A stretch of DNA of 47,764 nucleotides from Marinilabiliales bacterium. GTDB lineage: Bacteria; Bacteroidota; Bacteroidia; Bacteroidales; Prolixibacteraceae. The position numbers were made by a program, and so were the translations under genes. Within the stretch, counting starts at the first letter, position 1. Every line of letters starts with the position of its first letter. The DNA is taken from positions 1 to 47,764 of the forward strand of contig JAJTBP010000003.1 of the NCBI GenBank assembly GCA_021286825.1. The letters run 5' to 3'. Of this stretch, positions 1 to 47,764 are shown piece after piece. The notes below the pieces were generated by a model. It was not told the origin of the DNA. It searched no databases and saw nothing but the letters and a program-made list of their open reading frames with translations.

Positions 1-122
1 GAGTCGGCCGTCGGATCGATGCCCACATAGGCAGTTGTCATCTCTTTGGCCAGTTGTTCTTCGAGTCCGGGCATCTTGTCATGGACCATGCCTCTCCAGG
101 AAAGTTCTTCTACGAAATTCAT
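1..122 (-). CDS. tyrS: Tyrosine--tRNA ligase, N-terminal fragment
   Basis: Only the first 40 or so residues lie in the window; the rest is beyond the left edge. The translation starts [19 protein letters not shown] and runs into [11 protein letters not shown], which I recognise as the conserved N-terminus of bacterial TyrRS (the [10 protein letters not shown] stretch leads into the HIGH-containing nucleotide-binding fold). The enzyme charges tRNA-Tyr in the cytoplasm. I chose the ATG at 122 because family members begin at this MNFVEEL; another in-frame ATG at 134 would add four residues. A Bacteroidota-type promoter lies just upstream. The gene is divergent from the secreted amidotransferase-like gene. 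Confidence 0.9.
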
Positions 123-144
123 TGTACACTTCATTTTTCGGCAG

Positions 145-175
145 CAAAAATAGCGCAATATTCCGGCAGGTGAAA
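145..175 (-). promoter_or_regulatory. Probable tyrS promoter
   Basis: Read on the - strand, 152-145 is TATTTTTG, an exact match to the Bacteroidota -7 consensus TAnnTTTG. Nineteen bases upstream, at 175-172, is TTTC, three of four bases of the -33 TTTG element. Transcription would start about 15-20 bases before the tyrS ATG. Confidence 0.5.
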
Positions 176-269
176 ATTCAATTGATAATCAGCTGAAGTT
201 TTCTGATCTTTGATTGCCATTTTCGTTTGTTCCTTCCGAAATGGCAGACCCATTTATTCCATCCATCTC

Positions 270-1352
270 ATGAGAAAGTCATTCCTTCATCCAAGATTTC
301 TACTGCTGCTCACCTTCTCCTTCCTGCTGACGTTTGCAGTCCAGGCAAAGCATCGTATCTACCTGCTGCATCCCACCGTTGGCAACATTGAAAACATGAT
401 GGATCTGATCAAGGAGCGGGTCATCGACATTCCGGATGCAGAATGGATTGGCCTGTATCATGCAAAGGAGACTTATGACTACAGCCTGTCGGAGAAATAT
501 ATCAAAGAGAAAGGCATCCAGCATTATACCCTGCAAAAGGTTGCTGCGGAACTGAATGTAAAGAATGTGTATGGAGAGAATGGATGTTCAACCCTTTTCC
601 GCGAGATCGTCCAGACCGGTGATGCCATCCTCTTTTTTGGCGGACCCGACATCCAACCGGCACTTTATGGAGAGAAGCAACATCTCCTGACTGAGGTTAC
701 CGACCCTTACCGCCACCTGATGGAGACCTCCTTGTTGTTTCATTTGGTGGGCGGAAGCCGCAATCCGGGATTTCACCCGCTGCTTGAGGCAAAACCAGGA
801 ATGATCGTCCGGGGATTCTGCCTCGGCATGCAGACCCTGAACGTCGCAGCAGGAGGCACTCTGATCCAAGACATTCCCACGGAGGTATACCATGTTTCGA
901 CAGCCGAAGGCATGCTGGCCATCGATCCGCAAAACCGGCACAGGAATTACAATACCCAACTCAACCCCGGTTGTGATCTCAGCTGGGGTATCCTCCATCC
1001 GGTTCGGGTGAAACAGTCTGGTTATCTTTTCCAGTTGTGCAAGGATGCCGGATTGAATCCTTATGTACTCACCTCACATCACCAGGCAGTGGGGAAGGTC
1101 GGAAAGGATCTGGAAATCATCGCCACCTCCATGGATGGTAAAATAGTTGAGGGATTGCAACACAAGAAATTCAAGGAGGTGGTAGGCGTTCAGTTTCACC
1201 CGGAACAGGCAGTCCTCTATCAACCGCAAGGACAATTCCGTATGACACCTGAGAACAGCTATTCTCCAAACGAAGTGTTGCTTCGGGAGCGGAGCCTCAA
1301 TTTCCACCGGGAATTTTGGAAAGACTTTTCAGCAAAAGTGATGGCGTTATAG
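270..1352 (+). CDS. Secreted class I glutamine amidotransferase-like hydrolase (peptidase C26 type)
   Basis: The protein has 360 residues from the ATG at 270. That start is preferred over an in-frame start at 210 because it gives a clean signal peptide: MRKS, a leucine-rich core, and AVQA before the predicted cleavage near residue 26. The rest resembles the gamma-glutamyl hydrolase/PuuD group of class I amidotransferases. It has FFGGPDIQPALYGE (the GG-D-P-YGE signature), a nucleophile elbow GFCLGMQ with Cys184, and VQFHPE with His310 and Glu312 completing the triad. Members cleave gamma-glutamyl bonds; the substrate here is unknown. Most relatives are cytoplasmic, so export is unusual. The last six bases overlap the end of the convergent CvpA gene. 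Confidence 0.8.
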   Translation: MRKSFLHPRFLLLLTFSFLLTFAVQAKHRIYLLHPTVGNIENMMDLIKERVIDIPDAEWIGLYHAKETYDYSLSEKYIKEKGIQHYTLQKVAAELNVKNVYGENGCSTLFREIVQTGDAILFFGGPDIQPALYGEKQHLLTEVTDPYRHLMETSLLFHLVGGSRNPGFHPLLEAKPGMIVRGFCLGMQTLNVAAGGTLIQDIPTEVYHVSTAEGMLAIDPQNRHRNYNTQLNPGCDLSWGILHPVRVKQSGYLFQLCKDAGLNPYVLTSHHQAVGKVGKDLEIIATSMDGKIVEGLQHKKFKEVVGVQFHPEQAVLYQPQGQFRMTPENSYSPNEVLLRERSLNFHREFWKDFSAKVMAL

Positions 1353-1880
1353 GGCCTTGGCATCAGGCTCACCTGATTTCTTTCCCGTCTCTTCCCGGTC
1401 GTCTTTTAAAAATGGAAAGAGATTGGGCGCCAGTCGCTCAATGGGTGCGTAGTATTTGGATTCCTTCTTCTCCTCCTTTGGGATGATTTTGAAATCGAAA
1501 GATTCGATCCGGGCGATGAGGTACATCAAAAAACTGAGGATGAATGCAGTTTTGATCAATCCGAAGACGGCACCCCCCAACCTGCTCAGGATACCCAGGG
1601 CAACTGCCTGAACAAATTTTTCCAGAATATTGGCAATCAGGTGGACCACAATCAGGACACTGAAGAAGATCAGAAGGAAAGCCACTACCTTGATGGTTCC
1701 GGGATGCCAGGAGACCAAGCCCGACAACCAGCCCCGGACCTGTCCGGAAAAATAGATGGCAGACAGGACACCCAGGATGATTGCAGCAACCGAGGCAAAT
1801 TCGACAAAAAAGCCTTTGACAAAGCCACGTACGGCTCCGGCAATCAAAAGGATGATGAGAATCAGGTCAACAATATTCAT
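1347..1880 (-). CDS. CvpA family inner-membrane protein
   Basis: The 177-residue protein has four hydrophobic segments (about residues 5-22, 26-46, 63-88 and 98-122) and a charged cytoplasmic-looking tail rich in Lys and Glu. The start MNIVDLILIILLIAGAVRG and the following GFVKGF turn are typical of CvpA/colicin V production proteins. These are small membrane proteins linked in Enterobacteria to colicin V export and, in later work, to envelope-stress tolerance; no enzymatic activity is established. The stop codon overlaps the end of the preceding + strand gene by six bases, so the two messages converge. It is divergent from the GH3-type synthetase gene across about 120 AT-rich bases. Confidence 0.85.
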   Translation of the reverse strand: MNIVDLILIILLIAGAVRGFVKGFFVEFASVAAIILGVLSAIYFSGQVRGWLSGLVSWHPGTIKVVAFLLIFFSVLIVVHLIANILEKFVQAVALGILSRLGGAVFGLIKTAFILSFLMYLIARIESFDFKIIPKEEKKESKYYAPIERLAPNLFPFLKDDREETGKKSGEPDAKAL

Positions 1881-2001
1881 GGATTTGGTGCTCGTTTAAG
1901 TCCGGATTAAAGTTAAAAATATAAATTTTGTCATCCTCCTGTTTCTGTAAAATTCGTAGTTTTAACCACAGCAACTGAACGGTGAAAACTATACCAGACT
2001 T

Positions 2002-3522
2002 ATGACCCTTGTCAATTCCATCATCTCCTGGATCAATTACAAGCGCATTTACCAGATCGAACTGTACCGCGAACATGCACGCGAGATTCAGGTGGAATTG
2101 CTTTTCGATCTCATCGGCTCAGCCAAAAACTGCGAGTGGGGCAAACGATTTGACTATGAATCCATGGGCTCACTGCGCGATTTCCAGGAACGGGTTCCCA
2201 TTTCGACCTATGAGCAGATAGAGCCCTTCATCAGTCAGATGATCGAAGGGAAAAAGAATGTATTGTGGCCAGGGGAGATCAAATGGTTTGCCAAATCCTC
2301 GGGTACCACCAACGCCAAAAGCAAATTCATCCCGGTATCCAAAGAATCACTCGACGAATGCCATTTCCAGGGAGGGAAGGATGTGCTGGCCATCTACTAC
2401 AAGAACTTCCCCGAGAATCGGGTCCTGACGGGGAAATGCCTTACCCTCGGTGGTAGCCATCGGGTCAACAGCATGAATCAAAACTCCTTTTACGGCGATT
2501 TGTCGGCCATCATGATCGAAAACCTCCCTTTCTGGACCGATTTTCATCGAACGCCACCCACCGAGATTGCCCTGATCGAGCAGTTCGAAAGGAAAATCGA
2601 CGAGATTGCCAAGACCACCGTACACGAGAATGTCACCTCTTTTGCCGGCGTTCCTTCCTGGAATCTGGTGCTGATGAAACACATCCTGGAGACCAGGGGT
2701 AAATCCAATCTGCTGGAGATCTGGCCCAACCTGGAGGTTTTTATCCATGGGGGGATTGCCTTTGAACCTTATCGGGAACAGTTTCAAAAACTGATTCCAT
2801 CCGAGAAAATGCAATACATGGAGACCTACAATGCCTCCGAAGGATTCTTTGCCATCCAGGACGATCCATCCTCTCCGGATATGCTGTTGATGCTCGATTA
2901 CGGGATTTTCTATGAATTCCTTCCCATGAGCGAAGTAGGTGCCGGGAAACCCAAAGCCTTGCCCTTGTGGGAAATTGAGACGGGTGTCCATTATGCCATC
3001 GTCATCTCCACAAATGGTGGATTGTGGCGCTACATGATCGGTGATACGGTCATGTTTACCCAAAAAGACCCCTACAAACTGAGGATTACGGGTCGCACCA
3101 AGCAATTTATCAATGCTTTCGGCGAGGAGCTGATCGTAGACAATGCTGAGAAAGCCCTTGTGGCTGCCTGTCGGGATACCGGTGCCATCATCCGGGAATT
3201 CAGCGCTGGACCCATCTTCATGAGTGATAAAAAGAAGAAGGGTTCACATGAGTGGCTGATCGAATTTGAGAAAGATCCCGACGATCTGGAGAAATTCGTG
3301 ACAACCCTTGATTTGAAACTGCAGGAGCTCAATTCGGATTATGAGGCGAAACGCTTCAGGAGTGTGACCCTTGAGCGACCCAAGGTGGTTGCCGCTGCTC
3401 AGGGGACCTTCCTTCAATGGATGCGGGAACGGGGCAAAGTGGGTGGACAGAACAAAGTACCCCGTCTCTCCAATAACCGGGATTATCTGGAAGAATTGTT
3501 GACCATCCACAATCGTCTGTAA
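2002..3522 (+). CDS. GH3-family acyl-acid--amido synthetase (GH3 auxin-responsive promoter family)
   Basis: The protein has 506 residues and covers the whole family length. GH3 proteins belong to the ANL adenylating superfamily. Plant members adenylate a carboxylic acid such as jasmonate or indole acetate and couple it to an amino acid. Visible signatures are the phosphate-binding motif SSGTTNAKSKFIP at about residue 99, the YNASEGFFA motif in the middle, LWRYMIGDTV, and GRTKQFINAFGEEL before the mobile C-terminal domain. There is no signal peptide, so it acts in the cytoplasm. Bacteroidota genomes often carry one such gene, but I know of no established substrate. The neighbours (CvpA, deoxynucleoside kinase) give no clue. 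Confidence 0.88.
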   Translation: MTLVNSIISWINYKRIYQIELYREHAREIQVELLFDLIGSAKNCEWGKRFDYESMGSLRDFQERVPISTYEQIEPFISQMIEGKKNVLWPGEIKWFAKSSGTTNAKSKFIPVSKESLDECHFQGGKDVLAIYYKNFPENRVLTGKCLTLGGSHRVNSMNQNSFYGDLSAIMIENLPFWTDFHRTPPTEIALIEQFERKIDEIAKTTVHENVTSFAGVPSWNLVLMKHILETRGKSNLLEIWPNLEVFIHGGIAFEPYREQFQKLIPSEKMQYMETYNASEGFFAIQDDPSSPDMLLMLDYGIFYEFLPMSEVGAGKPKALPLWEIETGVHYAIVISTNGGLWRYMIGDTVMFTQKDPYKLRITGRTKQFINAFGEELIVDNAEKALVAACRDTGAIIREFSAGPIFMSDKKKKGSHEWLIEFEKDPDDLEKFVTTLDLKLQELNSDYEAKRFRSVTLERPKVVAAAQGTFLQWMRERGKVGGQNKVPRLSNNRDYLEELLTIHNRL

Positions 3523-3575
3523 ACTTTTTTCCGGTCATCCGCGAAAATGAGATCGGTTGTTTCCGTTGCAAACAC

Positions 3576-3583
3576 TATTTTTG
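3576..3583 (+). promoter_or_regulatory. Possible -7 element for the deoxynucleoside kinase gene
   Basis: TATTTTTG matches TAnnTTTG exactly and lies in the gap after the GH3-type gene. A good -33 TTTG at the usual spacing is missing: the nearest TTG is 16 bases upstream. The implied leader is about 105 bases. Confidence 0.3.
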
Positions 3584-3694
3584 ATTCGTTCATTTTCCTG
3601 CAGGAGGGAACCCTTAACCCAGACTGCCTATGAGGGACCTGACCGATAATTGTTTCGATAAATCATTAACATACAATAAAATAAAACCATTGGC

Positions 3695-4330
3695 ATGAAA
3701 AAGGAACAAGGAGGCATGCACATTGCCATTGCCGGAAACATCGGAGCCGGCAAGACAACCCTCACCCGCCTTCTGGCGAAACATTATGGCTGGGAGGCAC
3801 ACTACGAGGATGTGGAGGCCAATCCCTATCTCGACGATTTTTACCACGACATGCTTCGCTGGTCATTCAATCTGCAGGTCTATTTCCTGAATTCCAGATT
3901 CAGCCAGGTACTCGATTTCAGGGAGAGTGGCAAAACGGTCATTCAGGATCGTACCATTTACGAGGATGCCGAAATCTTCGCCCCCAATCTGCATGAGATG
4001 GGTCTGATGAGTTCCAGGGATTTTGCCAATTACCACCAATTGTTCAACCTGATGAGCCGGCTGATCAAGGCCCCGACCCTGATGATCTACCTGCGGGCTA
4101 CGGTACCCACCCTGGTGAACAACATCCAGAAGCGGGGACGAGATTACGAAAACAGCATTCGGCTGGATTATCTCAGTCAGCTGAATCAACGATATGAAGC
4201 GTGGGCTTCGAAATACACCCTCGGAAAAATGCTGATCGTCAATGTCGACAATGTAAACTTCGAAGCCAACCAAGAGGATCTGGCCAAGATCATTGACCGG
4301 ATCAATGCCCAGTTCCATGGTCTTTTTTGA
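3695..4330 (+). CDS. Deoxynucleoside kinase (dNK/dGK family)
   Basis: The 211-residue cytoplasmic enzyme phosphorylates deoxynucleosides for dNTP salvage. The P-loop GNIGAGKTT (residues 14-22) follows the first strand MHIAIA. The family DRS-type motif appears as QDRTIYEDAEIF with Asp85-Arg86, and the LID region has QKRGRDYE arginines. The size fits the deoxyadenosine/deoxyguanosine kinase group rather than thymidine kinase. I used the ATG at 3695, which follows an A-rich leader. A second ATG at 3716 starts exactly at the family core and has AAGGAGG one base in front, too close for a good ribosome site, so it is less likely but possible. Confidence 0.88.
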   Translation: MKKEQGGMHIAIAGNIGAGKTTLTRLLAKHYGWEAHYEDVEANPYLDDFYHDMLRWSFNLQVYFLNSRFSQVLDFRESGKTVIQDRTIYEDAEIFAPNLHEMGLMSSRDFANYHQLFNLMSRLIKAPTLMIYLRATVPTLVNNIQKRGRDYENSIRLDYLSQLNQRYEAWASKYTLGKMLIVNVDNVNFEANQEDLAKIIDRINAQFHGLF

Positions 4331-4491
4331 ATCTTCCATCGGCTGTCCTGCCGGAAAGATGTGACCTTTGGAGCCAAAACACCCGGTATTCAGGCCTGTT
4401 TTTCAGTCCGGAATCCTGTATGACGATTGTTAGGAATTGTCTGAAAATGGAATTGTAATTTTCACCTATCAATACCATTACCCGGGTCATT

Positions 4492-6069
4492 ATGGACAAT
4501 ACCATTTTTTTCAATTACGGGGAGGACCGGATGACGGTCGGACTGGCCCTCAAGATCGCTTCCGGAGAGGTGAAAGGCCGGATTTCCCAAAGTGCTGGCC
4601 GGTTGATAGAGGCCGGAAGGCGGCGCGTTGAGGAGATCGTTCAGGATCATTTGAACGTCTATGGCATCAACACGGGCTTCGGGCCCCTCTGTACCACCAT
4701 CATCTCCGAAAGTGACACAAAGAAACTGCAGTCCAACATCCTGAAAAGCCACAGCGTGGGTGTGGGAGATCCCATTTCTCCCGAATTGTCCAAGCTGATG
4801 ATGATTCTAAAGGTGCATGCCCTCTCCATGGGCTATTCGGGAATTGCCCTCTCAACGCTGGAAAGAATCTGCTGGCACATTGACCAGGATGTGCTGCCGG
4901 TCGTCCCATCCCAGGGTTCTGTCGGCGCCTCGGGTGATCTTGCCCCCCTTTCTCATCTTTTCCTTCCATTGATTGGTTGTGGTGAAGTTTTCCACAGAGG
5001 CGTCCGGACCGATATGGCTTCCGTCCTTCAGGAATCCGGAATGACCCCGTTGGAATTGGGCGCGAAGGAGGGACTTGCACTGATCAACGGGACCCAATTC
5101 ATTGCGGCTCATGCGGTGAAAGCCATCGAACGGCTTCAGAATTGTCTCGACAATGCCGATCTGATTGCGGCCATGAACCTCGAAGCCATGCTGGGTTCCG
5201 TGCGAACCTTTACCGAAGAGCTGCATCAGCTGAGGGCCTACCAGGGAACACTTTATGTGGCAGGACGCATGCGTACCCTACTGGAGGGTTCGGAAATGGT
5301 ACTGTCCCATAAAAATTGCACCCGCGTACAGGATCCCTATTCCATCCGTTGCATACCTCAGGTCCATGGCGCTTCCCGGAACGCTTATCTCCACCTGAAG
5401 GAGATGCTACACATCGAATTGAATTCCGTCACCGATAATCCCATCCTCCTGAGAGATGGCACCACGGTCTCCGGCGGTAACTTTCATGGGCAACCCATTG
5501 CCCTGCCATTGGATTATGCCTCCGTGGCAGCTGCCGAACTGGGCAACATTGCCGACAGAAGGATCTATCTCTCCCTCAAAGACACCATTCCGGGCTTACC
5601 CAAGCTGCTGATGCGCGAGACGGGCCTCAACTCCGGGTTTATGATCCCGCAATACACCACGGCAGCATTGGTGAGCGAAAACAAATCCCTTTGCTTCCCA
5701 GCCTCTGCCGATAGCATTCCGACCTCGCTGGGACAGGAGGATCATGTGAGCATGGGATCCATCAGCGCAAGGAAACTGTTGATGATCCTGGACAATCTGG
5801 AGAAAATCCAGGGCATCGAACTTTTTTGCGCAGCCCAGGGGTTCGACTTCCGCAAACCACTTCGTTCCGGTGAAATCATAGAAGGCTGTCATGATCTGAT
5901 CAGGAATTATGTCCCCTTCGCGGAGAGTGACCATGTGATGTCGGAGGAGATGAACAAAGCCATCTGGCTGGTCAAAAGCAAGTCGTTGGTCAGATGCTCC
6001 AGTGAAGTGGCAGAAAATCATGGAATAAATTTTAAAAATGAAACGGATGAACTATTCGGAATTTATTGA
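4492..6069 (+). CDS. hutH: Histidine ammonia-lyase
   Basis: First enzyme of histidine degradation: it removes ammonia from L-histidine to give urocanate, in the cytoplasm as a homotetramer. The protein has 525 residues, slightly longer than the usual 500-510. The hallmark [14 protein letters not shown] carries Ala146-Ser147-Gly148, the triad that cyclises to the MIO electrophile. Further family stretches are INTGFGPL near the N-terminus, [16 protein letters not shown], and TDNPIL followed by GGNFHGQP. The start is the only good ATG near the family N-terminus. Its last 32 bases overlap hutU, which suggests translational coupling. No Hut repressor gene is nearby. Confidence 0.96.
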
Positions 6070-7717
6070 GAAATATGCGGCTCATCCCCATTACCGGGCC
6101 CCGCGTGGTCACCAGTTGAATGCCCTTTCCTGGCAGACGGAGGCACCCTTGCGGATGCTACTGAACAACCTGGACCAGGAAGTGGCTGAGAATCCCGAAG
6201 AGTTGGTGGTCTATGGAGGTACAGGTCAGGCCGCCAGAAACCGGTCGGCTCTGGAACAGATCATCCGTTCGCTGCTGACACTCGATGAGAACCACTCCTT
6301 GCTTGTGCAATCCGGGAAGCCGGTCGGCATCGTCAGAACCCATCCCTCCGCTCCCCGCGTGTTGATTGCCAACAGCAACCTGGTTCCGGCGTGGGCTACC
6401 TGGGAGAATTTTGAAAGATTGAAAGCCGACGGATTGATGATGTATGGACAGATGACCGCGGGTAGTTGGATTTACATCGGCAGTCAGGGGATTCTGCAGG
6501 GCACTTACGAGACCTTTGCCGCTTGCGGTGAGAAATATTTCGGGGGATCGCTGAAACACAAGTTGCTGGTGTCAGGCGGCCTGGGTGGCATGGGCGGCGC
6601 TCAGCCATTGGCAGCGACCATGGCAGGAGCCACCTTTCTGGGTGTCGATGTGAATCCGGAGAGAATCGGCAAAAGGGTGTCGACGGGCTACCTGGACAAG
6701 ATGTCGTTCTCCTACCGGGAGGCGATGGATTGGGTCATGGAGGCCAAAGCAAAGGGAGAGACGCTTTCAGTTGGGCTGGTCGGTGACATTGGCGATACGC
6801 TGGCGCAAATTTTGAACGACGGAATCATCCCGGATGTGCTAACCGACCAGACTTCGGCCCATGATCCTTTGTTCGGATACATACCCAATGGCCTGACCCT
6901 GGCAGAAGCCGCTGATTTGAGAAAGGCCGATCCGGATGGTTATAGGAGTCGATCCTTGAAGAGTATGGCCCGTCATGTTGGACTGATGCTGAAACTCCAG
7001 GAAAAGGGCAGCATCACTTTTGACTATGGCAACAACCTTCGTGAGATGGCGCGGCTGGGTGGCGAACCCAATGCCTATTCCTTCGACGGGTTTACCCCAA
7101 AGTTCATCCGGCCTTTGTTCTGTGAAGGCAAGGGACCTTTCAGGTGGGCAGCCCTTTCGGGCGACCCGGAGGACATCTTTACGACAGACAAGGCTCTGAT
7201 CGAAGCCTTTCCGGAAAATATACACATGATCAACTGGCTCAAAAAGGCAAGGGAACGGGTCTCTTTCCAGGGATTGCCCTCCAGAATCTGTTGGCTCGGA
7301 TTGGGAGAAAGAGAAAAAGCCGGACTGATCTTCAATGATCTGGTGAGAAACGGCAAGGTCAAGGCCCCAATCGTAATTGGACGCGACCATCTGGATTGTG
7401 GTTCCGTGGCTTCTCCGAATCGTGAGACCGAAAAAATGAAGGATGGCAGCGATGCGGTATCCGACTGGCCTTTGCTCAACCTCATGTCCAATACGGCAGG
7501 CGGGGCTACCTGGGTCTCGTTTCACCATGGAGGAGGTGTAGGCATCGGTTATTCGCAACATGCCGGCATGGTGGTGCTGGCCGATGGCACCGATCGGGCC
7601 GACGATTGCATCCGTAGGGTGCTCTACAACGATCCGGCCATGGGAGTCTTCCGACACCATGATGCCGGCTATGAAAAAGCAACCGAAGTGCTTCATCACT
7701 TTGGCATGGAGTTGTAA
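6038..7717 (+). CDS. hutU: Urocanate hydratase
   Basis: Second step of histidine use: it adds water to urocanate to give 4-imidazolone-5-propionate, using tightly bound NAD+. The protein has 559 residues, a normal length for the family. Recognisable blocks are [12 protein letters not shown] at the N-terminus, the glycine-rich NAD-binding run [23 protein letters not shown], and the active-site stretch [14 protein letters not shown] with Cys418, which corresponds to catalytic Cys410 of the Pseudomonas enzyme. [16 protein letters not shown] closes the core. The start at 6038 follows an A/T-rich leader inside the end of hutH; an ATG three codons later (6047) is an alternative. hutI begins about 20 bases after its stop. 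Confidence 0.96.
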
Positions 7718-7738
7718 CCTGATGAATCCTGGCAAGTG

Positions 7739-8992
7739 ATGATGGAAAATAAATCTGGCCTCTTCCTGACCGGTCCCTTTCGACAACTGTTGACGATGGA
7801 CAACCTTCCGCTCAAGGGAGCACTCCCTGATGAATCGCTCGAATGGATCGGGGATGCCGGCATGGTATACCAAAACGGAGTCATCCTGGAGGTTGGCAAT
7901 TACAAGGCCTTGCAAAGGAAATACGACCCTGGTCATCTGATCTTGCAACACATGGCGGAAGAGACCGTAGCCCTTCCAGGCTTCCTTGATGCCCATACCC
8001 ATCTGATTTGGGCCGGCAGCAGGGCAAATGATTACGCCCATCGTCTGCAGGGGATGAGCTATACCGAGATTGCCAAAACAGGCGGAGGCATCATGCAAAC
8101 GGTCCTGCAGACGAGAGAGGCCTCGGATCTATACTTGAAGGACCATCTGAAACAACGCCTCAATCGACAACTGAAGAACGGTGTTACGACCACCGAGGTG
8201 AAGAGCGGTTACGCCCTGCAAACCGAGGGAGAACTCAGATTGCTGAGAATCATCGCCGAAGTCAACAAAGAACACCCATCAGACCTGATCTCTACCTGTT
8301 TGGCGGCACATGTCCGGCCTCGGGATTTTGACGGAAGTCCAGCCGATTATCTGGAATGCCTCGTTCGGGACCTTTTGCCTCAGGTGAAGCGGGAGAGACT
8401 CTCCAGTCGTGTCGACATCTTCGTTGAGGAGGGTGCATTCAACAAGACAGATGCCGCACGCTATCTCAAATCCGCAAGGGCGATGGGCTTTGATCTGGTG
8501 GTCCATGGAGAACAGTTTTCTTCGGGAGGCGTCTCCCTTGCCATCGGTCTTGGGGCCAAGAGCGTGGATCATCTTGAAAACATTAGGCCATCCACCATCA
8601 AAAAACTGGCCGGATCCTCCGTGGTGGCCCTCGTCCTACCGGGAGCTTCTATGGGATTGGGATGTGGTTATGCTCCTGCAAGAAAACTGCTCGATGCAGG
8701 TTGTTCCGTTGCCATGGCTTCCGATTGGAATCCAGGATCGGCCCCCATGGGAGACCTGATCGTGCAAACTGCTTTGTTGGGAACAGCCGAAAAACTATCG
8801 ATGGCCGAGCAGTTGGCGGGCATTACCTTTCGGGCAGCAGCTGCCTTGTCGACCCCAGATCGTGGTGTACTACGCAAGGGAATGGTGGCCGACTTTTCCC
8901 TCTTCCCGACCGGAGACTTCAGAGAAATCCTCTACCATCAGGGCCAGTTAAAACCATCATCTGTATGGAAAGATGGAGTCCGGGTCATTTGA
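7739..8992 (+). CDS. hutI: Imidazolonepropionase
   Basis: Third step of the Hut pathway: it hydrolyses 4-imidazolone-5-propionate to N-formimino-L-glutamate. It is an amidohydrolase-superfamily metalloenzyme of 417 residues. The metal site is visible as the HxH of GFLDAHTHLIWAGSR (His86, His88), VHGEQF (His256) and MASDWNPGS (Asp329). The substrate-binding block TGGGIMQTV, and TEVKSGYAL in the middle, are also typical. A GTG at 7736 directly precedes two ATG codons; I chose the first ATG. It is co-directional and tightly spaced with hutH and hutU. The next gene, ftcD, has its own promoter overlapping the end of this one. Confidence 0.95.
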   Translation: MMENKSGLFLTGPFRQLLTMDNLPLKGALPDESLEWIGDAGMVYQNGVILEVGNYKALQRKYDPGHLILQHMAEETVALPGFLDAHTHLIWAGSRANDYAHRLQGMSYTEIAKTGGGIMQTVLQTREASDLYLKDHLKQRLNRQLKNGVTTTEVKSGYALQTEGELRLLRIIAEVNKEHPSDLISTCLAAHVRPRDFDGSPADYLECLVRDLLPQVKRERLSSRVDIFVEEGAFNKTDAARYLKSARAMGFDLVVHGEQFSSGGVSLAIGLGAKSVDHLENIRPSTIKKLAGSSVVALVLPGASMGLGCGYAPARKLLDAGCSVAMASDWNPGSAPMGDLIVQTALLGTAEKLSMAEQLAGITFRAAAALSTPDRGVLRKGMVADFSLFPTGDFREILYHQGQLKPSSVWKDGVRVI

Positions 8993-9018
8993 TTCGATAC
9001 AAATAACTGCTAAATTTG
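8988..9018 (+). promoter_or_regulatory. Promoter of ftcD
   Basis: TTTG at 8988-8991, a spacer of 19 bases, then TAAATTTG at 9011-9018. Both elements match the Bacteroidota housekeeping promoter exactly and at the correct distance. The -33 element overlaps the last codons of hutI. The implied leader before the ftcD ATG at 9114 is close to 90 bases. Confidence 0.65.
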
Positions 9019-9113
9019 AAGGATAGGTACGGTGGATAGTCAAAGCATTCGTTCCCAAACAAATCCGGCCATCATCCGAATTGTCACCAGATTCGCCAAC
9101 AAAGAAACTGTAT

Positions 9114-10811
9114 ATGCAAAGAATTATTGAATGTGTTCCCAACTTCTCAGAGGGAAGGGAAATGGAGGTCATCCGGATGATAACGGATGAGATCGAAAAG
9201 GTCAAAGGGATCAAATTGTTGAATGTGGATCCCGGTTTTGCTACCAACCGTACGGTGGTCACCTTTGCCGGGGAGCCGGAAGCCGTCGTGGAAGCCGCAT
9301 TTCAGGCCATCAAGAAGGCTTCGGAATTGATCGACATGCGTCATCATACCGGTGAACATCCGAGATTCGGGGCAACGGATGTCTGTCCGTTGGTGCCGGT
9401 TTCCAACGTGACCATGGAAGAGACCATCCAATATGCAAGAGCATTGGCCCAAAGAGTGGGAGAAGCCTTGCAGATCCCCGTTTATTGCTATGAACAAGCG
9501 GCCTTTGATGCCAAACGTCAGAGTCTGGCCCATGTAAGGTCCGGAGAATATGAGGGACTTCCCGAAAAGCTGGCCTCGCCGCAATGGAAACCGGATTTTG
9601 GACCGGCCCTATTCAATCCCCACACCGGGGCCATTGCCATCGGTGCCCGGAATTTTCTGGTTGCCTACAACGTCAACCTGAACACCACCTCCGTGAGAAG
9701 AGCCAATTCCATCGCTTTTGATGTGCGGGAAGCGGGTCGCATCCTTCGCGAAGGCGATCCCGTTACGGGAAAGATCATCTATGACAAAGAGGGAGAACCG
9801 GTCAGGATACCCGGTTCACTCAAAAAGGTAAGGGCGATCGGTTGGTACATCAAGGAGTACAGAATGGCACAGATTTCCATGAACCTTACCGATATCACGG
9901 TAACTCCCGTACACGTGGCTTTTGACGAGGTGTGCCGGAAAGCCGAAGAGCGCGGCTTGCGTGTGACCGGTTCGGAACTGATTGGGGTGGTGCCCCTCTC
10001 CTGTATGCTAGAAGCCGGCAAATATTTTCTGCACAAGCAGAAGAGATCTTCGGGTATTCCGGATGAAGAAATCATCGAGGTGGCAGTAAGGACGCTCGGA
10101 TTGAATGAACTGGCCCCCTTCGATCCGCGGAAGCGGATCATTGAATACCTTTTGGGAGAGGAACCGGATGAACCGAGGCTTGCCGACCTTTCCTTGAAGA
10201 AATTGGTTTATGAGACGGCTTCCGAATCGCCGGCACCGGGTGGCGGTTCCATTTCTGCAGCCGTCGGGGCCCTGGGTGCAGCCTTGGGTTCCATGGTGGC
10301 CAACCTGTCGGCCCATAAACGGGGTTGGGATGATCAGTGGGAGACATTTTCAGCCCATGCCGAAGCAGGGAAAGAGGCTTATTCCGAACTTTTAAGGCTG
10401 GTTGAGGAAGATACCGCTGCCTTCAATGGTGTCATGGCAGCCTTCGGTCTTCCAAAGGAGAGCCCGGAGCAAAAGGAGGCCCGAAGACAAGCCATTCAGG
10501 ATGCAACCCTCACTGCAATTGAAGTTCCCTTCCAAGTGGTAAAGGTGGCGGCACAGACAATGGACCTGATGGAGAAAATGGCGGAAATAGGTAATCCCAA
10601 TTCTGCCAGTGATGTTGCCGTAGGGGCACTCTGCCTGGCGACGGCGGTATCGGGTGCAGCACTGAATGTTCGGATCAATGCACCGGGTATGAAAGATTCA
10701 GATCGGGTGAAGCAAATCATGGCTGAGGTGGAAAAGATCGAAAAGAAGGTACAAAAACGTTCGGGGGAAATTCAAAAGAGGGTCCTGAAAACTATTGATG
10801 CAAAATCCTAA
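9114..10811 (+). CDS. ftcD: Bifunctional glutamate formimidoyltransferase / formimidoyl-THF cyclodeaminase
   Basis: The last Hut step transfers the formimino group of formiminoglutamate to tetrahydrofolate, releasing glutamate, and then deaminates it to 5,10-methenyl-THF. The protein has 565 residues and two domains. Residues 1 to about 330 are the transferase (MQRIIECVPNFSEGRE, DMRHHTGEHPRFGA with the catalytic-type His, NPHTGAIAIGARNFL). Residues about 355-560 are the all-helical cyclodeaminase (SPAPGGGSISAAVGALGA, NPNSASDVAVGA). The fused form is that of animals and some bacteria; many bacteria carry the two parts separately. I start at the MQRIIECVPNFSEG methionine; an upstream ATG at 9081 adds eleven unconserved residues. 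Confidence 0.94.
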   Translation: MQRIIECVPNFSEGREMEVIRMITDEIEKVKGIKLLNVDPGFATNRTVVTFAGEPEAVVEAAFQAIKKASELIDMRHHTGEHPRFGATDVCPLVPVSNVTMEETIQYARALAQRVGEALQIPVYCYEQAAFDAKRQSLAHVRSGEYEGLPEKLASPQWKPDFGPALFNPHTGAIAIGARNFLVAYNVNLNTTSVRRANSIAFDVREAGRILREGDPVTGKIIYDKEGEPVRIPGSLKKVRAIGWYIKEYRMAQISMNLTDITVTPVHVAFDEVCRKAEERGLRVTGSELIGVVPLSCMLEAGKYFLHKQKRSSGIPDEEIIEVAVRTLGLNELAPFDPRKRIIEYLLGEEPDEPRLADLSLKKLVYETASESPAPGGGSISAAVGALGAALGSMVANLSAHKRGWDDQWETFSAHAEAGKEAYSELLRLVEEDTAAFNGVMAAFGLPKESPEQKEARRQAIQDATLTAIEVPFQVVKVAAQTMDLMEKMAEIGNPNSASDVAVGALCLATAVSGAALNVRINAPGMKDSDRVKQIMAEVEKIEKKVQKRSGEIQKRVLKTIDAKS

Positions 10812-10816
10812 CTTTG
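10809..10816 (+). promoter_or_regulatory. Possible -7 element for the class A PBP gene
   Basis: TAACTTTG matches TAnnTTTG exactly; its TAA is the stop codon of ftcD. No TTTG lies at the right distance upstream, so this is only half a promoter. It would give a leader of roughly 85 bases before the PBP start. Confidence 0.35.
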
Positions 10817-10907
10817 TGACCATCGGAAGATCTGTTCTGGGAATGGGAACGAGGTTCCCGAACAAAGGCAAACCCCTCTTCCGAATCTGAATTCTAAATC
10901 GTTGTTC

Positions 10908-13256
10908 ATGGTCTCAAACAGCCCCTTCAAAAAATATCTGATCCTCTTTTGGTCGATATTTGTTACCGGTGTTCTGGCAGTTGTCATCCTTTTTATCCTG
11001 ATTGGAAACGGGAAACTGGGCTATATGCCTACTTTGAAGGAGCTTGAAAGCATTGAGACATCCCTTGCTTCCGAAGTGATCACCGCCGACAGTCTGGTGA
11101 TGCGCCGTTATTATTACAAGGAAAACCGTTCCTTCATCGGCTATGACGAGATCAGTCCCAATGTCATCAAGGCCCTGATCGCGACTGAGGATGTTCGGTT
11201 CTATAGCCACCCGGGGATCGACCTGCGCGGCCTGGTAAGGGTTTTCAAGGGGGTAACCACCGGCGATCAAAGTGCCGGAGGAGGCAGTACCCTTTCCCAG
11301 CAATTGGCGAAGATGCTATTTCCCCGCGAGGATATGTCCAGCAAGCTGCAACTGGGTGTTCGCAAACTGAGGGAATGGGTGATTGCCGTAAAGCTGGAGC
11401 GCAACTTTACCAAGGAAGAGATCATTTCGATGTATCTCAACAAGTTCGACTTTCTGAACTTAGCCGTTGGCATCAAGTCGGCAGCTGAGATCTACTTCAG
11501 TACTACGCCCGACCAACTTACCCTGGAACAGGCTGCCATGTTGGTGGGAATGGCCAAAAATCCTTCACTCTTCAATCCGGTAAGAAGACCCGAGCTGGTC
11601 AGGAACCGCCGGAATGTTGTTCTTTCCCAGATGGAGAAAGCCGGTTACATTACCGCTGACGAAAAGGAAAGGACGATGAATCTCCCCCTGAACCTCAATT
11701 TTCGCAGGGAGGATTACAAATCGACCACCGGGACCTATTTTACCGAATACCTGAGGACCATTCTCAATGCCAGCAAGCCGGACAAGGAACGGTACAAGGC
11801 CTGGCAGATGCAGCAGTTTACCGAAGATTCGCTGGAGTGGGAAAACAATCCCCTCTATGGCTGGTGCCAGAAAAATCCCAAGCCGGATGGAAAATTGTAT
11901 GACATTTATACCGACGGACTGAAGATCTATACCACCCTCGACATGCGCATGCAAGCCTATGCGGAAAAGGCCGTCATTGCCCATTTGAGCCGCAACGTGC
12001 AACCCTCGTTCAGCGAACGGATCAAGAGTCAGCGCAACAGACCCTTCTCCAATGACCTTACCAACGAACAGGCACAGCAGGAATATGAAAAGCAAATGAA
12101 GGCCAGCGACCGCTACCATTCGTTGAGAAGCCAGGGGGTACAAATAGAGGAGATCCGGAAAATTTTCAATACGCCAACCGAGATGACCGTTTTTTCCTGG
12201 AAAGGCGATCGGGATACCGTGATGACACCCATGGACTCCATCAAGTATCATCTGGGATTTTTAAGATGTGCCATGATGACCATGGAGGTGAAGACCGGAA
12301 AAATCAAAACTTGGGTTGGTGGTCCCAATTACAAGCATTTTATGTTCGACATGGTGAAGAACGGGAAACGACAGGTCGGATCGACAGTAAAACCTTTCCT
12401 CTACACGCTTGCCATGCAGAATGGATATTCGCCCTGCACACTGGTGCCCAATACCGAACATTCCTTTACCCTGTTTGATGGCTCCACCTGGACAGCCAAG
12501 AACTCGGGAGAGACGAAGATGGACGGGAAGATGGTGACGCTGAAATGGGGACTTGCCAATTCGGTGAATCAGGTCTCAGCCTGGGTAATGAAGCAGTTCA
12601 ATCCACAAGCCATGGCCGATATGATGCGCAAACTGGGAATCACCAGTCCCATCGATGCCGTTCCCTCCATGTTCCTGGGTACATCCGATGTGTACCTCTA
12701 TGAGATGGTGGGGGCCTACGGCACCTACGGGAACCATGGTGTTTATACCAAACCTTATTGTGTGACCCGGATAGAGGATCGGAACGGCAATGTATTGGCC
12801 CGATTTTCTCCCGAATCACACGATGCCATCGATGCCAAAACGGCCTATCTGATGATCAATCTGATGGAGGCCGTTGTCAATGAGGGAACCAGTGCCCGTC
12901 TGAGACGAAATGTGGAATATGGAAACATCACGGCCGATGTAGCCGGCAAAACCGGAACAACACAAAACCAGTCGGATGGCTGGTTCATCGGCATCACTCC
13001 AGAACTGGTAACCGGCGTATGGACCGGTGGCGATCTTCGAAGCATCCACTTCGAAGGACTTTCTTCCGGACAGGGTGCTGCCATGGCCCTTCCGGTCTAC
13101 GGTTACTTCATGAATAGTCTTTACCGGGACAAGAAACTCGGATATACCCAATCTTCGGTATTTGAAGCGCCTCCAGGATTCAATGTGGATCTGGATTGTA
13201 GCAAAGTCATGAAAGAGGAGAAGGAAGATGAACCCGAAGGCGGGGTCTTGTTCTGA
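10908..13256 (+). CDS. Class A penicillin-binding protein (glycosyltransferase/transpeptidase)
   Basis: A bifunctional peptidoglycan synthase of 782 residues anchored by one N-terminal membrane segment (about residues 9-33). The GT51 glycosyltransferase domain, which polymerises lipid II, shows EDVRFYSHPGID with catalytic Glu94, GGSTLSQQLAK, and the KLERNFTKEEI block. The penicillin-binding transpeptidase domain has all three motifs: S492-T-V-K495, S552-V-N554 and K681-T-G. Between the two lies an insert of about 150 residues, at roughly 280-430, that is Lys/Glu/Gln-rich. The ATG at 10908 is preferred over a TTG two codons earlier. It converges on the STN-domain gene with only seven bases between the stops. 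Confidence 0.93.
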   Translation: MVSNSPFKKYLILFWSIFVTGVLAVVILFILIGNGKLGYMPTLKELESIETSLASEVITADSLVMRRYYYKENRSFIGYDEISPNVIKALIATEDVRFYSHPGIDLRGLVRVFKGVTTGDQSAGGGSTLSQQLAKMLFPREDMSSKLQLGVRKLREWVIAVKLERNFTKEEIISMYLNKFDFLNLAVGIKSAAEIYFSTTPDQLTLEQAAMLVGMAKNPSLFNPVRRPELVRNRRNVVLSQMEKAGYITADEKERTMNLPLNLNFRREDYKSTTGTYFTEYLRTILNASKPDKERYKAWQMQQFTEDSLEWENNPLYGWCQKNPKPDGKLYDIYTDGLKIYTTLDMRMQAYAEKAVIAHLSRNVQPSFSERIKSQRNRPFSNDLTNEQAQQEYEKQMKASDRYHSLRSQGVQIEEIRKIFNTPTEMTVFSWKGDRDTVMTPMDSIKYHLGFLRCAMMTMEVKTGKIKTWVGGPNYKHFMFDMVKNGKRQVGSTVKPFLYTLAMQNGYSPCTLVPNTEHSFTLFDGSTWTAKNSGETKMDGKMVTLKWGLANSVNQVSAWVMKQFNPQAMADMMRKLGITSPIDAVPSMFLGTSDVYLYEMVGAYGTYGNHGVYTKPYCVTRIEDRNGNVLARFSPESHDAIDAKTAYLMINLMEAVVNEGTSARLRRNVEYGNITADVAGKTGTTQNQSDGWFIGITPELVTGVWTGGDLRSIHFEGLSSGQGAAMALPVYGYFMNSLYRDKKLGYTQSSVFEAPPGFNVDLDCSKVMKEEKEDEPEGGVLF

Positions 13257-13263
13257 GGAGCAG

Positions 13264-14730
13264 TCAATCGGTGTAGTTTGCCTCCTTGATCGCTTTTCGA
13301 AGATCATCGTCGGGTCTGATCACATTGTAATTTCCCCAAAAATCTTCATCATAGCCGTTGATCTGTTCGGAGAAGATGTCATGCTCATGAAACAACCCGT
13401 CCGGACCAAAGCGGGCTCTTCTTGGGAAAGGAAACTGTCGGGTGACCAGAACATCCGTCACATTCCGATAATCTGTTTTGAACTTCCTTTTTTGTTTCAC
13501 CCGGAAAAGGATGTCGCTGTGGCCGGAATAGAAATGCCATTTGTCCTGGTAAAGGCGATACTGAACCGCATATTCCACCATTTCCGGACGCGTGTCAAAT
13601 CCAAAGGGCTCCCGCTGAATGAAAGTATCTCCATTGATTTTGAGACTTTTTTTGTCGTAGGAATATTCGGCTCCTACCAAGGCAAAACATTCCGCATCGA
13701 TCATTAGTTTTCCGTTGAAACAAGGAAAGTCTGATTCAACGATGCGTTCGAAGCCAATGATCCAGGTCAGCCTTCCGTTGATGAGGGTGGGGTGTTCAAA
13801 CGAATATTTGTAAAGGTATTCGTACTCAGGAGAGAGAAAGGTCTCGGGATTTTTGACAATGTCGAGCATGTTAACCCCCAACGGTCCGCCCTGAACCTTC
13901 AGAAGTACCTCCTTGGGCTTGCGGTTCAGATCGGCTTTCCTTCCCTTGATGATCCGAACCCTGTCCGGGTCGTTGTACTGGTAGGGTGATTTGAGAATTT
14001 CCATCACGGCTTCCCATACCCCTACATAATTTCCATCCTGACGTGCGGTCTCCCGATAAAAGGTCTCCATCAGCAGTGGTTCTTCGGAGTAGTTCTCTCG
14101 GATACGATTCCGGAATTCGGTCAGGATGGATTTGGGATCGGTTGGTTTGACTTCAACTTCCCGCAGATGAATGGTCTCTGTGTAGAGTCGTATCAGGGGA
14201 TTTGCCAGAAGATCGGGGAGGGTCATCGACAGCTGCTTGTATCCGACAGAGCTGAAGATCAGATGGCGGTCATGGAACCTGGCGGGCAGGTTGAGGTCGA
14301 AAAATCCTTCCCGGTTGGTCATCGTTCCGATGGATTCACCCTCAACGCTGATGGTCGCCATGAGAATGGGCGATTTCCCGTCTTTCTCTACCACCCTGCC
14401 GGCAATGCGGAAAGGTTTGGGCTCCGATTTGGTAATGATCAGCTGTCGGTCGATCAGCGTGACATGGAAGACGGAATCCGGTAGAACACGCTTGAGAACC
14501 TCTCCGAGCGGAGTTCCCGAGAAACTGAAATTCTTTTTGCCATCCGGCAGCAGGTCGGGGTTGTAGGAAAAGTAAAGGTCGTTGTCGTTTACCAATTTCT
14601 CGAGAAAAGCCTCTACCGTAGCCGTGTCCATTTTGAGGGTGATGGACCGGCTTAGGGGTTCCTGGGCGGCAACTTTCAGGCAGGCGATCAGGAACAGTAA
14701 CAAAAAGAGAAACGTTGACCGTTGGGACAT
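13264..14730 (-). CDS. STN plus carboxypeptidase-regulatory-like domain protein without a beta-barrel
   Basis: An exported protein of 488 residues: signal peptide to about residue 22 (cleavage near VAAQ), a secretin/TonB N-terminal (STN) domain at about 27-100, a CarboxypepD_reg-like beta-sandwich at about 107-185 (IAGRVVEKDGKSPI, FFDLNLPARF, FSSVGYK), then about 300 residues with the block METFYRETARQDG that I cannot assign to a known activity. It lacks the plug and barrel of a TonB-dependent receptor. In FecIR-type systems the STN domain contacts the anti-sigma factor. This gene follows sigma and fecR in the same direction (33 bases after fecR), so it is probably the input or target of that switch. 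Confidence 0.75.
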   Translation of the reverse strand: MSQRSTFLFLLLFLIACLKVAAQEPLSRSITLKMDTATVEAFLEKLVNDNDLYFSYNPDLLPDGKKNFSFSGTPLGEVLKRVLPDSVFHVTLIDRQLIITKSEPKPFRIAGRVVEKDGKSPILMATISVEGESIGTMTNREGFFDLNLPARFHDRHLIFSSVGYKQLSMTLPDLLANPLIRLYTETIHLREVEVKPTDPKSILTEFRNRIRENYSEEPLLMETFYRETARQDGNYVGVWEAVMEILKSPYQYNDPDRVRIIKGRKADLNRKPKEVLLKVQGGPLGVNMLDIVKNPETFLSPEYEYLYKYSFEHPTLINGRLTWIIGFERIVESDFPCFNGKLMIDAECFALVGAEYSYDKKSLKINGDTFIQREPFGFDTRPEMVEYAVQYRLYQDKWHFYSGHSDILFRVKQKRKFKTDYRNVTDVLVTRQFPFPRRARFGPDGLFHEHDIFSEQINGYDEDFWGNYNVIRPDDDLRKAIKEANYTD

Positions 14731-14763
14731 GAAATTCTCCGCTTGAGGGTTAAGGTCTGCCGT

Positions 14764-15768
14764 TTACTGCTGATGAAACAGGTAACCTTCCGGAACCTGT
14801 TCTACCGTCAGGTGGTGCGTCCTCGCAATGATGTTGAGGATATCGTTTAATTCAAATTTCTCAAAATTGGCGGTGTAGGCAATTTGGCCGATGGCCGGAT
14901 CGCTGAAGGCAATGCTGACATGGTAAACATCCTCCAGTTGTTCAAAGACGGAGGAGAGCGGAGTGTGACGGAAGGTAATCTGCTGGGTCACCCAGGAGAG
15001 ATAATTGGGAACCAATTCGCTTGAAACATCGATTTTCCCAGTCGAACGATTCCATTTGCCACTGGATCCGGCCATCAGTACAGCCGTTTCATGGCCTGAC
15101 CTATCCATAAGCCGGACACTTCCTGAGGTCACATTCACCACCACTTTGTCCTTTCCAGGGTATGCGGCTATGTGAAAGGATGTTCCAATATCTTCTACTA
15201 CAGCTTTTTCCATCAGTACTTTGAATGGTTGGGCTGTGTTGTGTACCACCTCGAAGAAAGCTTCGCCTGATAATTTGACGACGCGTTCGTTGGCGGCAAA
15301 TTGTTCCGGATATTCAATGGTGGAATTGGCATTCAGTTTGACGACCGTTCCGTCAGACAGGGTCAGCGTGGTATAATGGGTCGGATGGGCTACCGTTTGG
15401 GTGCTTTTCCACTGAGTCTCCTTTGCCGAGGCGATCGTCTGGATGCCGGTATCCTCCCGTTTCGTGACCATACGGATCACCCCGATCGTGCCAAGCAACA
15501 AAACGACGGCAGCAGCATACCGGAACAGATGGAGTCTTCGAAGGACCGGAGCAGTCCGTTTTTCCTCCATGGCCTGCTGAACTGTCGCCCAGGCTTTATC
15601 CGGATCTGTATGCTTCCGGACAAAGGCGCTGCCTGCAAGATCCCAGGTCTGCCTCAAAGCGTCGGCCTCTTGCTGCTGCAAAGGATCCAGGTCAGGCTTC
15701 TCGCCCGCTTCACCGGCGAGAAAGGCGACCCAGGCCTCTTCTGTTTGTTTGTTCCGTTCTTTGTCCAT
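14764..15768 (-). CDS. FecR-family anti-sigma factor
   Basis: The 334-residue protein has a cytoplasmic N-terminal part (about 1-80) with the WxxF-type motif EEAWVAFLAGE, one membrane segment at about 83-100 (YAAAVVLLLGTIGVI), a periplasmic FecR domain around 125-230 (LSDGTVVKLNANSTIEYP, SGEAFFEV, GTSFHIAAYPG), and a C-terminal DUF4974/STN-like domain at about 255-330 (ISYTANF-type strand, DILNIIARTHHLTVE). It should hold the upstream ECF sigma factor at the membrane and release or activate it upon a signal from the envelope. It lies 94 bases after the sigma gene and 33 before the STN-domain gene. Confidence 0.92.
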   Translation of the reverse strand: MDKERNKQTEEAWVAFLAGEAGEKPDLDPLQQQEADALRQTWDLAGSAFVRKHTDPDKAWATVQQAMEEKRTAPVLRRLHLFRYAAAVVLLLGTIGVIRMVTKREDTGIQTIASAKETQWKSTQTVAHPTHYTTLTLSDGTVVKLNANSTIEYPEQFAANERVVKLSGEAFFEVVHNTAQPFKVLMEKAVVEDIGTSFHIAAYPGKDKVVVNVTSGSVRLMDRSGHETAVLMAGSSGKWNRSTGKIDVSSELVPNYLSWVTQQITFRHTPLSSVFEQLEDVYHVSIAFSDPAIGQIAYTANFEKFELNDILNIIARTHHLTVEQVPEGYLFHQQ

Positions 15769-15862
15769 AATCCTAAAAACTGTTGAATCAGTGTTTCATA
15801 GCCCATATTCCAGGCAGTACCTTCCAGCGTGGAAACACTATTCCCCTGCCGATAAGACAGGT

Positions 15863-16450
15863 TCAGGTGATCTTACCCCTATGCGGGAAGTAAAAAAAGA
15901 GGACCAAATGATGATATTCCTTCAGGGACTCTCTTAATTGCTTGAGAGCCAAAGTCATTTGTGCCTCAACTGTTTTGACCGACAAATTCAGTCTTTCAGC
16001 AATCTCTTTGTATTTCAATCCCTCTTCTCTGGCCAATCGGAAAATTTCCTGTCTTTTCTCCGGCAGGGCAGAGATGGCCTTTTCGATCTTTTCAATCAAA
16101 CCGATCTCAGGATAGAATTCGTGGTAGTCGGATGTCTCCTCTTCCCGTTCCAGACAAGCTTTCAGGTAACCTGCACGCACCTTGTTCTTGTCGAGTTGAT
16201 TCAGACAATGATTCCTCACAGACCTGAAAAGGTAATGCATCAGGGAAGTGGTGATGATGAGTTGATGGCGGTTCTGCCAGAGCTTCAAAAATACGTCCTG
16301 GACGATGTTCTCGGCAATGGCAAGGTCAGTAACGAACCGGAAGGCATAAGCGGTCAGGGGTCTGTAATTTTCCCGGAAGAGCTTCTCAAAGGCACCTTCT
16401 TCATCGTTCCTGATGGCTTCAAAACGGATTGGATCGTCGGGAAAACTCAT
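15863..16450 (-). CDS. ECF RNA polymerase sigma factor (Bacteroidota FecI-like)
   Basis: A sigma-70 family factor of 195 residues with only regions 2 and 4. Region 2 spans about 20-95 (AFEKLFRENYRPLTAYAFRF, AENIVQDVFLKLWQNR) and region 4 about 125-178 (ISALPEKRQEIFRLAREEG, LKYKEIAERLNLSVKTVE). This layout and the neighbouring fecR place it with the FecI-like ECF factors expanded in Bacteroidota. It would direct polymerase to a small regulon, probably including its own operon. Its region lies divergent from tRNA-Leu; an AT-rich promoter stretch is shared between the two. Confidence 0.93.
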   Translation of the reverse strand: MSFPDDPIRFEAIRNDEEGAFEKLFRENYRPLTAYAFRFVTDLAIAENIVQDVFLKLWQNRHQLIITTSLMHYLFRSVRNHCLNQLDKNKVRAGYLKACLEREEETSDYHEFYPEIGLIEKIEKAISALPEKRQEIFRLAREEGLKYKEIAERLNLSVKTVEAQMTLALKQLRESLKEYHHLVLFFYFPHRGKIT

Positions 16451-16555
16451 GGTTCAGTGGTTCATTGGCCAACAGGAAACGGTTGCAGCAGAAGCAGGGC
16501 AGCATGTACTTTTAACGCTTTCTACCTGACTCAGCTGTTGGTGTGGCTTCTTTCC

Positions 16556-16563
16556 CAAATATA
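16556..16563 (-). promoter_or_regulatory. Possible -7 element for the sigma factor gene
   Basis: On the - strand 16563-16556 reads TATATTTG, an exact TAnnTTTG. No TTTG is present 19-21 bases upstream. The implied leader of the sigma gene is about 100 bases. A self-regulated ECF promoter with a different consensus could also lie here. Confidence 0.35.
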
Positions 16564-16584
16564 GCTTGCTTTTTTGAAAAAATA

Positions 16585-16614
16585 TTTCGGGGTTAATATT
16601 TTTGGTTATATTTG
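16585..16614 (+). promoter_or_regulatory. tRNA-Leu promoter
   Basis: TATATTTG at 16607-16614 matches the -7 consensus exactly, and TTTC at 16585-16588 gives three of four -33 bases, 18 bases upstream. The predicted start is about 20 bases before the mature tRNA 5' end. Confidence 0.6.
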
Positions 16615-16639
16615 CACCGCATTGAGAAAAGCCTACTAC

Positions 16640-16723
16640 GCCCGGGTGGCGGAATTGGTAGACGCGCTGGACTCAAAATCCAGTGATAGCAATATCGTGC
16701 GGGTTCGATTCCCGCCCCGGGTA
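16640..16723 (+). tRNA. tRNA-Leu (anticodon CAA)
   Basis: A full cloverleaf can be drawn. The acceptor stem is GCCCGGG with CCCGGGT (the first pair is G-U), followed by the discriminator A at 16723. The D arm contains GGAATTGGTAGAC. The anticodon stem is CTGGA/TCCAG with loop CTCAAAA, so the anticodon is CAA at 16674-16676, reading UUG. A long variable arm (GATAGCAATATC) marks it as a class II tRNA, and the T arm is GCGGG-TTCGATT-CCCGC. CCA is not encoded. A hairpin terminator follows directly. Confidence 0.95.
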
Positions 16724-16726
16724 CAG

Positions 16727-16761
16727 AAAGGCCGGTTATCCCCCAAGGGAAACCGGCCTTT
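16727..16761 (+). terminator. Rho-independent terminator after tRNA-Leu
   Basis: An 11-base perfect inverted repeat, AAAGGCCGGTT at 16727-16737 and AACCGGCCTTT at 16751-16761, with a 13-base loop. The T run is short, but the stem is strong and sits four bases after the tRNA. Confidence 0.75.
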
Positions 16762-16812
16762 CACATTTCCAATCGTAATTCTCTGCTTATTAACCTAACC
16801 TAACTCCTGTTT

Positions 16813-16832
16813 CGCGGGAAGCAGTTCCCGTG
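16813..16832. repeat. Short hairpin in the gap after tRNA-Leu
   Basis: The arms at 16813-16820 (CGCGGGAA) and 16825-16832 (TTCCCGTG) form an eight-base stem with one G-T pair around loop GCAG. There is no T run in either direction. It lies about 70 bases beyond the 3' end of the convergent outer-membrane-type gene and might protect or end that message. Confidence 0.35.
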
Positions 16833-16904
16833 TATGTTGGACAGGGGTAAGTCATCTTAAGGGTTGATGACCTACTGACCTGCCTGAGAGATCAAACTTA
16901 TCCA

Positions 16905-17450
16905 TCAGAACCTTCCCAGGATGACGCCCATTCGAAAGCTTTCAAAAGTGCCGATTCCGGTAAAGATTCCCATGTTTTCTGCCAAGCGTACCGTACAATT
17001 CAAACCCAGATTCCAATAGTAAGTCCTGTCGCCGCTGTGATGAAAGTCACAACCATAGGAACCTTCATAGTTCCCGTTCGATACACCAATTCCCGCTACC
17101 GGAATCACCGATACAACCGACTGAAGGATCGGCACAATGTATCCCAGGTTCACCAGTCCGATGTTCAATTTGTTTTGGTCATTCATGAAATTGGAGGAGA
17201 TCCCGAGTTGTAACCGGTTGAAAGAGACTGCACAATTTACACCTACCTCTGTCGATTTGTTCATGATCCCGCTAAAGGCCGTCGTTCCAACATTGACCAA
17301 AAGAGAATTTCGGGTAGCTGGTGTGGCATTCACCGGAAGGGCAATCCTTTCCAAATCAGAGGTGCTCTTGTAAAGGGATGACCGGAAGAATTTGGCGCTG
17401 GTGCCCAGACTCAGCGTAACGAGAAGGAAAAAGAGACCAACGGATTTCAT
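16905..17450 (-). CDS. Small exported protein, probably an outer-membrane beta-barrel
   Basis: A 181-residue protein I cannot assign to a named family. It begins with a signal peptide (MKSVGLFFLLVTLSLGTSA, cleavage near residue 19). The rest alternates polar and hydrophobic residues, as in beta strands (LLVNVGTTAFSGIM, LQLGISSNFM, YYWNLGLNCTVRL), with short glycine turns, and ends in Phe (GVILGRF). That final aromatic residue is the usual signal for the BAM complex. Two Cys pairs are possible. It stands alone between tRNA-Leu and the GntR regulator. A -7 element at 17516-17509 and an inverted repeat just after it suggest controlled expression. Confidence 0.6.
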   Translation of the reverse strand: MKSVGLFFLLVTLSLGTSAKFFRSSLYKSTSDLERIALPVNATPATRNSLLVNVGTTAFSGIMNKSTEVGVNCAVSFNRLQLGISSNFMNDQNKLNIGLVNLGYIVPILQSVVSVIPVAGIGVSNGNYEGSYGCDFHHSGDRTYYWNLGLNCTVRLAENMGIFTGIGTFESFRMGVILGRF

Positions 17451-17491
17451 GGCGGGAGGTTTTTAGGTTGAAATTTTCCCTGGTTTTTTAA

Positions 17492-17516
17492 TGTACTGTT
17501 GTACACCTCAAAAATA
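17492..17516 (-). promoter_or_regulatory. -7 element and possible operator of the small outer-membrane gene
   Basis: On the - strand 17516-17509 reads TATTTTTG, an exact TAnnTTTG. Immediately downstream, where transcription would start, is the inverted repeat TGTAC-TGTT-GTACA (17492-17505), a plausible repressor site. The -33 element is weak (TTTA, 23 bases upstream). The leader would be about 50 bases. Confidence 0.45.
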
Positions 17517-17579
17517 GAATCCGGCAGATCGGAGTTTTGTAAACGAATTTGAGATTCAAACGCGTAGTTTTCTGATTCT

Positions 17580-17602
17580 CTTGTAGTAGAAACAACTACA
17601 AG
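17580..17602. repeat. Perfect 8-base inverted repeat (possible regulator site)
   Basis: CTTGTAGT at 17580-17587 and ACTACAAG at 17595-17602, separated by AGAAACA. It lies upstream of both the small outer-membrane gene (- strand) and the GntR gene (+ strand). The spacing of the half-sites, about 1.5 helix turns centre to centre, would suit a dimeric regulator, but there is no direct evidence of binding. Confidence 0.4.
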
Positions 17603-17923
17603 GCAAAAAAGTTGAATAACTTCAGAAATTTTATTTTTCCGTGTGTTTTTGCGGCTTTGAGAATGGTTTTCGGTGAGCAAATTGCCGGGAACAATCTATT
17701 TTTTCCTCGCATTTGTGCCGGTGGACCTCAAAAGTCATGCGAAACCGGTGAGCCTCCCGTTCCTTCCATGCAATATTAGGAGCGGCAACTGGATCGATGA
17801 GGGTTGCCAGCTCCATCGGCCAGACGACCACCTGATGGCCTGAGAGGGGAGTCAAAGTATTGAAAGGGTTGTAGGAGATGTGTGCATTTTTACTTATTTT
17901 GTACCTCATCAAACTATGGCATC

Positions 17924-18652
17924 ATGGATATGGATGATATCTTTCAGAAGATCGGCACTTCGCAGACTTTGAGTCAGAAGATAGAGCGGAACATTGAACG
18001 TGCCATCCGGGAGAAAAAGCTGCCCATTGGCGCAAAACTGCCTCCGGAAAGGGAGTTGTGCGAAATGTTTGCCGTCAGCCGAACGGCCCTTCGCGAGGCG
18101 TTGAGGCGATTGAGTGCCCGCGGTTTGATACAAATTCGGAAAGGTAGCGGCATGGTGGTCACCAAAATCGACATCAAGGATGCCATCAGTTCGCTCAACC
18201 TCTATTATGATTTGAAGTTTGACGATCAACTGATTCGCCAGATCATCGAGCTGAGGCTGGCCTTTGAACCGGAGATCGCCAAAATGGCTGCCCAGAATCG
18301 GACGGATGAGGATTTGAAAAGTCTGGAAGCCAACCTCCTGGAGTTTGCCAAATGCAACCCCGACAATACCCAGCTTGAATCCGATATCGACAACCGTTTT
18401 CACCTTTGTCTGGCACGCGCAACCGGTAACCCTTTCGTCATCGTGACCATGGAACCGGTCTACAACCTGCTTCCGCGGATGCGTAATTTCATCTACGCCA
18501 ATATTGAAGGTGAAAAAGAGATCACCCTTGGATACCACAAAGAGATCGTCAATGCCATCCGCGAGAAAGATACCGAGCGATCCTACGAAAAGATGCAGGC
18601 ACATCTGGATCGCAACATGCAGGTATACAATAAATTCCTAAAACAGTTTTAA
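17924..18652 (+). CDS. GntR-family regulator, FadR subgroup (FCD domain)
   Basis: A transcription factor of 242 residues. The N-terminal winged helix-turn-helix (about 10-75) has GAKLPPERELCEMF, SRTALREALRRL and a glycine-containing wing IRKGSGMVV. The C-terminal all-helical FCD domain (about 95-225) has RLAFEPEIAKMAA, DNRFHLCLARATGN and YHKEIVNAIREKD. The Asp and His residues in these helices usually bind a metal and a carboxylate ligand. FCD regulators typically respond to sugar acids or other organic acids. I start at the ATG at 17924; an upstream GTG frame start adds 14 unconserved residues. A TTG-22 bases-TTATTTTG promoter-like pair at 17869-17901 precedes it. Its target is not evident. 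Confidence 0.9.
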   Translation: MDMDDIFQKIGTSQTLSQKIERNIERAIREKKLPIGAKLPPERELCEMFAVSRTALREALRRLSARGLIQIRKGSGMVVTKIDIKDAISSLNLYYDLKFDDQLIRQIIELRLAFEPEIAKMAAQNRTDEDLKSLEANLLEFAKCNPDNTQLESDIDNRFHLCLARATGNPFVIVTMEPVYNLLPRMRNFIYANIEGEKEITLGYHKEIVNAIREKDTERSYEKMQAHLDRNMQVYNKFLKQF

Positions 18653-18676
18653 CGGGGGATCGCTACCGCCAGGATT

Positions 18677-19114
18677 TCAGTCCCACACAAACTTCCACGC
18701 TCCGTTGCTTCTTTTCTTCCAGACGGTGTGGAAGATTCCGTTGAAATCGGTCCACTTTCCAGTCGAGTCCTTGACTGAATAGGTATAGTTTCCATAGGTA
18801 TATCCCAGATCACATGAGGCAGCTACCTCCACAAAATCGGGCTTCCATCGCAAGGCGGTTTTTTTGAACCTCGGATCGCTGTAGAACCTTTGGATCGCTT
18901 CCCTGCCTGTGATCACACCCTGCCCGCGTTGTATGGTGGCCCGCTCATCTGCAAAAGAAGTGAAAGCCTCCATGATTCCCTTTTCCTTCGCCATGGCTTC
19001 AAAGGCTTTTTCTGTGGCCAGGATCTCCTGCCTGGCTTTTTCCTGCCTGGAACCGGATTGACAACCGATCCAGACAATCGTTGACAAAAGGAGCATCCAA
19101 GGGTATTTTTTCAT
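18677..19114 (-). CDS. DUF4440/SnoaL-like (NTF2-fold) lipoprotein
   Basis: The 145-residue protein begins with a lipoprotein signal: hydrophobic MKKYPWMLLLSTIVWIGC, with the lipid-anchored Cys at residue 18. The mature part has the layout of a DUF4440/SnoaL-like NTF2 fold: a helix EKAFEAMAKEKGIMEAF, a FYSDPRF loop, and strands TYGNYTYSV and GIFHTVWKKRSNGAWKFVWD. Such proteins form open cone-shaped pockets. Most in this group have no known reaction. It is the last of three - strand genes after the creatininase and hemolysin III-type genes (31-base gap), so it is probably in the same message. Confidence 0.8.
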   Translation of the reverse strand: MKKYPWMLLLSTIVWIGCQSGSRQEKARQEILATEKAFEAMAKEKGIMEAFTSFADERATIQRGQGVITGREAIQRFYSDPRFKKTALRWKPDFVEVAASCDLGYTYGNYTYSVKDSTGKWTDFNGIFHTVWKKRSNGAWKFVWD

Positions 19115-19145
19115 TTGGCCGATGGTTATGGTTTTTCAAAAAGAA

Positions 19146-19787
19146 TCATTGGGTAGAGAGACAATAGCAATAGATGGTGATGAAATGGCAAAGATTACCC
19201 AGCAGGACGAACAGGTGAAAGATGGCATGGTTGAAGGGAATGCGTTTGATCTGATAGAGTACGGCACCAATGGAATAGGCGATTCCTCCGGCCACCAGCC
19301 AGATGAGACCCGCAGTCTCCATGCTTTCAACCAACGGTTTGATGGCCACGACGATGACCCATCCCATCAGCAGATAGGTTGCGGTGGACAGTTTGGAATG
19401 TTTGCCTATGAAAAACATCTTCAGGGTTATTCCTGCGATGGCAATGAGCCAAACCGTCACCAGAACCGGAATCCCCCATTGAGAAGGCATGGTAAGCAAG
19501 GTAATGGGGGTGTAGGAGCCTGCAATGGTAAGATAGATGGCTGAATGGTCAAAGACCTTTAGCCGGGCTCTTTTGGCAGGATCCGTGGCCGAGTGGTAAA
19601 GTGTGGAAGCCAAAAACATGGTGGCCACACCTACGCCATAGATAAGAAAGGCCAACAGGATTTTCCACGAATGGTGGTCGATGGCTTTGACAACCAAAGC
19701 AGAGATGGCCAACAGGGAAAGGCAGAATCCGAGGGCATGGGAGCCTACGTTCCAGCGTTCTTCCTGAGGCGAATACCATTTTTCCAC
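19146..19787 (-). CDS. Hemolysin III family (PAQR/YqfA-like) membrane protein
   Basis: The 213-residue integral membrane protein has seven hydrophobic segments. Family markers are EERWNVGSHALGF at the N-terminus, STLYHS, FDHSAIYLTIAGSYTP and the C-terminal NHAIFHLFVLLGNLCHF. The His, Asp and Ser in these motifs form the zinc site of the PAQR superfamily (relatives of adiponectin receptors). Bacterial members are seldom tested; haemolysis in Bacillus cereus gave the name, and a hydrolase role is inferred from the fold. The start is a GTG at 19787, because the next in-frame ATG would remove the first membrane segment. Thirteen bases separate it from the creatininase-family gene. Confidence 0.9.
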   Translation of the reverse strand: MEKWYSPQEERWNVGSHALGFCLSLLAISALVVKAIDHHSWKILLAFLIYGVGVATMFLASTLYHSATDPAKRARLKVFDHSAIYLTIAGSYTPITLLTMPSQWGIPVLVTVWLIAIAGITLKMFFIGKHSKLSTATYLLMGWVIVVAIKPLVESMETAGLIWLVAGGIAYSIGAVLYQIKRIPFNHAIFHLFVLLGNLCHFITIYCYCLSTQ

Positions 19788-19800
19788 AGGGTGATCGGAT

Positions 19801-20688
19801 TTATTGTTTTGTATTCAAGGGATTGGCAGATGCCTTGTAGAATTCCTCCTGGAGGGATTCAATCTGGTTGGATTGCTTCATTTTCCGGATCAGCTTGACC
19901 AGCTGCGTTGCCTCAGACTCAATCAGCAGCTTGCCCAACTCAACAGAACTCTTGGTGGCATCCCCGGCATAATGGTTCGGATACTGAGCGTACCACCAAA
20001 TGCCTGTGTATTGATTGGGCAGTGCAGAAAGTCTTGCCTGGTTCGCTCCTGATTGCGTTCCGGCAAGATCTGTTTTTACCAGATCGGGTCGAATGAAACG
20101 CATCATGGAGGTCTCCTCTTCATCGGCATGACCGCCGGTTTTCGTCTGCCTCAAGGCTTCAATCTTTTGGGCGGTCTCTTGATCTGTTTCGGGAGTGAAG
20201 ACCACCAACACATAGTCCTTGGGCTTGTGTAATTGAGACATGCAAAAATACCTGAGAAAATCGTTGTTGCCGCCATGGCCGTTGACGATGATGATCTTTT
20301 TCATGCCGTTTCTTGACAATTCATCGCAAGTTTCCTGAAGGATTTGCCAAATCAGCTCCGGACTATAGGCAATGGTCCCGGGTTGATGCCTGGCCTCGTT
20401 GATTTGTCCGGCGTAATAGGTGGGAAAGACCACACAATATTCTTGCAGGGCAGCCGTTTCAGCCAATTTTCTGCATTCATAGATGTCTGTGCCGAGTGGC
20501 AGATGGGGCCCGTGTTTTTCCAAAATCCCCATGGGCAACAGGCAAACAGAGGAGGCTTGGCCAACGGCCTTGACATAATCGGGTGCGGTTAGCTCCTCAT
20601 AATGAACAGATAGCTTCGCGCTTTGCTGCGCCTGTACATAAACCCAGCTGAACAAGCAGAGGAAAAGGATGCAAATTGATTTTTTCAT
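19801..20688 (-). CDS. Exported creatininase-family amidohydrolase
   Basis: A 295-residue protein of the creatininase/MftE/ArfB group of metal-dependent amidohydrolases. Metal ligands are visible in LPMGILEKHGPHLPLGTDI (Glu, His, Asp), in IIVNGHGGN, and in the later Glu of GGHADEEETSMM. Most relatives are cytoplasmic, but this one starts with a signal peptide (MKKSICILFLCLFSWVYVQAQQ, cleavage near residue 20). I use the ATG at 20688; a longer start at 20751 adds 21 residues that would bury the signal. The substrate is unknown; cyclic amides or similar amide bonds are the family norm. It heads a three-gene unit. Confidence 0.88.
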   Translation of the reverse strand: MKKSICILFLCLFSWVYVQAQQSAKLSVHYEELTAPDYVKAVGQASSVCLLPMGILEKHGPHLPLGTDIYECRKLAETAALQEYCVVFPTYYAGQINEARHQPGTIAYSPELIWQILQETCDELSRNGMKKIIIVNGHGGNNDFLRYFCMSQLHKPKDYVLVVFTPETDQETAQKIEALRQTKTGGHADEEETSMMRFIRPDLVKTDLAGTQSGANQARLSALPNQYTGIWWYAQYPNHYAGDATKSSVELGKLLIESEATQLVKLIRKMKQSNQIESLQEEFYKASANPLNTKQ

Positions 20689-20780
20689 GGGAGAGGGATT
20701 GATAGTTGACGGTGTCGAGGGGAAAAACGGAGACAGGCTCCGGTTCTTCACCCGAAAATGGACCTTGCAAACAGATTGAC

Positions 20781-20810
20781 CAAATTAATGTTAAGATGGC
20801 AGAATTCAAA
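20781..20810 (-). promoter_or_regulatory. Probable promoter of the creatininase unit
   Basis: On the - strand TTTG (20810-20807) is followed after 18 bases by TTAATTTG (20788-20781), one mismatch from TAnnTTTG. The leader would be about 85 bases. Within it, 20742-20728 can form a small CGGAG/CTCCG hairpin followed by T5, a possible attenuator or the end of the upstream HAD message. Confidence 0.45.
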
Positions 20811-20867
20811 GGATCCCTTCCGAATTTCTTCTTACGAGGAAACGATGGCAAGAGAGAATCGTTTTCC

Positions 20868-21551
20868 TCACACCCTTGGAGAGGGATCGGCCTGGGTTTG
20901 CCAAAGTTGCCGTAGCTGTCGGAATTCGGTGATGCGGAGGTCGGCTGCCGATTGGTCCTGGTGTTCGGATCCAGGTCCGTTGTAGGCGATGCATGGAATG
21001 TGAGCCGCCTTGGCCGCCTTGATTCCATTGCCCGAATCCTCAATCACGACACAGGCTTCGGCCGGTAATGCCAGTTTTTTAAGTGCCATCAGGAAAATCG
21101 CAGGATCCGGCTTCCCTGCACCGGCTTCCTTGCAATCGACGATGGCTTCGAAATAGGAGACCAGCCCGGTTCTGCGCAACACAATCTCTATCACTTCGAT
21201 GGTAGACGAAGAGGCGACGACCCTCCGGATGCCCATTGTTTTCAAATATTCCAGGAAGGGAATCACCCCCTCCATCGGAACCAGGCCGGGCAGGGTGGTG
21301 AAAAAGCCAATGACTTTGTTTTCCGTCCTTTCCACAAGCTCTTCCACGGAATGTGCCAGGGGATGCTTCTCCTTGATCATTTGCCACATGACCGGATTGG
21401 AACATCCCTGGTAAGAAACATGTTCTGCCCGGTCAATGTGGAGACCAACCTCTGCGAATAGCTCACCTTCGATGATCTTGTAATGGTCTTCGCTGTTCAC
21501 CAAAACGCCGTCCATGTCAAAAATGACTGCCTTGATCCGGGTAAAGTCCAT
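20868..21551 (-). CDS. HAD-superfamily phosphatase, beta-phosphoglucomutase-like
   Basis: The 227-residue cytoplasmic enzyme has all four HAD motifs. Motif I is VIFDMDGVLVNSE with the nucleophile Asp11 and acid/base Asp13. The alpha-helical cap (about 18-90) follows. Motif II is VVASSST, motif III the Lys of EAGAGKPDPAIF, and motif IV VVIEDSGNGIKAA. This layout fits subfamily IA enzymes that act on sugar phosphates (beta-phosphoglucomutase or small-sugar phosphatases). A mutase would normally show a longer cap loop, and I cannot decide between the two. It is divergent from susC over a 530-base gap and may be a single-gene unit. Confidence 0.88.
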   Translation of the reverse strand: MDFTRIKAVIFDMDGVLVNSEDHYKIIEGELFAEVGLHIDRAEHVSYQGCSNPVMWQMIKEKHPLAHSVEELVERTENKVIGFFTTLPGLVPMEGVIPFLEYLKTMGIRRVVASSSTIEVIEIVLRRTGLVSYFEAIVDCKEAGAGKPDPAIFLMALKKLALPAEACVVIEDSGNGIKAAKAAHIPCIAYNGPGSEHQDQSAADLRITEFRQLRQLWQTQADPSPRV

Positions 21552-22081
21552 GTTTCATTTTTTTTACGAAGATACGAAACGTTGACAAGTCAGGGAATGA
21601 AATCCCATTTGATGGACTCAGGTCGATCGGGTTTTCAATTGGTCGTGCATATTCAGGTCCGATCAAAAGGGACTCCGATCGATTCTGACACCTTTGATAA
21701 GCCGGGAGAAACGGCAAAATCGGATTTGAATGGGGTCCATTTACCGATTTGTCGGACAAAAGAGGACAAAATGTGCAGAAAATAGTCAAAGTGACTTTGT
21801 CTGATCCAAGTCCAAGATTGCAAAATTCAGATTATGAGATTTATAGAATGCGAGCAAAATCCGTTGTCTTTCCAAAGTGTCTACGATTGGTTCGAATTCG
21901 GTACCATTTTGAGGAAACCAAAATCCAGCAAAACCCGAATCATTTCAAGTTAAATTGAAGAAAATTTAAAAATCATTTAAAGATGTAATACAACATACAA
22001 ATTAAATTCTTAATTTTAGTAAAAATTTGCAATCCTGTGTTAATTTTAGTTTTACTCAAAAGTTAATTTAACCTGTCTGTT
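21552..22081. other. 530-base gap between the HAD gene and susC
   Basis: No convincing gene on either strand. The last 130 bases before susC are very AT-rich with repeated TTAATTTTAG stretches (22010-22019 and 22040-22049), as is common in front of SusC genes. The best promoter-like site is AAAATTTG at 22022-22029, one base off TAnnTTTG, without a -33 partner. Confidence 0.5.
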
Positions 22082-25000
22082 ATGAAAAAAGCGGTAGCAT
22101 TACTATTTATCCTGTGCATGATCGTCCAGCTGGCGATGGCACAAAAGAGGACGGTTTCCGGGGTTGTCCGGGACAAGGCGTCCAACGAGACACTACCGGG
22201 TGTTTCGGTTCTTGAGAAAGGGACCAAGAATGGTATCACCACCAATATGGATGGAAAATTTGAACTTTCCGTTTCTCCCGGTGCAACGCTGGTCATCAGT
22301 TACATTGGAATGAAGCAGATGGAGGTGAAGGTCGGAACTTCATCCACCATCAATGTGGCTTTGGAATCATCCAATGAGCAGATCGACGAAGTGGTGGTTG
22401 TAGGATACGGACAACAGAAGAAAGCGAACCTGACAGGTGCCGTCGCCTCTGTTGATACGAAAGTCCTTGAAGCCAGGCCTATTCCCGATGTTGGTCGTGG
22501 TTTGCAGGGTACAACACCCGGTTTGAGCGTTGTGATTCCGAGTGGTGAAGTAGGTTCCGATCCGATCATGAAGATTCGTGGTCAGTTGGGTTCCTTCCAG
22601 GGAGGTTCCTCTCCGTTGATCCTGATGGACAACGTCGAAATCCCCTCCATCCAGATGGTCAATCCCGATGACATCGAATCCATCTCTGTATTGAAAGATG
22701 CCGCTTCCGCCTCCATTTACGGAGCCAAGGGAGCATTCGGTGTTATTTTGATTGTCACCAAGAAGGGTGCCAAGACAGAAAGTGTCAACGTTTCCTATTC
22801 TGGCAACGTCTCCTTCCAAAACATGTCCAAGAAGATGGAGATGGCCCGTCTGGATGCGCTTGAGTATTCGGTACTGGCATTTGAAAGGGTAGGCGGAACC
22901 GTAGCCGGGGCCTTCTATCAGATCACCCGTGAAGGTTATGAAAAAGCCAAAGTTTGGCAAGACAAATATGGCAGCACCATTGGTCCGAACGATCCGATGG
23001 TTTATGGCCGCGACTGGTATGTTGATGCAAATGGTCGGAAGATCGGTATCCGTACATATGATCCGTATGATTACATGATCAAGGAATGGACCCCCACCCA
23101 GACCCACAACTTCTCCATCAATGGAAAGAGTGGCAACACGGATTACAACATCAGCCTGGGTTACCTGGGCCAGAGTGGCATGATCAAACCTGCCAAGAAA
23201 GATGATTTCCAACGTTACAATGCCTCTGTGAGACTGGGAACACAGATCAATGACTGGATAAAGGTCAACGCCGGGATGATGTATTCCAAACGTCTGAAAA
23301 GATATGCCTATGCCACCAGTTCCACCACTGCCGATCCATGGTTGTACCTCTATCGTTGGGGTCCCAACATGCCGATGGGAACAGAAGACGGTGATCCGCT
23401 CAGAAGCCCTGCTTCAGAAGTAGCCCAGGCCAATACGGCAAATCAGGAGACCAACTATGCCAGCATGAATGGTGGATTTACCATGAATCCTACCAAATAC
23501 TGGAAAATCAACTTCGATTATACCCATGCCAACCAGGAATACATCAACCTTCGTCCGGGAACCCGCTACACGGCCCGTGATACCTGGTCAGCAGCAGTAG
23601 CCAAGAATGATGCAAGCGGAAACCGCATCTATGTCAACGATGCCGGTGAAGTAGTTGCTTCCACCGCAACGGGAGCCATGCCTGCCTATCAGTTGGTCAA
23701 TTCCACCTATACGGCTGTCGGAGCCAACCCCGACCACGTTTACCGTTATTCAAAGAACGATCAATGGAACACCATCAACTTGAATACCACCTATGATCTC
23801 ACCCTTGAGGATGTCCATAAGTTCAAATTCATGTTGGGTATGAACCGCGTAGCCTATAAATATGACTACAACTGGTCACAAACAACCCAATTGGTAGACT
23901 ATTCCAACCCACAGTTTGACCTCGCAACGGGTGTTCAAACCACAAGTGGTGGTTCTTATTGGGAATCTCAGCTCGGTTTCTTCGGTCGTCTGAACTATGA
24001 CTTCAAAGACAAATATCTGTTGGAAGCCAACCTTCGTTACGATGGTTCCTCCAAATTCCCGTCCAATCTGCAATGGCGCTATTTCCCATCCTTCTCGGCT
24101 GGCTGGCGCGTAAGCGAAGAGTCCTGGATGAAATGGTCCAAGAACTACATCAATGCCTTCAAACTTCGCGGATCATGGGGTAGCATCGGTGACCAGACGG
24201 TTGCAGGGAGCATGTATGTACCCACGATGGCCGGTTCATTCAACAACTTCCTCATCAGCGGATCCAAGTTGTATCAGTTTGGTACACCGGGTGCCGTTTC
24301 AGCCAACATTACCTGGCAGGATATTGCCACCCTCGACTTTGGAACAGACATCCGCTTCCTGAAAGGGGATATGGGCATTACTTTCGACTGGTACCGCAGG
24401 GATACCAAGAACATGATCGTTCCTGAAGAAGGGATTCCGGTGACCTTTGGAACCGGTGCCCCGCAGAGCAACTATGGTTCTTTGAAGACCAATGGTGTGG
24501 AAGTTCAGGTGGATTACAACCATAGATTTAAGAGTGGTGTCGGTATCAATGTAACCGCAGCCTTCTCTGATGCCAAGACCGTTATTACCAAATATGGCAG
24601 TACCCAGAGTATCGACAGCTGGTATGTTGGCAAGACCTACGGAGAAATCTGGGGTTACGAAACCGACAGGCTCTACCAGAAGGAAGACTTCGTCTATGAT
24701 GCAGCTGGCAAGTTTGTCAATTTCACCACCAAGGACGGATTCGTCGTCAACCAATTGTCTGACCCGCTCGCAGCTACCCAGGGCAAGTTCCAGTCCGGAA
24801 ACTTCAAATTCGGCCCCGGAGACGTGAAGTTCAAGGATCTCAACGGTGATGGCGTCATCACTCCCGGAAACCGTCTGCTCAAGGATGCCAATGGCAATCC
24901 GGACTACGGTGACCTCAAGGTGATTGGTAACTCGACCCCAAGGTATCAGTACAGCTTGCGCCTCGGTGCAGATTACAAGGGTTTCGACGCCTCTGTCTTC

Positions 25001-25471
25001 CTGCAGGGAGTAGGTAAGCGCGACATCTGGGGTGATGGCTTCCTCGTTATCCCGGGTTTCAACTCATCAGACGGTGCCATGCCTGAAGCCATTGCCGGAA
25101 ACTTCTGGAGGGCAGACCGCACCAATGCATTCTATCCCGCACCATACAACCAGGCCGGTAGCGGTACCACCCTGAACATGCAGGTTCAGTCACGCTATCT
25201 GTTGAACATGGCCTATCTGCGCATCAAGAACATTACCGTAGGATACACAGTGCCTGCCAACATCTCCAAGAGATTCCATGTCAGCAAGGCCAGAATATAC
25301 CTTGCATTGGAGAACTTCTTCACTTTCGATCACCTGGGAACACTGCCGGTTGATCCGGAGGAAATTGATGGATATTCCATGTGGAATACCTCCAACTACA
25401 ACGCTAGTCGTACCGGAACAAGCGTTCCTACCTACAAGAGTTCCTCTCTCGGTATTCAGTTGAACTTCTAA
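22082..25471 (+). CDS. SusC/RagA-family TonB-dependent outer-membrane transporter
   Basis: The protein has 1129 residues, normal for SusC proteins. It has a signal peptide to about residue 20 (MQLAMA-type end before QKRT), a CarboxypepD_reg beta-sandwich at about 25-105 (VSGVVRDKASNETLPGVSV, SYIGMKQMEV), the SusC motif IDEVVVVGYGQQKK before the plug (about 110-230), then a 22-strand barrel ending in Phe (SSLGIQLNF). There is no STN domain, so it should not signal through a FecR partner. It imports oligomers captured by the SusD lipoprotein, using TonB energy. The pair stands next to the peptidoglycan-salvage genes, so muropeptides or glycans are likely cargo; that is inference. Confidence 0.95.
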   Translation: MKKAVALLFILCMIVQLAMAQKRTVSGVVRDKASNETLPGVSVLEKGTKNGITTNMDGKFELSVSPGATLVISYIGMKQMEVKVGTSSTINVALESSNEQIDEVVVVGYGQQKKANLTGAVASVDTKVLEARPIPDVGRGLQGTTPGLSVVIPSGEVGSDPIMKIRGQLGSFQGGSSPLILMDNVEIPSIQMVNPDDIESISVLKDAASASIYGAKGAFGVILIVTKKGAKTESVNVSYSGNVSFQNMSKKMEMARLDALEYSVLAFERVGGTVAGAFYQITREGYEKAKVWQDKYGSTIGPNDPMVYGRDWYVDANGRKIGIRTYDPYDYMIKEWTPTQTHNFSINGKSGNTDYNISLGYLGQSGMIKPAKKDDFQRYNASVRLGTQINDWIKVNAGMMYSKRLKRYAYATSSTTADPWLYLYRWGPNMPMGTEDGDPLRSPASEVAQANTANQETNYASMNGGFTMNPTKYWKINFDYTHANQEYINLRPGTRYTARDTWSAAVAKNDASGNRIYVNDAGEVVASTATGAMPAYQLVNSTYTAVGANPDHVYRYSKNDQWNTINLNTTYDLTLEDVHKFKFMLGMNRVAYKYDYNWSQTTQLVDYSNPQFDLATGVQTTSGGSYWESQLGFFGRLNYDFKDKYLLEANLRYDGSSKFPSNLQWRYFPSFSAGWRVSEESWMKWSKNYINAFKLRGSWGSIGDQTVAGSMYVPTMAGSFNNFLISGSKLYQFGTPGAVSANITWQDIATLDFGTDIRFLKGDMGITFDWYRRDTKNMIVPEEGIPVTFGTGAPQSNYGSLKTNGVEVQVDYNHRFKSGVGINVTAAFSDAKTVITKYGSTQSIDSWYVGKTYGEIWGYETDRLYQKEDFVYDAAGKFVNFTTKDGFVVNQLSDPLAATQGKFQSGNFKFGPGDVKFKDLNGDGVITPGNRLLKDANGNPDYGDLKVIGNSTPRYQYSLRLGADYKGFDASVFLQGVGKRDIWGDGFLVIPGFNSSDGAMPEAIAGNFWRADRTNAFYPAPYNQAGSGTTLNMQVQSRYLLNMAYLRIKNITVGYTVPANISKRFHVSKARIYLALENFFTFDHLGTLPVDPEEIDGYSMWNTSNYNASRTGTSVPTYKSSSLGIQLNF

Positions 25472-25480
25472 AAACAAGTC

Positions 25481-27313
25481 ATGATGAAAAAATATTTTCT
25501 GATACTCATCGCCGTTGTTACACTCGGAATTGCCGGTTGTAGCGACTTTCTGGACAGACCGTCGCTGACTACCATGAATGACGGCAACTACTGGACCTCT
25601 GAAAACAACCTGCGCCTTTTTGCCAATGGATTTTATACCAACTACTTCGTTGGGTACAACTCCAGTTTCACAGAGGATTATGCTTACCTGCGTGGTTACT
25701 ATTTCTCCGATGACCTCGCTTCCTCAGGCAAACAGAGTGGTTTCGAAACACAGGCTCCTGCCTCCCGTGCCTCTACCAGTGAAGCGGCTTCCTGGTTGCA
25801 GACCTATTCCGGTCCCACCTGGGATTTTGCCTGGGTTCGCAAATCCAATCTCTTCCTGGAGAGAATCGAGTCTATGAAGACGGGCAACATCATTTCTGCT
25901 TCCGTTTATCAGCATTGGAGCGCCGTTGCCAAATTCTTCAGGGGTTATGAATACAGCCGTCTGGTCAGTGTTTTTGGAAATGTTCCTTACTATGACAGGG
26001 TCATCGCCGACTCGGAACTGGATCTCTTGTACAAGGACCGTGATGACAGAACCATGGTGATGGACAAGGTTTATGACGACTTCGTCTATGTTTTGGACAA
26101 CATGCGCCTCTCCGACGGAGATGCCCAGTACCTGAACCGTTACAGCGCTGCCGCCCTGATTTCCCGCCTCATGCTGTTCGAAGGAACCTGGCAGAAATAT
26201 CAGTTGAACAACAACGCCAAGGCTCAGAAATACCTGGATCTGGCAGTGAAAGCCGCCAACATCGTGATGGCTTCCGGCAAATTCTCTTTCACCAGTGATT
26301 TCCGCTCCCTGTTCGGATCTGAAAGCTTGACCAGCAACAAGGAGGTCATCCTCTACAGAACCTATGATGCCGCCATCGGTATCACCCACTCTGTCGCTTC
26401 CTATTCCAACGGATATGAATCCCAAAGCCAGGCTCCCAATCTGAAATTGGCCAAGGCATTCATCTGTCAGGATGGTAAGCCCTACAAACTCTCTACCCTG
26501 CCCAATGCAGCCAATCTGGACATCAAGAACATGGTAGCTACCCGTGACCCACGTTTCGAGGCTACCTTCTGGAATGCTCCGAAGAAAGAGTCTTCTACCT
26601 TGCTGTATGCTTGCAAATTCATCGACCGTGTAGGGGTGACTTACTATCCCGGCCCTTATCCGGCCATCTACGGTTCCAGCACCAATCCCAACGATGCCCC
26701 GATCATTCGTCTGGCAGAAGTGGTCCTGAACTGGATTGAGGCAAAGGCTGAGTTGGCAACCATGGGTGGCGCAGCCGTCACACAGGCCGACATCGATGCA
26801 TCCATCAACGCCATCCGCAACCGTCCGTTGGATGCAACGGCTACCGCAAAGGGCATCAAGAAAACGGCTCCCCTTACCCTCGCCAGTTTGCCGGATGATC
26901 CCGACCGTGACTCTGACGTTCCCGCCCTCCTTTGGGAGATTCGTCGTGAGCGCAGGATGGAATTTGTTTTCGAACACACCCGTCTGCTGGATCTGAAACG
27001 CTGGAAGAAGATCAATTACATGGCCAATACGGATCCCGACAACATGCTCGGTCTCTGGATCAATTTCCAGACAGAGTTCCCGGAATTCCTCGTTGCTGCC
27101 AAAGTAAACAAACTGAAAGTAAGGAAAGCCGACGGAACGGTCGTAACCTATACGGGCACGAATGGCGCCGACATGGTGGGTTACTACGTACCTGAAAACA
27201 TCACCAACAGGGATGCCTTCACAGACAGGGTTTATCTGGCTCCGGTCGGCAATACCCAGATCAGTGAATACCTTGGAAAAGGTTACAAACTTTCCCAAAC
27301 ACCGGGCTGGTAA
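25481..27313 (+). CDS. SusD/RagB-family surface lipoprotein
   Basis: The 610-residue protein is translated nine bases after susC. It has a lipoprotein signal with Cys20 in LGIAGCSDFLDR; the following SDFLDR also fits the surface-export signal of Bacteroidota lipoproteins. The SusD fold is seen in the N-terminal helices (TSENNLRLFANGFY), the central RGYEYSRLVSVFGNVPYY, and the C-terminal LWEIRRERRMEFVFE plus LLDLKRWK blocks. SusD forms the lid over the SusC barrel and binds the ligand at the surface. A strong terminator follows 14 bases after the stop. Confidence 0.95.
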   Translation: MMKKYFLILIAVVTLGIAGCSDFLDRPSLTTMNDGNYWTSENNLRLFANGFYTNYFVGYNSSFTEDYAYLRGYYFSDDLASSGKQSGFETQAPASRASTSEAASWLQTYSGPTWDFAWVRKSNLFLERIESMKTGNIISASVYQHWSAVAKFFRGYEYSRLVSVFGNVPYYDRVIADSELDLLYKDRDDRTMVMDKVYDDFVYVLDNMRLSDGDAQYLNRYSAAALISRLMLFEGTWQKYQLNNNAKAQKYLDLAVKAANIVMASGKFSFTSDFRSLFGSESLTSNKEVILYRTYDAAIGITHSVASYSNGYESQSQAPNLKLAKAFICQDGKPYKLSTLPNAANLDIKNMVATRDPRFEATFWNAPKKESSTLLYACKFIDRVGVTYYPGPYPAIYGSSTNPNDAPIIRLAEVVLNWIEAKAELATMGGAAVTQADIDASINAIRNRPLDATATAKGIKKTAPLTLASLPDDPDRDSDVPALLWEIRRERRMEFVFEHTRLLDLKRWKKINYMANTDPDNMLGLWINFQTEFPEFLVAAKVNKLKVRKADGTVVTYTGTNGADMVGYYVPENITNRDAFTDRVYLAPVGNTQISEYLGKGYKLSQTPGW

Positions 27314-27327
27314 TCAGTCTGACCGAT

Positions 27328-27363
27328 AAAAAAAAAGGGGACCGAATCCGGCCCCCTTTTTTT
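27328..27363. terminator. Bidirectional terminator between susD and the epimerase gene
   Basis: The stem is GGGG at 37-40 of 27300 with CCG paired to CCCC and CGG, around loop AATC. A run of at least six A on the left and seven T on the right pair further. The T run ends susD transcription; the A run, read on the other strand, ends the convergent salvage operon. Confidence 0.85.
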
Positions 27364-27379
27364 GTGATCAAATCTGGGA

Positions 27380-28516
27380 TCATCCGATGGAGCGGATGCC
27401 GATGCCTGGCAGGTCACTGAGGACGATCTTGCCCTCCACAATCTTCATTCCTTCATACAGGTCGTTGGATATAAGCAGGTTGCCATCCAGGTCGGCCCAA
27501 TCAACGATGGGCGACAGTTGAGCGGCTGCACTCGTTCCGCAGCTGGTCTCGGTCATGCATCCCATGAGTGTTTTCATGTTGAGGCTTCGGGCGGTTTCCA
27601 GTATCTTGTGTGCCTCACGCATCCCGGTGCACTTCATCAGCTTGCAGTTGATGCCGGAATAGACCCCCTGCAGTTTTTTCAGGTCACCAACCCGTTGCAT
27701 CGCTTCATCCGCCAGGATGGGCAGCGGACTGTGCTGGGTCAGCCAGGCCGTATCTTCCAGGTTGTGCTTGTCGAAGGGTTGTTCGATGAAAACAATCCCC
27801 TGTTCCTTCAACCAGTGCACCTTGTCGAGCGCTTCCTGTCGCTCTTTCCATCCCTGGTTGACATCCACACAGAGTGGAATCTGGGTCACCGAACGAACGC
27901 TGTTGATCATTTCTTCGTCGTTTCCACCTCCGATCTTGACCTTCAGAATTTTGAAGGCAGAGGCCTCCTTCGTCTTGGCCACTACCTCCGGACCCTTGTC
28001 GATGCCAATGGTGAAGGTGGAGAGGGGTGTATTTTCCTTCGAATAACCCCAAATGCGGTGCCAGGGTTGGTTGAGCAATTTTCCTACCAGATCGTGCAGG
28101 GCAATGTCGACCGAGGCCTTGGCTGCACAGTTGCCCGGCATAATCTGGTCGACATAATCGAGGATCTCTTCCATCCGGAAAGGATCCCTGAATTGATCCA
28201 GTTTCAAGGCGGAGAGAAATTTCTGGGCTGTTTCATGGGACTCTCCAAGGTAGGGGGGCATCGATCCTTCCCCATAACCGATCACCCCTTCCCACTCAAG
28301 TTGGGTCAACACCACGGCAGTCGTTTTCCTCGAATTGGAGGCAATGGTGAAGGTGTGGCGCAACTGCAGGTCGTATGGTTTCCATGTGAGCTTTAGTCCC
28401 TTGCCCGATGCGCGATAGGCCGGCATTTTCCCGGGTTCGCAATCGAAGGAGGTCAGCAGGGCGCCACCGGCCATCAGGGCCGAGGCTCCCAGAAAAGATC
28501 TTCTGTTTGTTTCCAT
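27380..28516 (-). CDS. Dipeptide epimerase (L-Ala-D/L-Glu type), Tat-exported
   Basis: A 378-residue enolase-superfamily enzyme of the muconate-lactonising subgroup. Catalytic Lys192-x-Lys194 (KVKIGG), metal ligands Asp218 (CVDVNQGW), Glu245 (FIEQPF) and Asp270 (LADEA), and the second-face lysine Lys292 (or Lys295) are present. The DxD pair Asp342/Asp344 (DLDGN) matches the motif that binds the dipeptide ammonium group in L-Ala-D/L-Glu epimerases. Known homologues turn L-Ala-D-Glu from peptidoglycan into L-Ala-L-Glu for peptidases. The N-terminus has a twin-arginine signal, NRRSFLGASALMAGGALL, so it is probably exported folded. It is the last gene of the island, 39 bases after the D,L-endopeptidase that should make its substrate. 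Confidence 0.9.
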   Translation of the reverse strand: METNRRSFLGASALMAGGALLTSFDCEPGKMPAYRASGKGLKLTWKPYDLQLRHTFTIASNSRKTTAVVLTQLEWEGVIGYGEGSMPPYLGESHETAQKFLSALKLDQFRDPFRMEEILDYVDQIMPGNCAAKASVDIALHDLVGKLLNQPWHRIWGYSKENTPLSTFTIGIDKGPEVVAKTKEASAFKILKVKIGGGNDEEMINSVRSVTQIPLCVDVNQGWKERQEALDKVHWLKEQGIVFIEQPFDKHNLEDTAWLTQHSPLPILADEAMQRVGDLKKLQGVYSGINCKLMKCTGMREAHKILETARSLNMKTLMGCMTETSCGTSAAAQLSPIVDWADLDGNLLISNDLYEGMKIVEGKIVLSDLPGIGIRSIG

Positions 28517-28555
28517 CTCGTATGGCTAAGAATGATGTGACATTTTGATTTTCAA

Positions 28556-29731
28556 TTAATACCAGGGATGATCTTTCACCCGAACAATACCGGGGTTCCC
28601 TTCTTGACCCAGAATGGTTCTGCCTCCGAGCCAGTTGGCTGCCCGGATGGCGGAATAGCCCTTCTTCGCCGGATCAAAATTGTCGATCCTGACATAACCG
28701 GATGAATTGATGTAGGCGCCTTCACCCAGGTACAAACCCACATGGGTCGCCCTGGCAGAATGGGTTGCATCGGCTTTCCTGCCAAAAAAGACCAGGTCAC
28801 CGGGTTTGAGTTTCTGGTATCCTTCCGAGGGATCGGTGAAGCGTCCGTGTCTGAACTGCAGCGAGGCATCTCTTGCCAGGATGATGCCGTTCAGGAAATA
28901 GACGGTCTTGACGAATCCACTGCAATCCACCCCTTTGCTGGAGGTACCACCCCAGAGATAAGGACGCCCTTTGAGTGAAAGCGCGACCTGTTCAAGGGAT
29001 TGTGGCAATTGGAAAGCAGTTGTTTTCCAGCTGTCAAAATCGAGTACCTCATGCGTAGGCAGGCTGACGATCCTTCCATCGGGCAGTTGGGCGGTGGTGG
29101 TTCCTCCTTTTTCGGAGACCCATTGCATCAGGTCACCTGCCACCAGGTCGGTGGCGGCTGTCTGGCTTTCCGGATCCATGGCCGTCCCGGCAAGGGGAAG
29201 ATAGATGACCCGTTTCGAAGTTCTCCAGGCCGCGGCGGCCGCACTGTCCTGCAGGACGATGGCATCGTCATCGACCCAACCGATGTAGCGGTCGGGCGTT
29301 TGGATCATCAACCAGCTGCCGGAGTGTTTCAGTACTTTAACGGGCGTTCCGAGCAGCGATTGTGAAACCATCTCCGAGGAGTGACCTGGACCGGACCGCA
29401 TGTTGCAAACGCTGACGGTGACCAATCCCATGGTTTTCTCTCCTTTGCCCTGCTCAGGCAGCAGGCGGATGCTGTCGAGTGTTTTGATGCCTGCTTGTTG
29501 CAGATGGTCCAGCAGTGAGGCCTTGGCCTTGTCGCTTGTCGTCTCTCCTTTGGCTACCAAGGTACCCTCCTGTGGATAGAAGTGGACCTGGTAGAGCTCT
29601 TCGCGTGTGTCGGGTGCATGCTGGACAGCCGTCTGCTTTGAAATCTCTTCGGCCTTCTTCGTTTCCGTGTTCTGCTGGACGCAGGAAAAGAGAAGGGCAG
29701 CTAAGGTGATGGGTAAAAATATCTTTTTCAT
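28556..29731 (-). CDS. NlpC/P60 gamma-D-glutamyl endopeptidase lipoprotein with SH3 domains
   Basis: The 391-residue protein cuts the D-Glu-diaminopimelate bond of stem peptides, giving L-Ala-D-Glu. The lipoprotein signal ends at Cys17 (LLFSC). Bacterial SH3-like domains fill about 100-235 (SVCNMRSGPGHSSEMV, YIGWVDDDAIVL). The NlpC/P60 domain (about 245-365) has Cys270 in GVDCSGF and His330 in THVGLYLGE. The third catalytic position is Asn342 (YINSSG), where YkfC-type enzymes such as the Bacillus one have His. PYLWGGTSSKGVD matches the site that reads a free N-terminal L-Ala. The epimerase gene follows at 39 bases; a 131-base gap separates it from the NagZ fusion. Confidence 0.92.
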   Translation of the reverse strand: MKKIFLPITLAALLFSCVQQNTETKKAEEISKQTAVQHAPDTREELYQVHFYPQEGTLVAKGETTSDKAKASLLDHLQQAGIKTLDSIRLLPEQGKGEKTMGLVTVSVCNMRSGPGHSSEMVSQSLLGTPVKVLKHSGSWLMIQTPDRYIGWVDDDAIVLQDSAAAAAWRTSKRVIYLPLAGTAMDPESQTAATDLVAGDLMQWVSEKGGTTTAQLPDGRIVSLPTHEVLDFDSWKTTAFQLPQSLEQVALSLKGRPYLWGGTSSKGVDCSGFVKTVYFLNGIILARDASLQFRHGRFTDPSEGYQKLKPGDLVFFGRKADATHSARATHVGLYLGEGAYINSSGYVRIDNFDPAKKGYSAIRAANWLGGRTILGQEGNPGIVRVKDHPWY

Positions 29732-29862
29732 GTGGTGATGTTTTGTGGTTGGATTTCCAGGGAACGTTGGGAGAGGCAGCCGAATAGGCCCTGCGATCCC
29801 CGGAAGGGGAAAAAGAACCTGGCATTCGGTAGTCTGATGCCCTGTGGTAAAATTAACATTTC

Positions 29863-32800
29863 TCAGCGGACCTCCTTTTTTGGCATGTTTTGGTAAATCG
29901 ATTTCAGTATTTCTGTTCTTACGTTCATTTCGCCGATTTTGTTGTTGTCGCGGGTTGGATAAACCCTGTTCGACAGGAAGATGTAGACCAAACCGCAGGC
30001 AGGATCGATCCAGACGAAGGTGCCTGTGTACCCGGAATGGCCAAAGCTTTCGGGCGAAACAGCACGAATCGGATAGGCCTCTTTCTCACCCATCGCGTCG
30101 TTGTTGAGCAGGGGTTTGTCGAAACCCAAACCCCGACGGTTGCCGGTCTTTGGGAACTGTGGTCTGGTGAACTCGCGGAGGGTCGACTCCTTCAGGTATT
30201 GGTGACCTCCATAGGTGCCCATTCGCCGGTACATCTCGTAGATCTTGGCCAGGTCGTTGGCACTGCCGAAGAGTCCGGCATTGCCTGAAAGTCCGCCCAA
30301 CACGGCCGATGACTCATCGTGGACGGTTCCCAGAAGCTGCTGTTGCCGATAGTAATGGTCCTTTTCCGTGGGGATGATCTCCTCCTCGCTGAACCGCTCC
30401 AAGGGTAGAAAGGTGACGCGATCGGCACCAAGGGGTTTGTAGAAAGATTCATCCAGCAGTTCGCGGAATTTTCTTCCGGAGATGGCTTCGGTGATGGCGG
30501 GTGTCATGACAAAGGGAAGGTCGCTGTAGACGTATTTGCCACGGGTCTTGAGGTGCGATTTCCGGATGGTCTTGTAAACCGTCTGCGGGAAATCGTTTCT
30601 CAGCCATAATCCTTTGGCTGCCTGGAGTCCGAAATTGGGCTCCTGCTGAAACCTGTACCATTTTGTGCTCAACACCCCCTTCTCCATCGATTTCTTCCAG
30701 AAAGGGAGGAAGGGGGGCAATCCCGATTGGTGGGAGAGCAGTTCCCGGATGGTCACATCCTTAAGTTCTGTCTTGTTGAAAAGCCGGTTTTTCCAATAGG
30801 GGAAATAATCCGAGACAAAGGCGTCGGGTTGGATTTTCCCTTCATCAAACAGCTTCATCCAGACCGGAGTGCCGGCCGTAATTTTGGTCATCGATGCGAG
30901 GTCGTACAGGTCGTCCCTGCTCTCGGCTACCTTCCGGTCGAAGGTGTGAAAACCGTAGGCTTTGTGGAAGATGACCTTTCCATCCTTGGCGACCAGCACG
31001 TTGCAGCCGGGGAAAGCCTTTGCCGCAAGAGCCTCCTGGACAATCGAATCGATTTGACCGTTCAGCGCATCTGAGGAGATGCCCGATTCTTCGGGCAGTG
31101 TGTATTTTAGGCGGATCGCCGGGATGGTCGTCAGTCCATCACCCCAATGGTAGTGACCGGGGAGGGATACCGGCAGTTTACCTGTGGCGGAGATGCCACC
31201 AAAGATCAATTGGGCAGCAAGTTGCTGATTGAGTGAGTCGTTTTGATAAGCCAGGATCAATCCGGTGGGCAACTTGGGGCTCTTCCATTCCATGAGACTG
31301 TAAGGACTTCCGAAAACCACCATGACTGCCTCCTTTTTGGCTGCGAGGAAGTTGAAGAGGGAGTCCAGCCCGGCATTCATTCCGTAGGGTCGTTCGGGTT
31401 TGCCCGATTGTTTGTATCCTGCCTGCATCGATCTGCGCCCCTTGTTTTCGTAAAGGGCATGCAAACCGGCGATGACCAGGTCGTATGACATCAGTTTTTT
31501 CTCGACGACCCGTCTTTCCTGATCGCTGAAATGGTCGGGCAACTGATATGGGTCGATCCGGCAATAGTTGCCCAGCATTTTTTGGAATGGGGTCATCGTC
31601 TCGCTGCCCACCGAGAGGGAGGCGATGCGGATTTTATCCAGGTTTCTGACCGGAAGCAAGGAATCCCTGTTCTCCAATACCGTCAGGGCTTTTTCGGTGA
31701 TCTTCCGTTTGATCAGTTCCGTATTTGGCTTGTTCAGTTCCCGCAACAGGTTCTCTTCCTGTATTTTGACAGGGTGATCAAGTCCGCACCAGTATTTTGC
31801 CGCCAGTACTTTTCTGCATTTTCTCTCCAGGTCGGCAACCGGGAGCTCCTTTTTTTGAACGGCAAGGAGGATCTCCTGATAGGCCAGCACGGGATCGGCC
31901 GGAAATTCTACCACGTCGTTTCCGGCTTTGAGGGCAGCCACTTCCAGCTTTCCTGGAGGCAGGAACCCCATGGCTCCCTCCATGTTGGTGGCATCGGTAA
32001 TGACCAGTCCTTTGTAATGCCAATTGCCGAAAAGGATCTCACCGACGATTTTCGGTGAGAGGCTGGATGGTTCTCCAGGGGTCGCGTCGAGTGCCGGGAG
32101 GTTCAGATGGCCGGTCATGATGCAGCCAATGCCGGCGTTGGCCAGTTCGCGGAAGGGAACCATCTCGAGGGTATCCAGTCGCTCTCTGGTAAACGGGAGT
32201 GTTGGCAGCGCCAAATGCGAGTCGGTTCGGGTGTCACCGTGGCCTGGGAAGTGTTTGGCGGTAGCCAGGATGCCATTTTGCTGTAACCCGGCAGCCATGA
32301 CGACAGAATAGCGGGTAACTGCTTTGGCCGATTCCCCAAAGGAACGCATGCCGATCACCGGATTCAGCGGTTCCGTGTTGATGTCGCAGCAAGGGCCGAG
32401 TGACAGGTTGACCCCGATGCGCCTCATCTGCCGGGCCATCTCCGACGCGGCTTGCCTGACGAGGGAGGTGTCTCCTGCAGCGCCCATCGCCATGTTGTAA
32501 GGCATGGAGAGCACGGAGGAGAGTCGCATGCCAATGCCCCATTCGGCATCCATGGCCACGATGGGTTGAATTTTGGAGAGGGAACGGTAGAGGTTGGTCA
32601 GTCGAGTCTGCGTGACGGGATCTCCCTCAAAAAAGATGATCCCTCCGAACCCATAATCCCGGACCAGTTGCGCATCCCGCAACTGTTTCTGTAAGTTGTT
32701 GCCTGCGGTGACATCGATCCAGATCAGTTGTGCGACCCGTTGTTCGGTGGTCATTGATTGATAAACGGAGTCTACCCACGGATGGTGCGACAGTTTTTCC

Positions 32801-32868
32801 AGATCGACTTGGCTCATTCCAGGCAGGCCGATGCATACAAACAGGAGCAGGATCAGGAATTTTCTCAT
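29863..32868 (-). CDS. nagZ: NagZ-type beta-N-acetylglucosaminidase fused to a serine beta-lactamase-fold hydrolase
   Basis: A 1001-residue exported fusion. The signal peptide ends near residue 19 (PGMSQ). The GH3 catalytic domain (about 25-365) has AKHFPGHGDTRTDSHLALP, with the Asp216/His218 dyad specific to NagZ, and nucleophile Asp292 in VITDATNMEGA. A GH3 C-terminal alpha/beta domain covers about 385-575. From about 595 to 995 is a class C beta-lactamase/PBP-like domain with S659-M-T-K662, Y781-S-D and H944-S-G. NagZ removes GlcNAc from GlcNAc-MurNAc-peptides; the second domain could act as a MurNAc-peptide amidase or esterase. I chose the ATG at 32868; a start 14 codons earlier hides the signal. 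It lies 19 bases after ampG. Confidence 0.92.
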   Translation of the reverse strand: MRKFLILLLFVCIGLPGMSQVDLEKLSHHPWVDSVYQSMTTEQRVAQLIWIDVTAGNNLQKQLRDAQLVRDYGFGGIIFFEGDPVTQTRLTNLYRSLSKIQPIVAMDAEWGIGMRLSSVLSMPYNMAMGAAGDTSLVRQAASEMARQMRRIGVNLSLGPCCDINTEPLNPVIGMRSFGESAKAVTRYSVVMAAGLQQNGILATAKHFPGHGDTRTDSHLALPTLPFTRERLDTLEMVPFRELANAGIGCIMTGHLNLPALDATPGEPSSLSPKIVGEILFGNWHYKGLVITDATNMEGAMGFLPPGKLEVAALKAGNDVVEFPADPVLAYQEILLAVQKKELPVADLERKCRKVLAAKYWCGLDHPVKIQEENLLRELNKPNTELIKRKITEKALTVLENRDSLLPVRNLDKIRIASLSVGSETMTPFQKMLGNYCRIDPYQLPDHFSDQERRVVEKKLMSYDLVIAGLHALYENKGRRSMQAGYKQSGKPERPYGMNAGLDSLFNFLAAKKEAVMVVFGSPYSLMEWKSPKLPTGLILAYQNDSLNQQLAAQLIFGGISATGKLPVSLPGHYHWGDGLTTIPAIRLKYTLPEESGISSDALNGQIDSIVQEALAAKAFPGCNVLVAKDGKVIFHKAYGFHTFDRKVAESRDDLYDLASMTKITAGTPVWMKLFDEGKIQPDAFVSDYFPYWKNRLFNKTELKDVTIRELLSHQSGLPPFLPFWKKSMEKGVLSTKWYRFQQEPNFGLQAAKGLWLRNDFPQTVYKTIRKSHLKTRGKYVYSDLPFVMTPAITEAISGRKFRELLDESFYKPLGADRVTFLPLERFSEEEIIPTEKDHYYRQQQLLGTVHDESSAVLGGLSGNAGLFGSANDLAKIYEMYRRMGTYGGHQYLKESTLREFTRPQFPKTGNRRGLGFDKPLLNNDAMGEKEAYPIRAVSPESFGHSGYTGTFVWIDPACGLVYIFLSNRVYPTRDNNKIGEMNVRTEILKSIYQNMPKKEVR

Positions 32869-32887
32869 ATCAAAGGGTAAATGGGAA

Positions 32888-34744
32888 TCAGTTTTTAACC
32901 TTTTTGCCAAATTCGGGTTTTACATTCAGGAAGAGGACCGGAATGACACCGGGAATCATGCAGAGCATTACCCAGACGAAGAAATATTTGTATCCGATGA
33001 TCTCCTGCAGCCAGCCGGAGAACATCCCGGGAATCATCATGCTGAGGGCCATGAAGCCTGTTGCGATGGCAAAATGGGCTGTTTTGTTCTCCCCTTCCGA
33101 GATGTAAATCATGTAGAGCATGTAGGCGGTGAAGCCAAATCCATAACTGAATTGTTCGATGGCGGCGCACAGGCTGATGATGAAGTAGCTGGTGGGCTGG
33201 GCATAGGCCAGATAGACATAGGCCAGATGCGGGAGGTTGATGGCCAATACCATCCACCACAGCCAATAGCGAAATCCTTTGCGCGAAGCAGCCAATCCGC
33301 CGAGGATGCCTCCCAGTGTCAGGGCAAGGATGCCGATGGTTCCGTAGATGAGGCCGACTTCACCGGTGGTCAGTCCCAATCCTCCCAGTTGTCTGGAATC
33401 CAGCATGAAAGGTGAGGCCATCTTGATGAGCTGTGCCTCGCCGAAGCGGTAAAAGAGGAGGAAAGAGAGGATCACCCAGATCTCCTTCCGTCTGAAGAAG
33501 GAGGTGAACGACTTGAAAAAGGCTGCCATCATTTTGTCGTCGCTCTTCAGGACTTTCTGATCGGAAGCCGGGAAGGGAAGGATCAGCTTGTGGTAGAAGG
33601 AGAAGAGGACAAAGAGGGCTGCCAGCAGGAAGAAGGTGAGACTCCAGGCCAGATGGATGTTCCCGGAGATACCGCTGAAGGAGGCCTCCGAGGCGGTCTG
33701 AAGCTTGGGATCGACCTGGAAGAGGAGGTAGGCAGGCATCTGCCAGTTGGTGCTGTTGAAAGCCAGCCGTTCTCCTTCCAGTAGTTTCAGGCTGTTGTCA
33801 CCATCCTTGAATTTGATATTCAGAATCATCTCCTTGCCCTCCTCCGGCTTGGAATTGAGCCGAACGGCAACAGCGGTGACGTTGCCCGTCAGCTGTTCAC
33901 CGGAAAGGGGGGTCTCCTCTTTGGTGAAATGTCTTTGCAGAAATCGTTTCAACGGATCGGATACCAGGTCGCTCCACAGGGAACGCTCTTCAGGCGTACC
34001 GGTAGCATGGGCTGCACCCGTACGTCCGGTGAATCCGTATTGAAGGTTGTGGTTGATCACCACTTTTCGCAGGGAATCCATCTGCCGGACGGGAATGTTT
34101 TGGGTGGAGACCCCTGCATGGGATGGAAAGGCAACGAAGCAGGTGGCATTGGCCGATGTAGCCGGAATGGCATTGCTTTCAGGGAGATTCAGTTGGAGGG
34201 TCTGCGATGGGTTGGCTGCTACCTTCACCTCGAGAGGAGGCAATCCGGTGGCCGTCTCAAAGTACCCGGCCAGAATGATCAGCAAGCCTTGGCCGGTGAT
34301 CATCGCGATGCGGTAAAAAGTGCTTCGGATGCCGACAAAATAGGCTTGCTGGTGTTCGTTGAGACCAAGCATGTAAAAGCCGTCGGCCGAGATGTCATGG
34401 GTTGCCGAGCTGAAGGCCAGCAACCAGAGAAAGATGAGGGTGACCTTGAAAAACCCGGGCAAGGGAATGGCCAGCGCAACGCCGCCCAGTCCAGCCCCGA
34501 TGATCAGCTGCATGATGACGATCCACCAACGTTTGGTTCTGAATAGATCGACCACCGGACTCCAGAGCGGCTTGATGACCCAGGGTAGATAGAGCCAACT
34601 GGTGTAGAGGGCAATGTCGGTATTGGAGATGCCCAATCGTTTGAACATGATGACAGCCACCGTCATGGCCACCACATAGGGAATGCCTTCTGCAAAATAG
34701 AGGGTTGGGATCCATGCCCAGGGATTGCGGTATTCTTTTTTCAC
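32888..34744 (-). CDS. ampG: AmpG-family muropeptide permease with a large extramembrane insert
   Basis: A major-facilitator inner-membrane transporter of 618 residues; E. coli AmpG has 491. It starts with the AmpG-like NPWAWIPTLYFAEGIPYVV, followed by WLYLPWVIKPLWSPVVD and FSSATHDISADGF. Five membrane segments lie in residues 12-162 and the remaining ones in 365-610. Between them, about residues 165-362, is a soluble stretch of some 200 residues rich in predicted beta strands; by the even/odd rule it faces the periplasm. AmpG proteins import anhydro-muropeptides by proton symport. The start is a GTG at 34744. A matching -7 box precedes it, so it may head its own message with the NagZ fusion, endopeptidase and epimerase. 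Confidence 0.88.
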   Translation of the reverse strand: MKKEYRNPWAWIPTLYFAEGIPYVVAMTVAVIMFKRLGISNTDIALYTSWLYLPWVIKPLWSPVVDLFRTKRWWIVIMQLIIGAGLGGVALAIPLPGFFKVTLIFLWLLAFSSATHDISADGFYMLGLNEHQQAYFVGIRSTFYRIAMITGQGLLIILAGYFETATGLPPLEVKVAANPSQTLQLNLPESNAIPATSANATCFVAFPSHAGVSTQNIPVRQMDSLRKVVINHNLQYGFTGRTGAAHATGTPEERSLWSDLVSDPLKRFLQRHFTKEETPLSGEQLTGNVTAVAVRLNSKPEEGKEMILNIKFKDGDNSLKLLEGERLAFNSTNWQMPAYLLFQVDPKLQTASEASFSGISGNIHLAWSLTFFLLAALFVLFSFYHKLILPFPASDQKVLKSDDKMMAAFFKSFTSFFRRKEIWVILSFLLFYRFGEAQLIKMASPFMLDSRQLGGLGLTTGEVGLIYGTIGILALTLGGILGGLAASRKGFRYWLWWMVLAINLPHLAYVYLAYAQPTSYFIISLCAAIEQFSYGFGFTAYMLYMIYISEGENKTAHFAIATGFMALSMMIPGMFSGWLQEIIGYKYFFVWVMLCMIPGVIPVLFLNVKPEFGKKVKN

Positions 34745-34778
34745 AAGACGATGATTTGGTTTATTATTTGGCTATTCT

Positions 34779-34786
34779 CAAATTTA
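34779..34786 (-). promoter_or_regulatory. -7 element in front of ampG
   Basis: On the - strand 34786-34779 is TAAATTTG, an exact TAnnTTTG, about 35 bases before the GTG start. There is no clear TTTG at the -33 distance. Together with the hairpin after the SpoIID gene it suggests an internal transcription start in the island. Confidence 0.45.
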
Positions 34787-34893
34787 TTACTCCTCCCCGG
34801 ACTACCCGGCCTCAGGGTGTTGTGCCCCTCGGATGGTCTTTTGTTGTTTGGGTTTCCCGTCAACGGACCGTCAACCCGTCAGCTAAAGATACA

Positions 34894-34919
34894 GAGAAAA
34901 GCAGTTAGTATCTTTTCTC
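34894..34919 (-). terminator. Hairpin spanning the SpoIID stop codon (possible attenuator)
   Basis: The arms GAGAAAAG (34894-34901) and CTTTTCTC (34912-34919) are perfect complements around a ten-base loop containing the TAA stop. On the - strand the stem is followed by TGTATCTTT, a poor T run, so partial termination or an RNA-processing site fits better than a full stop. Confidence 0.35.
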
Positions 34920-36227
34920 CAGAACGGCTCCGACAAAATAATGACGAAGGATCGCATCGAAGGGATAGCCCTTATCTCCCATCACGGCAGCACCGATCTG
35001 GCACAGGCCCACTCCATGGCCCCATCCGGCTCCGGTGAGCAGGAAGGATGCCGGAATTGGGCCGTCCCCCATTTTGTCCACCACAAAGGCCGAGCTATAG
35101 AGATGCGAATGGGAGAGTATCTTTCGAATCTGCAACTCCTTGCCGATGATTTTGGTCAGCTTGGAACCCACCACTTTCAGCCGCAGGATGCGGCCCGATT
35201 CTCCCCGCTCCACGGGAATCAGATCCAGGATCTCCCCGAAATCAAATCCGCTCTTGGTTCGGATGAGAGAGGCAATTTCTGCTTGGGTGTAACTTATTTT
35301 CCATCGGTAGAAATCGGTCGTCTCCTGGTCGTAGTCATTCAGCACCTGCGACAATACCCGCTTGTCGGTGGTGTTGCAGAATGCCGGAGGGGAAGACCGG
35401 ATGAAACGGTCGGCCTCCTGCTCATCGGTCAAGGATCCGGGTCGCTCACCGCTTGCCACATCGTGCACAGGCTGCAAGTAGGGGTGGACGACGGGTTCCC
35501 AGGCATTTTCAAAGGTCTCGCTGATGCCGCCGCAACTCTTCGAGAAACGGGCATCACACACTTCGCCATCGTAGGTAAGGAGGAGTCCCGAAGTCTCACG
35601 GATTGCCTGTTCCACAAGCGGACTGGTCTGCCGGGTGATGCCCTGATAGCGCTGGCAATGGTCATCGGCACAAACATCGAAATGGTGGTGATCTTCCCGG
35701 TCGTACCAGCGGATGTAGGACCCTTCGGTCTCAAAAATGGTTTGGTATGCATCTGCCGACTGGCCCAGCCGGCTGCCCTTGATGACCTGGGCGATCAGCC
35801 AGGAGCGGGAGATCACCGCATGGGCCTTCAACAATTCCATGCTGCTGGTCGCACTCATTTCGGAAGAGATGACGCTGATGAGGTAATCTTCGAGTGGCAG
35901 GATGTTGATGGCCTGCACTTTGCCCTCTTCTGCCCTCAATTGCAGAGCCCCTCTGAAGCGCTGCGATTCTTTGCGCTCCCAGTGAAATTCGACCCCGATG
36001 GTCACATCATGCAGGTGAAAGGAAGAGACACTTGGATCTACTGGCTCGAATAGAATGGTATCTTTCCCGGTCTCCTTGCCATTGATCAGGATATGGCCTT
36101 CACGGATGGTGGCATTCATCATCTCCTGGTCAGGCAAACCGGCGGGTTGGGATTGGAAGGTACCATCCAGCGAAAAGTAGACGACCGCTTCCGCCATGAT
36201 TCCGACTTTAATATGGGGTTGTTCCAT
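34905..36227 (-). CDS. SpoIID/LytB-domain protein, apparently cytoplasmic
   Basis: A 440-residue protein with the SpoIID/LytB fold. SpoIID of Bacillus is a lytic transglycosylase that cuts MurNAc-GlcNAc bonds in denuded glycan. The catalytic-type glutamate is Glu123 in ISSEMSATSSMELLKAHAVISRSW; His/Cys residues 186-191 (CADDHCQRYQG) match the zinc-binding loop. The C-terminal GAGWGHGVGLCQIGA, with GY later, completes the family pattern. Unlike Bacillus SpoIID or LytB there is no signal peptide or membrane segment: it begins MEQPHIKVGIMAEAV, and no in-frame start lies upstream. So it may act on imported fragments. It starts five bases after the DUF4922 gene. Confidence 0.88.
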   Translation of the reverse strand: MEQPHIKVGIMAEAVVYFSLDGTFQSQPAGLPDQEMMNATIREGHILINGKETGKDTILFEPVDPSVSSFHLHDVTIGVEFHWERKESQRFRGALQLRAEEGKVQAINILPLEDYLISVISSEMSATSSMELLKAHAVISRSWLIAQVIKGSRLGQSADAYQTIFETEGSYIRWYDREDHHHFDVCADDHCQRYQGITRQTSPLVEQAIRETSGLLLTYDGEVCDARFSKSCGGISETFENAWEPVVHPYLQPVHDVASGERPGSLTDEQEADRFIRSSPPAFCNTTDKRVLSQVLNDYDQETTDFYRWKISYTQAEIASLIRTKSGFDFGEILDLIPVERGESGRILRLKVVGSKLTKIIGKELQIRKILSHSHLYSSAFVVDKMGDGPIPASFLLTGAGWGHGVGLCQIGAAVMGDKGYPFDAILRHYFVGAVLEKRY

Positions 36228-36232
36228 TGCTT

Positions 36233-37219
36233 CTATTTTTTGGCACCATCATTTCTGATGGCTTGTTTCAAATGTTCCATTTTATCTTCTTCCAGTCCGA
36301 TCTGATCGAAAATGTCGAGAATATCGGCTGACGTAATCTTTTCGAAGTCCTCCCTGCGCGGTGTGATGAATACACCTCCCAGATCCACCGAAGCCGGACT
36401 GATGAGCAGTTGTGCTTCTCCTTCGGCAAAATAGTAGGAAGGTCTGTGGAGTTTTCTGGGAAAGAGGTGAAGGATCCACTTGCCGGCCGACCAGGAGCAG
36501 AGCAGGTTGATCATCGGTTCTGCTTTTTCGGGCTGCATACTTCCCAGTGTCTCCAAGATGCGTTTCATGAAGCAGACACCGCTCTCAGCATCCGATGTCT
36601 CCAGAGAGATCATCTTCCGGAGGTAGGTGTCAAAAGCCCAGATTTTTGTCGTGGCCGATTCCATCAACAGGGCCCCATCCTCCCATTTTAATCTTTCGAA
36701 CGCTGTATCCACCGGCATAAATCCTTTTTCACCAGCTTGAAAATGGAGATGATCGGGGGCCGAGGCACCGCATTCCGGTCCGTTGTAAAAGAGGGTATAA
36801 CCTTCCATCTCCCTGGCGAGGGAAAGGAGGGTGGCTAGGTTGGCCAGAATCCTTTGATCCGTATGCCGGAGGCTTGTAATGGTAAAATGGTGGCGGAAGA
36901 TGGGATAGGGGTTGACCAAAATCAGAAACTCCCCTCCGGTTTCGAGTTCCAGCTGCTCTGGAGGCCTGTTTTCCCGGCAAAGGAAACATTTTCGGGCTGC
37001 GATCGAACCAGCATCCACCTTCGCAGCAGAAGAACGGATCCGTTCCGGATTGAATTGGACCTTGAGCGTCCATCCCCCGATGGAAAAGCTTTTCTCCTCC
37101 ACCTTTGCCAAGCCACGGTAATTGCTGGCAGACAGTGGCCAACTCTGGTTTTGTTGCTCCAAAAAATGAGCAAACCGGTCTTCGATTTCCATTCCTCTCT
37201 GCTTGTCTGTTTCGTTCAT
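36233..37219 (-). CDS. DUF4922 protein with GalT/HIT-type nucleotidyltransferase motifs
   Basis: A 328-residue soluble protein. I recognise it as DUF4922, which has no assigned reaction as far as I know. Its motifs resemble the GalT/GDP-galactose phosphorylase branch of the HIT superfamily: Cys78-x-x-Cys81 (ARKCFLCRENRP), NPYPIFRHHFTI at 103-114, and APDHLHFQAG with His157-x-His159-x-Gln161, like the HPHGQ of GalT whose second His carries the nucleotide. This suggests transfer of NMP or phosphorolysis of a nucleotide sugar. I chose the ATG at 37219, after an A-rich leader; an ATG at 37270 is an alternative. Codons upstream of that run into the glycosyltransferase gene and are not real. Confidence 0.8.
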   Translation of the reverse strand: MNETDKQRGMEIEDRFAHFLEQQNQSWPLSASNYRGLAKVEEKSFSIGGWTLKVQFNPERIRSSAAKVDAGSIAARKCFLCRENRPPEQLELETGGEFLILVNPYPIFRHHFTITSLRHTDQRILANLATLLSLAREMEGYTLFYNGPECGASAPDHLHFQAGEKGFMPVDTAFERLKWEDGALLMESATTKIWAFDTYLRKMISLETSDAESGVCFMKRILETLGSMQPEKAEPMINLLCSWSAGKWILHLFPRKLHRPSYYFAEGEAQLLISPASVDLGGVFITPRREDFEKITSADILDIFDQIGLEEDKMEHLKQAIRNDGAKK

Positions 37220-37281
37220 TTCCACTTTTTTGCCGGTTGCCCGGATCGCCGGATCAGCCTTCGCATGCATCCGATGAATTG

Positions 37282-38748
37282 TCAGGCTTGCTTGCTTTTG
37301 TTTAGCTGTTTTCTTGCCAGAAATTCGATGGTCCGGATGCGGTCTTTGTAGAGGTTGTGGTTGTTCATCACCTCTATGCTCAGTGAGGCATCGGAGTTGT
37401 CGTCCCACCTCCTGCACAGATAGATCGGGTTGTAAATTCTGCCAATTTGGTATGCTCTGGAAATGGCCAATCCCACCGCATAATCTTCGCCATAGCTCAC
37501 ATTGGGGACCCGGATCTCCCGTAGCAAGGGTGTAAAGAAGGCCCGTGGAGCACCCAGTCCGTTGATCCGTAAGGCGTTGTTGCGACCATTTTCGGGAGTC
37601 CATTCCCTGTGGTCGATGACGCCGGGAGGAATCTCTTCGAGGGCAAAATTGACCATGCGGTAGGATCCCACCACCATGGCGCATTTTTCGGCATAGAAGG
37701 TCTGGACCACTTGTTGAAGGGTGGTCTCATCCAGATAAAGGTCGTCACTGTCGAGCTGAACCGCAAATTTTCCACAGGCGGGATGGTCGACCGCCGCATT
37801 CCAGCAGCCTCCGATTCCCAGGTCGGTCCGGCCCGGAATCAGATGAATCAATCGGGGATCCTGAGCGGCATAGGCCGAGATGATCTCCGTCGTTCCATCG
37901 GTCGAATGGTTGTCGGCAATGATCAGGTTGAAAGGAAAATCCGTTTTTTGGGAAAGGACCGATCGGATGGCGTCCTCAATGGTCTTGACCCGGTTGCGGA
38001 CGGGGATGATGACGGAGGCTTCGACTGGGAATTTGGTTGCGCCGAAATCGACAGCCTTGAAGCTTGGCTCCAGGTAGGCTCCTGCCTTCTTGAGGAAATG
38101 GGTACAAACCTCCTCCATCTCAACCTGGACCATCCTGTTTTTCGGATCGACATAATCGAAGATCTTTTCACCGGAAAGACGGAGGTCTGATTCCTGTTCT
38201 GTATAGAGATATTCTGGAATCCGAAAGAAGGTTGATCGGAGAGAACTGTTGAGGCGCAAAGCATACAATCCGGCATGCCGGGTTTCCGGATCAGCTTCCA
38301 GAAGGGCTTCCCGGAGCACAGACGTCCTGTAGAGCAACAACGACCCGAAGTTGAAATCATCGCGGAGGCTTCCTTCCTGGTAATCGATTACGGGATTGGG
38401 AGTCAGGGTGCCTCCCCTGACAGCATAATAGTTTGAGTAGACCAAGCCGGCTCCGGTATCACGGGCGACCCCAACGAATCGCTCCAGCGCCGACTGTCCC
38501 AATTTCAGCGGACTCTGACGCAGGTATATCAGCGTAAAGTCAGCGTCACTGGATTGTGCGATGGCAGCAAGTGTTTTGCCACTGGTCAGCGGTCCGGACG
38601 GAAGCCAGTCGGTCCCTTCCACCGGGAATTGTGCGGTATCTGAACCGGTAATATAAATTTTCTTGACCAGTTCGGAGGAGCGCAATTCCTTCACGGTTGC
38701 ACGGATATCTTTTTCTGCCCCGAAGGGGATGTAACAACAGATTTTCAT
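37282..38748 (-). CDS. GT2-family glycosyltransferase with a second, degenerate N-terminal GT-A-like half
   Basis: The protein has 488 residues with no signal or membrane segment, so it is cytoplasmic. The C-terminal half (about 243-480) is a clear GT2 domain: ASVIIPVRNRVKTIEDAIRSVLSQ-type nucleotide-binding start, ADNHSTDGT, and the metal-binding DSDD at 333-336, then a GEDYAVGL acceptor-side motif. The N-terminal half (1 to about 235) also looks like a GT-A fold (GAGLVYSNYYAVRGG, DFNFGSLLLYRTSVLREAL) but has no DxD, so it is probably inactive or regulatory. Donor and acceptor are unknown. It is followed closely by the DUF4922 gene, and the pair may work on one nucleotide sugar. Confidence 0.82.
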   Translation of the reverse strand: MKICCYIPFGAEKDIRATVKELRSSELVKKIYITGSDTAQFPVEGTDWLPSGPLTSGKTLAAIAQSSDADFTLIYLRQSPLKLGQSALERFVGVARDTGAGLVYSNYYAVRGGTLTPNPVIDYQEGSLRDDFNFGSLLLYRTSVLREALLEADPETRHAGLYALRLNSSLRSTFFRIPEYLYTEQESDLRLSGEKIFDYVDPKNRMVQVEMEEVCTHFLKKAGAYLEPSFKAVDFGATKFPVEASVIIPVRNRVKTIEDAIRSVLSQKTDFPFNLIIADNHSTDGTTEIISAYAAQDPRLIHLIPGRTDLGIGGCWNAAVDHPACGKFAVQLDSDDLYLDETTLQQVVQTFYAEKCAMVVGSYRMVNFALEEIPPGVIDHREWTPENGRNNALRINGLGAPRAFFTPLLREIRVPNVSYGEDYAVGLAISRAYQIGRIYNPIYLCRRWDDNSDASLSIEVMNNHNLYKDRIRTIEFLARKQLNKSKQA

Positions 38749-38809
38749 TTGGATATCAATATTAAACGATCATGTTTCTCTCTTGGGTTATCATGGATTC
38801 GGGGATCCT

Positions 38810-41800
38810 TCACTTCAACAATTCAAGCAACTGTTTCATCAATCTCTCCCTTTCTTCATTTGTTGCAATGGTCTCAATCGGCGTGCAGAGGGAGACAACC
38901 TTGTACCTGCCCTCATAGAAGGTACCGGCACTCTTGTTGTCACCTGCATAACGGAAGAGAACGGAGGCATTCTTGCCTGCTGGTTCAATGGCATCGGGTG
39001 CTTCGACTTTGTAAAGGGTAGGATGCCATGTGTGGATGTAATGGTAGTCTTGGCTGGTCGATTGACGCCAGTTGTTGACGGTGTAGATCTCACCAGATTT
39101 GGAGGCATGGCTTGACCGCAAGGTGTAATGGAGCACCTTGGCGGCAAATTTGGCTGCCAGCGTGTCGCCGCATAGGGCGAGGTCGCTGCCGATGTAGGCA
39201 CCGGATATCAACAGCCGGGTGCCCTCTTTCTCTGAGAGATCGGTCAGTTTTTTCTGCATCGCCGGGGTAAACAGGGTGAAATCCTTGCCGGGGATACCGA
39301 TGAGGCGTGTAGTGGTCTTCTCCTCCCCGAAGATCAGATCGTACAGGCAATAGTGGTCGTTGGCGGAAGGCAGTTCTTCGAATGACTCATCACTCATGGA
39401 TACGAACCCTTTCCCGTTTTTCAACAGGGCGGCGCCATGGACCACCGCATAATCGAACAGGTTGCCTGGAATGATGCGGCTTTCCATGTCAGCATCACTT
39501 GCGCCGAAACCCGGTGCATCATCATCCAGCCACTCGGATTTCCGGTTGAAGTCGTATTGGTTTCCGATGAAGGCGAGGTTTTGTTGGTAGGCCACCCCCT
39601 CATCTTCTTCCATCTTGAAACCGGCCTCTTTGCCGTTGTCAAAAGCTGCCGGGGCACAAATCCTGTCGAAGCCATTGACTATCAAGGCCGGATCCGATCC
39701 GTCCACGGGAAGGGCACAGGCCAGTATCTCGGAAGGAAAACTCTCGCCCCCGGCATTCAGTGCGGTCACCTTGAAGCTGTAGATCACCCCGGGTTCCAGG
39801 TCGGTGAGTGTCATCACAGGCTTCTCGGCGGGATGGCCGTTGTCGAATCCGCCATTCCCCTTCCGGATGTAGACCCGGTAGGCGGTTGGTTCGGCGGTTG
39901 GTTCGAGCGGATCGCTTACAGGCTTCCAACTCAGTCTGAGTGATTTCCCGTCGAGCGACATGGCAAAATGGTCGACCGGCAACGGCTCCACGATGGCCGG
40001 GAATCCGTTCTGCCCGGCAACAAATTTCAGGATCCCTTTGTAGAATGCCCTGCATACATCAAACTTGAAGCGGGGATCCTGCGCGAGGTACATATCGGCA
40101 AAGTTTTGGTGCGAGAGCAATTCTGAAAGAAGGGCCGGGACTTTTGGCCGTGCAGCCTCGAAGTATCGTTTGTTCCACATGCCCCGACGGGTCCAGTCGG
40201 CTTTGTAGCGGGCCCTCAGGTCTTGCACCACCTGGGTCTGCACCAGGTCGGCCAGATCCCGGCTGGCCCATTTGGACTGACCGTTCGGGAAAGTATCACG
40301 GTCAAAGGTGGTGTCATAGATCACCAGCGATCCGATGATGGAGCTATCTGGAGTGGTGCCTGCATCCGTGTGGAAGGCCATGGAGAGGTCGACCGGAATG
40401 CCCATCCCCTTGGCATGGGGAGCCTTGGTCGGACCGTTGGGATCACCCATCAGAAAATTGACATATTCCCCACGACCCATGTAGTCGTCTTTGTAATCTT
40501 CCTTGCCATTTTCCCTGTTGGCATAAAGTGCGGCATCCGATCCCCTGTTGGCATAGTCTATTTTGGTTTTGTTGAGGCTGTAGACCAGTGAATCCGGAAA
40601 TCCTGCGTATTGAAGGAAATACCGTGCGGCTTCCTGATAGCGCGGACGCTGACTGGCAAAACTCCGCCAGATGACTGAGTCGGTTTTGAATCCTTCCTGT
40701 TCCCTTATGCTGTAAAGTTTCTTCAGCTGTTCATCGTTTCCCCTCACGATGTTTCCCATTCCCCCTCCAAAACGGACCGCATCCGCGGATAGCCACTTTC
40801 CAGATTGGGACGAACCATTGGACAAGACAACGGATCCGGTTTCCGGGTGCTGACCTGACTGAAAATGGAAAGTGCCCAGATAGATCCAGGTCCCTCCACC
40901 TTTGGTCTGATCGACGGAAAAAGAGGTCTGACCCCCAGCATGAAAAACGGTATACCGTGCATCACTGCAGTTGTCCTCACTTTGATGGTAGGAGACATAG
41001 ACGGCATAGTCACCCTCTGCAGGGAAAGAAGGGAGGTATTTTACCGAGGCGTCGGCAACCGGTTTGACGGAGATCTTCCGGCTATGGCCCATGCCAAAGG
41101 GGTTTTCACCGTCAAACAGGAAAGGGAACCGGTATCCAAAACCTGCGTCGGGGGCCGTTTGCCATGCTGCCCCTTGTTCCAAACATTGGGAGCCGGCAGA
41201 TGAACCATCGGCATCCACAATCACCTCGTGCGACTGGATATCTCGCTCTCTGGGCATCCAGACTGTAGCGCCTGCATTTTCCAGCATGGGTGTGAGGTAG
41301 GGGACTACGAAGCTCATCGTCCAGAGATCTTCCACCGTCAGGAAGACACGGGCCCGCTGCCACTCCCACCGGTCGAGGGTATTCTCATAATACCAGCCGT
41401 GGCTTTGCCAAAGGGTGATGTGTCGGTTTTCCAGACCATTTTTGAAATGTAGATCCTTGGAGAGGTTCGCAACAAAAGGTTTAGTGGCAGGCAATGGGTG
41501 AATGAGCCTTTTCTGATCGATCGGTAGGGAGGCCTCCCGCAGGACATTGGGAATCAACTGATGAATCTCCTTTCCCATGGAAAAAATGGAGAGATCAAAT
41601 TTGCGGAAGGGTCTGCCCAAAGCCTTGCGGTAGTCCGTATAATACTTCTCTACGGATGCCGTACGGAAAGGGATCTCAGCAAAGGCTGCGTTCATCTCCA
41701 GACTCAGCTTGTGCCTGGCGAAATCGATCTTGAGGGTATCCGCCCGAAATCCAAATCGTTTGCTCTCCGGTATGGCATGGATGAATCCTTTGGTAGCTTC

Positions 41801-41938
41801 TTTGGCCTTCCGGTACCTGCGCTCCGTCTTGTTGGCCCAAAGGGAGTGGGACAGCAGGATCAGTGCCAAAGTGATCCCTAGCTTGGCAGGCAAGCCGGAT
41901 TGAAATGACCGATGGGTTTTATGGCGAAATGTTTCCAT
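38810..41938 (-). CDS. Exported zinc amidase (Amidase_3-like) with golvesin/xanthan-lyase-type insert and FN3 domain
   Basis: A 1042-residue protein, often annotated as xanthan lyase in Bacteroidota. The signal peptide core lies at 20-34 (ITLALILLSHSLWA). The N-acetylmuramoyl-L-alanine amidase site is spread over the sequence: His180 (WQSHGWYYE), Glu203 (TVEDLWT), His523 (SMAFHTDAG) and Glu606 (LLSELLSH). Between the first and second halves sits a golvesin C-terminal-like beta domain (about 300-395, DYAVYVSYHQSEDN, GTWIYLGTFHF). A fibronectin type III domain follows at about 655-750. The last 290 residues are unassigned. It should release stem peptides from glycan in the periplasm or outside. 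The lyase name is misleading. Confidence 0.82.
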   Translation of the reverse strand: METFRHKTHRSFQSGLPAKLGITLALILLSHSLWANKTERRYRKAKEATKGFIHAIPESKRFGFRADTLKIDFARHKLSLEMNAAFAEIPFRTASVEKYYTDYRKALGRPFRKFDLSIFSMGKEIHQLIPNVLREASLPIDQKRLIHPLPATKPFVANLSKDLHFKNGLENRHITLWQSHGWYYENTLDRWEWQRARVFLTVEDLWTMSFVVPYLTPMLENAGATVWMPRERDIQSHEVIVDADGSSAGSQCLEQGAAWQTAPDAGFGYRFPFLFDGENPFGMGHSRKISVKPVADASVKYLPSFPAEGDYAVYVSYHQSEDNCSDARYTVFHAGGQTSFSVDQTKGGGTWIYLGTFHFQSGQHPETGSVVLSNGSSQSGKWLSADAVRFGGGMGNIVRGNDEQLKKLYSIREQEGFKTDSVIWRSFASQRPRYQEAARYFLQYAGFPDSLVYSLNKTKIDYANRGSDAALYANRENGKEDYKDDYMGRGEYVNFLMGDPNGPTKAPHAKGMGIPVDLSMAFHTDAGTTPDSSIIGSLVIYDTTFDRDTFPNGQSKWASRDLADLVQTQVVQDLRARYKADWTRRGMWNKRYFEAARPKVPALLSELLSHQNFADMYLAQDPRFKFDVCRAFYKGILKFVAGQNGFPAIVEPLPVDHFAMSLDGKSLRLSWKPVSDPLEPTAEPTAYRVYIRKGNGGFDNGHPAEKPVMTLTDLEPGVIYSFKVTALNAGGESFPSEILACALPVDGSDPALIVNGFDRICAPAAFDNGKEAGFKMEEDEGVAYQQNLAFIGNQYDFNRKSEWLDDDAPGFGASDADMESRIIPGNLFDYAVVHGAALLKNGKGFVSMSDESFEELPSANDHYCLYDLIFGEEKTTTRLIGIPGKDFTLFTPAMQKKLTDLSEKEGTRLLISGAYIGSDLALCGDTLAAKFAAKVLHYTLRSSHASKSGEIYTVNNWRQSTSQDYHYIHTWHPTLYKVEAPDAIEPAGKNASVLFRYAGDNKSAGTFYEGRYKVVSLCTPIETIATNEERERLMKQLLELLK

Positions 41939-41943
41939 TCGAT

Positions 41944-43062
41944 TCAGACTTTGATGAAAATTTTCTTTTTGTACATCACGTACCCGATGAGCCAGAAAAG
42001 GGTGACATGCGCAAGGGCATAGAGCAGCGATCCGTTTAATTCACCTGCCAGGGGAAGGCAGACATCTTTGTAGAGCCAGGAAGCCAGCGAGAGGCTGGTT
42101 CCAGAGGCGTCTGTTACATGGATCAGCCTGCCGATGGTTTTGGCCCAGAGACCGGAAAAGGCAAATAAAAAGAGGGGATTTACACCAAAGACCACGAAGA
42201 AGGTGGTCCATCCGGTAAATCCTTTGATGTCGATAATCCAGATGAGCAGGGCAAGGGTCAGCAGAGCCCAGCCGGCGGTATAGAGCACATAGGAGCTAGT
42301 CCAGAGCGGTTTCGCAATCGGGAAGACCACACCCCACAGCAAGCCGGTGAGCAACGCAGCCAATCCGAAAAGGACCAGTTTTCCTGGAATTTTGATTTTT
42401 TCAGTGGTGGAGATGAGTTGACCCGTCAGGAAACCAGCCAGTGCTGTAACGATGGCCGGTAGGGTACTGAACAATCCTTCCGGATCAAAGGGGATGCCAA
42501 AACCTTTGTAAAGGTGGGATTCTCCCAGGATCATGCTGTCGAACGCAATCGTCGGATTTCCCTGAAGCGAGTAGGGATCCGGTCCGCCGGTCCAGTTCAG
42601 AAGTCCCCAGTAGAGGAGAAGGATGGCGGAACCGATCCACGGAAGTAATTTTCTTGGAGCCGCCAGTACGATCAATGAGGCCACGCCATAAACGATGGCG
42701 ATCCGCTGCAGAACACCCAGAATCCTTAGTTTATGGAAATCGACTGCCCATTGCGGAAAGGAGTTGAGGAAGAGTCCGATGGCAAAGATGAGCAGTGTGC
42801 GCTTGATCACCTTGAGGACCGAAGCCTTGTTGAGGGTGTTTCCGTACTTGCTAAAGGAGAAGAACATGGAGACCCCTACCACGAACAGGAAAAAGGGAAA
42901 GACAAGATCGGTCGGGGTGCATCCCTGCCAGGCAGCGTGCTCAAGCGGGGCGTAAATGTGCGACCAACTGCCGGGATTGTTGACCAGAATCATCATGGCA
43001 ACGGTCATGCCACGAAGGACGTCGAGGGCCAAATACCTGCCTTTGTTCATGGGTGTTGTCAT
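41944..43062 (-). CDS. DUF5009/NagX-type transmembrane acetyltransferase
   Basis: An inner-membrane protein of 372 residues with about ten membrane segments. The start RYLALDVLRGMTVAMMILVNNPG and PTDLVFPFFLFVVGVS are the signature of the heparan-alpha-glucosaminide N-acetyltransferase (HGSNAT)/NagX/DUF5009 family. The human enzyme moves acetyl from cytoplasmic acetyl-CoA through the membrane onto a terminal glucosamine. Bacterial nagX lies in GlcNAc-use operons and is often listed as a sugar transporter, without firm proof. Here it lies five bases before the amidase gene and one base after the GHL10 gene, in the same message. Re-acetylating glucosamine from de-acetylated glycan is a fitting guess. 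An ATG at 43050 is an alternative start. Confidence 0.88.
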   Translation of the reverse strand: MTTPMNKGRYLALDVLRGMTVAMMILVNNPGSWSHIYAPLEHAAWQGCTPTDLVFPFFLFVVGVSMFFSFSKYGNTLNKASVLKVIKRTLLIFAIGLFLNSFPQWAVDFHKLRILGVLQRIAIVYGVASLIVLAAPRKLLPWIGSAILLLYWGLLNWTGGPDPYSLQGNPTIAFDSMILGESHLYKGFGIPFDPEGLFSTLPAIVTALAGFLTGQLISTTEKIKIPGKLVLFGLAALLTGLLWGVVFPIAKPLWTSSYVLYTAGWALLTLALLIWIIDIKGFTGWTTFFVVFGVNPLFLFAFSGLWAKTIGRLIHVTDASGTSLSLASWLYKDVCLPLAGELNGSLLYALAHVTLFWLIGYVMYKKKIFIKV

Positions 43063-43063
43063 G

Positions 43064-44602
43064 CTATTGTTTTTTAAGACGGATGGCGGCGCTCTCCGTG
43101 TGTGTCGGACTCAGTGCAGAGACGAAGTAGCTATATCTGCCGGGTTTGTATCCCTTCCCGGCTTTCAGCAGCAACTTCTGTCCGGAAGTGACATACAAGA
43201 TGTTGGAGGGATTGTCTATCTTCTTACGCTGCAGCCATTTGAACCGGTAGACCACATAGAGGGTGGCGTTTTCGCTCCCTTCCCAGGAAAGTACGATGTC
43301 GTGCCCCTCTTTTTTTGCCAGGGCATTCGATGGCTCACCGGGTGCTACCGGAAGAATGTGGGGGTTTTCAGGCGTGAGTGCCGGGTATTTGAAGTGCCCA
43401 TTCAGGAGTAATTCCTTCACCCCAAGCGGATTCTTCCGAAGAAATTTGGCACTGTACAACATGCTTCCGCGGATCGCCGGGATGGTCCTGTTCAAGGTGA
43501 TCTGGCGATCAATCTCAGCGGCAGATCGCCAGGAGGGATCCTTGGACTGTTCATCGAGTAGGTAAAGTGCCTGTCCGATGTAGACGGGGCATCCATAGCT
43601 GTGGTCGGCCCACCATTTGGCCAGGATGGCATAATCGGCCACCTCTTTGCCGATGTACCAATAAAGTTGGGGAGTCACGTAATCGATCCATTTTTCCTTT
43701 TGCCATTTGAGGATATCGGCGTAAAGGTCATCGTAGTTGGTGGCCCCGGCTCGCGTAGCAGATCCTTCCGGATCATCCTTCTTGTTGCGCCAGACACCAA
43801 AGGGAGAGATGCCAAATTCCACACTGGGACGGATCGCACGGATACTGTCGTGCAACTGTTTGATGATCAGGTCTACATTGTTTCTTCGCCAGGCCTCTTT
43901 TTCCGTGGCACCAAATCCTTGGGGGAACTGACGGAAACTGTTATCATCCGGAAATTCGAGACCGGCAATTTTGTATGGGTAGAAATAGTCGTCGAAATGG
44001 ATGGCATCGATGTCGTATCGCCTGACGAGGTCACTGACCACCCGGGCTACGTGGTTGCGGACTGCCGGGAGACCCGGATCAAAATATCGTTTTTTGCCAT
44101 AGGTAAGCATCCATTCGGGATGTGTGTTGGCAACATGGTTCGGCGCCGGAACGGTCTTGTCGGTGTTCTGAATGGCGCGGTAGGGGTTGAGCCAGACATG
44201 AATGTCCAGTCCGCGCTTCCTGCATTCTCCGATGGCAAATGTGAGCGGATCATAGAAGGGGTCCGGCGCTTTGCCCTGCTTTCCGGTGAGCCATTCCGAC
44301 CAGGGTTCCAGATCGGAGTAGTAAAGAGCATCGGCATCCGGCCTTACCTGAAAGACCACGGTGTTGAGATGATAGGCCATGACCGAGTCAAGCAGGGATA
44401 CCATTTCGGCTTTTTGCTCTTCCGTAGATAGTCTGGCAGAGGAGGGCCAGTCGATGTTTTCAACGGTGGCAATCCAGGCCGCACGCATCTCTCTTTTGGG
44501 ATATTCTTTGGCTGAGAGCGTAGGGTAAATGCCGGAATAGCAAAAGAGAATGAGTGGGAGAACGAGATATTTTCTAATTTGCAAACTGTTGATATTCTTC
44601 AT
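43064..44602 (-). CDS. GHL10/DUF187-family glycosidase (DigH-like)
   Basis: An exported protein of 512 residues with a signal peptide to about residue 31 (PTLSA). The GHL10 TIM barrel (about 36-355) has REMRAAWIATVENIDWPS, NTVVFQVRPDADALYYSDLEPWSEWLTG, DIHVWLNPYRA, YDIDAIHFDDYFYPY and IDYVTPQLYWYIG; Asp and Glu residues in these strands are likely catalytic. E. coli DigH (YddW) of this family cuts denuded peptidoglycan glycan strands. An FN3-like domain occupies about 410-510. Substrate here is inferred from the family and from the amidase downstream, which would make denuded strands. One base separates it from the nagX-type gene. Confidence 0.9.
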   Translation of the reverse strand: MKNINSLQIRKYLVLPLILFCYSGIYPTLSAKEYPKREMRAAWIATVENIDWPSSARLSTEEQKAEMVSLLDSVMAYHLNTVVFQVRPDADALYYSDLEPWSEWLTGKQGKAPDPFYDPLTFAIGECRKRGLDIHVWLNPYRAIQNTDKTVPAPNHVANTHPEWMLTYGKKRYFDPGLPAVRNHVARVVSDLVRRYDIDAIHFDDYFYPYKIAGLEFPDDNSFRQFPQGFGATEKEAWRRNNVDLIIKQLHDSIRAIRPSVEFGISPFGVWRNKKDDPEGSATRAGATNYDDLYADILKWQKEKWIDYVTPQLYWYIGKEVADYAILAKWWADHSYGCPVYIGQALYLLDEQSKDPSWRSAAEIDRQITLNRTIPAIRGSMLYSAKFLRKNPLGVKELLLNGHFKYPALTPENPHILPVAPGEPSNALAKKEGHDIVLSWEGSENATLYVVYRFKWLQRKKIDNPSNILYVTSGQKLLLKAGKGYKPGRYSYFVSALSPTHTESAAIRLKKQ

Positions 44603-44615
44603 TATAAATTATTTT

Positions 44616-44640
44616 ATCTAAATTATCAGCTCATCTAAAT
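44616..44640. repeat. Direct repeat ATCTAAAT in the gap upstream of the GHL10 gene
   Basis: ATCTAAAT occurs at 44616-44623 and again at 44633-44640, 17 bases apart, in a very AT-rich 58-base gap between the transglutaminase-like and GHL10 genes. Read on the - strand, TAATTTAG here is one base from TAnnTTTG. It could be an internal promoter or regulator site. Confidence 0.3.
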
Positions 44641-44660
44641 TTTCTGAGAAGCCTGTGTCG

Positions 44661-46118
44661 CTATTTTTTCGCCTGACCGTCGTCGCCTGTCAGATAGGTC
44701 ACCTCCATGTCCCAGTTCCAGGTGTCGAAATAGAGGTTGCCGCCTTTCCATTCAACCTCTCCTCGTTGGAAATCATAGGGCTCGCTGCGAAGAAATTTCT
44801 TTTCAGGGAAGAGGGGTTGTGCAAAATCATCGTTAACAATCAGCCGGTAGGCGTCGATGCCGGTCATATAAAAATAGCGGATGGCCGGATCATCCGAAGG
44901 AAGCCTTCCGAACGACTGATCCAGCGGGACCCACCCCACCCCTTCATAATACACTTCACACCAATCGTGAAGATTGACCTCTCCCGGATGAAGCATCCAT
45001 CCACTTTGCCAGTGGACCGGTATGCCTGCTGCCCGGGCGAGCGACATAAACAACAAGGTCTGCATGCCGCAGTCGCCATGCCTGCGCTCCAGCACAAATC
45101 CGGGAATATCAGGCATGATGCTGTACTCCAGGGCGCTGGCCCAGGTGATGTGTTGGTCAATGTATTCGTAAATCTTCCTCACTTTGACCAGGGGATTGGT
45201 TTCTCCTCCCACGATGCTGTCGGAGAGTGATCTGATTTTTGCTGAAAACACAAGGTGCGGGGGTCTTTCCCCGGTATGCTCAAGGTACAGGGGATCCCGG
45301 GTCCGGTAAGGTTGAACCATCTGCGGGGAGAGGTGGTAGGATTGTGCACAGGCAACGAGGGTAAATTCCTCGGAAAACAGCAGCGGTTGATGGGCCACGG
45401 CCTTCTTTTCCAGGTAGATCGACCTTTGAAGGGTGTTTTCCGGGGAGAGCAGGTGTCTTTCCGGATTGGTAGCGATCAGTCGGACCGTCCGTTGCCGCTC
45501 ATGATTTTCGCGGGGGAACGGCATCCAACATCTGACGACCTCGCCTGCTGGAACGACATCCGGCTTGACCCGAATGGTGTATTTCAGTTTCATCGCTACG
45601 CCCTGGACGGCTTTCCCGACGGAATCGGTTTTGGTGACCACCTTCGATGCATGACCAATCCTGAAGGCGATGGATGGAGAGGGGCCAGGTGTGGGATGCC
45701 AGTCTTTTTGCTGTTTGATCAGAGACGAATCCAGCAGGAAGAGGTTCCCGACGGCATGCGAGAAATAGTATCTTTTGCCATCGATCGTAGCCCCATCCAG
45801 TTTGCCTGATTGTTCAAGCTTATCGAGCATGGCCAGGTCCAGTTCTACACCCCGTCTGTGCATGCGTGCGATCAGGGTATCGGCAGACTGGTTGAAATCC
45901 CGGCGTATCCGGTGACAAATTTCCAGGATGGAATCGGCTTTGTTGAAGGTTGCCTGGTTCGGATGGGCGCTGTTCTTGACTTGGGTAGCTTCCCGGGCCG
46001 CCAGGGTGAGTTCCCCTTTTCCGAGGAGGGCCAGGGCTTCCTTCAGCGGTTCCCATCGCTGACTGCAGGAAGCGACGGTCAGGGCCAGCATGATGAGCAA
46101 TCTGATGGAGTGATTCAT
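44661..46118 (-). CDS. Transglutaminase-like lipoprotein
   Basis: A 485-residue protein with a lipoprotein signal ending at about Cys18 (LTVASCSQRW). The N-terminal half (about 20-180) is helical and unassigned. The transglutaminase-core domain covers about 310-420, with the triad Cys350 (RHGDCGMQT), His384 (NLHDWCEV) and Asp400 (GWVPLDQSFG). Bacterial proteins with this core are mainly papain-like peptidases or amidases rather than cross-linking enzymes. In this setting a stem-peptide or protein-remnant peptidase is plausible. It starts 13 bases after the stop of the GH9-deacetylase gene and is probably in the same message. Confidence 0.88.
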   Translation of the reverse strand: MNHSIRLLIMLALTVASCSQRWEPLKEALALLGKGELTLAAREATQVKNSAHPNQATFNKADSILEICHRIRRDFNQSADTLIARMHRRGVELDLAMLDKLEQSGKLDGATIDGKRYYFSHAVGNLFLLDSSLIKQQKDWHPTPGPSPSIAFRIGHASKVVTKTDSVGKAVQGVAMKLKYTIRVKPDVVPAGEVVRCWMPFPRENHERQRTVRLIATNPERHLLSPENTLQRSIYLEKKAVAHQPLLFSEEFTLVACAQSYHLSPQMVQPYRTRDPLYLEHTGERPPHLVFSAKIRSLSDSIVGGETNPLVKVRKIYEYIDQHITWASALEYSIMPDIPGFVLERRHGDCGMQTLLFMSLARAAGIPVHWQSGWMLHPGEVNLHDWCEVYYEGVGWVPLDQSFGRLPSDDPAIRYFYMTGIDAYRLIVNDDFAQPLFPEKKFLRSEPYDFQRGEVEWKGGNLYFDTWNWDMEVTYLTGDDGQAKK

Positions 46119-46131
46119 CCTTTAAATATAA

Positions 46132-47764
46132 TCATTTGGTCTGAGAAAGCCCATCGGGCGCTGTTTGGCCCTTCAGGGCTGTGTCAACTCTTTCGAAACG
46201 GTATCCTTTCTTCTGAAGCACTCGGATGATCTGGTCCAAGTGGTTGTAGAGCTTGTCTTTCCGTTCCGGAACAGTCCCGGGGTGGATCAGCAGGAATGAT
46301 CCATTGAGTCCTTGGGGTTGCTTGCGCTCAAATTGGAGCAGGTCGTCCATGAGTTGTGCGGAGGAGCGGTAACCGGGCTGCTCGGGCGATAAGTAATCGG
46401 CGTTGGTACGGGTTCCCGGTGTAAAATTGATCAGGGTAAGTCCCATTTCTCTGCACCAACCGGCCACTTCCCGGTTGTACCATTCATAGGGAGGAAGGAA
46501 AATATTGGCCTTGATCGGGGAAATGCCTGCCTGCAACAAGGCGGCCCGATTGCCTTGCATGTCTGCGGCGAACTGTTCCCGGGTCACAAGGAGGGCATCC
46601 CTTTGCTTCCAATCGGCATAAAGCAGGTGTTTGTCGGAATGGGGTCCGATGTAATGCCCATCCTTTTGTACGGCACGAATGAAGTCGGCATTGCGCTGCT
46701 CTCTCAGAAAATCGCCAGTAAAAAAGAAGGATGCCTTGATCCCATATTTTCTGAGGGTTTGCAAGATGGACTCTCCACCTTCGATCCTGTCATGGGCCGA
46801 AAAGAGGAGGGAGATGGTTTTGTCTTCCGGATGGGTTCGGATGATGGCGCCTTCGCTTTCTCTCACCTGCCGACTGTCGATTGTCCCTTGGGATTCGAGG
46901 GAGGAGAGCAAGTAACTCAGGCTGGCTGTGCCATCCATGGTGGGTTCATTGGTCGAATAGTCACCGCTGTCATCATGGTAGACAGCCTGTCCATGCTGAA
47001 AGTCGGCATAAGAATCCTTGTGTCGGAGGGTAATGCCGAGCAGTGAACTGTAGATGCTGTTGTAAACCGGGCCATCCACCAGTCCTCCCCAGGTAGGTTG
47101 ATGGAGGTGGTCGGAAATGGCTGAATGGGGATCTTCCGGGTAATCCCCGTTGGCAGGTAGTCCGCAGATCATGGAAGTACCCCACGGGTTGCATCCAAAC
47201 AACCAATCGGTAAGGGAAGCTTCCATTTCGGCAAATTGGGTATCCCCGCTAATGGTACGGTAAAGCCGGGCTTGCGTGGCTGCGGCAACCACCAGGTTGT
47301 TGGAACACCAGATAAAGGGAACGCCAATCTGGAAAGGATCGTTGCCGGCATATTTGCGCAGCGCCGTCAGTCCCTGTTTCATGAAACGGATGAATTTGCC
47401 TGAGGTAAGGGTGTCTTCCTTTTGGGCCAGCAGGGCATGGCCCAGGTTGACGAACGGATAATATTGATAGTGTCTGGCCCGGTGCAACTCCATCCAGGGT
47501 GTTACCTGTTCCAGCTCTCCCCACTTGGCGGCACTCTTCAGCAGGGCGGTAGAGGCGTTCGTTTCGGCGAGGGTAGCCGCTGCCAGTTCCAGATCATCGA
47601 CATAGTTCTCCTCTTCATAAAAATAGGGTGAGACCACGCAAGCGGTCTGACAGACCCCCGGGTCGGACAGTGCAAAATCCCATGCTTCCGATGCCTTCTT
47701 GCCAAACTTCGCGGCCAATTCGGGATCCCACTTTTGGTAGACCTCGGCTGCCAGGGCAAAACTC
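46132..47764 (-). CDS. GH9 glycoside hydrolase fused to a polysaccharide deacetylase (5' end missing)
   Basis: The frame runs off the right edge; the visible 543 codons read ALAAEVYQKWDPELAAKFGKK at the start. Visible residues 1 to about 290 are the C-terminal part of a GH9 (alpha/alpha)6 barrel: GCNPWGTSMICGLPANGD, EDPHSAIS, and DYSTNEPTMDG with the acid Glu. The nucleophile Asp pair lies outside the window. The usual PHHR becomes PHSA, an altered subsite. Residues about 305-525 form a NodB/CE4-like domain with a shifted motif 1 (SAHDRIEGGES), HSDKH metal ligands, LPPYEWYN and LLIHPGT. It may cut and de-acetylate an amino-sugar glycan. An internal TTG at 47718 is not the start. Confidence 0.85.
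   Translation of the reverse strand, partial: SFALAAEVYQKWDPELAAKFGKKASEAWDFALSDPGVCQTACVVSPYFYEEENYVDDLELAAATLAETNASTALLKSAAKWGELEQVTPWMELHRARHYQYYPFVNLGHALLAQKEDTLTSGKFIRFMKQGLTALRKYAGNDPFQIGVPFIWCSNNLVVAAATQARLYRTISGDTQFAEMEASLTDWLFGCNPWGTSMICGLPANGDYPEDPHSAISDHLHQPTWGGLVDGPVYNSIYSSLLGITLRHKDSYADFQHGQAVYHDDSGDYSTNEPTMDGTASLSYLLSSLESQGTIDSRQVRESEGAIIRTHPEDKTISLLFSAHDRIEGGESILQTLRKYGIKASFFFTGDFLREQRNADFIRAVQKDGHYIGPHSDKHLLYADWKQRDALLVTREQFAADMQGNRAALLQAGISPIKANIFLPPYEWYNREVAGWCREMGLTLINFTPGTRTNADYLSPEQPGYRSSAQLMDDLLQFERKQPQGLNGSFLLIHPGTVPERKDKLYNHLDQIIRVLQKKGYRFERVDTALKGQTAPDGLSQTK

Follow-up and report, generated by a model that had tools for sequence, protein, structure and literature searches.

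A probably exported NagZ–AmiE-type fusion protein in a peptidoglycan-salvage gene cluster of a Marinilabiliales bacterium

In Bacillus subtilis, NagZ and then AmiE are described as acting in sequence (PMC6403190), their genes are accompanied by murQ, murR and murP, and both B. subtilis AmiE and Escherichia coli YfeW are reported to lie within murQ operons (PMC5061867). YfeW is also called PBP4B, and its DD-carboxypeptidase activity is on record in the title of Vega and Ayala 2006 (reference list of PMC5061867). YkfC enzymes are stated to require a free N-terminal L-Ala, and a ykfB-ykfC pairing is known in Bacteroides thetaiotaomicron (PMC2954226). For Tannerella forsythia, AmpG is reported to import GlcNAc-MurNAc and GlcNAc-anhMurNAc, and the authors infer that a strong amidase acts in the periplasm (PMC7670621). 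The layout that concerns us here was described in 2020 for RmNag3. Its authors pointed to proteins like it in Salinibacter and Rhodohalobacter, with RmNag3 the sole characterised one, and compared the protein with B. subtilis NagZ and AmiE, in the accessible text without naming its domain AmiE (PMC6987092); the fusion architecture is therefore already published, and we claim no priority for it. Within the accessible text of the literature searched, we found no NagZ–AmiE fusion under that description, and met the layout only in RmNag3 and its kin. A fused NagZ–AmiE in Bacteroidetes is reportedly mentioned by the founding paper, Litzinger et al. 2010, or by a later review.

The window, by which we mean the whole stretch of DNA that was analysed, is an entire contig of 47764 bases, and the features discussed below are collected in Table 1. 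For the fusion gene, the original prediction had the coordinates and the motifs right, and the strand, which it did not give, is minus. The hydrophobic N-terminus of the protein reaches a 12-residue Kyte-Doolittle mean of 3.32, starting at residue 4, and comparable N-termini were seen in all seven congeners (7/7). The predicted serine beta-lactamase-fold domain is intact, with its SxxK, YSD and HSG motifs all located, and the NagZ domain indeed carries the Asp-His dyad: D216 and H218, which lie in KHFPGHGDTRTDSH, and the nucleophile D292 align with D232, H234 and D318 in structure 3bmx (B. subtilis NagZ; positions counted in the alignment).

Table 1. Features of the fusion gene and its neighbours in the window, with the basis of each assignment
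Feature	Position	Strand	Basis
NagZ–AmiE fusion protein, 1001 aa	29863..32868	minus	single open frame (ATG at 32868, stop at 29863), Pfam, tree
N-terminal signal-like segment, about residues 1-20, MRKFLILLLFVCIGLPGMSQ	32809..32868	minus	hydrophobic stretch; end point set by eye
NagZ-type GH3 N-terminal barrel with D216/H218 (dyad) and D292 (nucleophile)	31801..32751	minus	Glyco_hydro_3 (PF00933), residues 40-356, E 4.6e-65; 3bmx alignment; Foldseek
GH3 C-terminal domain (domain 2)	31156..31524	minus	Glyco_hydro_3_C (PF01915), residues 449-571, E 1.1e-4, 22.6 bits, below cut-off of 31
AmiE-family serine hydrolase domain: S659-M-T-K662, Y781-S-D, VHDE 849-852, H944-S-G	29944..31053	minus	Beta-lactamase (PF00144), residues 606-975, E 1.5e-45; tree
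AmpG-family muropeptide permease	32888..34744	minus	TIGR00901 172 bits, below cut-off of 350; ends 19 nt upstream of fusion
YkfC-like NlpC/P60 endopeptidase with SH3_16 domain, probable lipoprotein	28556..29731	minus	PF00877 E 8e-21; PDB 3npf/3pvq
Putative L-Ala-D/L-Glu-type dipeptide epimerase, Tat-like N-terminus (NRRSFLG)	27380..28516	minus	PDB 3iji E 8.6e-143
SpoIID/LytB-domain protein	34905..36227	minus	TIGR02669 167 bits, cut-off 83
Golvesin/fn3/Amidase_3 protein	38810..41938	minus	Amidase_3 match weak, 23.1 bits against cut-off of 27

For full-length structure prediction we used one alignment (A6, 27 sequences) and discarded two others (A1 and A5), in which the AmiE rows were only 10-17% identical to the window protein, as against about 28% elsewhere, a sign of misplacement. 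The resulting model (pLDDT 74.6, pTM 0.62) had as its best Foldseek match 4gyj, the D318N variant of B. subtilis NagZ with GlcNAc-MurNAc (E 1.2e-36). By sequence, the closest PDB entries to the NagZ half were 6k5j and 4zm6, followed by 3bmx, the two-domain enzymes 6k5j and 3bmx being among its nearer PDB relatives. PRK05337, the NagZ equivalog model, which spans 340 positions and has the length of a one-domain enzyme, gave the fusion 131.3 bits, under its cut-off of 207. Judged from its sequence, the first half of the protein resembles NagZ enzymes with two domains, such as that of B. subtilis, and is not a member of PRK05337.

For the C-terminal half, phmmer with residues 591-1001 as query gave 400.8 bits to a paralogue in the same genome, 132.0 bits to YfeW and 109.0 bits to AmiE of B. 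spizizenii (28% identity over 397 aa), the matches to YfeW and AmiE covering the whole domain. Scores to the remaining PF00144 proteins were 35.8, 26.4 (C83 of the same genome), 24.2 (AmpH), 21.4 and 18.7 bits, so that no other tested PF00144 protein of E. coli or B. spizizenii exceeded 35.8 bits; YfeW, AmpH and AmpC were taken from E. coli MG1655, and four of the seven PF00144 matches in B. spizizenii, AmiE included, matched the domain at all. As the original prediction stated, AmiE is of the beta-lactamase (PF00144) fold. To assemble a set of AmiE proteins, genome contigs were searched with part of the B. subtilis NagZ sequence, and the gene directly upstream was read for the best 80 of 452 relatives, nearly all from Bacillota. 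An AmiE-like open reading frame lay at most 250 nt upstream of nagZ on the same strand in 60 of these 80 loci (17 had no AmiE-like gene and 3 had no flank).

Sixteen of the 60 AmiE genes adjoining nagZ entered two trees. The quick tree (56 rows, among them 29 fusion C-terminal domains) split the fusions, AmiE and YfeW from six others with an SH-aLRT of 91. The careful tree (57 rows), which kept 12 of the 29 fusions and took in 14 further Bacteroidota PF00144 proteins drawn from the relatives' matches to the window protein, separated AmiE, YfeW, the fusions and the stand-alone Bacteroidota copies from 20 other PF00144 rows with support of 100/97; the outside rows comprised AmpH, AmpC and 18 other PF00144 proteins, several of them long branches flagged by the tree tool. 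Clustering with D,D-carboxypeptidases or esterases, named beforehand as the outcome that speaks against an amidase, was absent from this comparison, in which EstB was not among the rows. Short AmiE proteins and YfeW together were sister to the Bacteroidota clade (96/79), and because the long Bacillota AmiE-like proteins branch outside both, AmiE does not form a single clade separate from the fusions; the domain of the window protein falls inside the family. A VHD motif was present in 43 of 44 rows of an alignment of the window protein, fusions and paralogues and in none of the 20 outside PF00144 rows, and its extended form VHDE was kept without exception in 10 aligned rows that comprised the window protein, AmiE, YfeW and Bacteroidota copies. 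Both SxTK and H-x-G-x-T-G were kept in all 44 rows.

Among curated models, the best NCBIfam hit of the window protein was NF002968, "penicillin binding protein PBP4B", at 146.9 bits, which misses the cut-off of 385. The same model is the best one for YfeW (890.4 bits) and AmiE (764.5 bits), both above the cut-off, and in Bhargavaea the long AmiE-like protein encoded next to nagZ likewise stays under it, at 207.5 bits. By comparison, the AmpH model gave the window protein 30.6 bits against a cut-off of 266, and the class C model 24.6 against 415. The proposed tie between the C-terminal domain and AmiE was thus upheld by clade support and by a shared best model: on these comparisons the domain belongs to the wider AmiE clade, and by NF002968 it is no equivalog.

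The genes around the fusion run on the minus strand in the order AmpG, fusion, NlpC/P60 and epimerase, with gaps of 19, 131 and 39 nt. The first three are kept together in 7/7 congeners, and the epimerase follows NlpC in 5/5 congeners whose contig extends so far. The NlpC/P60 protein matches PDB 3npf/3pvq, "dipeptidyl-peptidase VI", with an E-value of 1.9e-56, and a cysteine follows its hydrophobic stretch in all seven congeners; the NRR motif of the epimerase was found in the window and in 5/5 congener homologues. Read from these two N-termini, processing of the stem peptide probably takes place in the periplasm. Beside 18 distant fusions, AmpG was seen once, the epimerase three times and NlpC never, and since these genes are so rare there, we rejected gene context as phylum-wide proof of function.

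MurQ was not found in the assembly to which the window belongs, an absence that is probably not real, as in all three congeners searched MurQ lies on the contig of the fusion, 17-18 kb upstream and beyond where the window's contig stops. In one annotated congener MurQ scores 355.7 bits to PRK05441 (cut-off 168) and adjoins a 281-aa gene with weak NagK-kinase similarity, the pair sitting just past a GH9/deacetylase gene; the same gene ends the window, and the cluster very probably continues into MurQ past the contig end. Searches of the same assembly (94.8% complete) found no AnmK and gave two PF01636 matches as candidates for AmgK-type kinases. PADLOC returned no match to anti-phage defence.

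NagZ–AmiE fusions are common and widespread in Bacteroidota. In a phylum-wide draw, at least 41 of 197 other Bacteroidota genomes gave a single alignment through both domains, so the fusion is not a chance event. Among the matches listed, a further 45 genomes had a long frame whose alignment spans residue 2-36 to residue 718-731. Of these, 12 were read; in 12/12 the frame matched the C-terminal domain on either side of the gap and contained VHDE and H-x-G-x-T-G, and the pattern AS.TK was absent in one (L181). NagZ stood alone in three other genomes that were read. The genome of the window itself holds, on another contig (C108), the paralogue mentioned above, which consists of a GH3_C and an AmiE domain, has no GH3 barrel and is divergent from a NamZ gene. 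Of 11 same-family genomes from other genera, 8 were read for context, and in 6 of these 8 a full fusion stands divergent beside NamZ. The barrel-less copies of this genome and two congeners nest among the full fusions standing beside NamZ, with support of 100 for the three and 93 for the wider group. On the simplest reading, the copy beside NamZ lost its NagZ barrel, and the full fusion was retained in the AmpG cluster. In L138, a distant fusion, the NagZ site is broken and the C-terminal domain intact, and the two activities are thus not always retained together.

We consider it likely that the fusion is an exported bifunctional muropeptide hydrolase that makes a NagZ cut and then an AmiE-type amidase cut. 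The domains, the intact motifs, the family membership and the gene context are observed, whereas both activities in this protein, the order of the cuts (that of B. subtilis NagZ and AmiE), the location and the fate of the products are inferred. The NagZ half would take the non-reducing GlcNAc off GlcNAc-MurNAc-peptides, and the AmiE half would next cleave the MurNAc-L-Ala bond, so that GlcNAc, MurNAc and the released stem peptide would be left in the periplasm. The YkfC-like lipoprotein encoded next door could then trim the freed peptide to L-Ala-D-Glu, which the epimerase with the Tat-like N-terminus may convert to L-Ala-L-Glu; MurNAc, once taken up and phosphorylated, would be opened by MurQ. 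That the fusion brings a gain by channelling is a guess. Against this scheme, peptide release could instead be the work of the Amidase_3 protein in the cluster, and an exported NagZ would destroy the very disaccharides that T. forsythia AmpG imports; the rarity of AmpG, NlpC and epimerase beside distant fusions and the dead NagZ site of L138 also count against it. The conflict with AmpG would be removed if hydrolytic and anhydro fragments are divided between the fusion and AmpG, or if the location is unlike that proposed.

The main doubt about the amidase reading comes from PBP4B, which lies in the same clade and is on record, by title, as a DD-carboxypeptidase. The C-terminal domain could accordingly be a PBP4B-like low-molecular-mass D,D-carboxypeptidase/endopeptidase that trims the stem peptide while the NagZ half removes GlcNAc, and its top curated model bears the PBP4B name. 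That name, however, is no argument against an amidase, because AmiE, described as an amidase, itself passes NF002968 and the label cannot separate the two. As classical AmpH and AmpC moreover fall outside the AmiE/YfeW clade, and the family accompanies nagZ, namZ and murQ genes, that is, the sugar side, we regard a carboxypeptidase as improbable. A further candidate is an EstB/EstG-type esterase or acyl hydrolase whose substrate is a wall or other ester: the model of the C-terminal domain, weak at pLDDT 63, lies closest by Z to EstG (28.6), the family VIII esterase 4ivi (26.2) and EstB (1ci8, 22.6), and its PDB sequence matches include 4ivi (48.9 bits) and 1ci8 (48.2 bits), with FLP best at 64.7 bits. 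Yet when the sequence of B. spizizenii AmiE was searched against the PDB, neither AmiE nor YfeW turned up among the solved structures (best hit FLP, 73.1 bits), so the fold ranking neither separates AmiE from AmpH and EstB nor reveals the true nearest family. With YfeW and AmiE scoring at least twice as high by sequence and the genes around belonging to peptidoglycan salvage, an esterase seems very improbable.

The conservation of SxTK and H-x-G-x-T-G in every row argues against a C-terminal domain that is no longer catalytic and serves the NagZ half as a binding or specificity module, a role in line with the report on RmNag3, which of the pNP sugars acted on pNP-GlcNAc alone and whose authors propose that the beta-lactamase domain could narrow specificity (PMC6987092). 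It is also this domain that is retained upon loss, both in the paralogue of the window's genus and in the distant fusion with the dead NagZ site, and we give the non-catalytic reading hardly any credence. Starting again from the amidase reading, we offer tentatively a broader proposal that we rate as slightly less likely than not: the whole NCBI "PBP4B" clade (YfeW, AmiE, and the Bacteroidota fusions and stand-alone copies) might be one family of periplasmic MurNAc-peptide amidases for MurNAc salvage, with E. coli PBP4B a misnamed amidase. The fusion with NagZ would then have arisen in Bacteroidota, and a copy in the genus of the window, keeping its place next to NamZ, would have become a second, separate amidase through later loss of the barrel.

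Compared with known systems, the fusion most resembles in layout, by description, RmNag3 (Rmar_0925) of Rhodothermus marinus, a beta-N-acetylglucosaminidase with a signal peptide, GH3 domains 1 and 2 and a C-terminal beta-lactamase domain. In contrast to our assignment, the accessible text on RmNag3 reports only glycosidase assays and does not call the C-terminal domain AmiE, and it describes R. marinus as lacking AmpG and the RmNag3 neighbours as other than wall genes (PMC6987092). New here are the AmiE family identity of the C-terminal domain and the gene context. With B. subtilis NagZ (YbbD) and AmiE (YbbE), the fusion shares identical NagZ catalytic residues and, by analogy, both expected activities, whereas those proteins come from two adjacent separate genes and ours is one polypeptide from Bacteroidota. 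E. coli YfeW shares the clade and the curated family NF002968 with the C-terminal domain and adjoins murQ-murP, but it stands alone and is a DD-carboxypeptidase by the title of its 2006 description. Similar to the cluster in the window, the ampG-murTKQ operon of T. forsythia, which also belongs to the Bacteroidia, combines AmpG with genes for MurNAc salvage, although its amidase is not named, nor a NagZ–AmiE fusion mentioned, in the accessible text (PMC7670621). The fusion is a candidate for the periplasmic amidase inferred in the T. forsythia work.

Truncated copies of the NagZ-AmiE fusion protein, found on another contig of the same genome (C108) and in two congeners, retain the GH3_C and AmiE-family domains but have lost the NagZ barrel, and the accompanying NamZ is divergent. 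In a further, full-length fusion (L138, from another genome), the NagZ motifs are degenerate (KHYPHYGL, GYA) and the amidase motifs are intact.

Within the window, the Tat-like N-terminus of the dipeptide epimerase suggests that this enzyme is exported. The minus-strand salvage genes (AmpG, fusion, NlpC/P60 and epimerase) are faced by a SusC/SusD-type pair, and the same run also holds genes for DUF4922, glycosyltransferase, NagX-like membrane acetyltransferase and GHL10 proteins. A GHGG motif was sought in the Golvesin/fn3/Amidase_3 protein and was not found. At the locus matching the window's right end in a congener, the GH9/polysaccharide-deacetylase gene is followed by a kinase-like gene and MurQ.

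Coordinates of the features discussed (L-numbers are loci from other contigs or genomes, with coordinates within each locus)
Feature	Location	Remark
SusC/SusD-type pair	window 22082-27313	plus strand
Dipeptide epimerase	window 27380-28516	Tat-like N-terminus
DUF4922, glycosyltransferase, NagX-like acetyltransferase, GHL10	window 36233-38748 and 41944-44602	
Golvesin/fn3/Amidase_3 protein	window 38810-41938	weak Amidase_3 match
GH9 + polysaccharide-deacetylase gene	window 46132-47718	last gene of contig
Counterpart of right end	L214:5580-10034	congener
Truncated fusion + divergent NamZ gene	L174:3786-7083	own contig C108; likewise L175, L176
Full-length fusion, degenerate NagZ motifs	L138:8485-11466	
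yfeW	L034:8103-9407	E. coli K-12
amiE	L037:4417-5739	B. spizizenii
AmiE-like gene beside nagZ, long type	L050:3732-5417	Bacillota; similar loci too

Among known proteins, short-type Bacillus AmiE and YfeW/PBP4B formed one group in the tree (support 100/100), and YfeW and B. spizizenii AmiE alike passed a single NCBIfam model, named PBP4B (NF002968). E. coli YfeW/PBP4B may be an amidase. Many Bacillota AmiE-like proteins encoded beside nagZ are 545-609 aa long, with an extra C-terminal part that the short AmiE of the Bacillus subtilis group lacks.

Follow-up and report, generated by a model that had tools for sequence, protein, structure and literature searches.

DUF4922, a predicted GalT/Apa-branch HIT enzyme partnered with a GT2 glycosyltransferase and a SpoIID-type protein at peptidoglycan-salvage loci

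Gene arrangement and the DUF4922 coding sequence

The window analysed here is a stretch of 47,764 nucleotides from a Marinilabiliales bacterium (assembly GCA_021286825.1, contig JAJTBP010000003.1), in which every gene between 47.7 and 27.4 kb lies on the minus strand. Read in the direction of transcription, domain matches identify an exported GHL10 (glycosyl hydrolase-like 10) protein (43064..44602) and a NagX/HGSNAT-like membrane protein (41944..43062), followed by an exported protein combining golvesin-C, degenerate Amidase_3 and fn3 domains (38810..41938), a conserved operon member that other annotations call 'xanthan lyase'. The centre of the row is formed by a tandem-domain GT2 glycosyltransferase of 488 aa (37282..38748; domain matches, structure model and conserved motifs), the DUF4922 protein (36233..37219), a SpoIID/LytB-type lytic transglycosylase without a signal peptide (34905..36227; domain match and conserved residues) and an AmpG-family muropeptide MFS transporter (32888..34744; domain match). 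Downstream, again by domain match, lie an exported GH3 enzyme that carries the NagZ motif KHFPGHG and is joined to a beta-lactamase-like domain (29863..32910), an NlpC/P60 lipoprotein-like endopeptidase with SH3 domains (28556..29731) and a dipeptide epimerase-like enzyme (27380..28516), whose N-terminal twin-arginine (Tat)-like signal, RRSFLGASALMAGGALL, indicates that it is apparently exported. The AmpG-family protein is 618 aa long, and a stretch of about 200 residues that splits its MFS matches is missing from the 430-450 aa homologues found in many loci. Elsewhere in the window, at 4492-10811, genes resembling a histidine-degradation (hut) cluster (hutH, hutU, hutI and ftcD-like) were recognised by eye.

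The DUF4922 protein is encoded by a single minus-strand gene with its ATG at 37219 and its stop at 36233, giving 328 aa, and no open frame was found on the plus strand of 36233-37219. The longer mechanical open reading frame reaches 37684 and overlaps the upstream glycosyltransferase gene; homologues start at about 37219. Residues 19-163 match Pfam DUF4922 (PF16269) over profile positions 1-145 of 146 with 205 bits (E 6.2e-61), well above the gathering cut-off of 23.6 bits. The motifs on which a GalT-like assignment had originally been based are all present, in the gene and on the strand just given: C78-F-L-C81, N103-P-Y-P-I-F-R-H110-H111 and D156-H157-L-H159-F-Q161. Among 52 homologues sharing 31-61% identity with the window protein, no variation is seen at C78, C81, N103, P104, H119, Q122, N146, G151, S153, H157, H159, Q161, N238, R255 or R259; H111 reaches at least 90% conservation, and H110 falls outside the conserved columns. 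The invariance of H157, H159 and Q161 thus leaves the expectation of a conserved HxHxQ core intact, and on comparison of the sequences the motif set is a conserved active site rather than a chance resemblance. His159 is the predicted nucleophile, presumably acting through an NMP-His159 intermediate, and C78/C81 together with H111 and H157 form a likely candidate metal site, a set corresponding to the metal site of GalT.

Fold and superfamily placement

An AlphaFold (AF2) model of the window protein, built with the 52-homologue alignment, reached a mean pLDDT of 95.3. Foldseek placed the yeast Ap4A phosphorylase Apa2 first (7e-11), followed by a DUF4931 protein, plant ADP-glucose phosphorylase and GalT, a family missing from such fold lists not being counted as excluded. 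In VIA-align comparisons, Apa2 was matched over nearly the whole chain (Z 22.8, rmsd 3.3, 267 residues aligned, model residues 10-315), with ADP-glucose phosphorylase at Z 10.3, GalT at Z about 9-10 and single HIT domains at about 4.5-5. Profile evidence points in the same direction: the family profile detects Apa2 at 6e-6 over the HIT core, and when profiles are compared with each other, class II GalT is matched at a probability of 93.6% (E 2e-7), the CxxC and HxHxQ motifs falling in register. The two families are linked by a divergent Persicobacter DUF4922 protein, which matches Pfam DUF4922 at 1.6e-15 and galT_2 at 7.6e-32; CxxC, a proline, H111, H119, N146, G151, S153, HxHxQ and one arginine are common to it, to DUF4922 and to class II GalT.

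Other profiles delimit the assignment. Ap4A_phos_N matches the window protein across the HIT core with 20.1 bits, below its cut-off of 23.1; the ATP_transf C-terminal domain gives no Pfam match at E 0.01, and a related DUF4922 protein (L096) scores 22.4 bits against it for a cut-off of 23.5. PF01087/PF02744 and TIGR01239 likewise gave no match at E 0.01, and neither NTP_transferase nor the NCBIfam MurU models (NF045761/NF045697) matched. The protein carries HxHxQ, not HxHxH, and its predicted structure shows, along the entire chain, a HIT fold made of two halves; CxxC, His and HxHxQ, the residue set of the GalT active and metal site, align between DUF4922 and class II GalT and are invariant in both. 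By sequence comparison and structural modelling, DUF4922 therefore falls within the GalT/Apa branch of HIT-superfamily enzymes, with Apa as its nearest relative when the full chain is compared. This sustains the assignment to a GalT/HIT-type enzyme made in the first-pass annotation, for which a predicted fold unlike GalT/HIT had been named as a refuting result, and the fold, the profile matches and the catalytic residues all agree with it.

Set against the individual members of the branch, the likeness is graded. With Apa1/Apa2 of yeast (PDB 4i5t, 4i5v, 4i5w), DUF4922 has in common the whole-length fold, the HxHxQ core and a similar length, at 18% identity; DUF4922, unlike these, is operonic and is fused to GT2 or SpoIID. 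Apa2 acts on Ap4A, and DUF4922 could accordingly be an ordinary dinucleoside polyphosphate (Ap4A) phosphorylase whose operon location is incidental. Apa2 is indeed the nearest solved structure by both sequence and fold, and 148 Bacteroidota genomes contain practically no canonical ATP_transf proteins; a search for the canonical Apa family there returned a single sub-threshold match, which turned out to be a DUF4922 protein. The sub-cut-off Ap4A_phos_N score and the unmatched ATP_transf domain argue against this role, and it would leave the fusions to GT2 and SpoIID and the tie to murQ described below unexplained; it is the least probable of the readings considered here.

Class I GalT and the class II enzyme of Firmicutes (galT, TIGR01239) have a similar fold and aligned CxxC, His and HxHxQ residues, linked by the bridging DUF4922 protein, but differ in length (about 500 aa against 328 aa) and in setting, which is galactose metabolism rather than peptidoglycan salvage. 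The plant ADP-glucose phosphorylase At5g18200 (PDB 2h39, 1z84), an enzyme in which phosphate accepts the NMP of a nucleotide sugar, has a GalT-like fold at a Z of only 10.3 and offers no operon parallels to DUF4922. VTC2/GDPGP1 (GDP-L-galactose/GDP-glucose phosphorylase), compared from the literature alone, carries HxHxQ and belongs to the GalT/Apa branch like DUF4922, but is eukaryotic, guanosine-specific and part of the ascorbate pathway. Enzymes of this type phosphorolyse a nucleotide sugar through NMP-His; for plant GGP the mechanism of the branch is established, with attack by the second histidine of HxHxQ, formation of an NMP-enzyme and delivery of the NMP to Pi or a sugar-1-P (PMC10069634), and we infer that it extends to DUF4922. 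Some plant GGP proteins carry a DUF4922-superfamily annotation (PMC9871823, PMC11047344), and it is only in connection with plant GGP that we found DUF4922 named in the literature.

Partners and salvage genes across genomes

DUF4922 was recognised in 71 of 74 loci, some of them incomplete, so that the following counts, made over the 74 loci, are minima: its loci include GT2 in at least 60 of 71, SpoIID in at least 48, AmpG in at least 47 and NamZ in at least 30, with murQ and a BadF-type kinase as further neighbours. The order GT2-DUF4922-SpoIID-AmpG, whole or in part, recurs in Bacteroidales, Ignavibacteriales and Rhodothermaceae; GT2, DUF4922 and SpoIID usually precede AmpG, and the GT2 and DUF4922 genes mostly overlap or lie no more than about 30 nt apart, start codons being approximate. 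GT2-DUF4922 fusions occur at L032, L106 (Bacteroides finegoldii) and L121, and in 26 other loci SpoIID is fused behind DUF4922. The partnership of GT2, DUF4922 and SpoIID is the firm part of the case, and the functional link to the adjacent glycosyltransferase that had been proposed from the window alone is borne out, the GT2-DUF4922 fusions included; we found no literature on the trio. Three weak phylum-wide DUF4922 matches (G087, G220, G196) were set aside, their loci having no matching neighbours.

In Parabacteroides distasonis (L105) and at L119, L120 and L125, neither AmpG nor SpoIID was seen, yet the GT2-DUF4922 pair stays, which marks the pair as the core unit and means that muropeptides may not be its sole business. 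The GT2 protein is also the best-conserved member, with 47-75% identity to the window copy. It consists of a degenerate GT-A-like N-terminal half and a C-terminal half that is an active-looking GT2 domain with QLDSDD, GED and RRW; the structure model likewise has the GT2 domain behind the GT-A-like half, and because its structural relatives use different nucleotide sugars, the model does not fix the donor. These observations could also describe a biosynthetic unit in which a glycan or glycosylated metabolite is made or proofread in the cytosol by GT2 and DUF4922, trimmed by SpoIID and moved by the AmpG-like transporter. Such a unit would accord with the conservation of GT2, with its persistence beside DUF4922 where AmpG and SpoIID are absent and with a tandem architecture resembling that of chondroitin polymerase. 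The flanking enzymes, however, are degradative or belong to salvage, the module is linked to murQ, NamZ and a kinase, and the Tannerella AmpG is an importer (PMC5388701, PMC7670621), all of which renders a biosynthetic role distinctly unlikely.

Compartment is equally informative. A hydrophobic N-terminus, at or above one hydropathy threshold, was found in 1 of 49 GT2, 1 of 61 DUF4922 (just at the threshold, in keeping with the expected lack of an export signal) and 0 of 41 SpoIID proteins, as against 7 of 8 amidase-like, 8 of 8 GHL10, 4 of 5 NagZ and 4 of 4 NlpC proteins. The open frame of the window SpoIID is 447 aa for a protein of 440 aa, leaving only seven codons ahead of the start and therefore no room for a hidden signal peptide. 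Its catalytic Glu123, together with C186, C191 and H404, is conserved in practically all copies, those of the window, L084 and L060 among them. GT2, DUF4922 and SpoIID would thus be three enzymes, all apparently active, located on the cytosolic side of a muropeptide transporter. By family, the SpoIID-type lytic transglycosylase is an envelope enzyme; its predicted place in the cytosol is unexpected, and the more unusual finding is the fused cytosolic trio. The sharper surprise adjoins DUF4922 itself, namely a signal-less SpoIID fused to a predicted nucleotidyl-transfer enzyme in many Bacteroidota.

The salvage setting is reinforced by co-occurrence. Among 53 near-complete relatives, 35 with DUF4922 and 18 without, MurQ was found in 27 of 35 and 1 of 18 genomes, respectively (p 7e-7; genus-collapsed p 6e-7; both tests ignore kinship and are not phylogenetic). 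In 16 genomes murQ and DUF4922 are separated by 3-15 kb, and 8 of the 35 lack murQ. A search for MurQ in the window's own genome gave no match; in the sister genome G001 the distance between DUF4922 and murQ is 13 kb, in the direction in which the window's contig runs out, and the window genome's copy may simply be off the contig. Together with the neighbouring genes, these data uphold the peptidoglycan-salvage setting first suggested for DUF4922. AnmK, examined as a function that DUF4922 might replace, is lacking in 24 of 35 DUF4922 genomes and 8 of 18 others, a weak difference that ignores kinship (p 0.14; 0.08 at genus level), and this candidate was dropped.

The more specific suggestion, that DUF4922 is a non-homologous counterpart of MurU, fared poorly. 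MurU-like genes (E <1e-25, all below the equivalog cut-off) are present in 33 of the 35 near-complete DUF4922 genomes, alongside DUF4922 rather than lost, so that replacement in its strict form was rejected. A genome of the same genus encodes an AmgK-like kinase fused to RapZ_C and then a MurU-like transferase, and the window's genome has a MurU-like gene beside a RapZ_C fragment, the kinase half being cut by the contig end. The evidence against a MurU-counterpart role is strong but not final, the MurU-like genes all scoring below the equivalog cut-off and being recognised by similarity and by the AmgK-like neighbour, and the specific function of DUF4922 is probably not MurU-like. Fusions of an AmgK-like kinase to the RapZ C-terminal domain were seen at L095 (2981-4306) and L127 (1264-3687), with a MurU-like transferase next.

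The same data weigh on a GalT-style exchanger that would make the GT2 donor, converting UDP-GlcNAc and GlcNAc-1-P or MurNAc-1-P into UDP-sugar and GlcNAc-1-P and so serving as a functional MurU counterpart. An exchanger of this kind would suit the alignment of the active site with class II GalT, the fusion to GT2, with which a supply of donor would be consistent, and the Persicobacter relative, which stands beside an APH-type kinase: on plasmid pPP6 of Persicobacter psychrovividus (L107, 5524-11903), an APH-type kinase, a LacZ-like GH2, the divergent DUF4922 protein (326 aa) and a phosphodiesterase lie in a row resembling a Leloir-type sugar-1-phosphate pathway, in which DUF4922 would be the GalT-like enzyme. 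It is set back by the AmgK-like/MurU-like pair in the genus and the MurU-like gene in the window's own genome, by the retention of MurU-like genes where DUF4922 occurs, by an operon without an anomeric kinase (where a kinase is clustered, it is of the BadF/N-acetylglucosamine-kinase type, not AmgK) and by a whole-length fold closer to the phosphorylase Apa2; on balance we consider it unlikely.

Proposed role in peptidoglycan-sugar salvage

The reading we prefer, with a probability of about 0.58, is that DUF4922 is an NMP-transferase or phosphorylase acting on the nucleotide sugar of its GT2 partner within a cytosolic arm of peptidoglycan-sugar salvage. Following the chemistry of the branch, His159 would attack the alpha-phosphate of the nucleotide sugar to give an NMP-His intermediate. 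The NMP would then pass by first choice to phosphate, the reaction of Apa2, GGP and ADP-glucose phosphorylase, or alternatively to a sugar-1-phosphate in an exchange as in GalT. Since the Apa-like fold extends over the whole length, phosphate is favoured as acceptor, with a sugar-1-phosphate as the predicted product; and since the best whole-length structural relative, Apa2, is a phosphorylase, breaking the nucleotide sugar appears at least as likely as making it. The GT2-DUF4922 fusions imply an intermediate in common, for which a nucleotide sugar or NDP are the obvious candidates; on these genetic grounds, the substrate would be the nucleotide sugar of the partner GT2, a UDP-amino sugar being the most likely candidate. 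The trio would handle peptidoglycan sugars imported by AmpG, feeding MurK/MurQ and GlcNAc-phosphate pools.

A close parallel to the locus as a whole is the ampG-murTKQ operon of Tannerella forsythia (Tanf_08345-08385), in which a xanthan lyase, a glycosyltransferase, a second 'glycosyltransferase', LytB/SpoIID and AmpG follow one another in the order of the window; downstream of AmpG it continues with ybbC-murT-murK-murQ, whereas the window has NagZ-beta-lactamase, NlpC/P60 and epimerase genes. The Tannerella genes (xanthan lyase-gtf-gtf-lytB-ampG-ybbC-murT-murK-murQ) form one transcript under GppX control and encode a working muropeptide permease (PMC5388701), and this AmpG serves mainly peptide-free GlcNAc-MurNAc and GlcNAc-anhMurNAc (PMC7670621). 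From operon position alone we infer that the second 'gtf', Tanf_08355, is a DUF4922 protein. The unit is carried by gut Bacteroides and apparently by the muropeptide-scavenging operon of Tannerella, and an unrecognised step of cell-wall-sugar metabolism may be at stake.

One further reading starts from the fate of imported disaccharides. In a search that covered GH3, the sole enzyme with a NagZ motif in the window's genome was the exported one (29863-32910), which leaves the cytosolic processing of these disaccharides without an assigned step. This gap would be filled by a split, nucleotide-mediated phosphorolysis of cell-wall disaccharides, in which GT2, running in reverse with UDP, would open GlcNAc-MurNAc instead of NagZ, DUF4922 would convert UDP-GlcNAc to GlcNAc-1-P and UDP, and cytosolic SpoIID would cut the MurNAc-GlcNAc bonds of longer fragments. 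If true, a lytic transglycosylase would work in the cytosol and a glycosyltransferase and a HIT enzyme would jointly constitute one phosphorylase; we offer this as speculation and regard it as very unlikely. For DUF4922, a domain of unknown function, the analysis supplies a predicted fold and nucleophile together with two constant partners, so that its function becomes directly testable.

A NUDIX gene was also observed shortly upstream of GT2 in 23 of the 74 loci (for example at 2988-3587 of L077); its product could act on the nucleotide sugars of the module or could be a chance neighbour.
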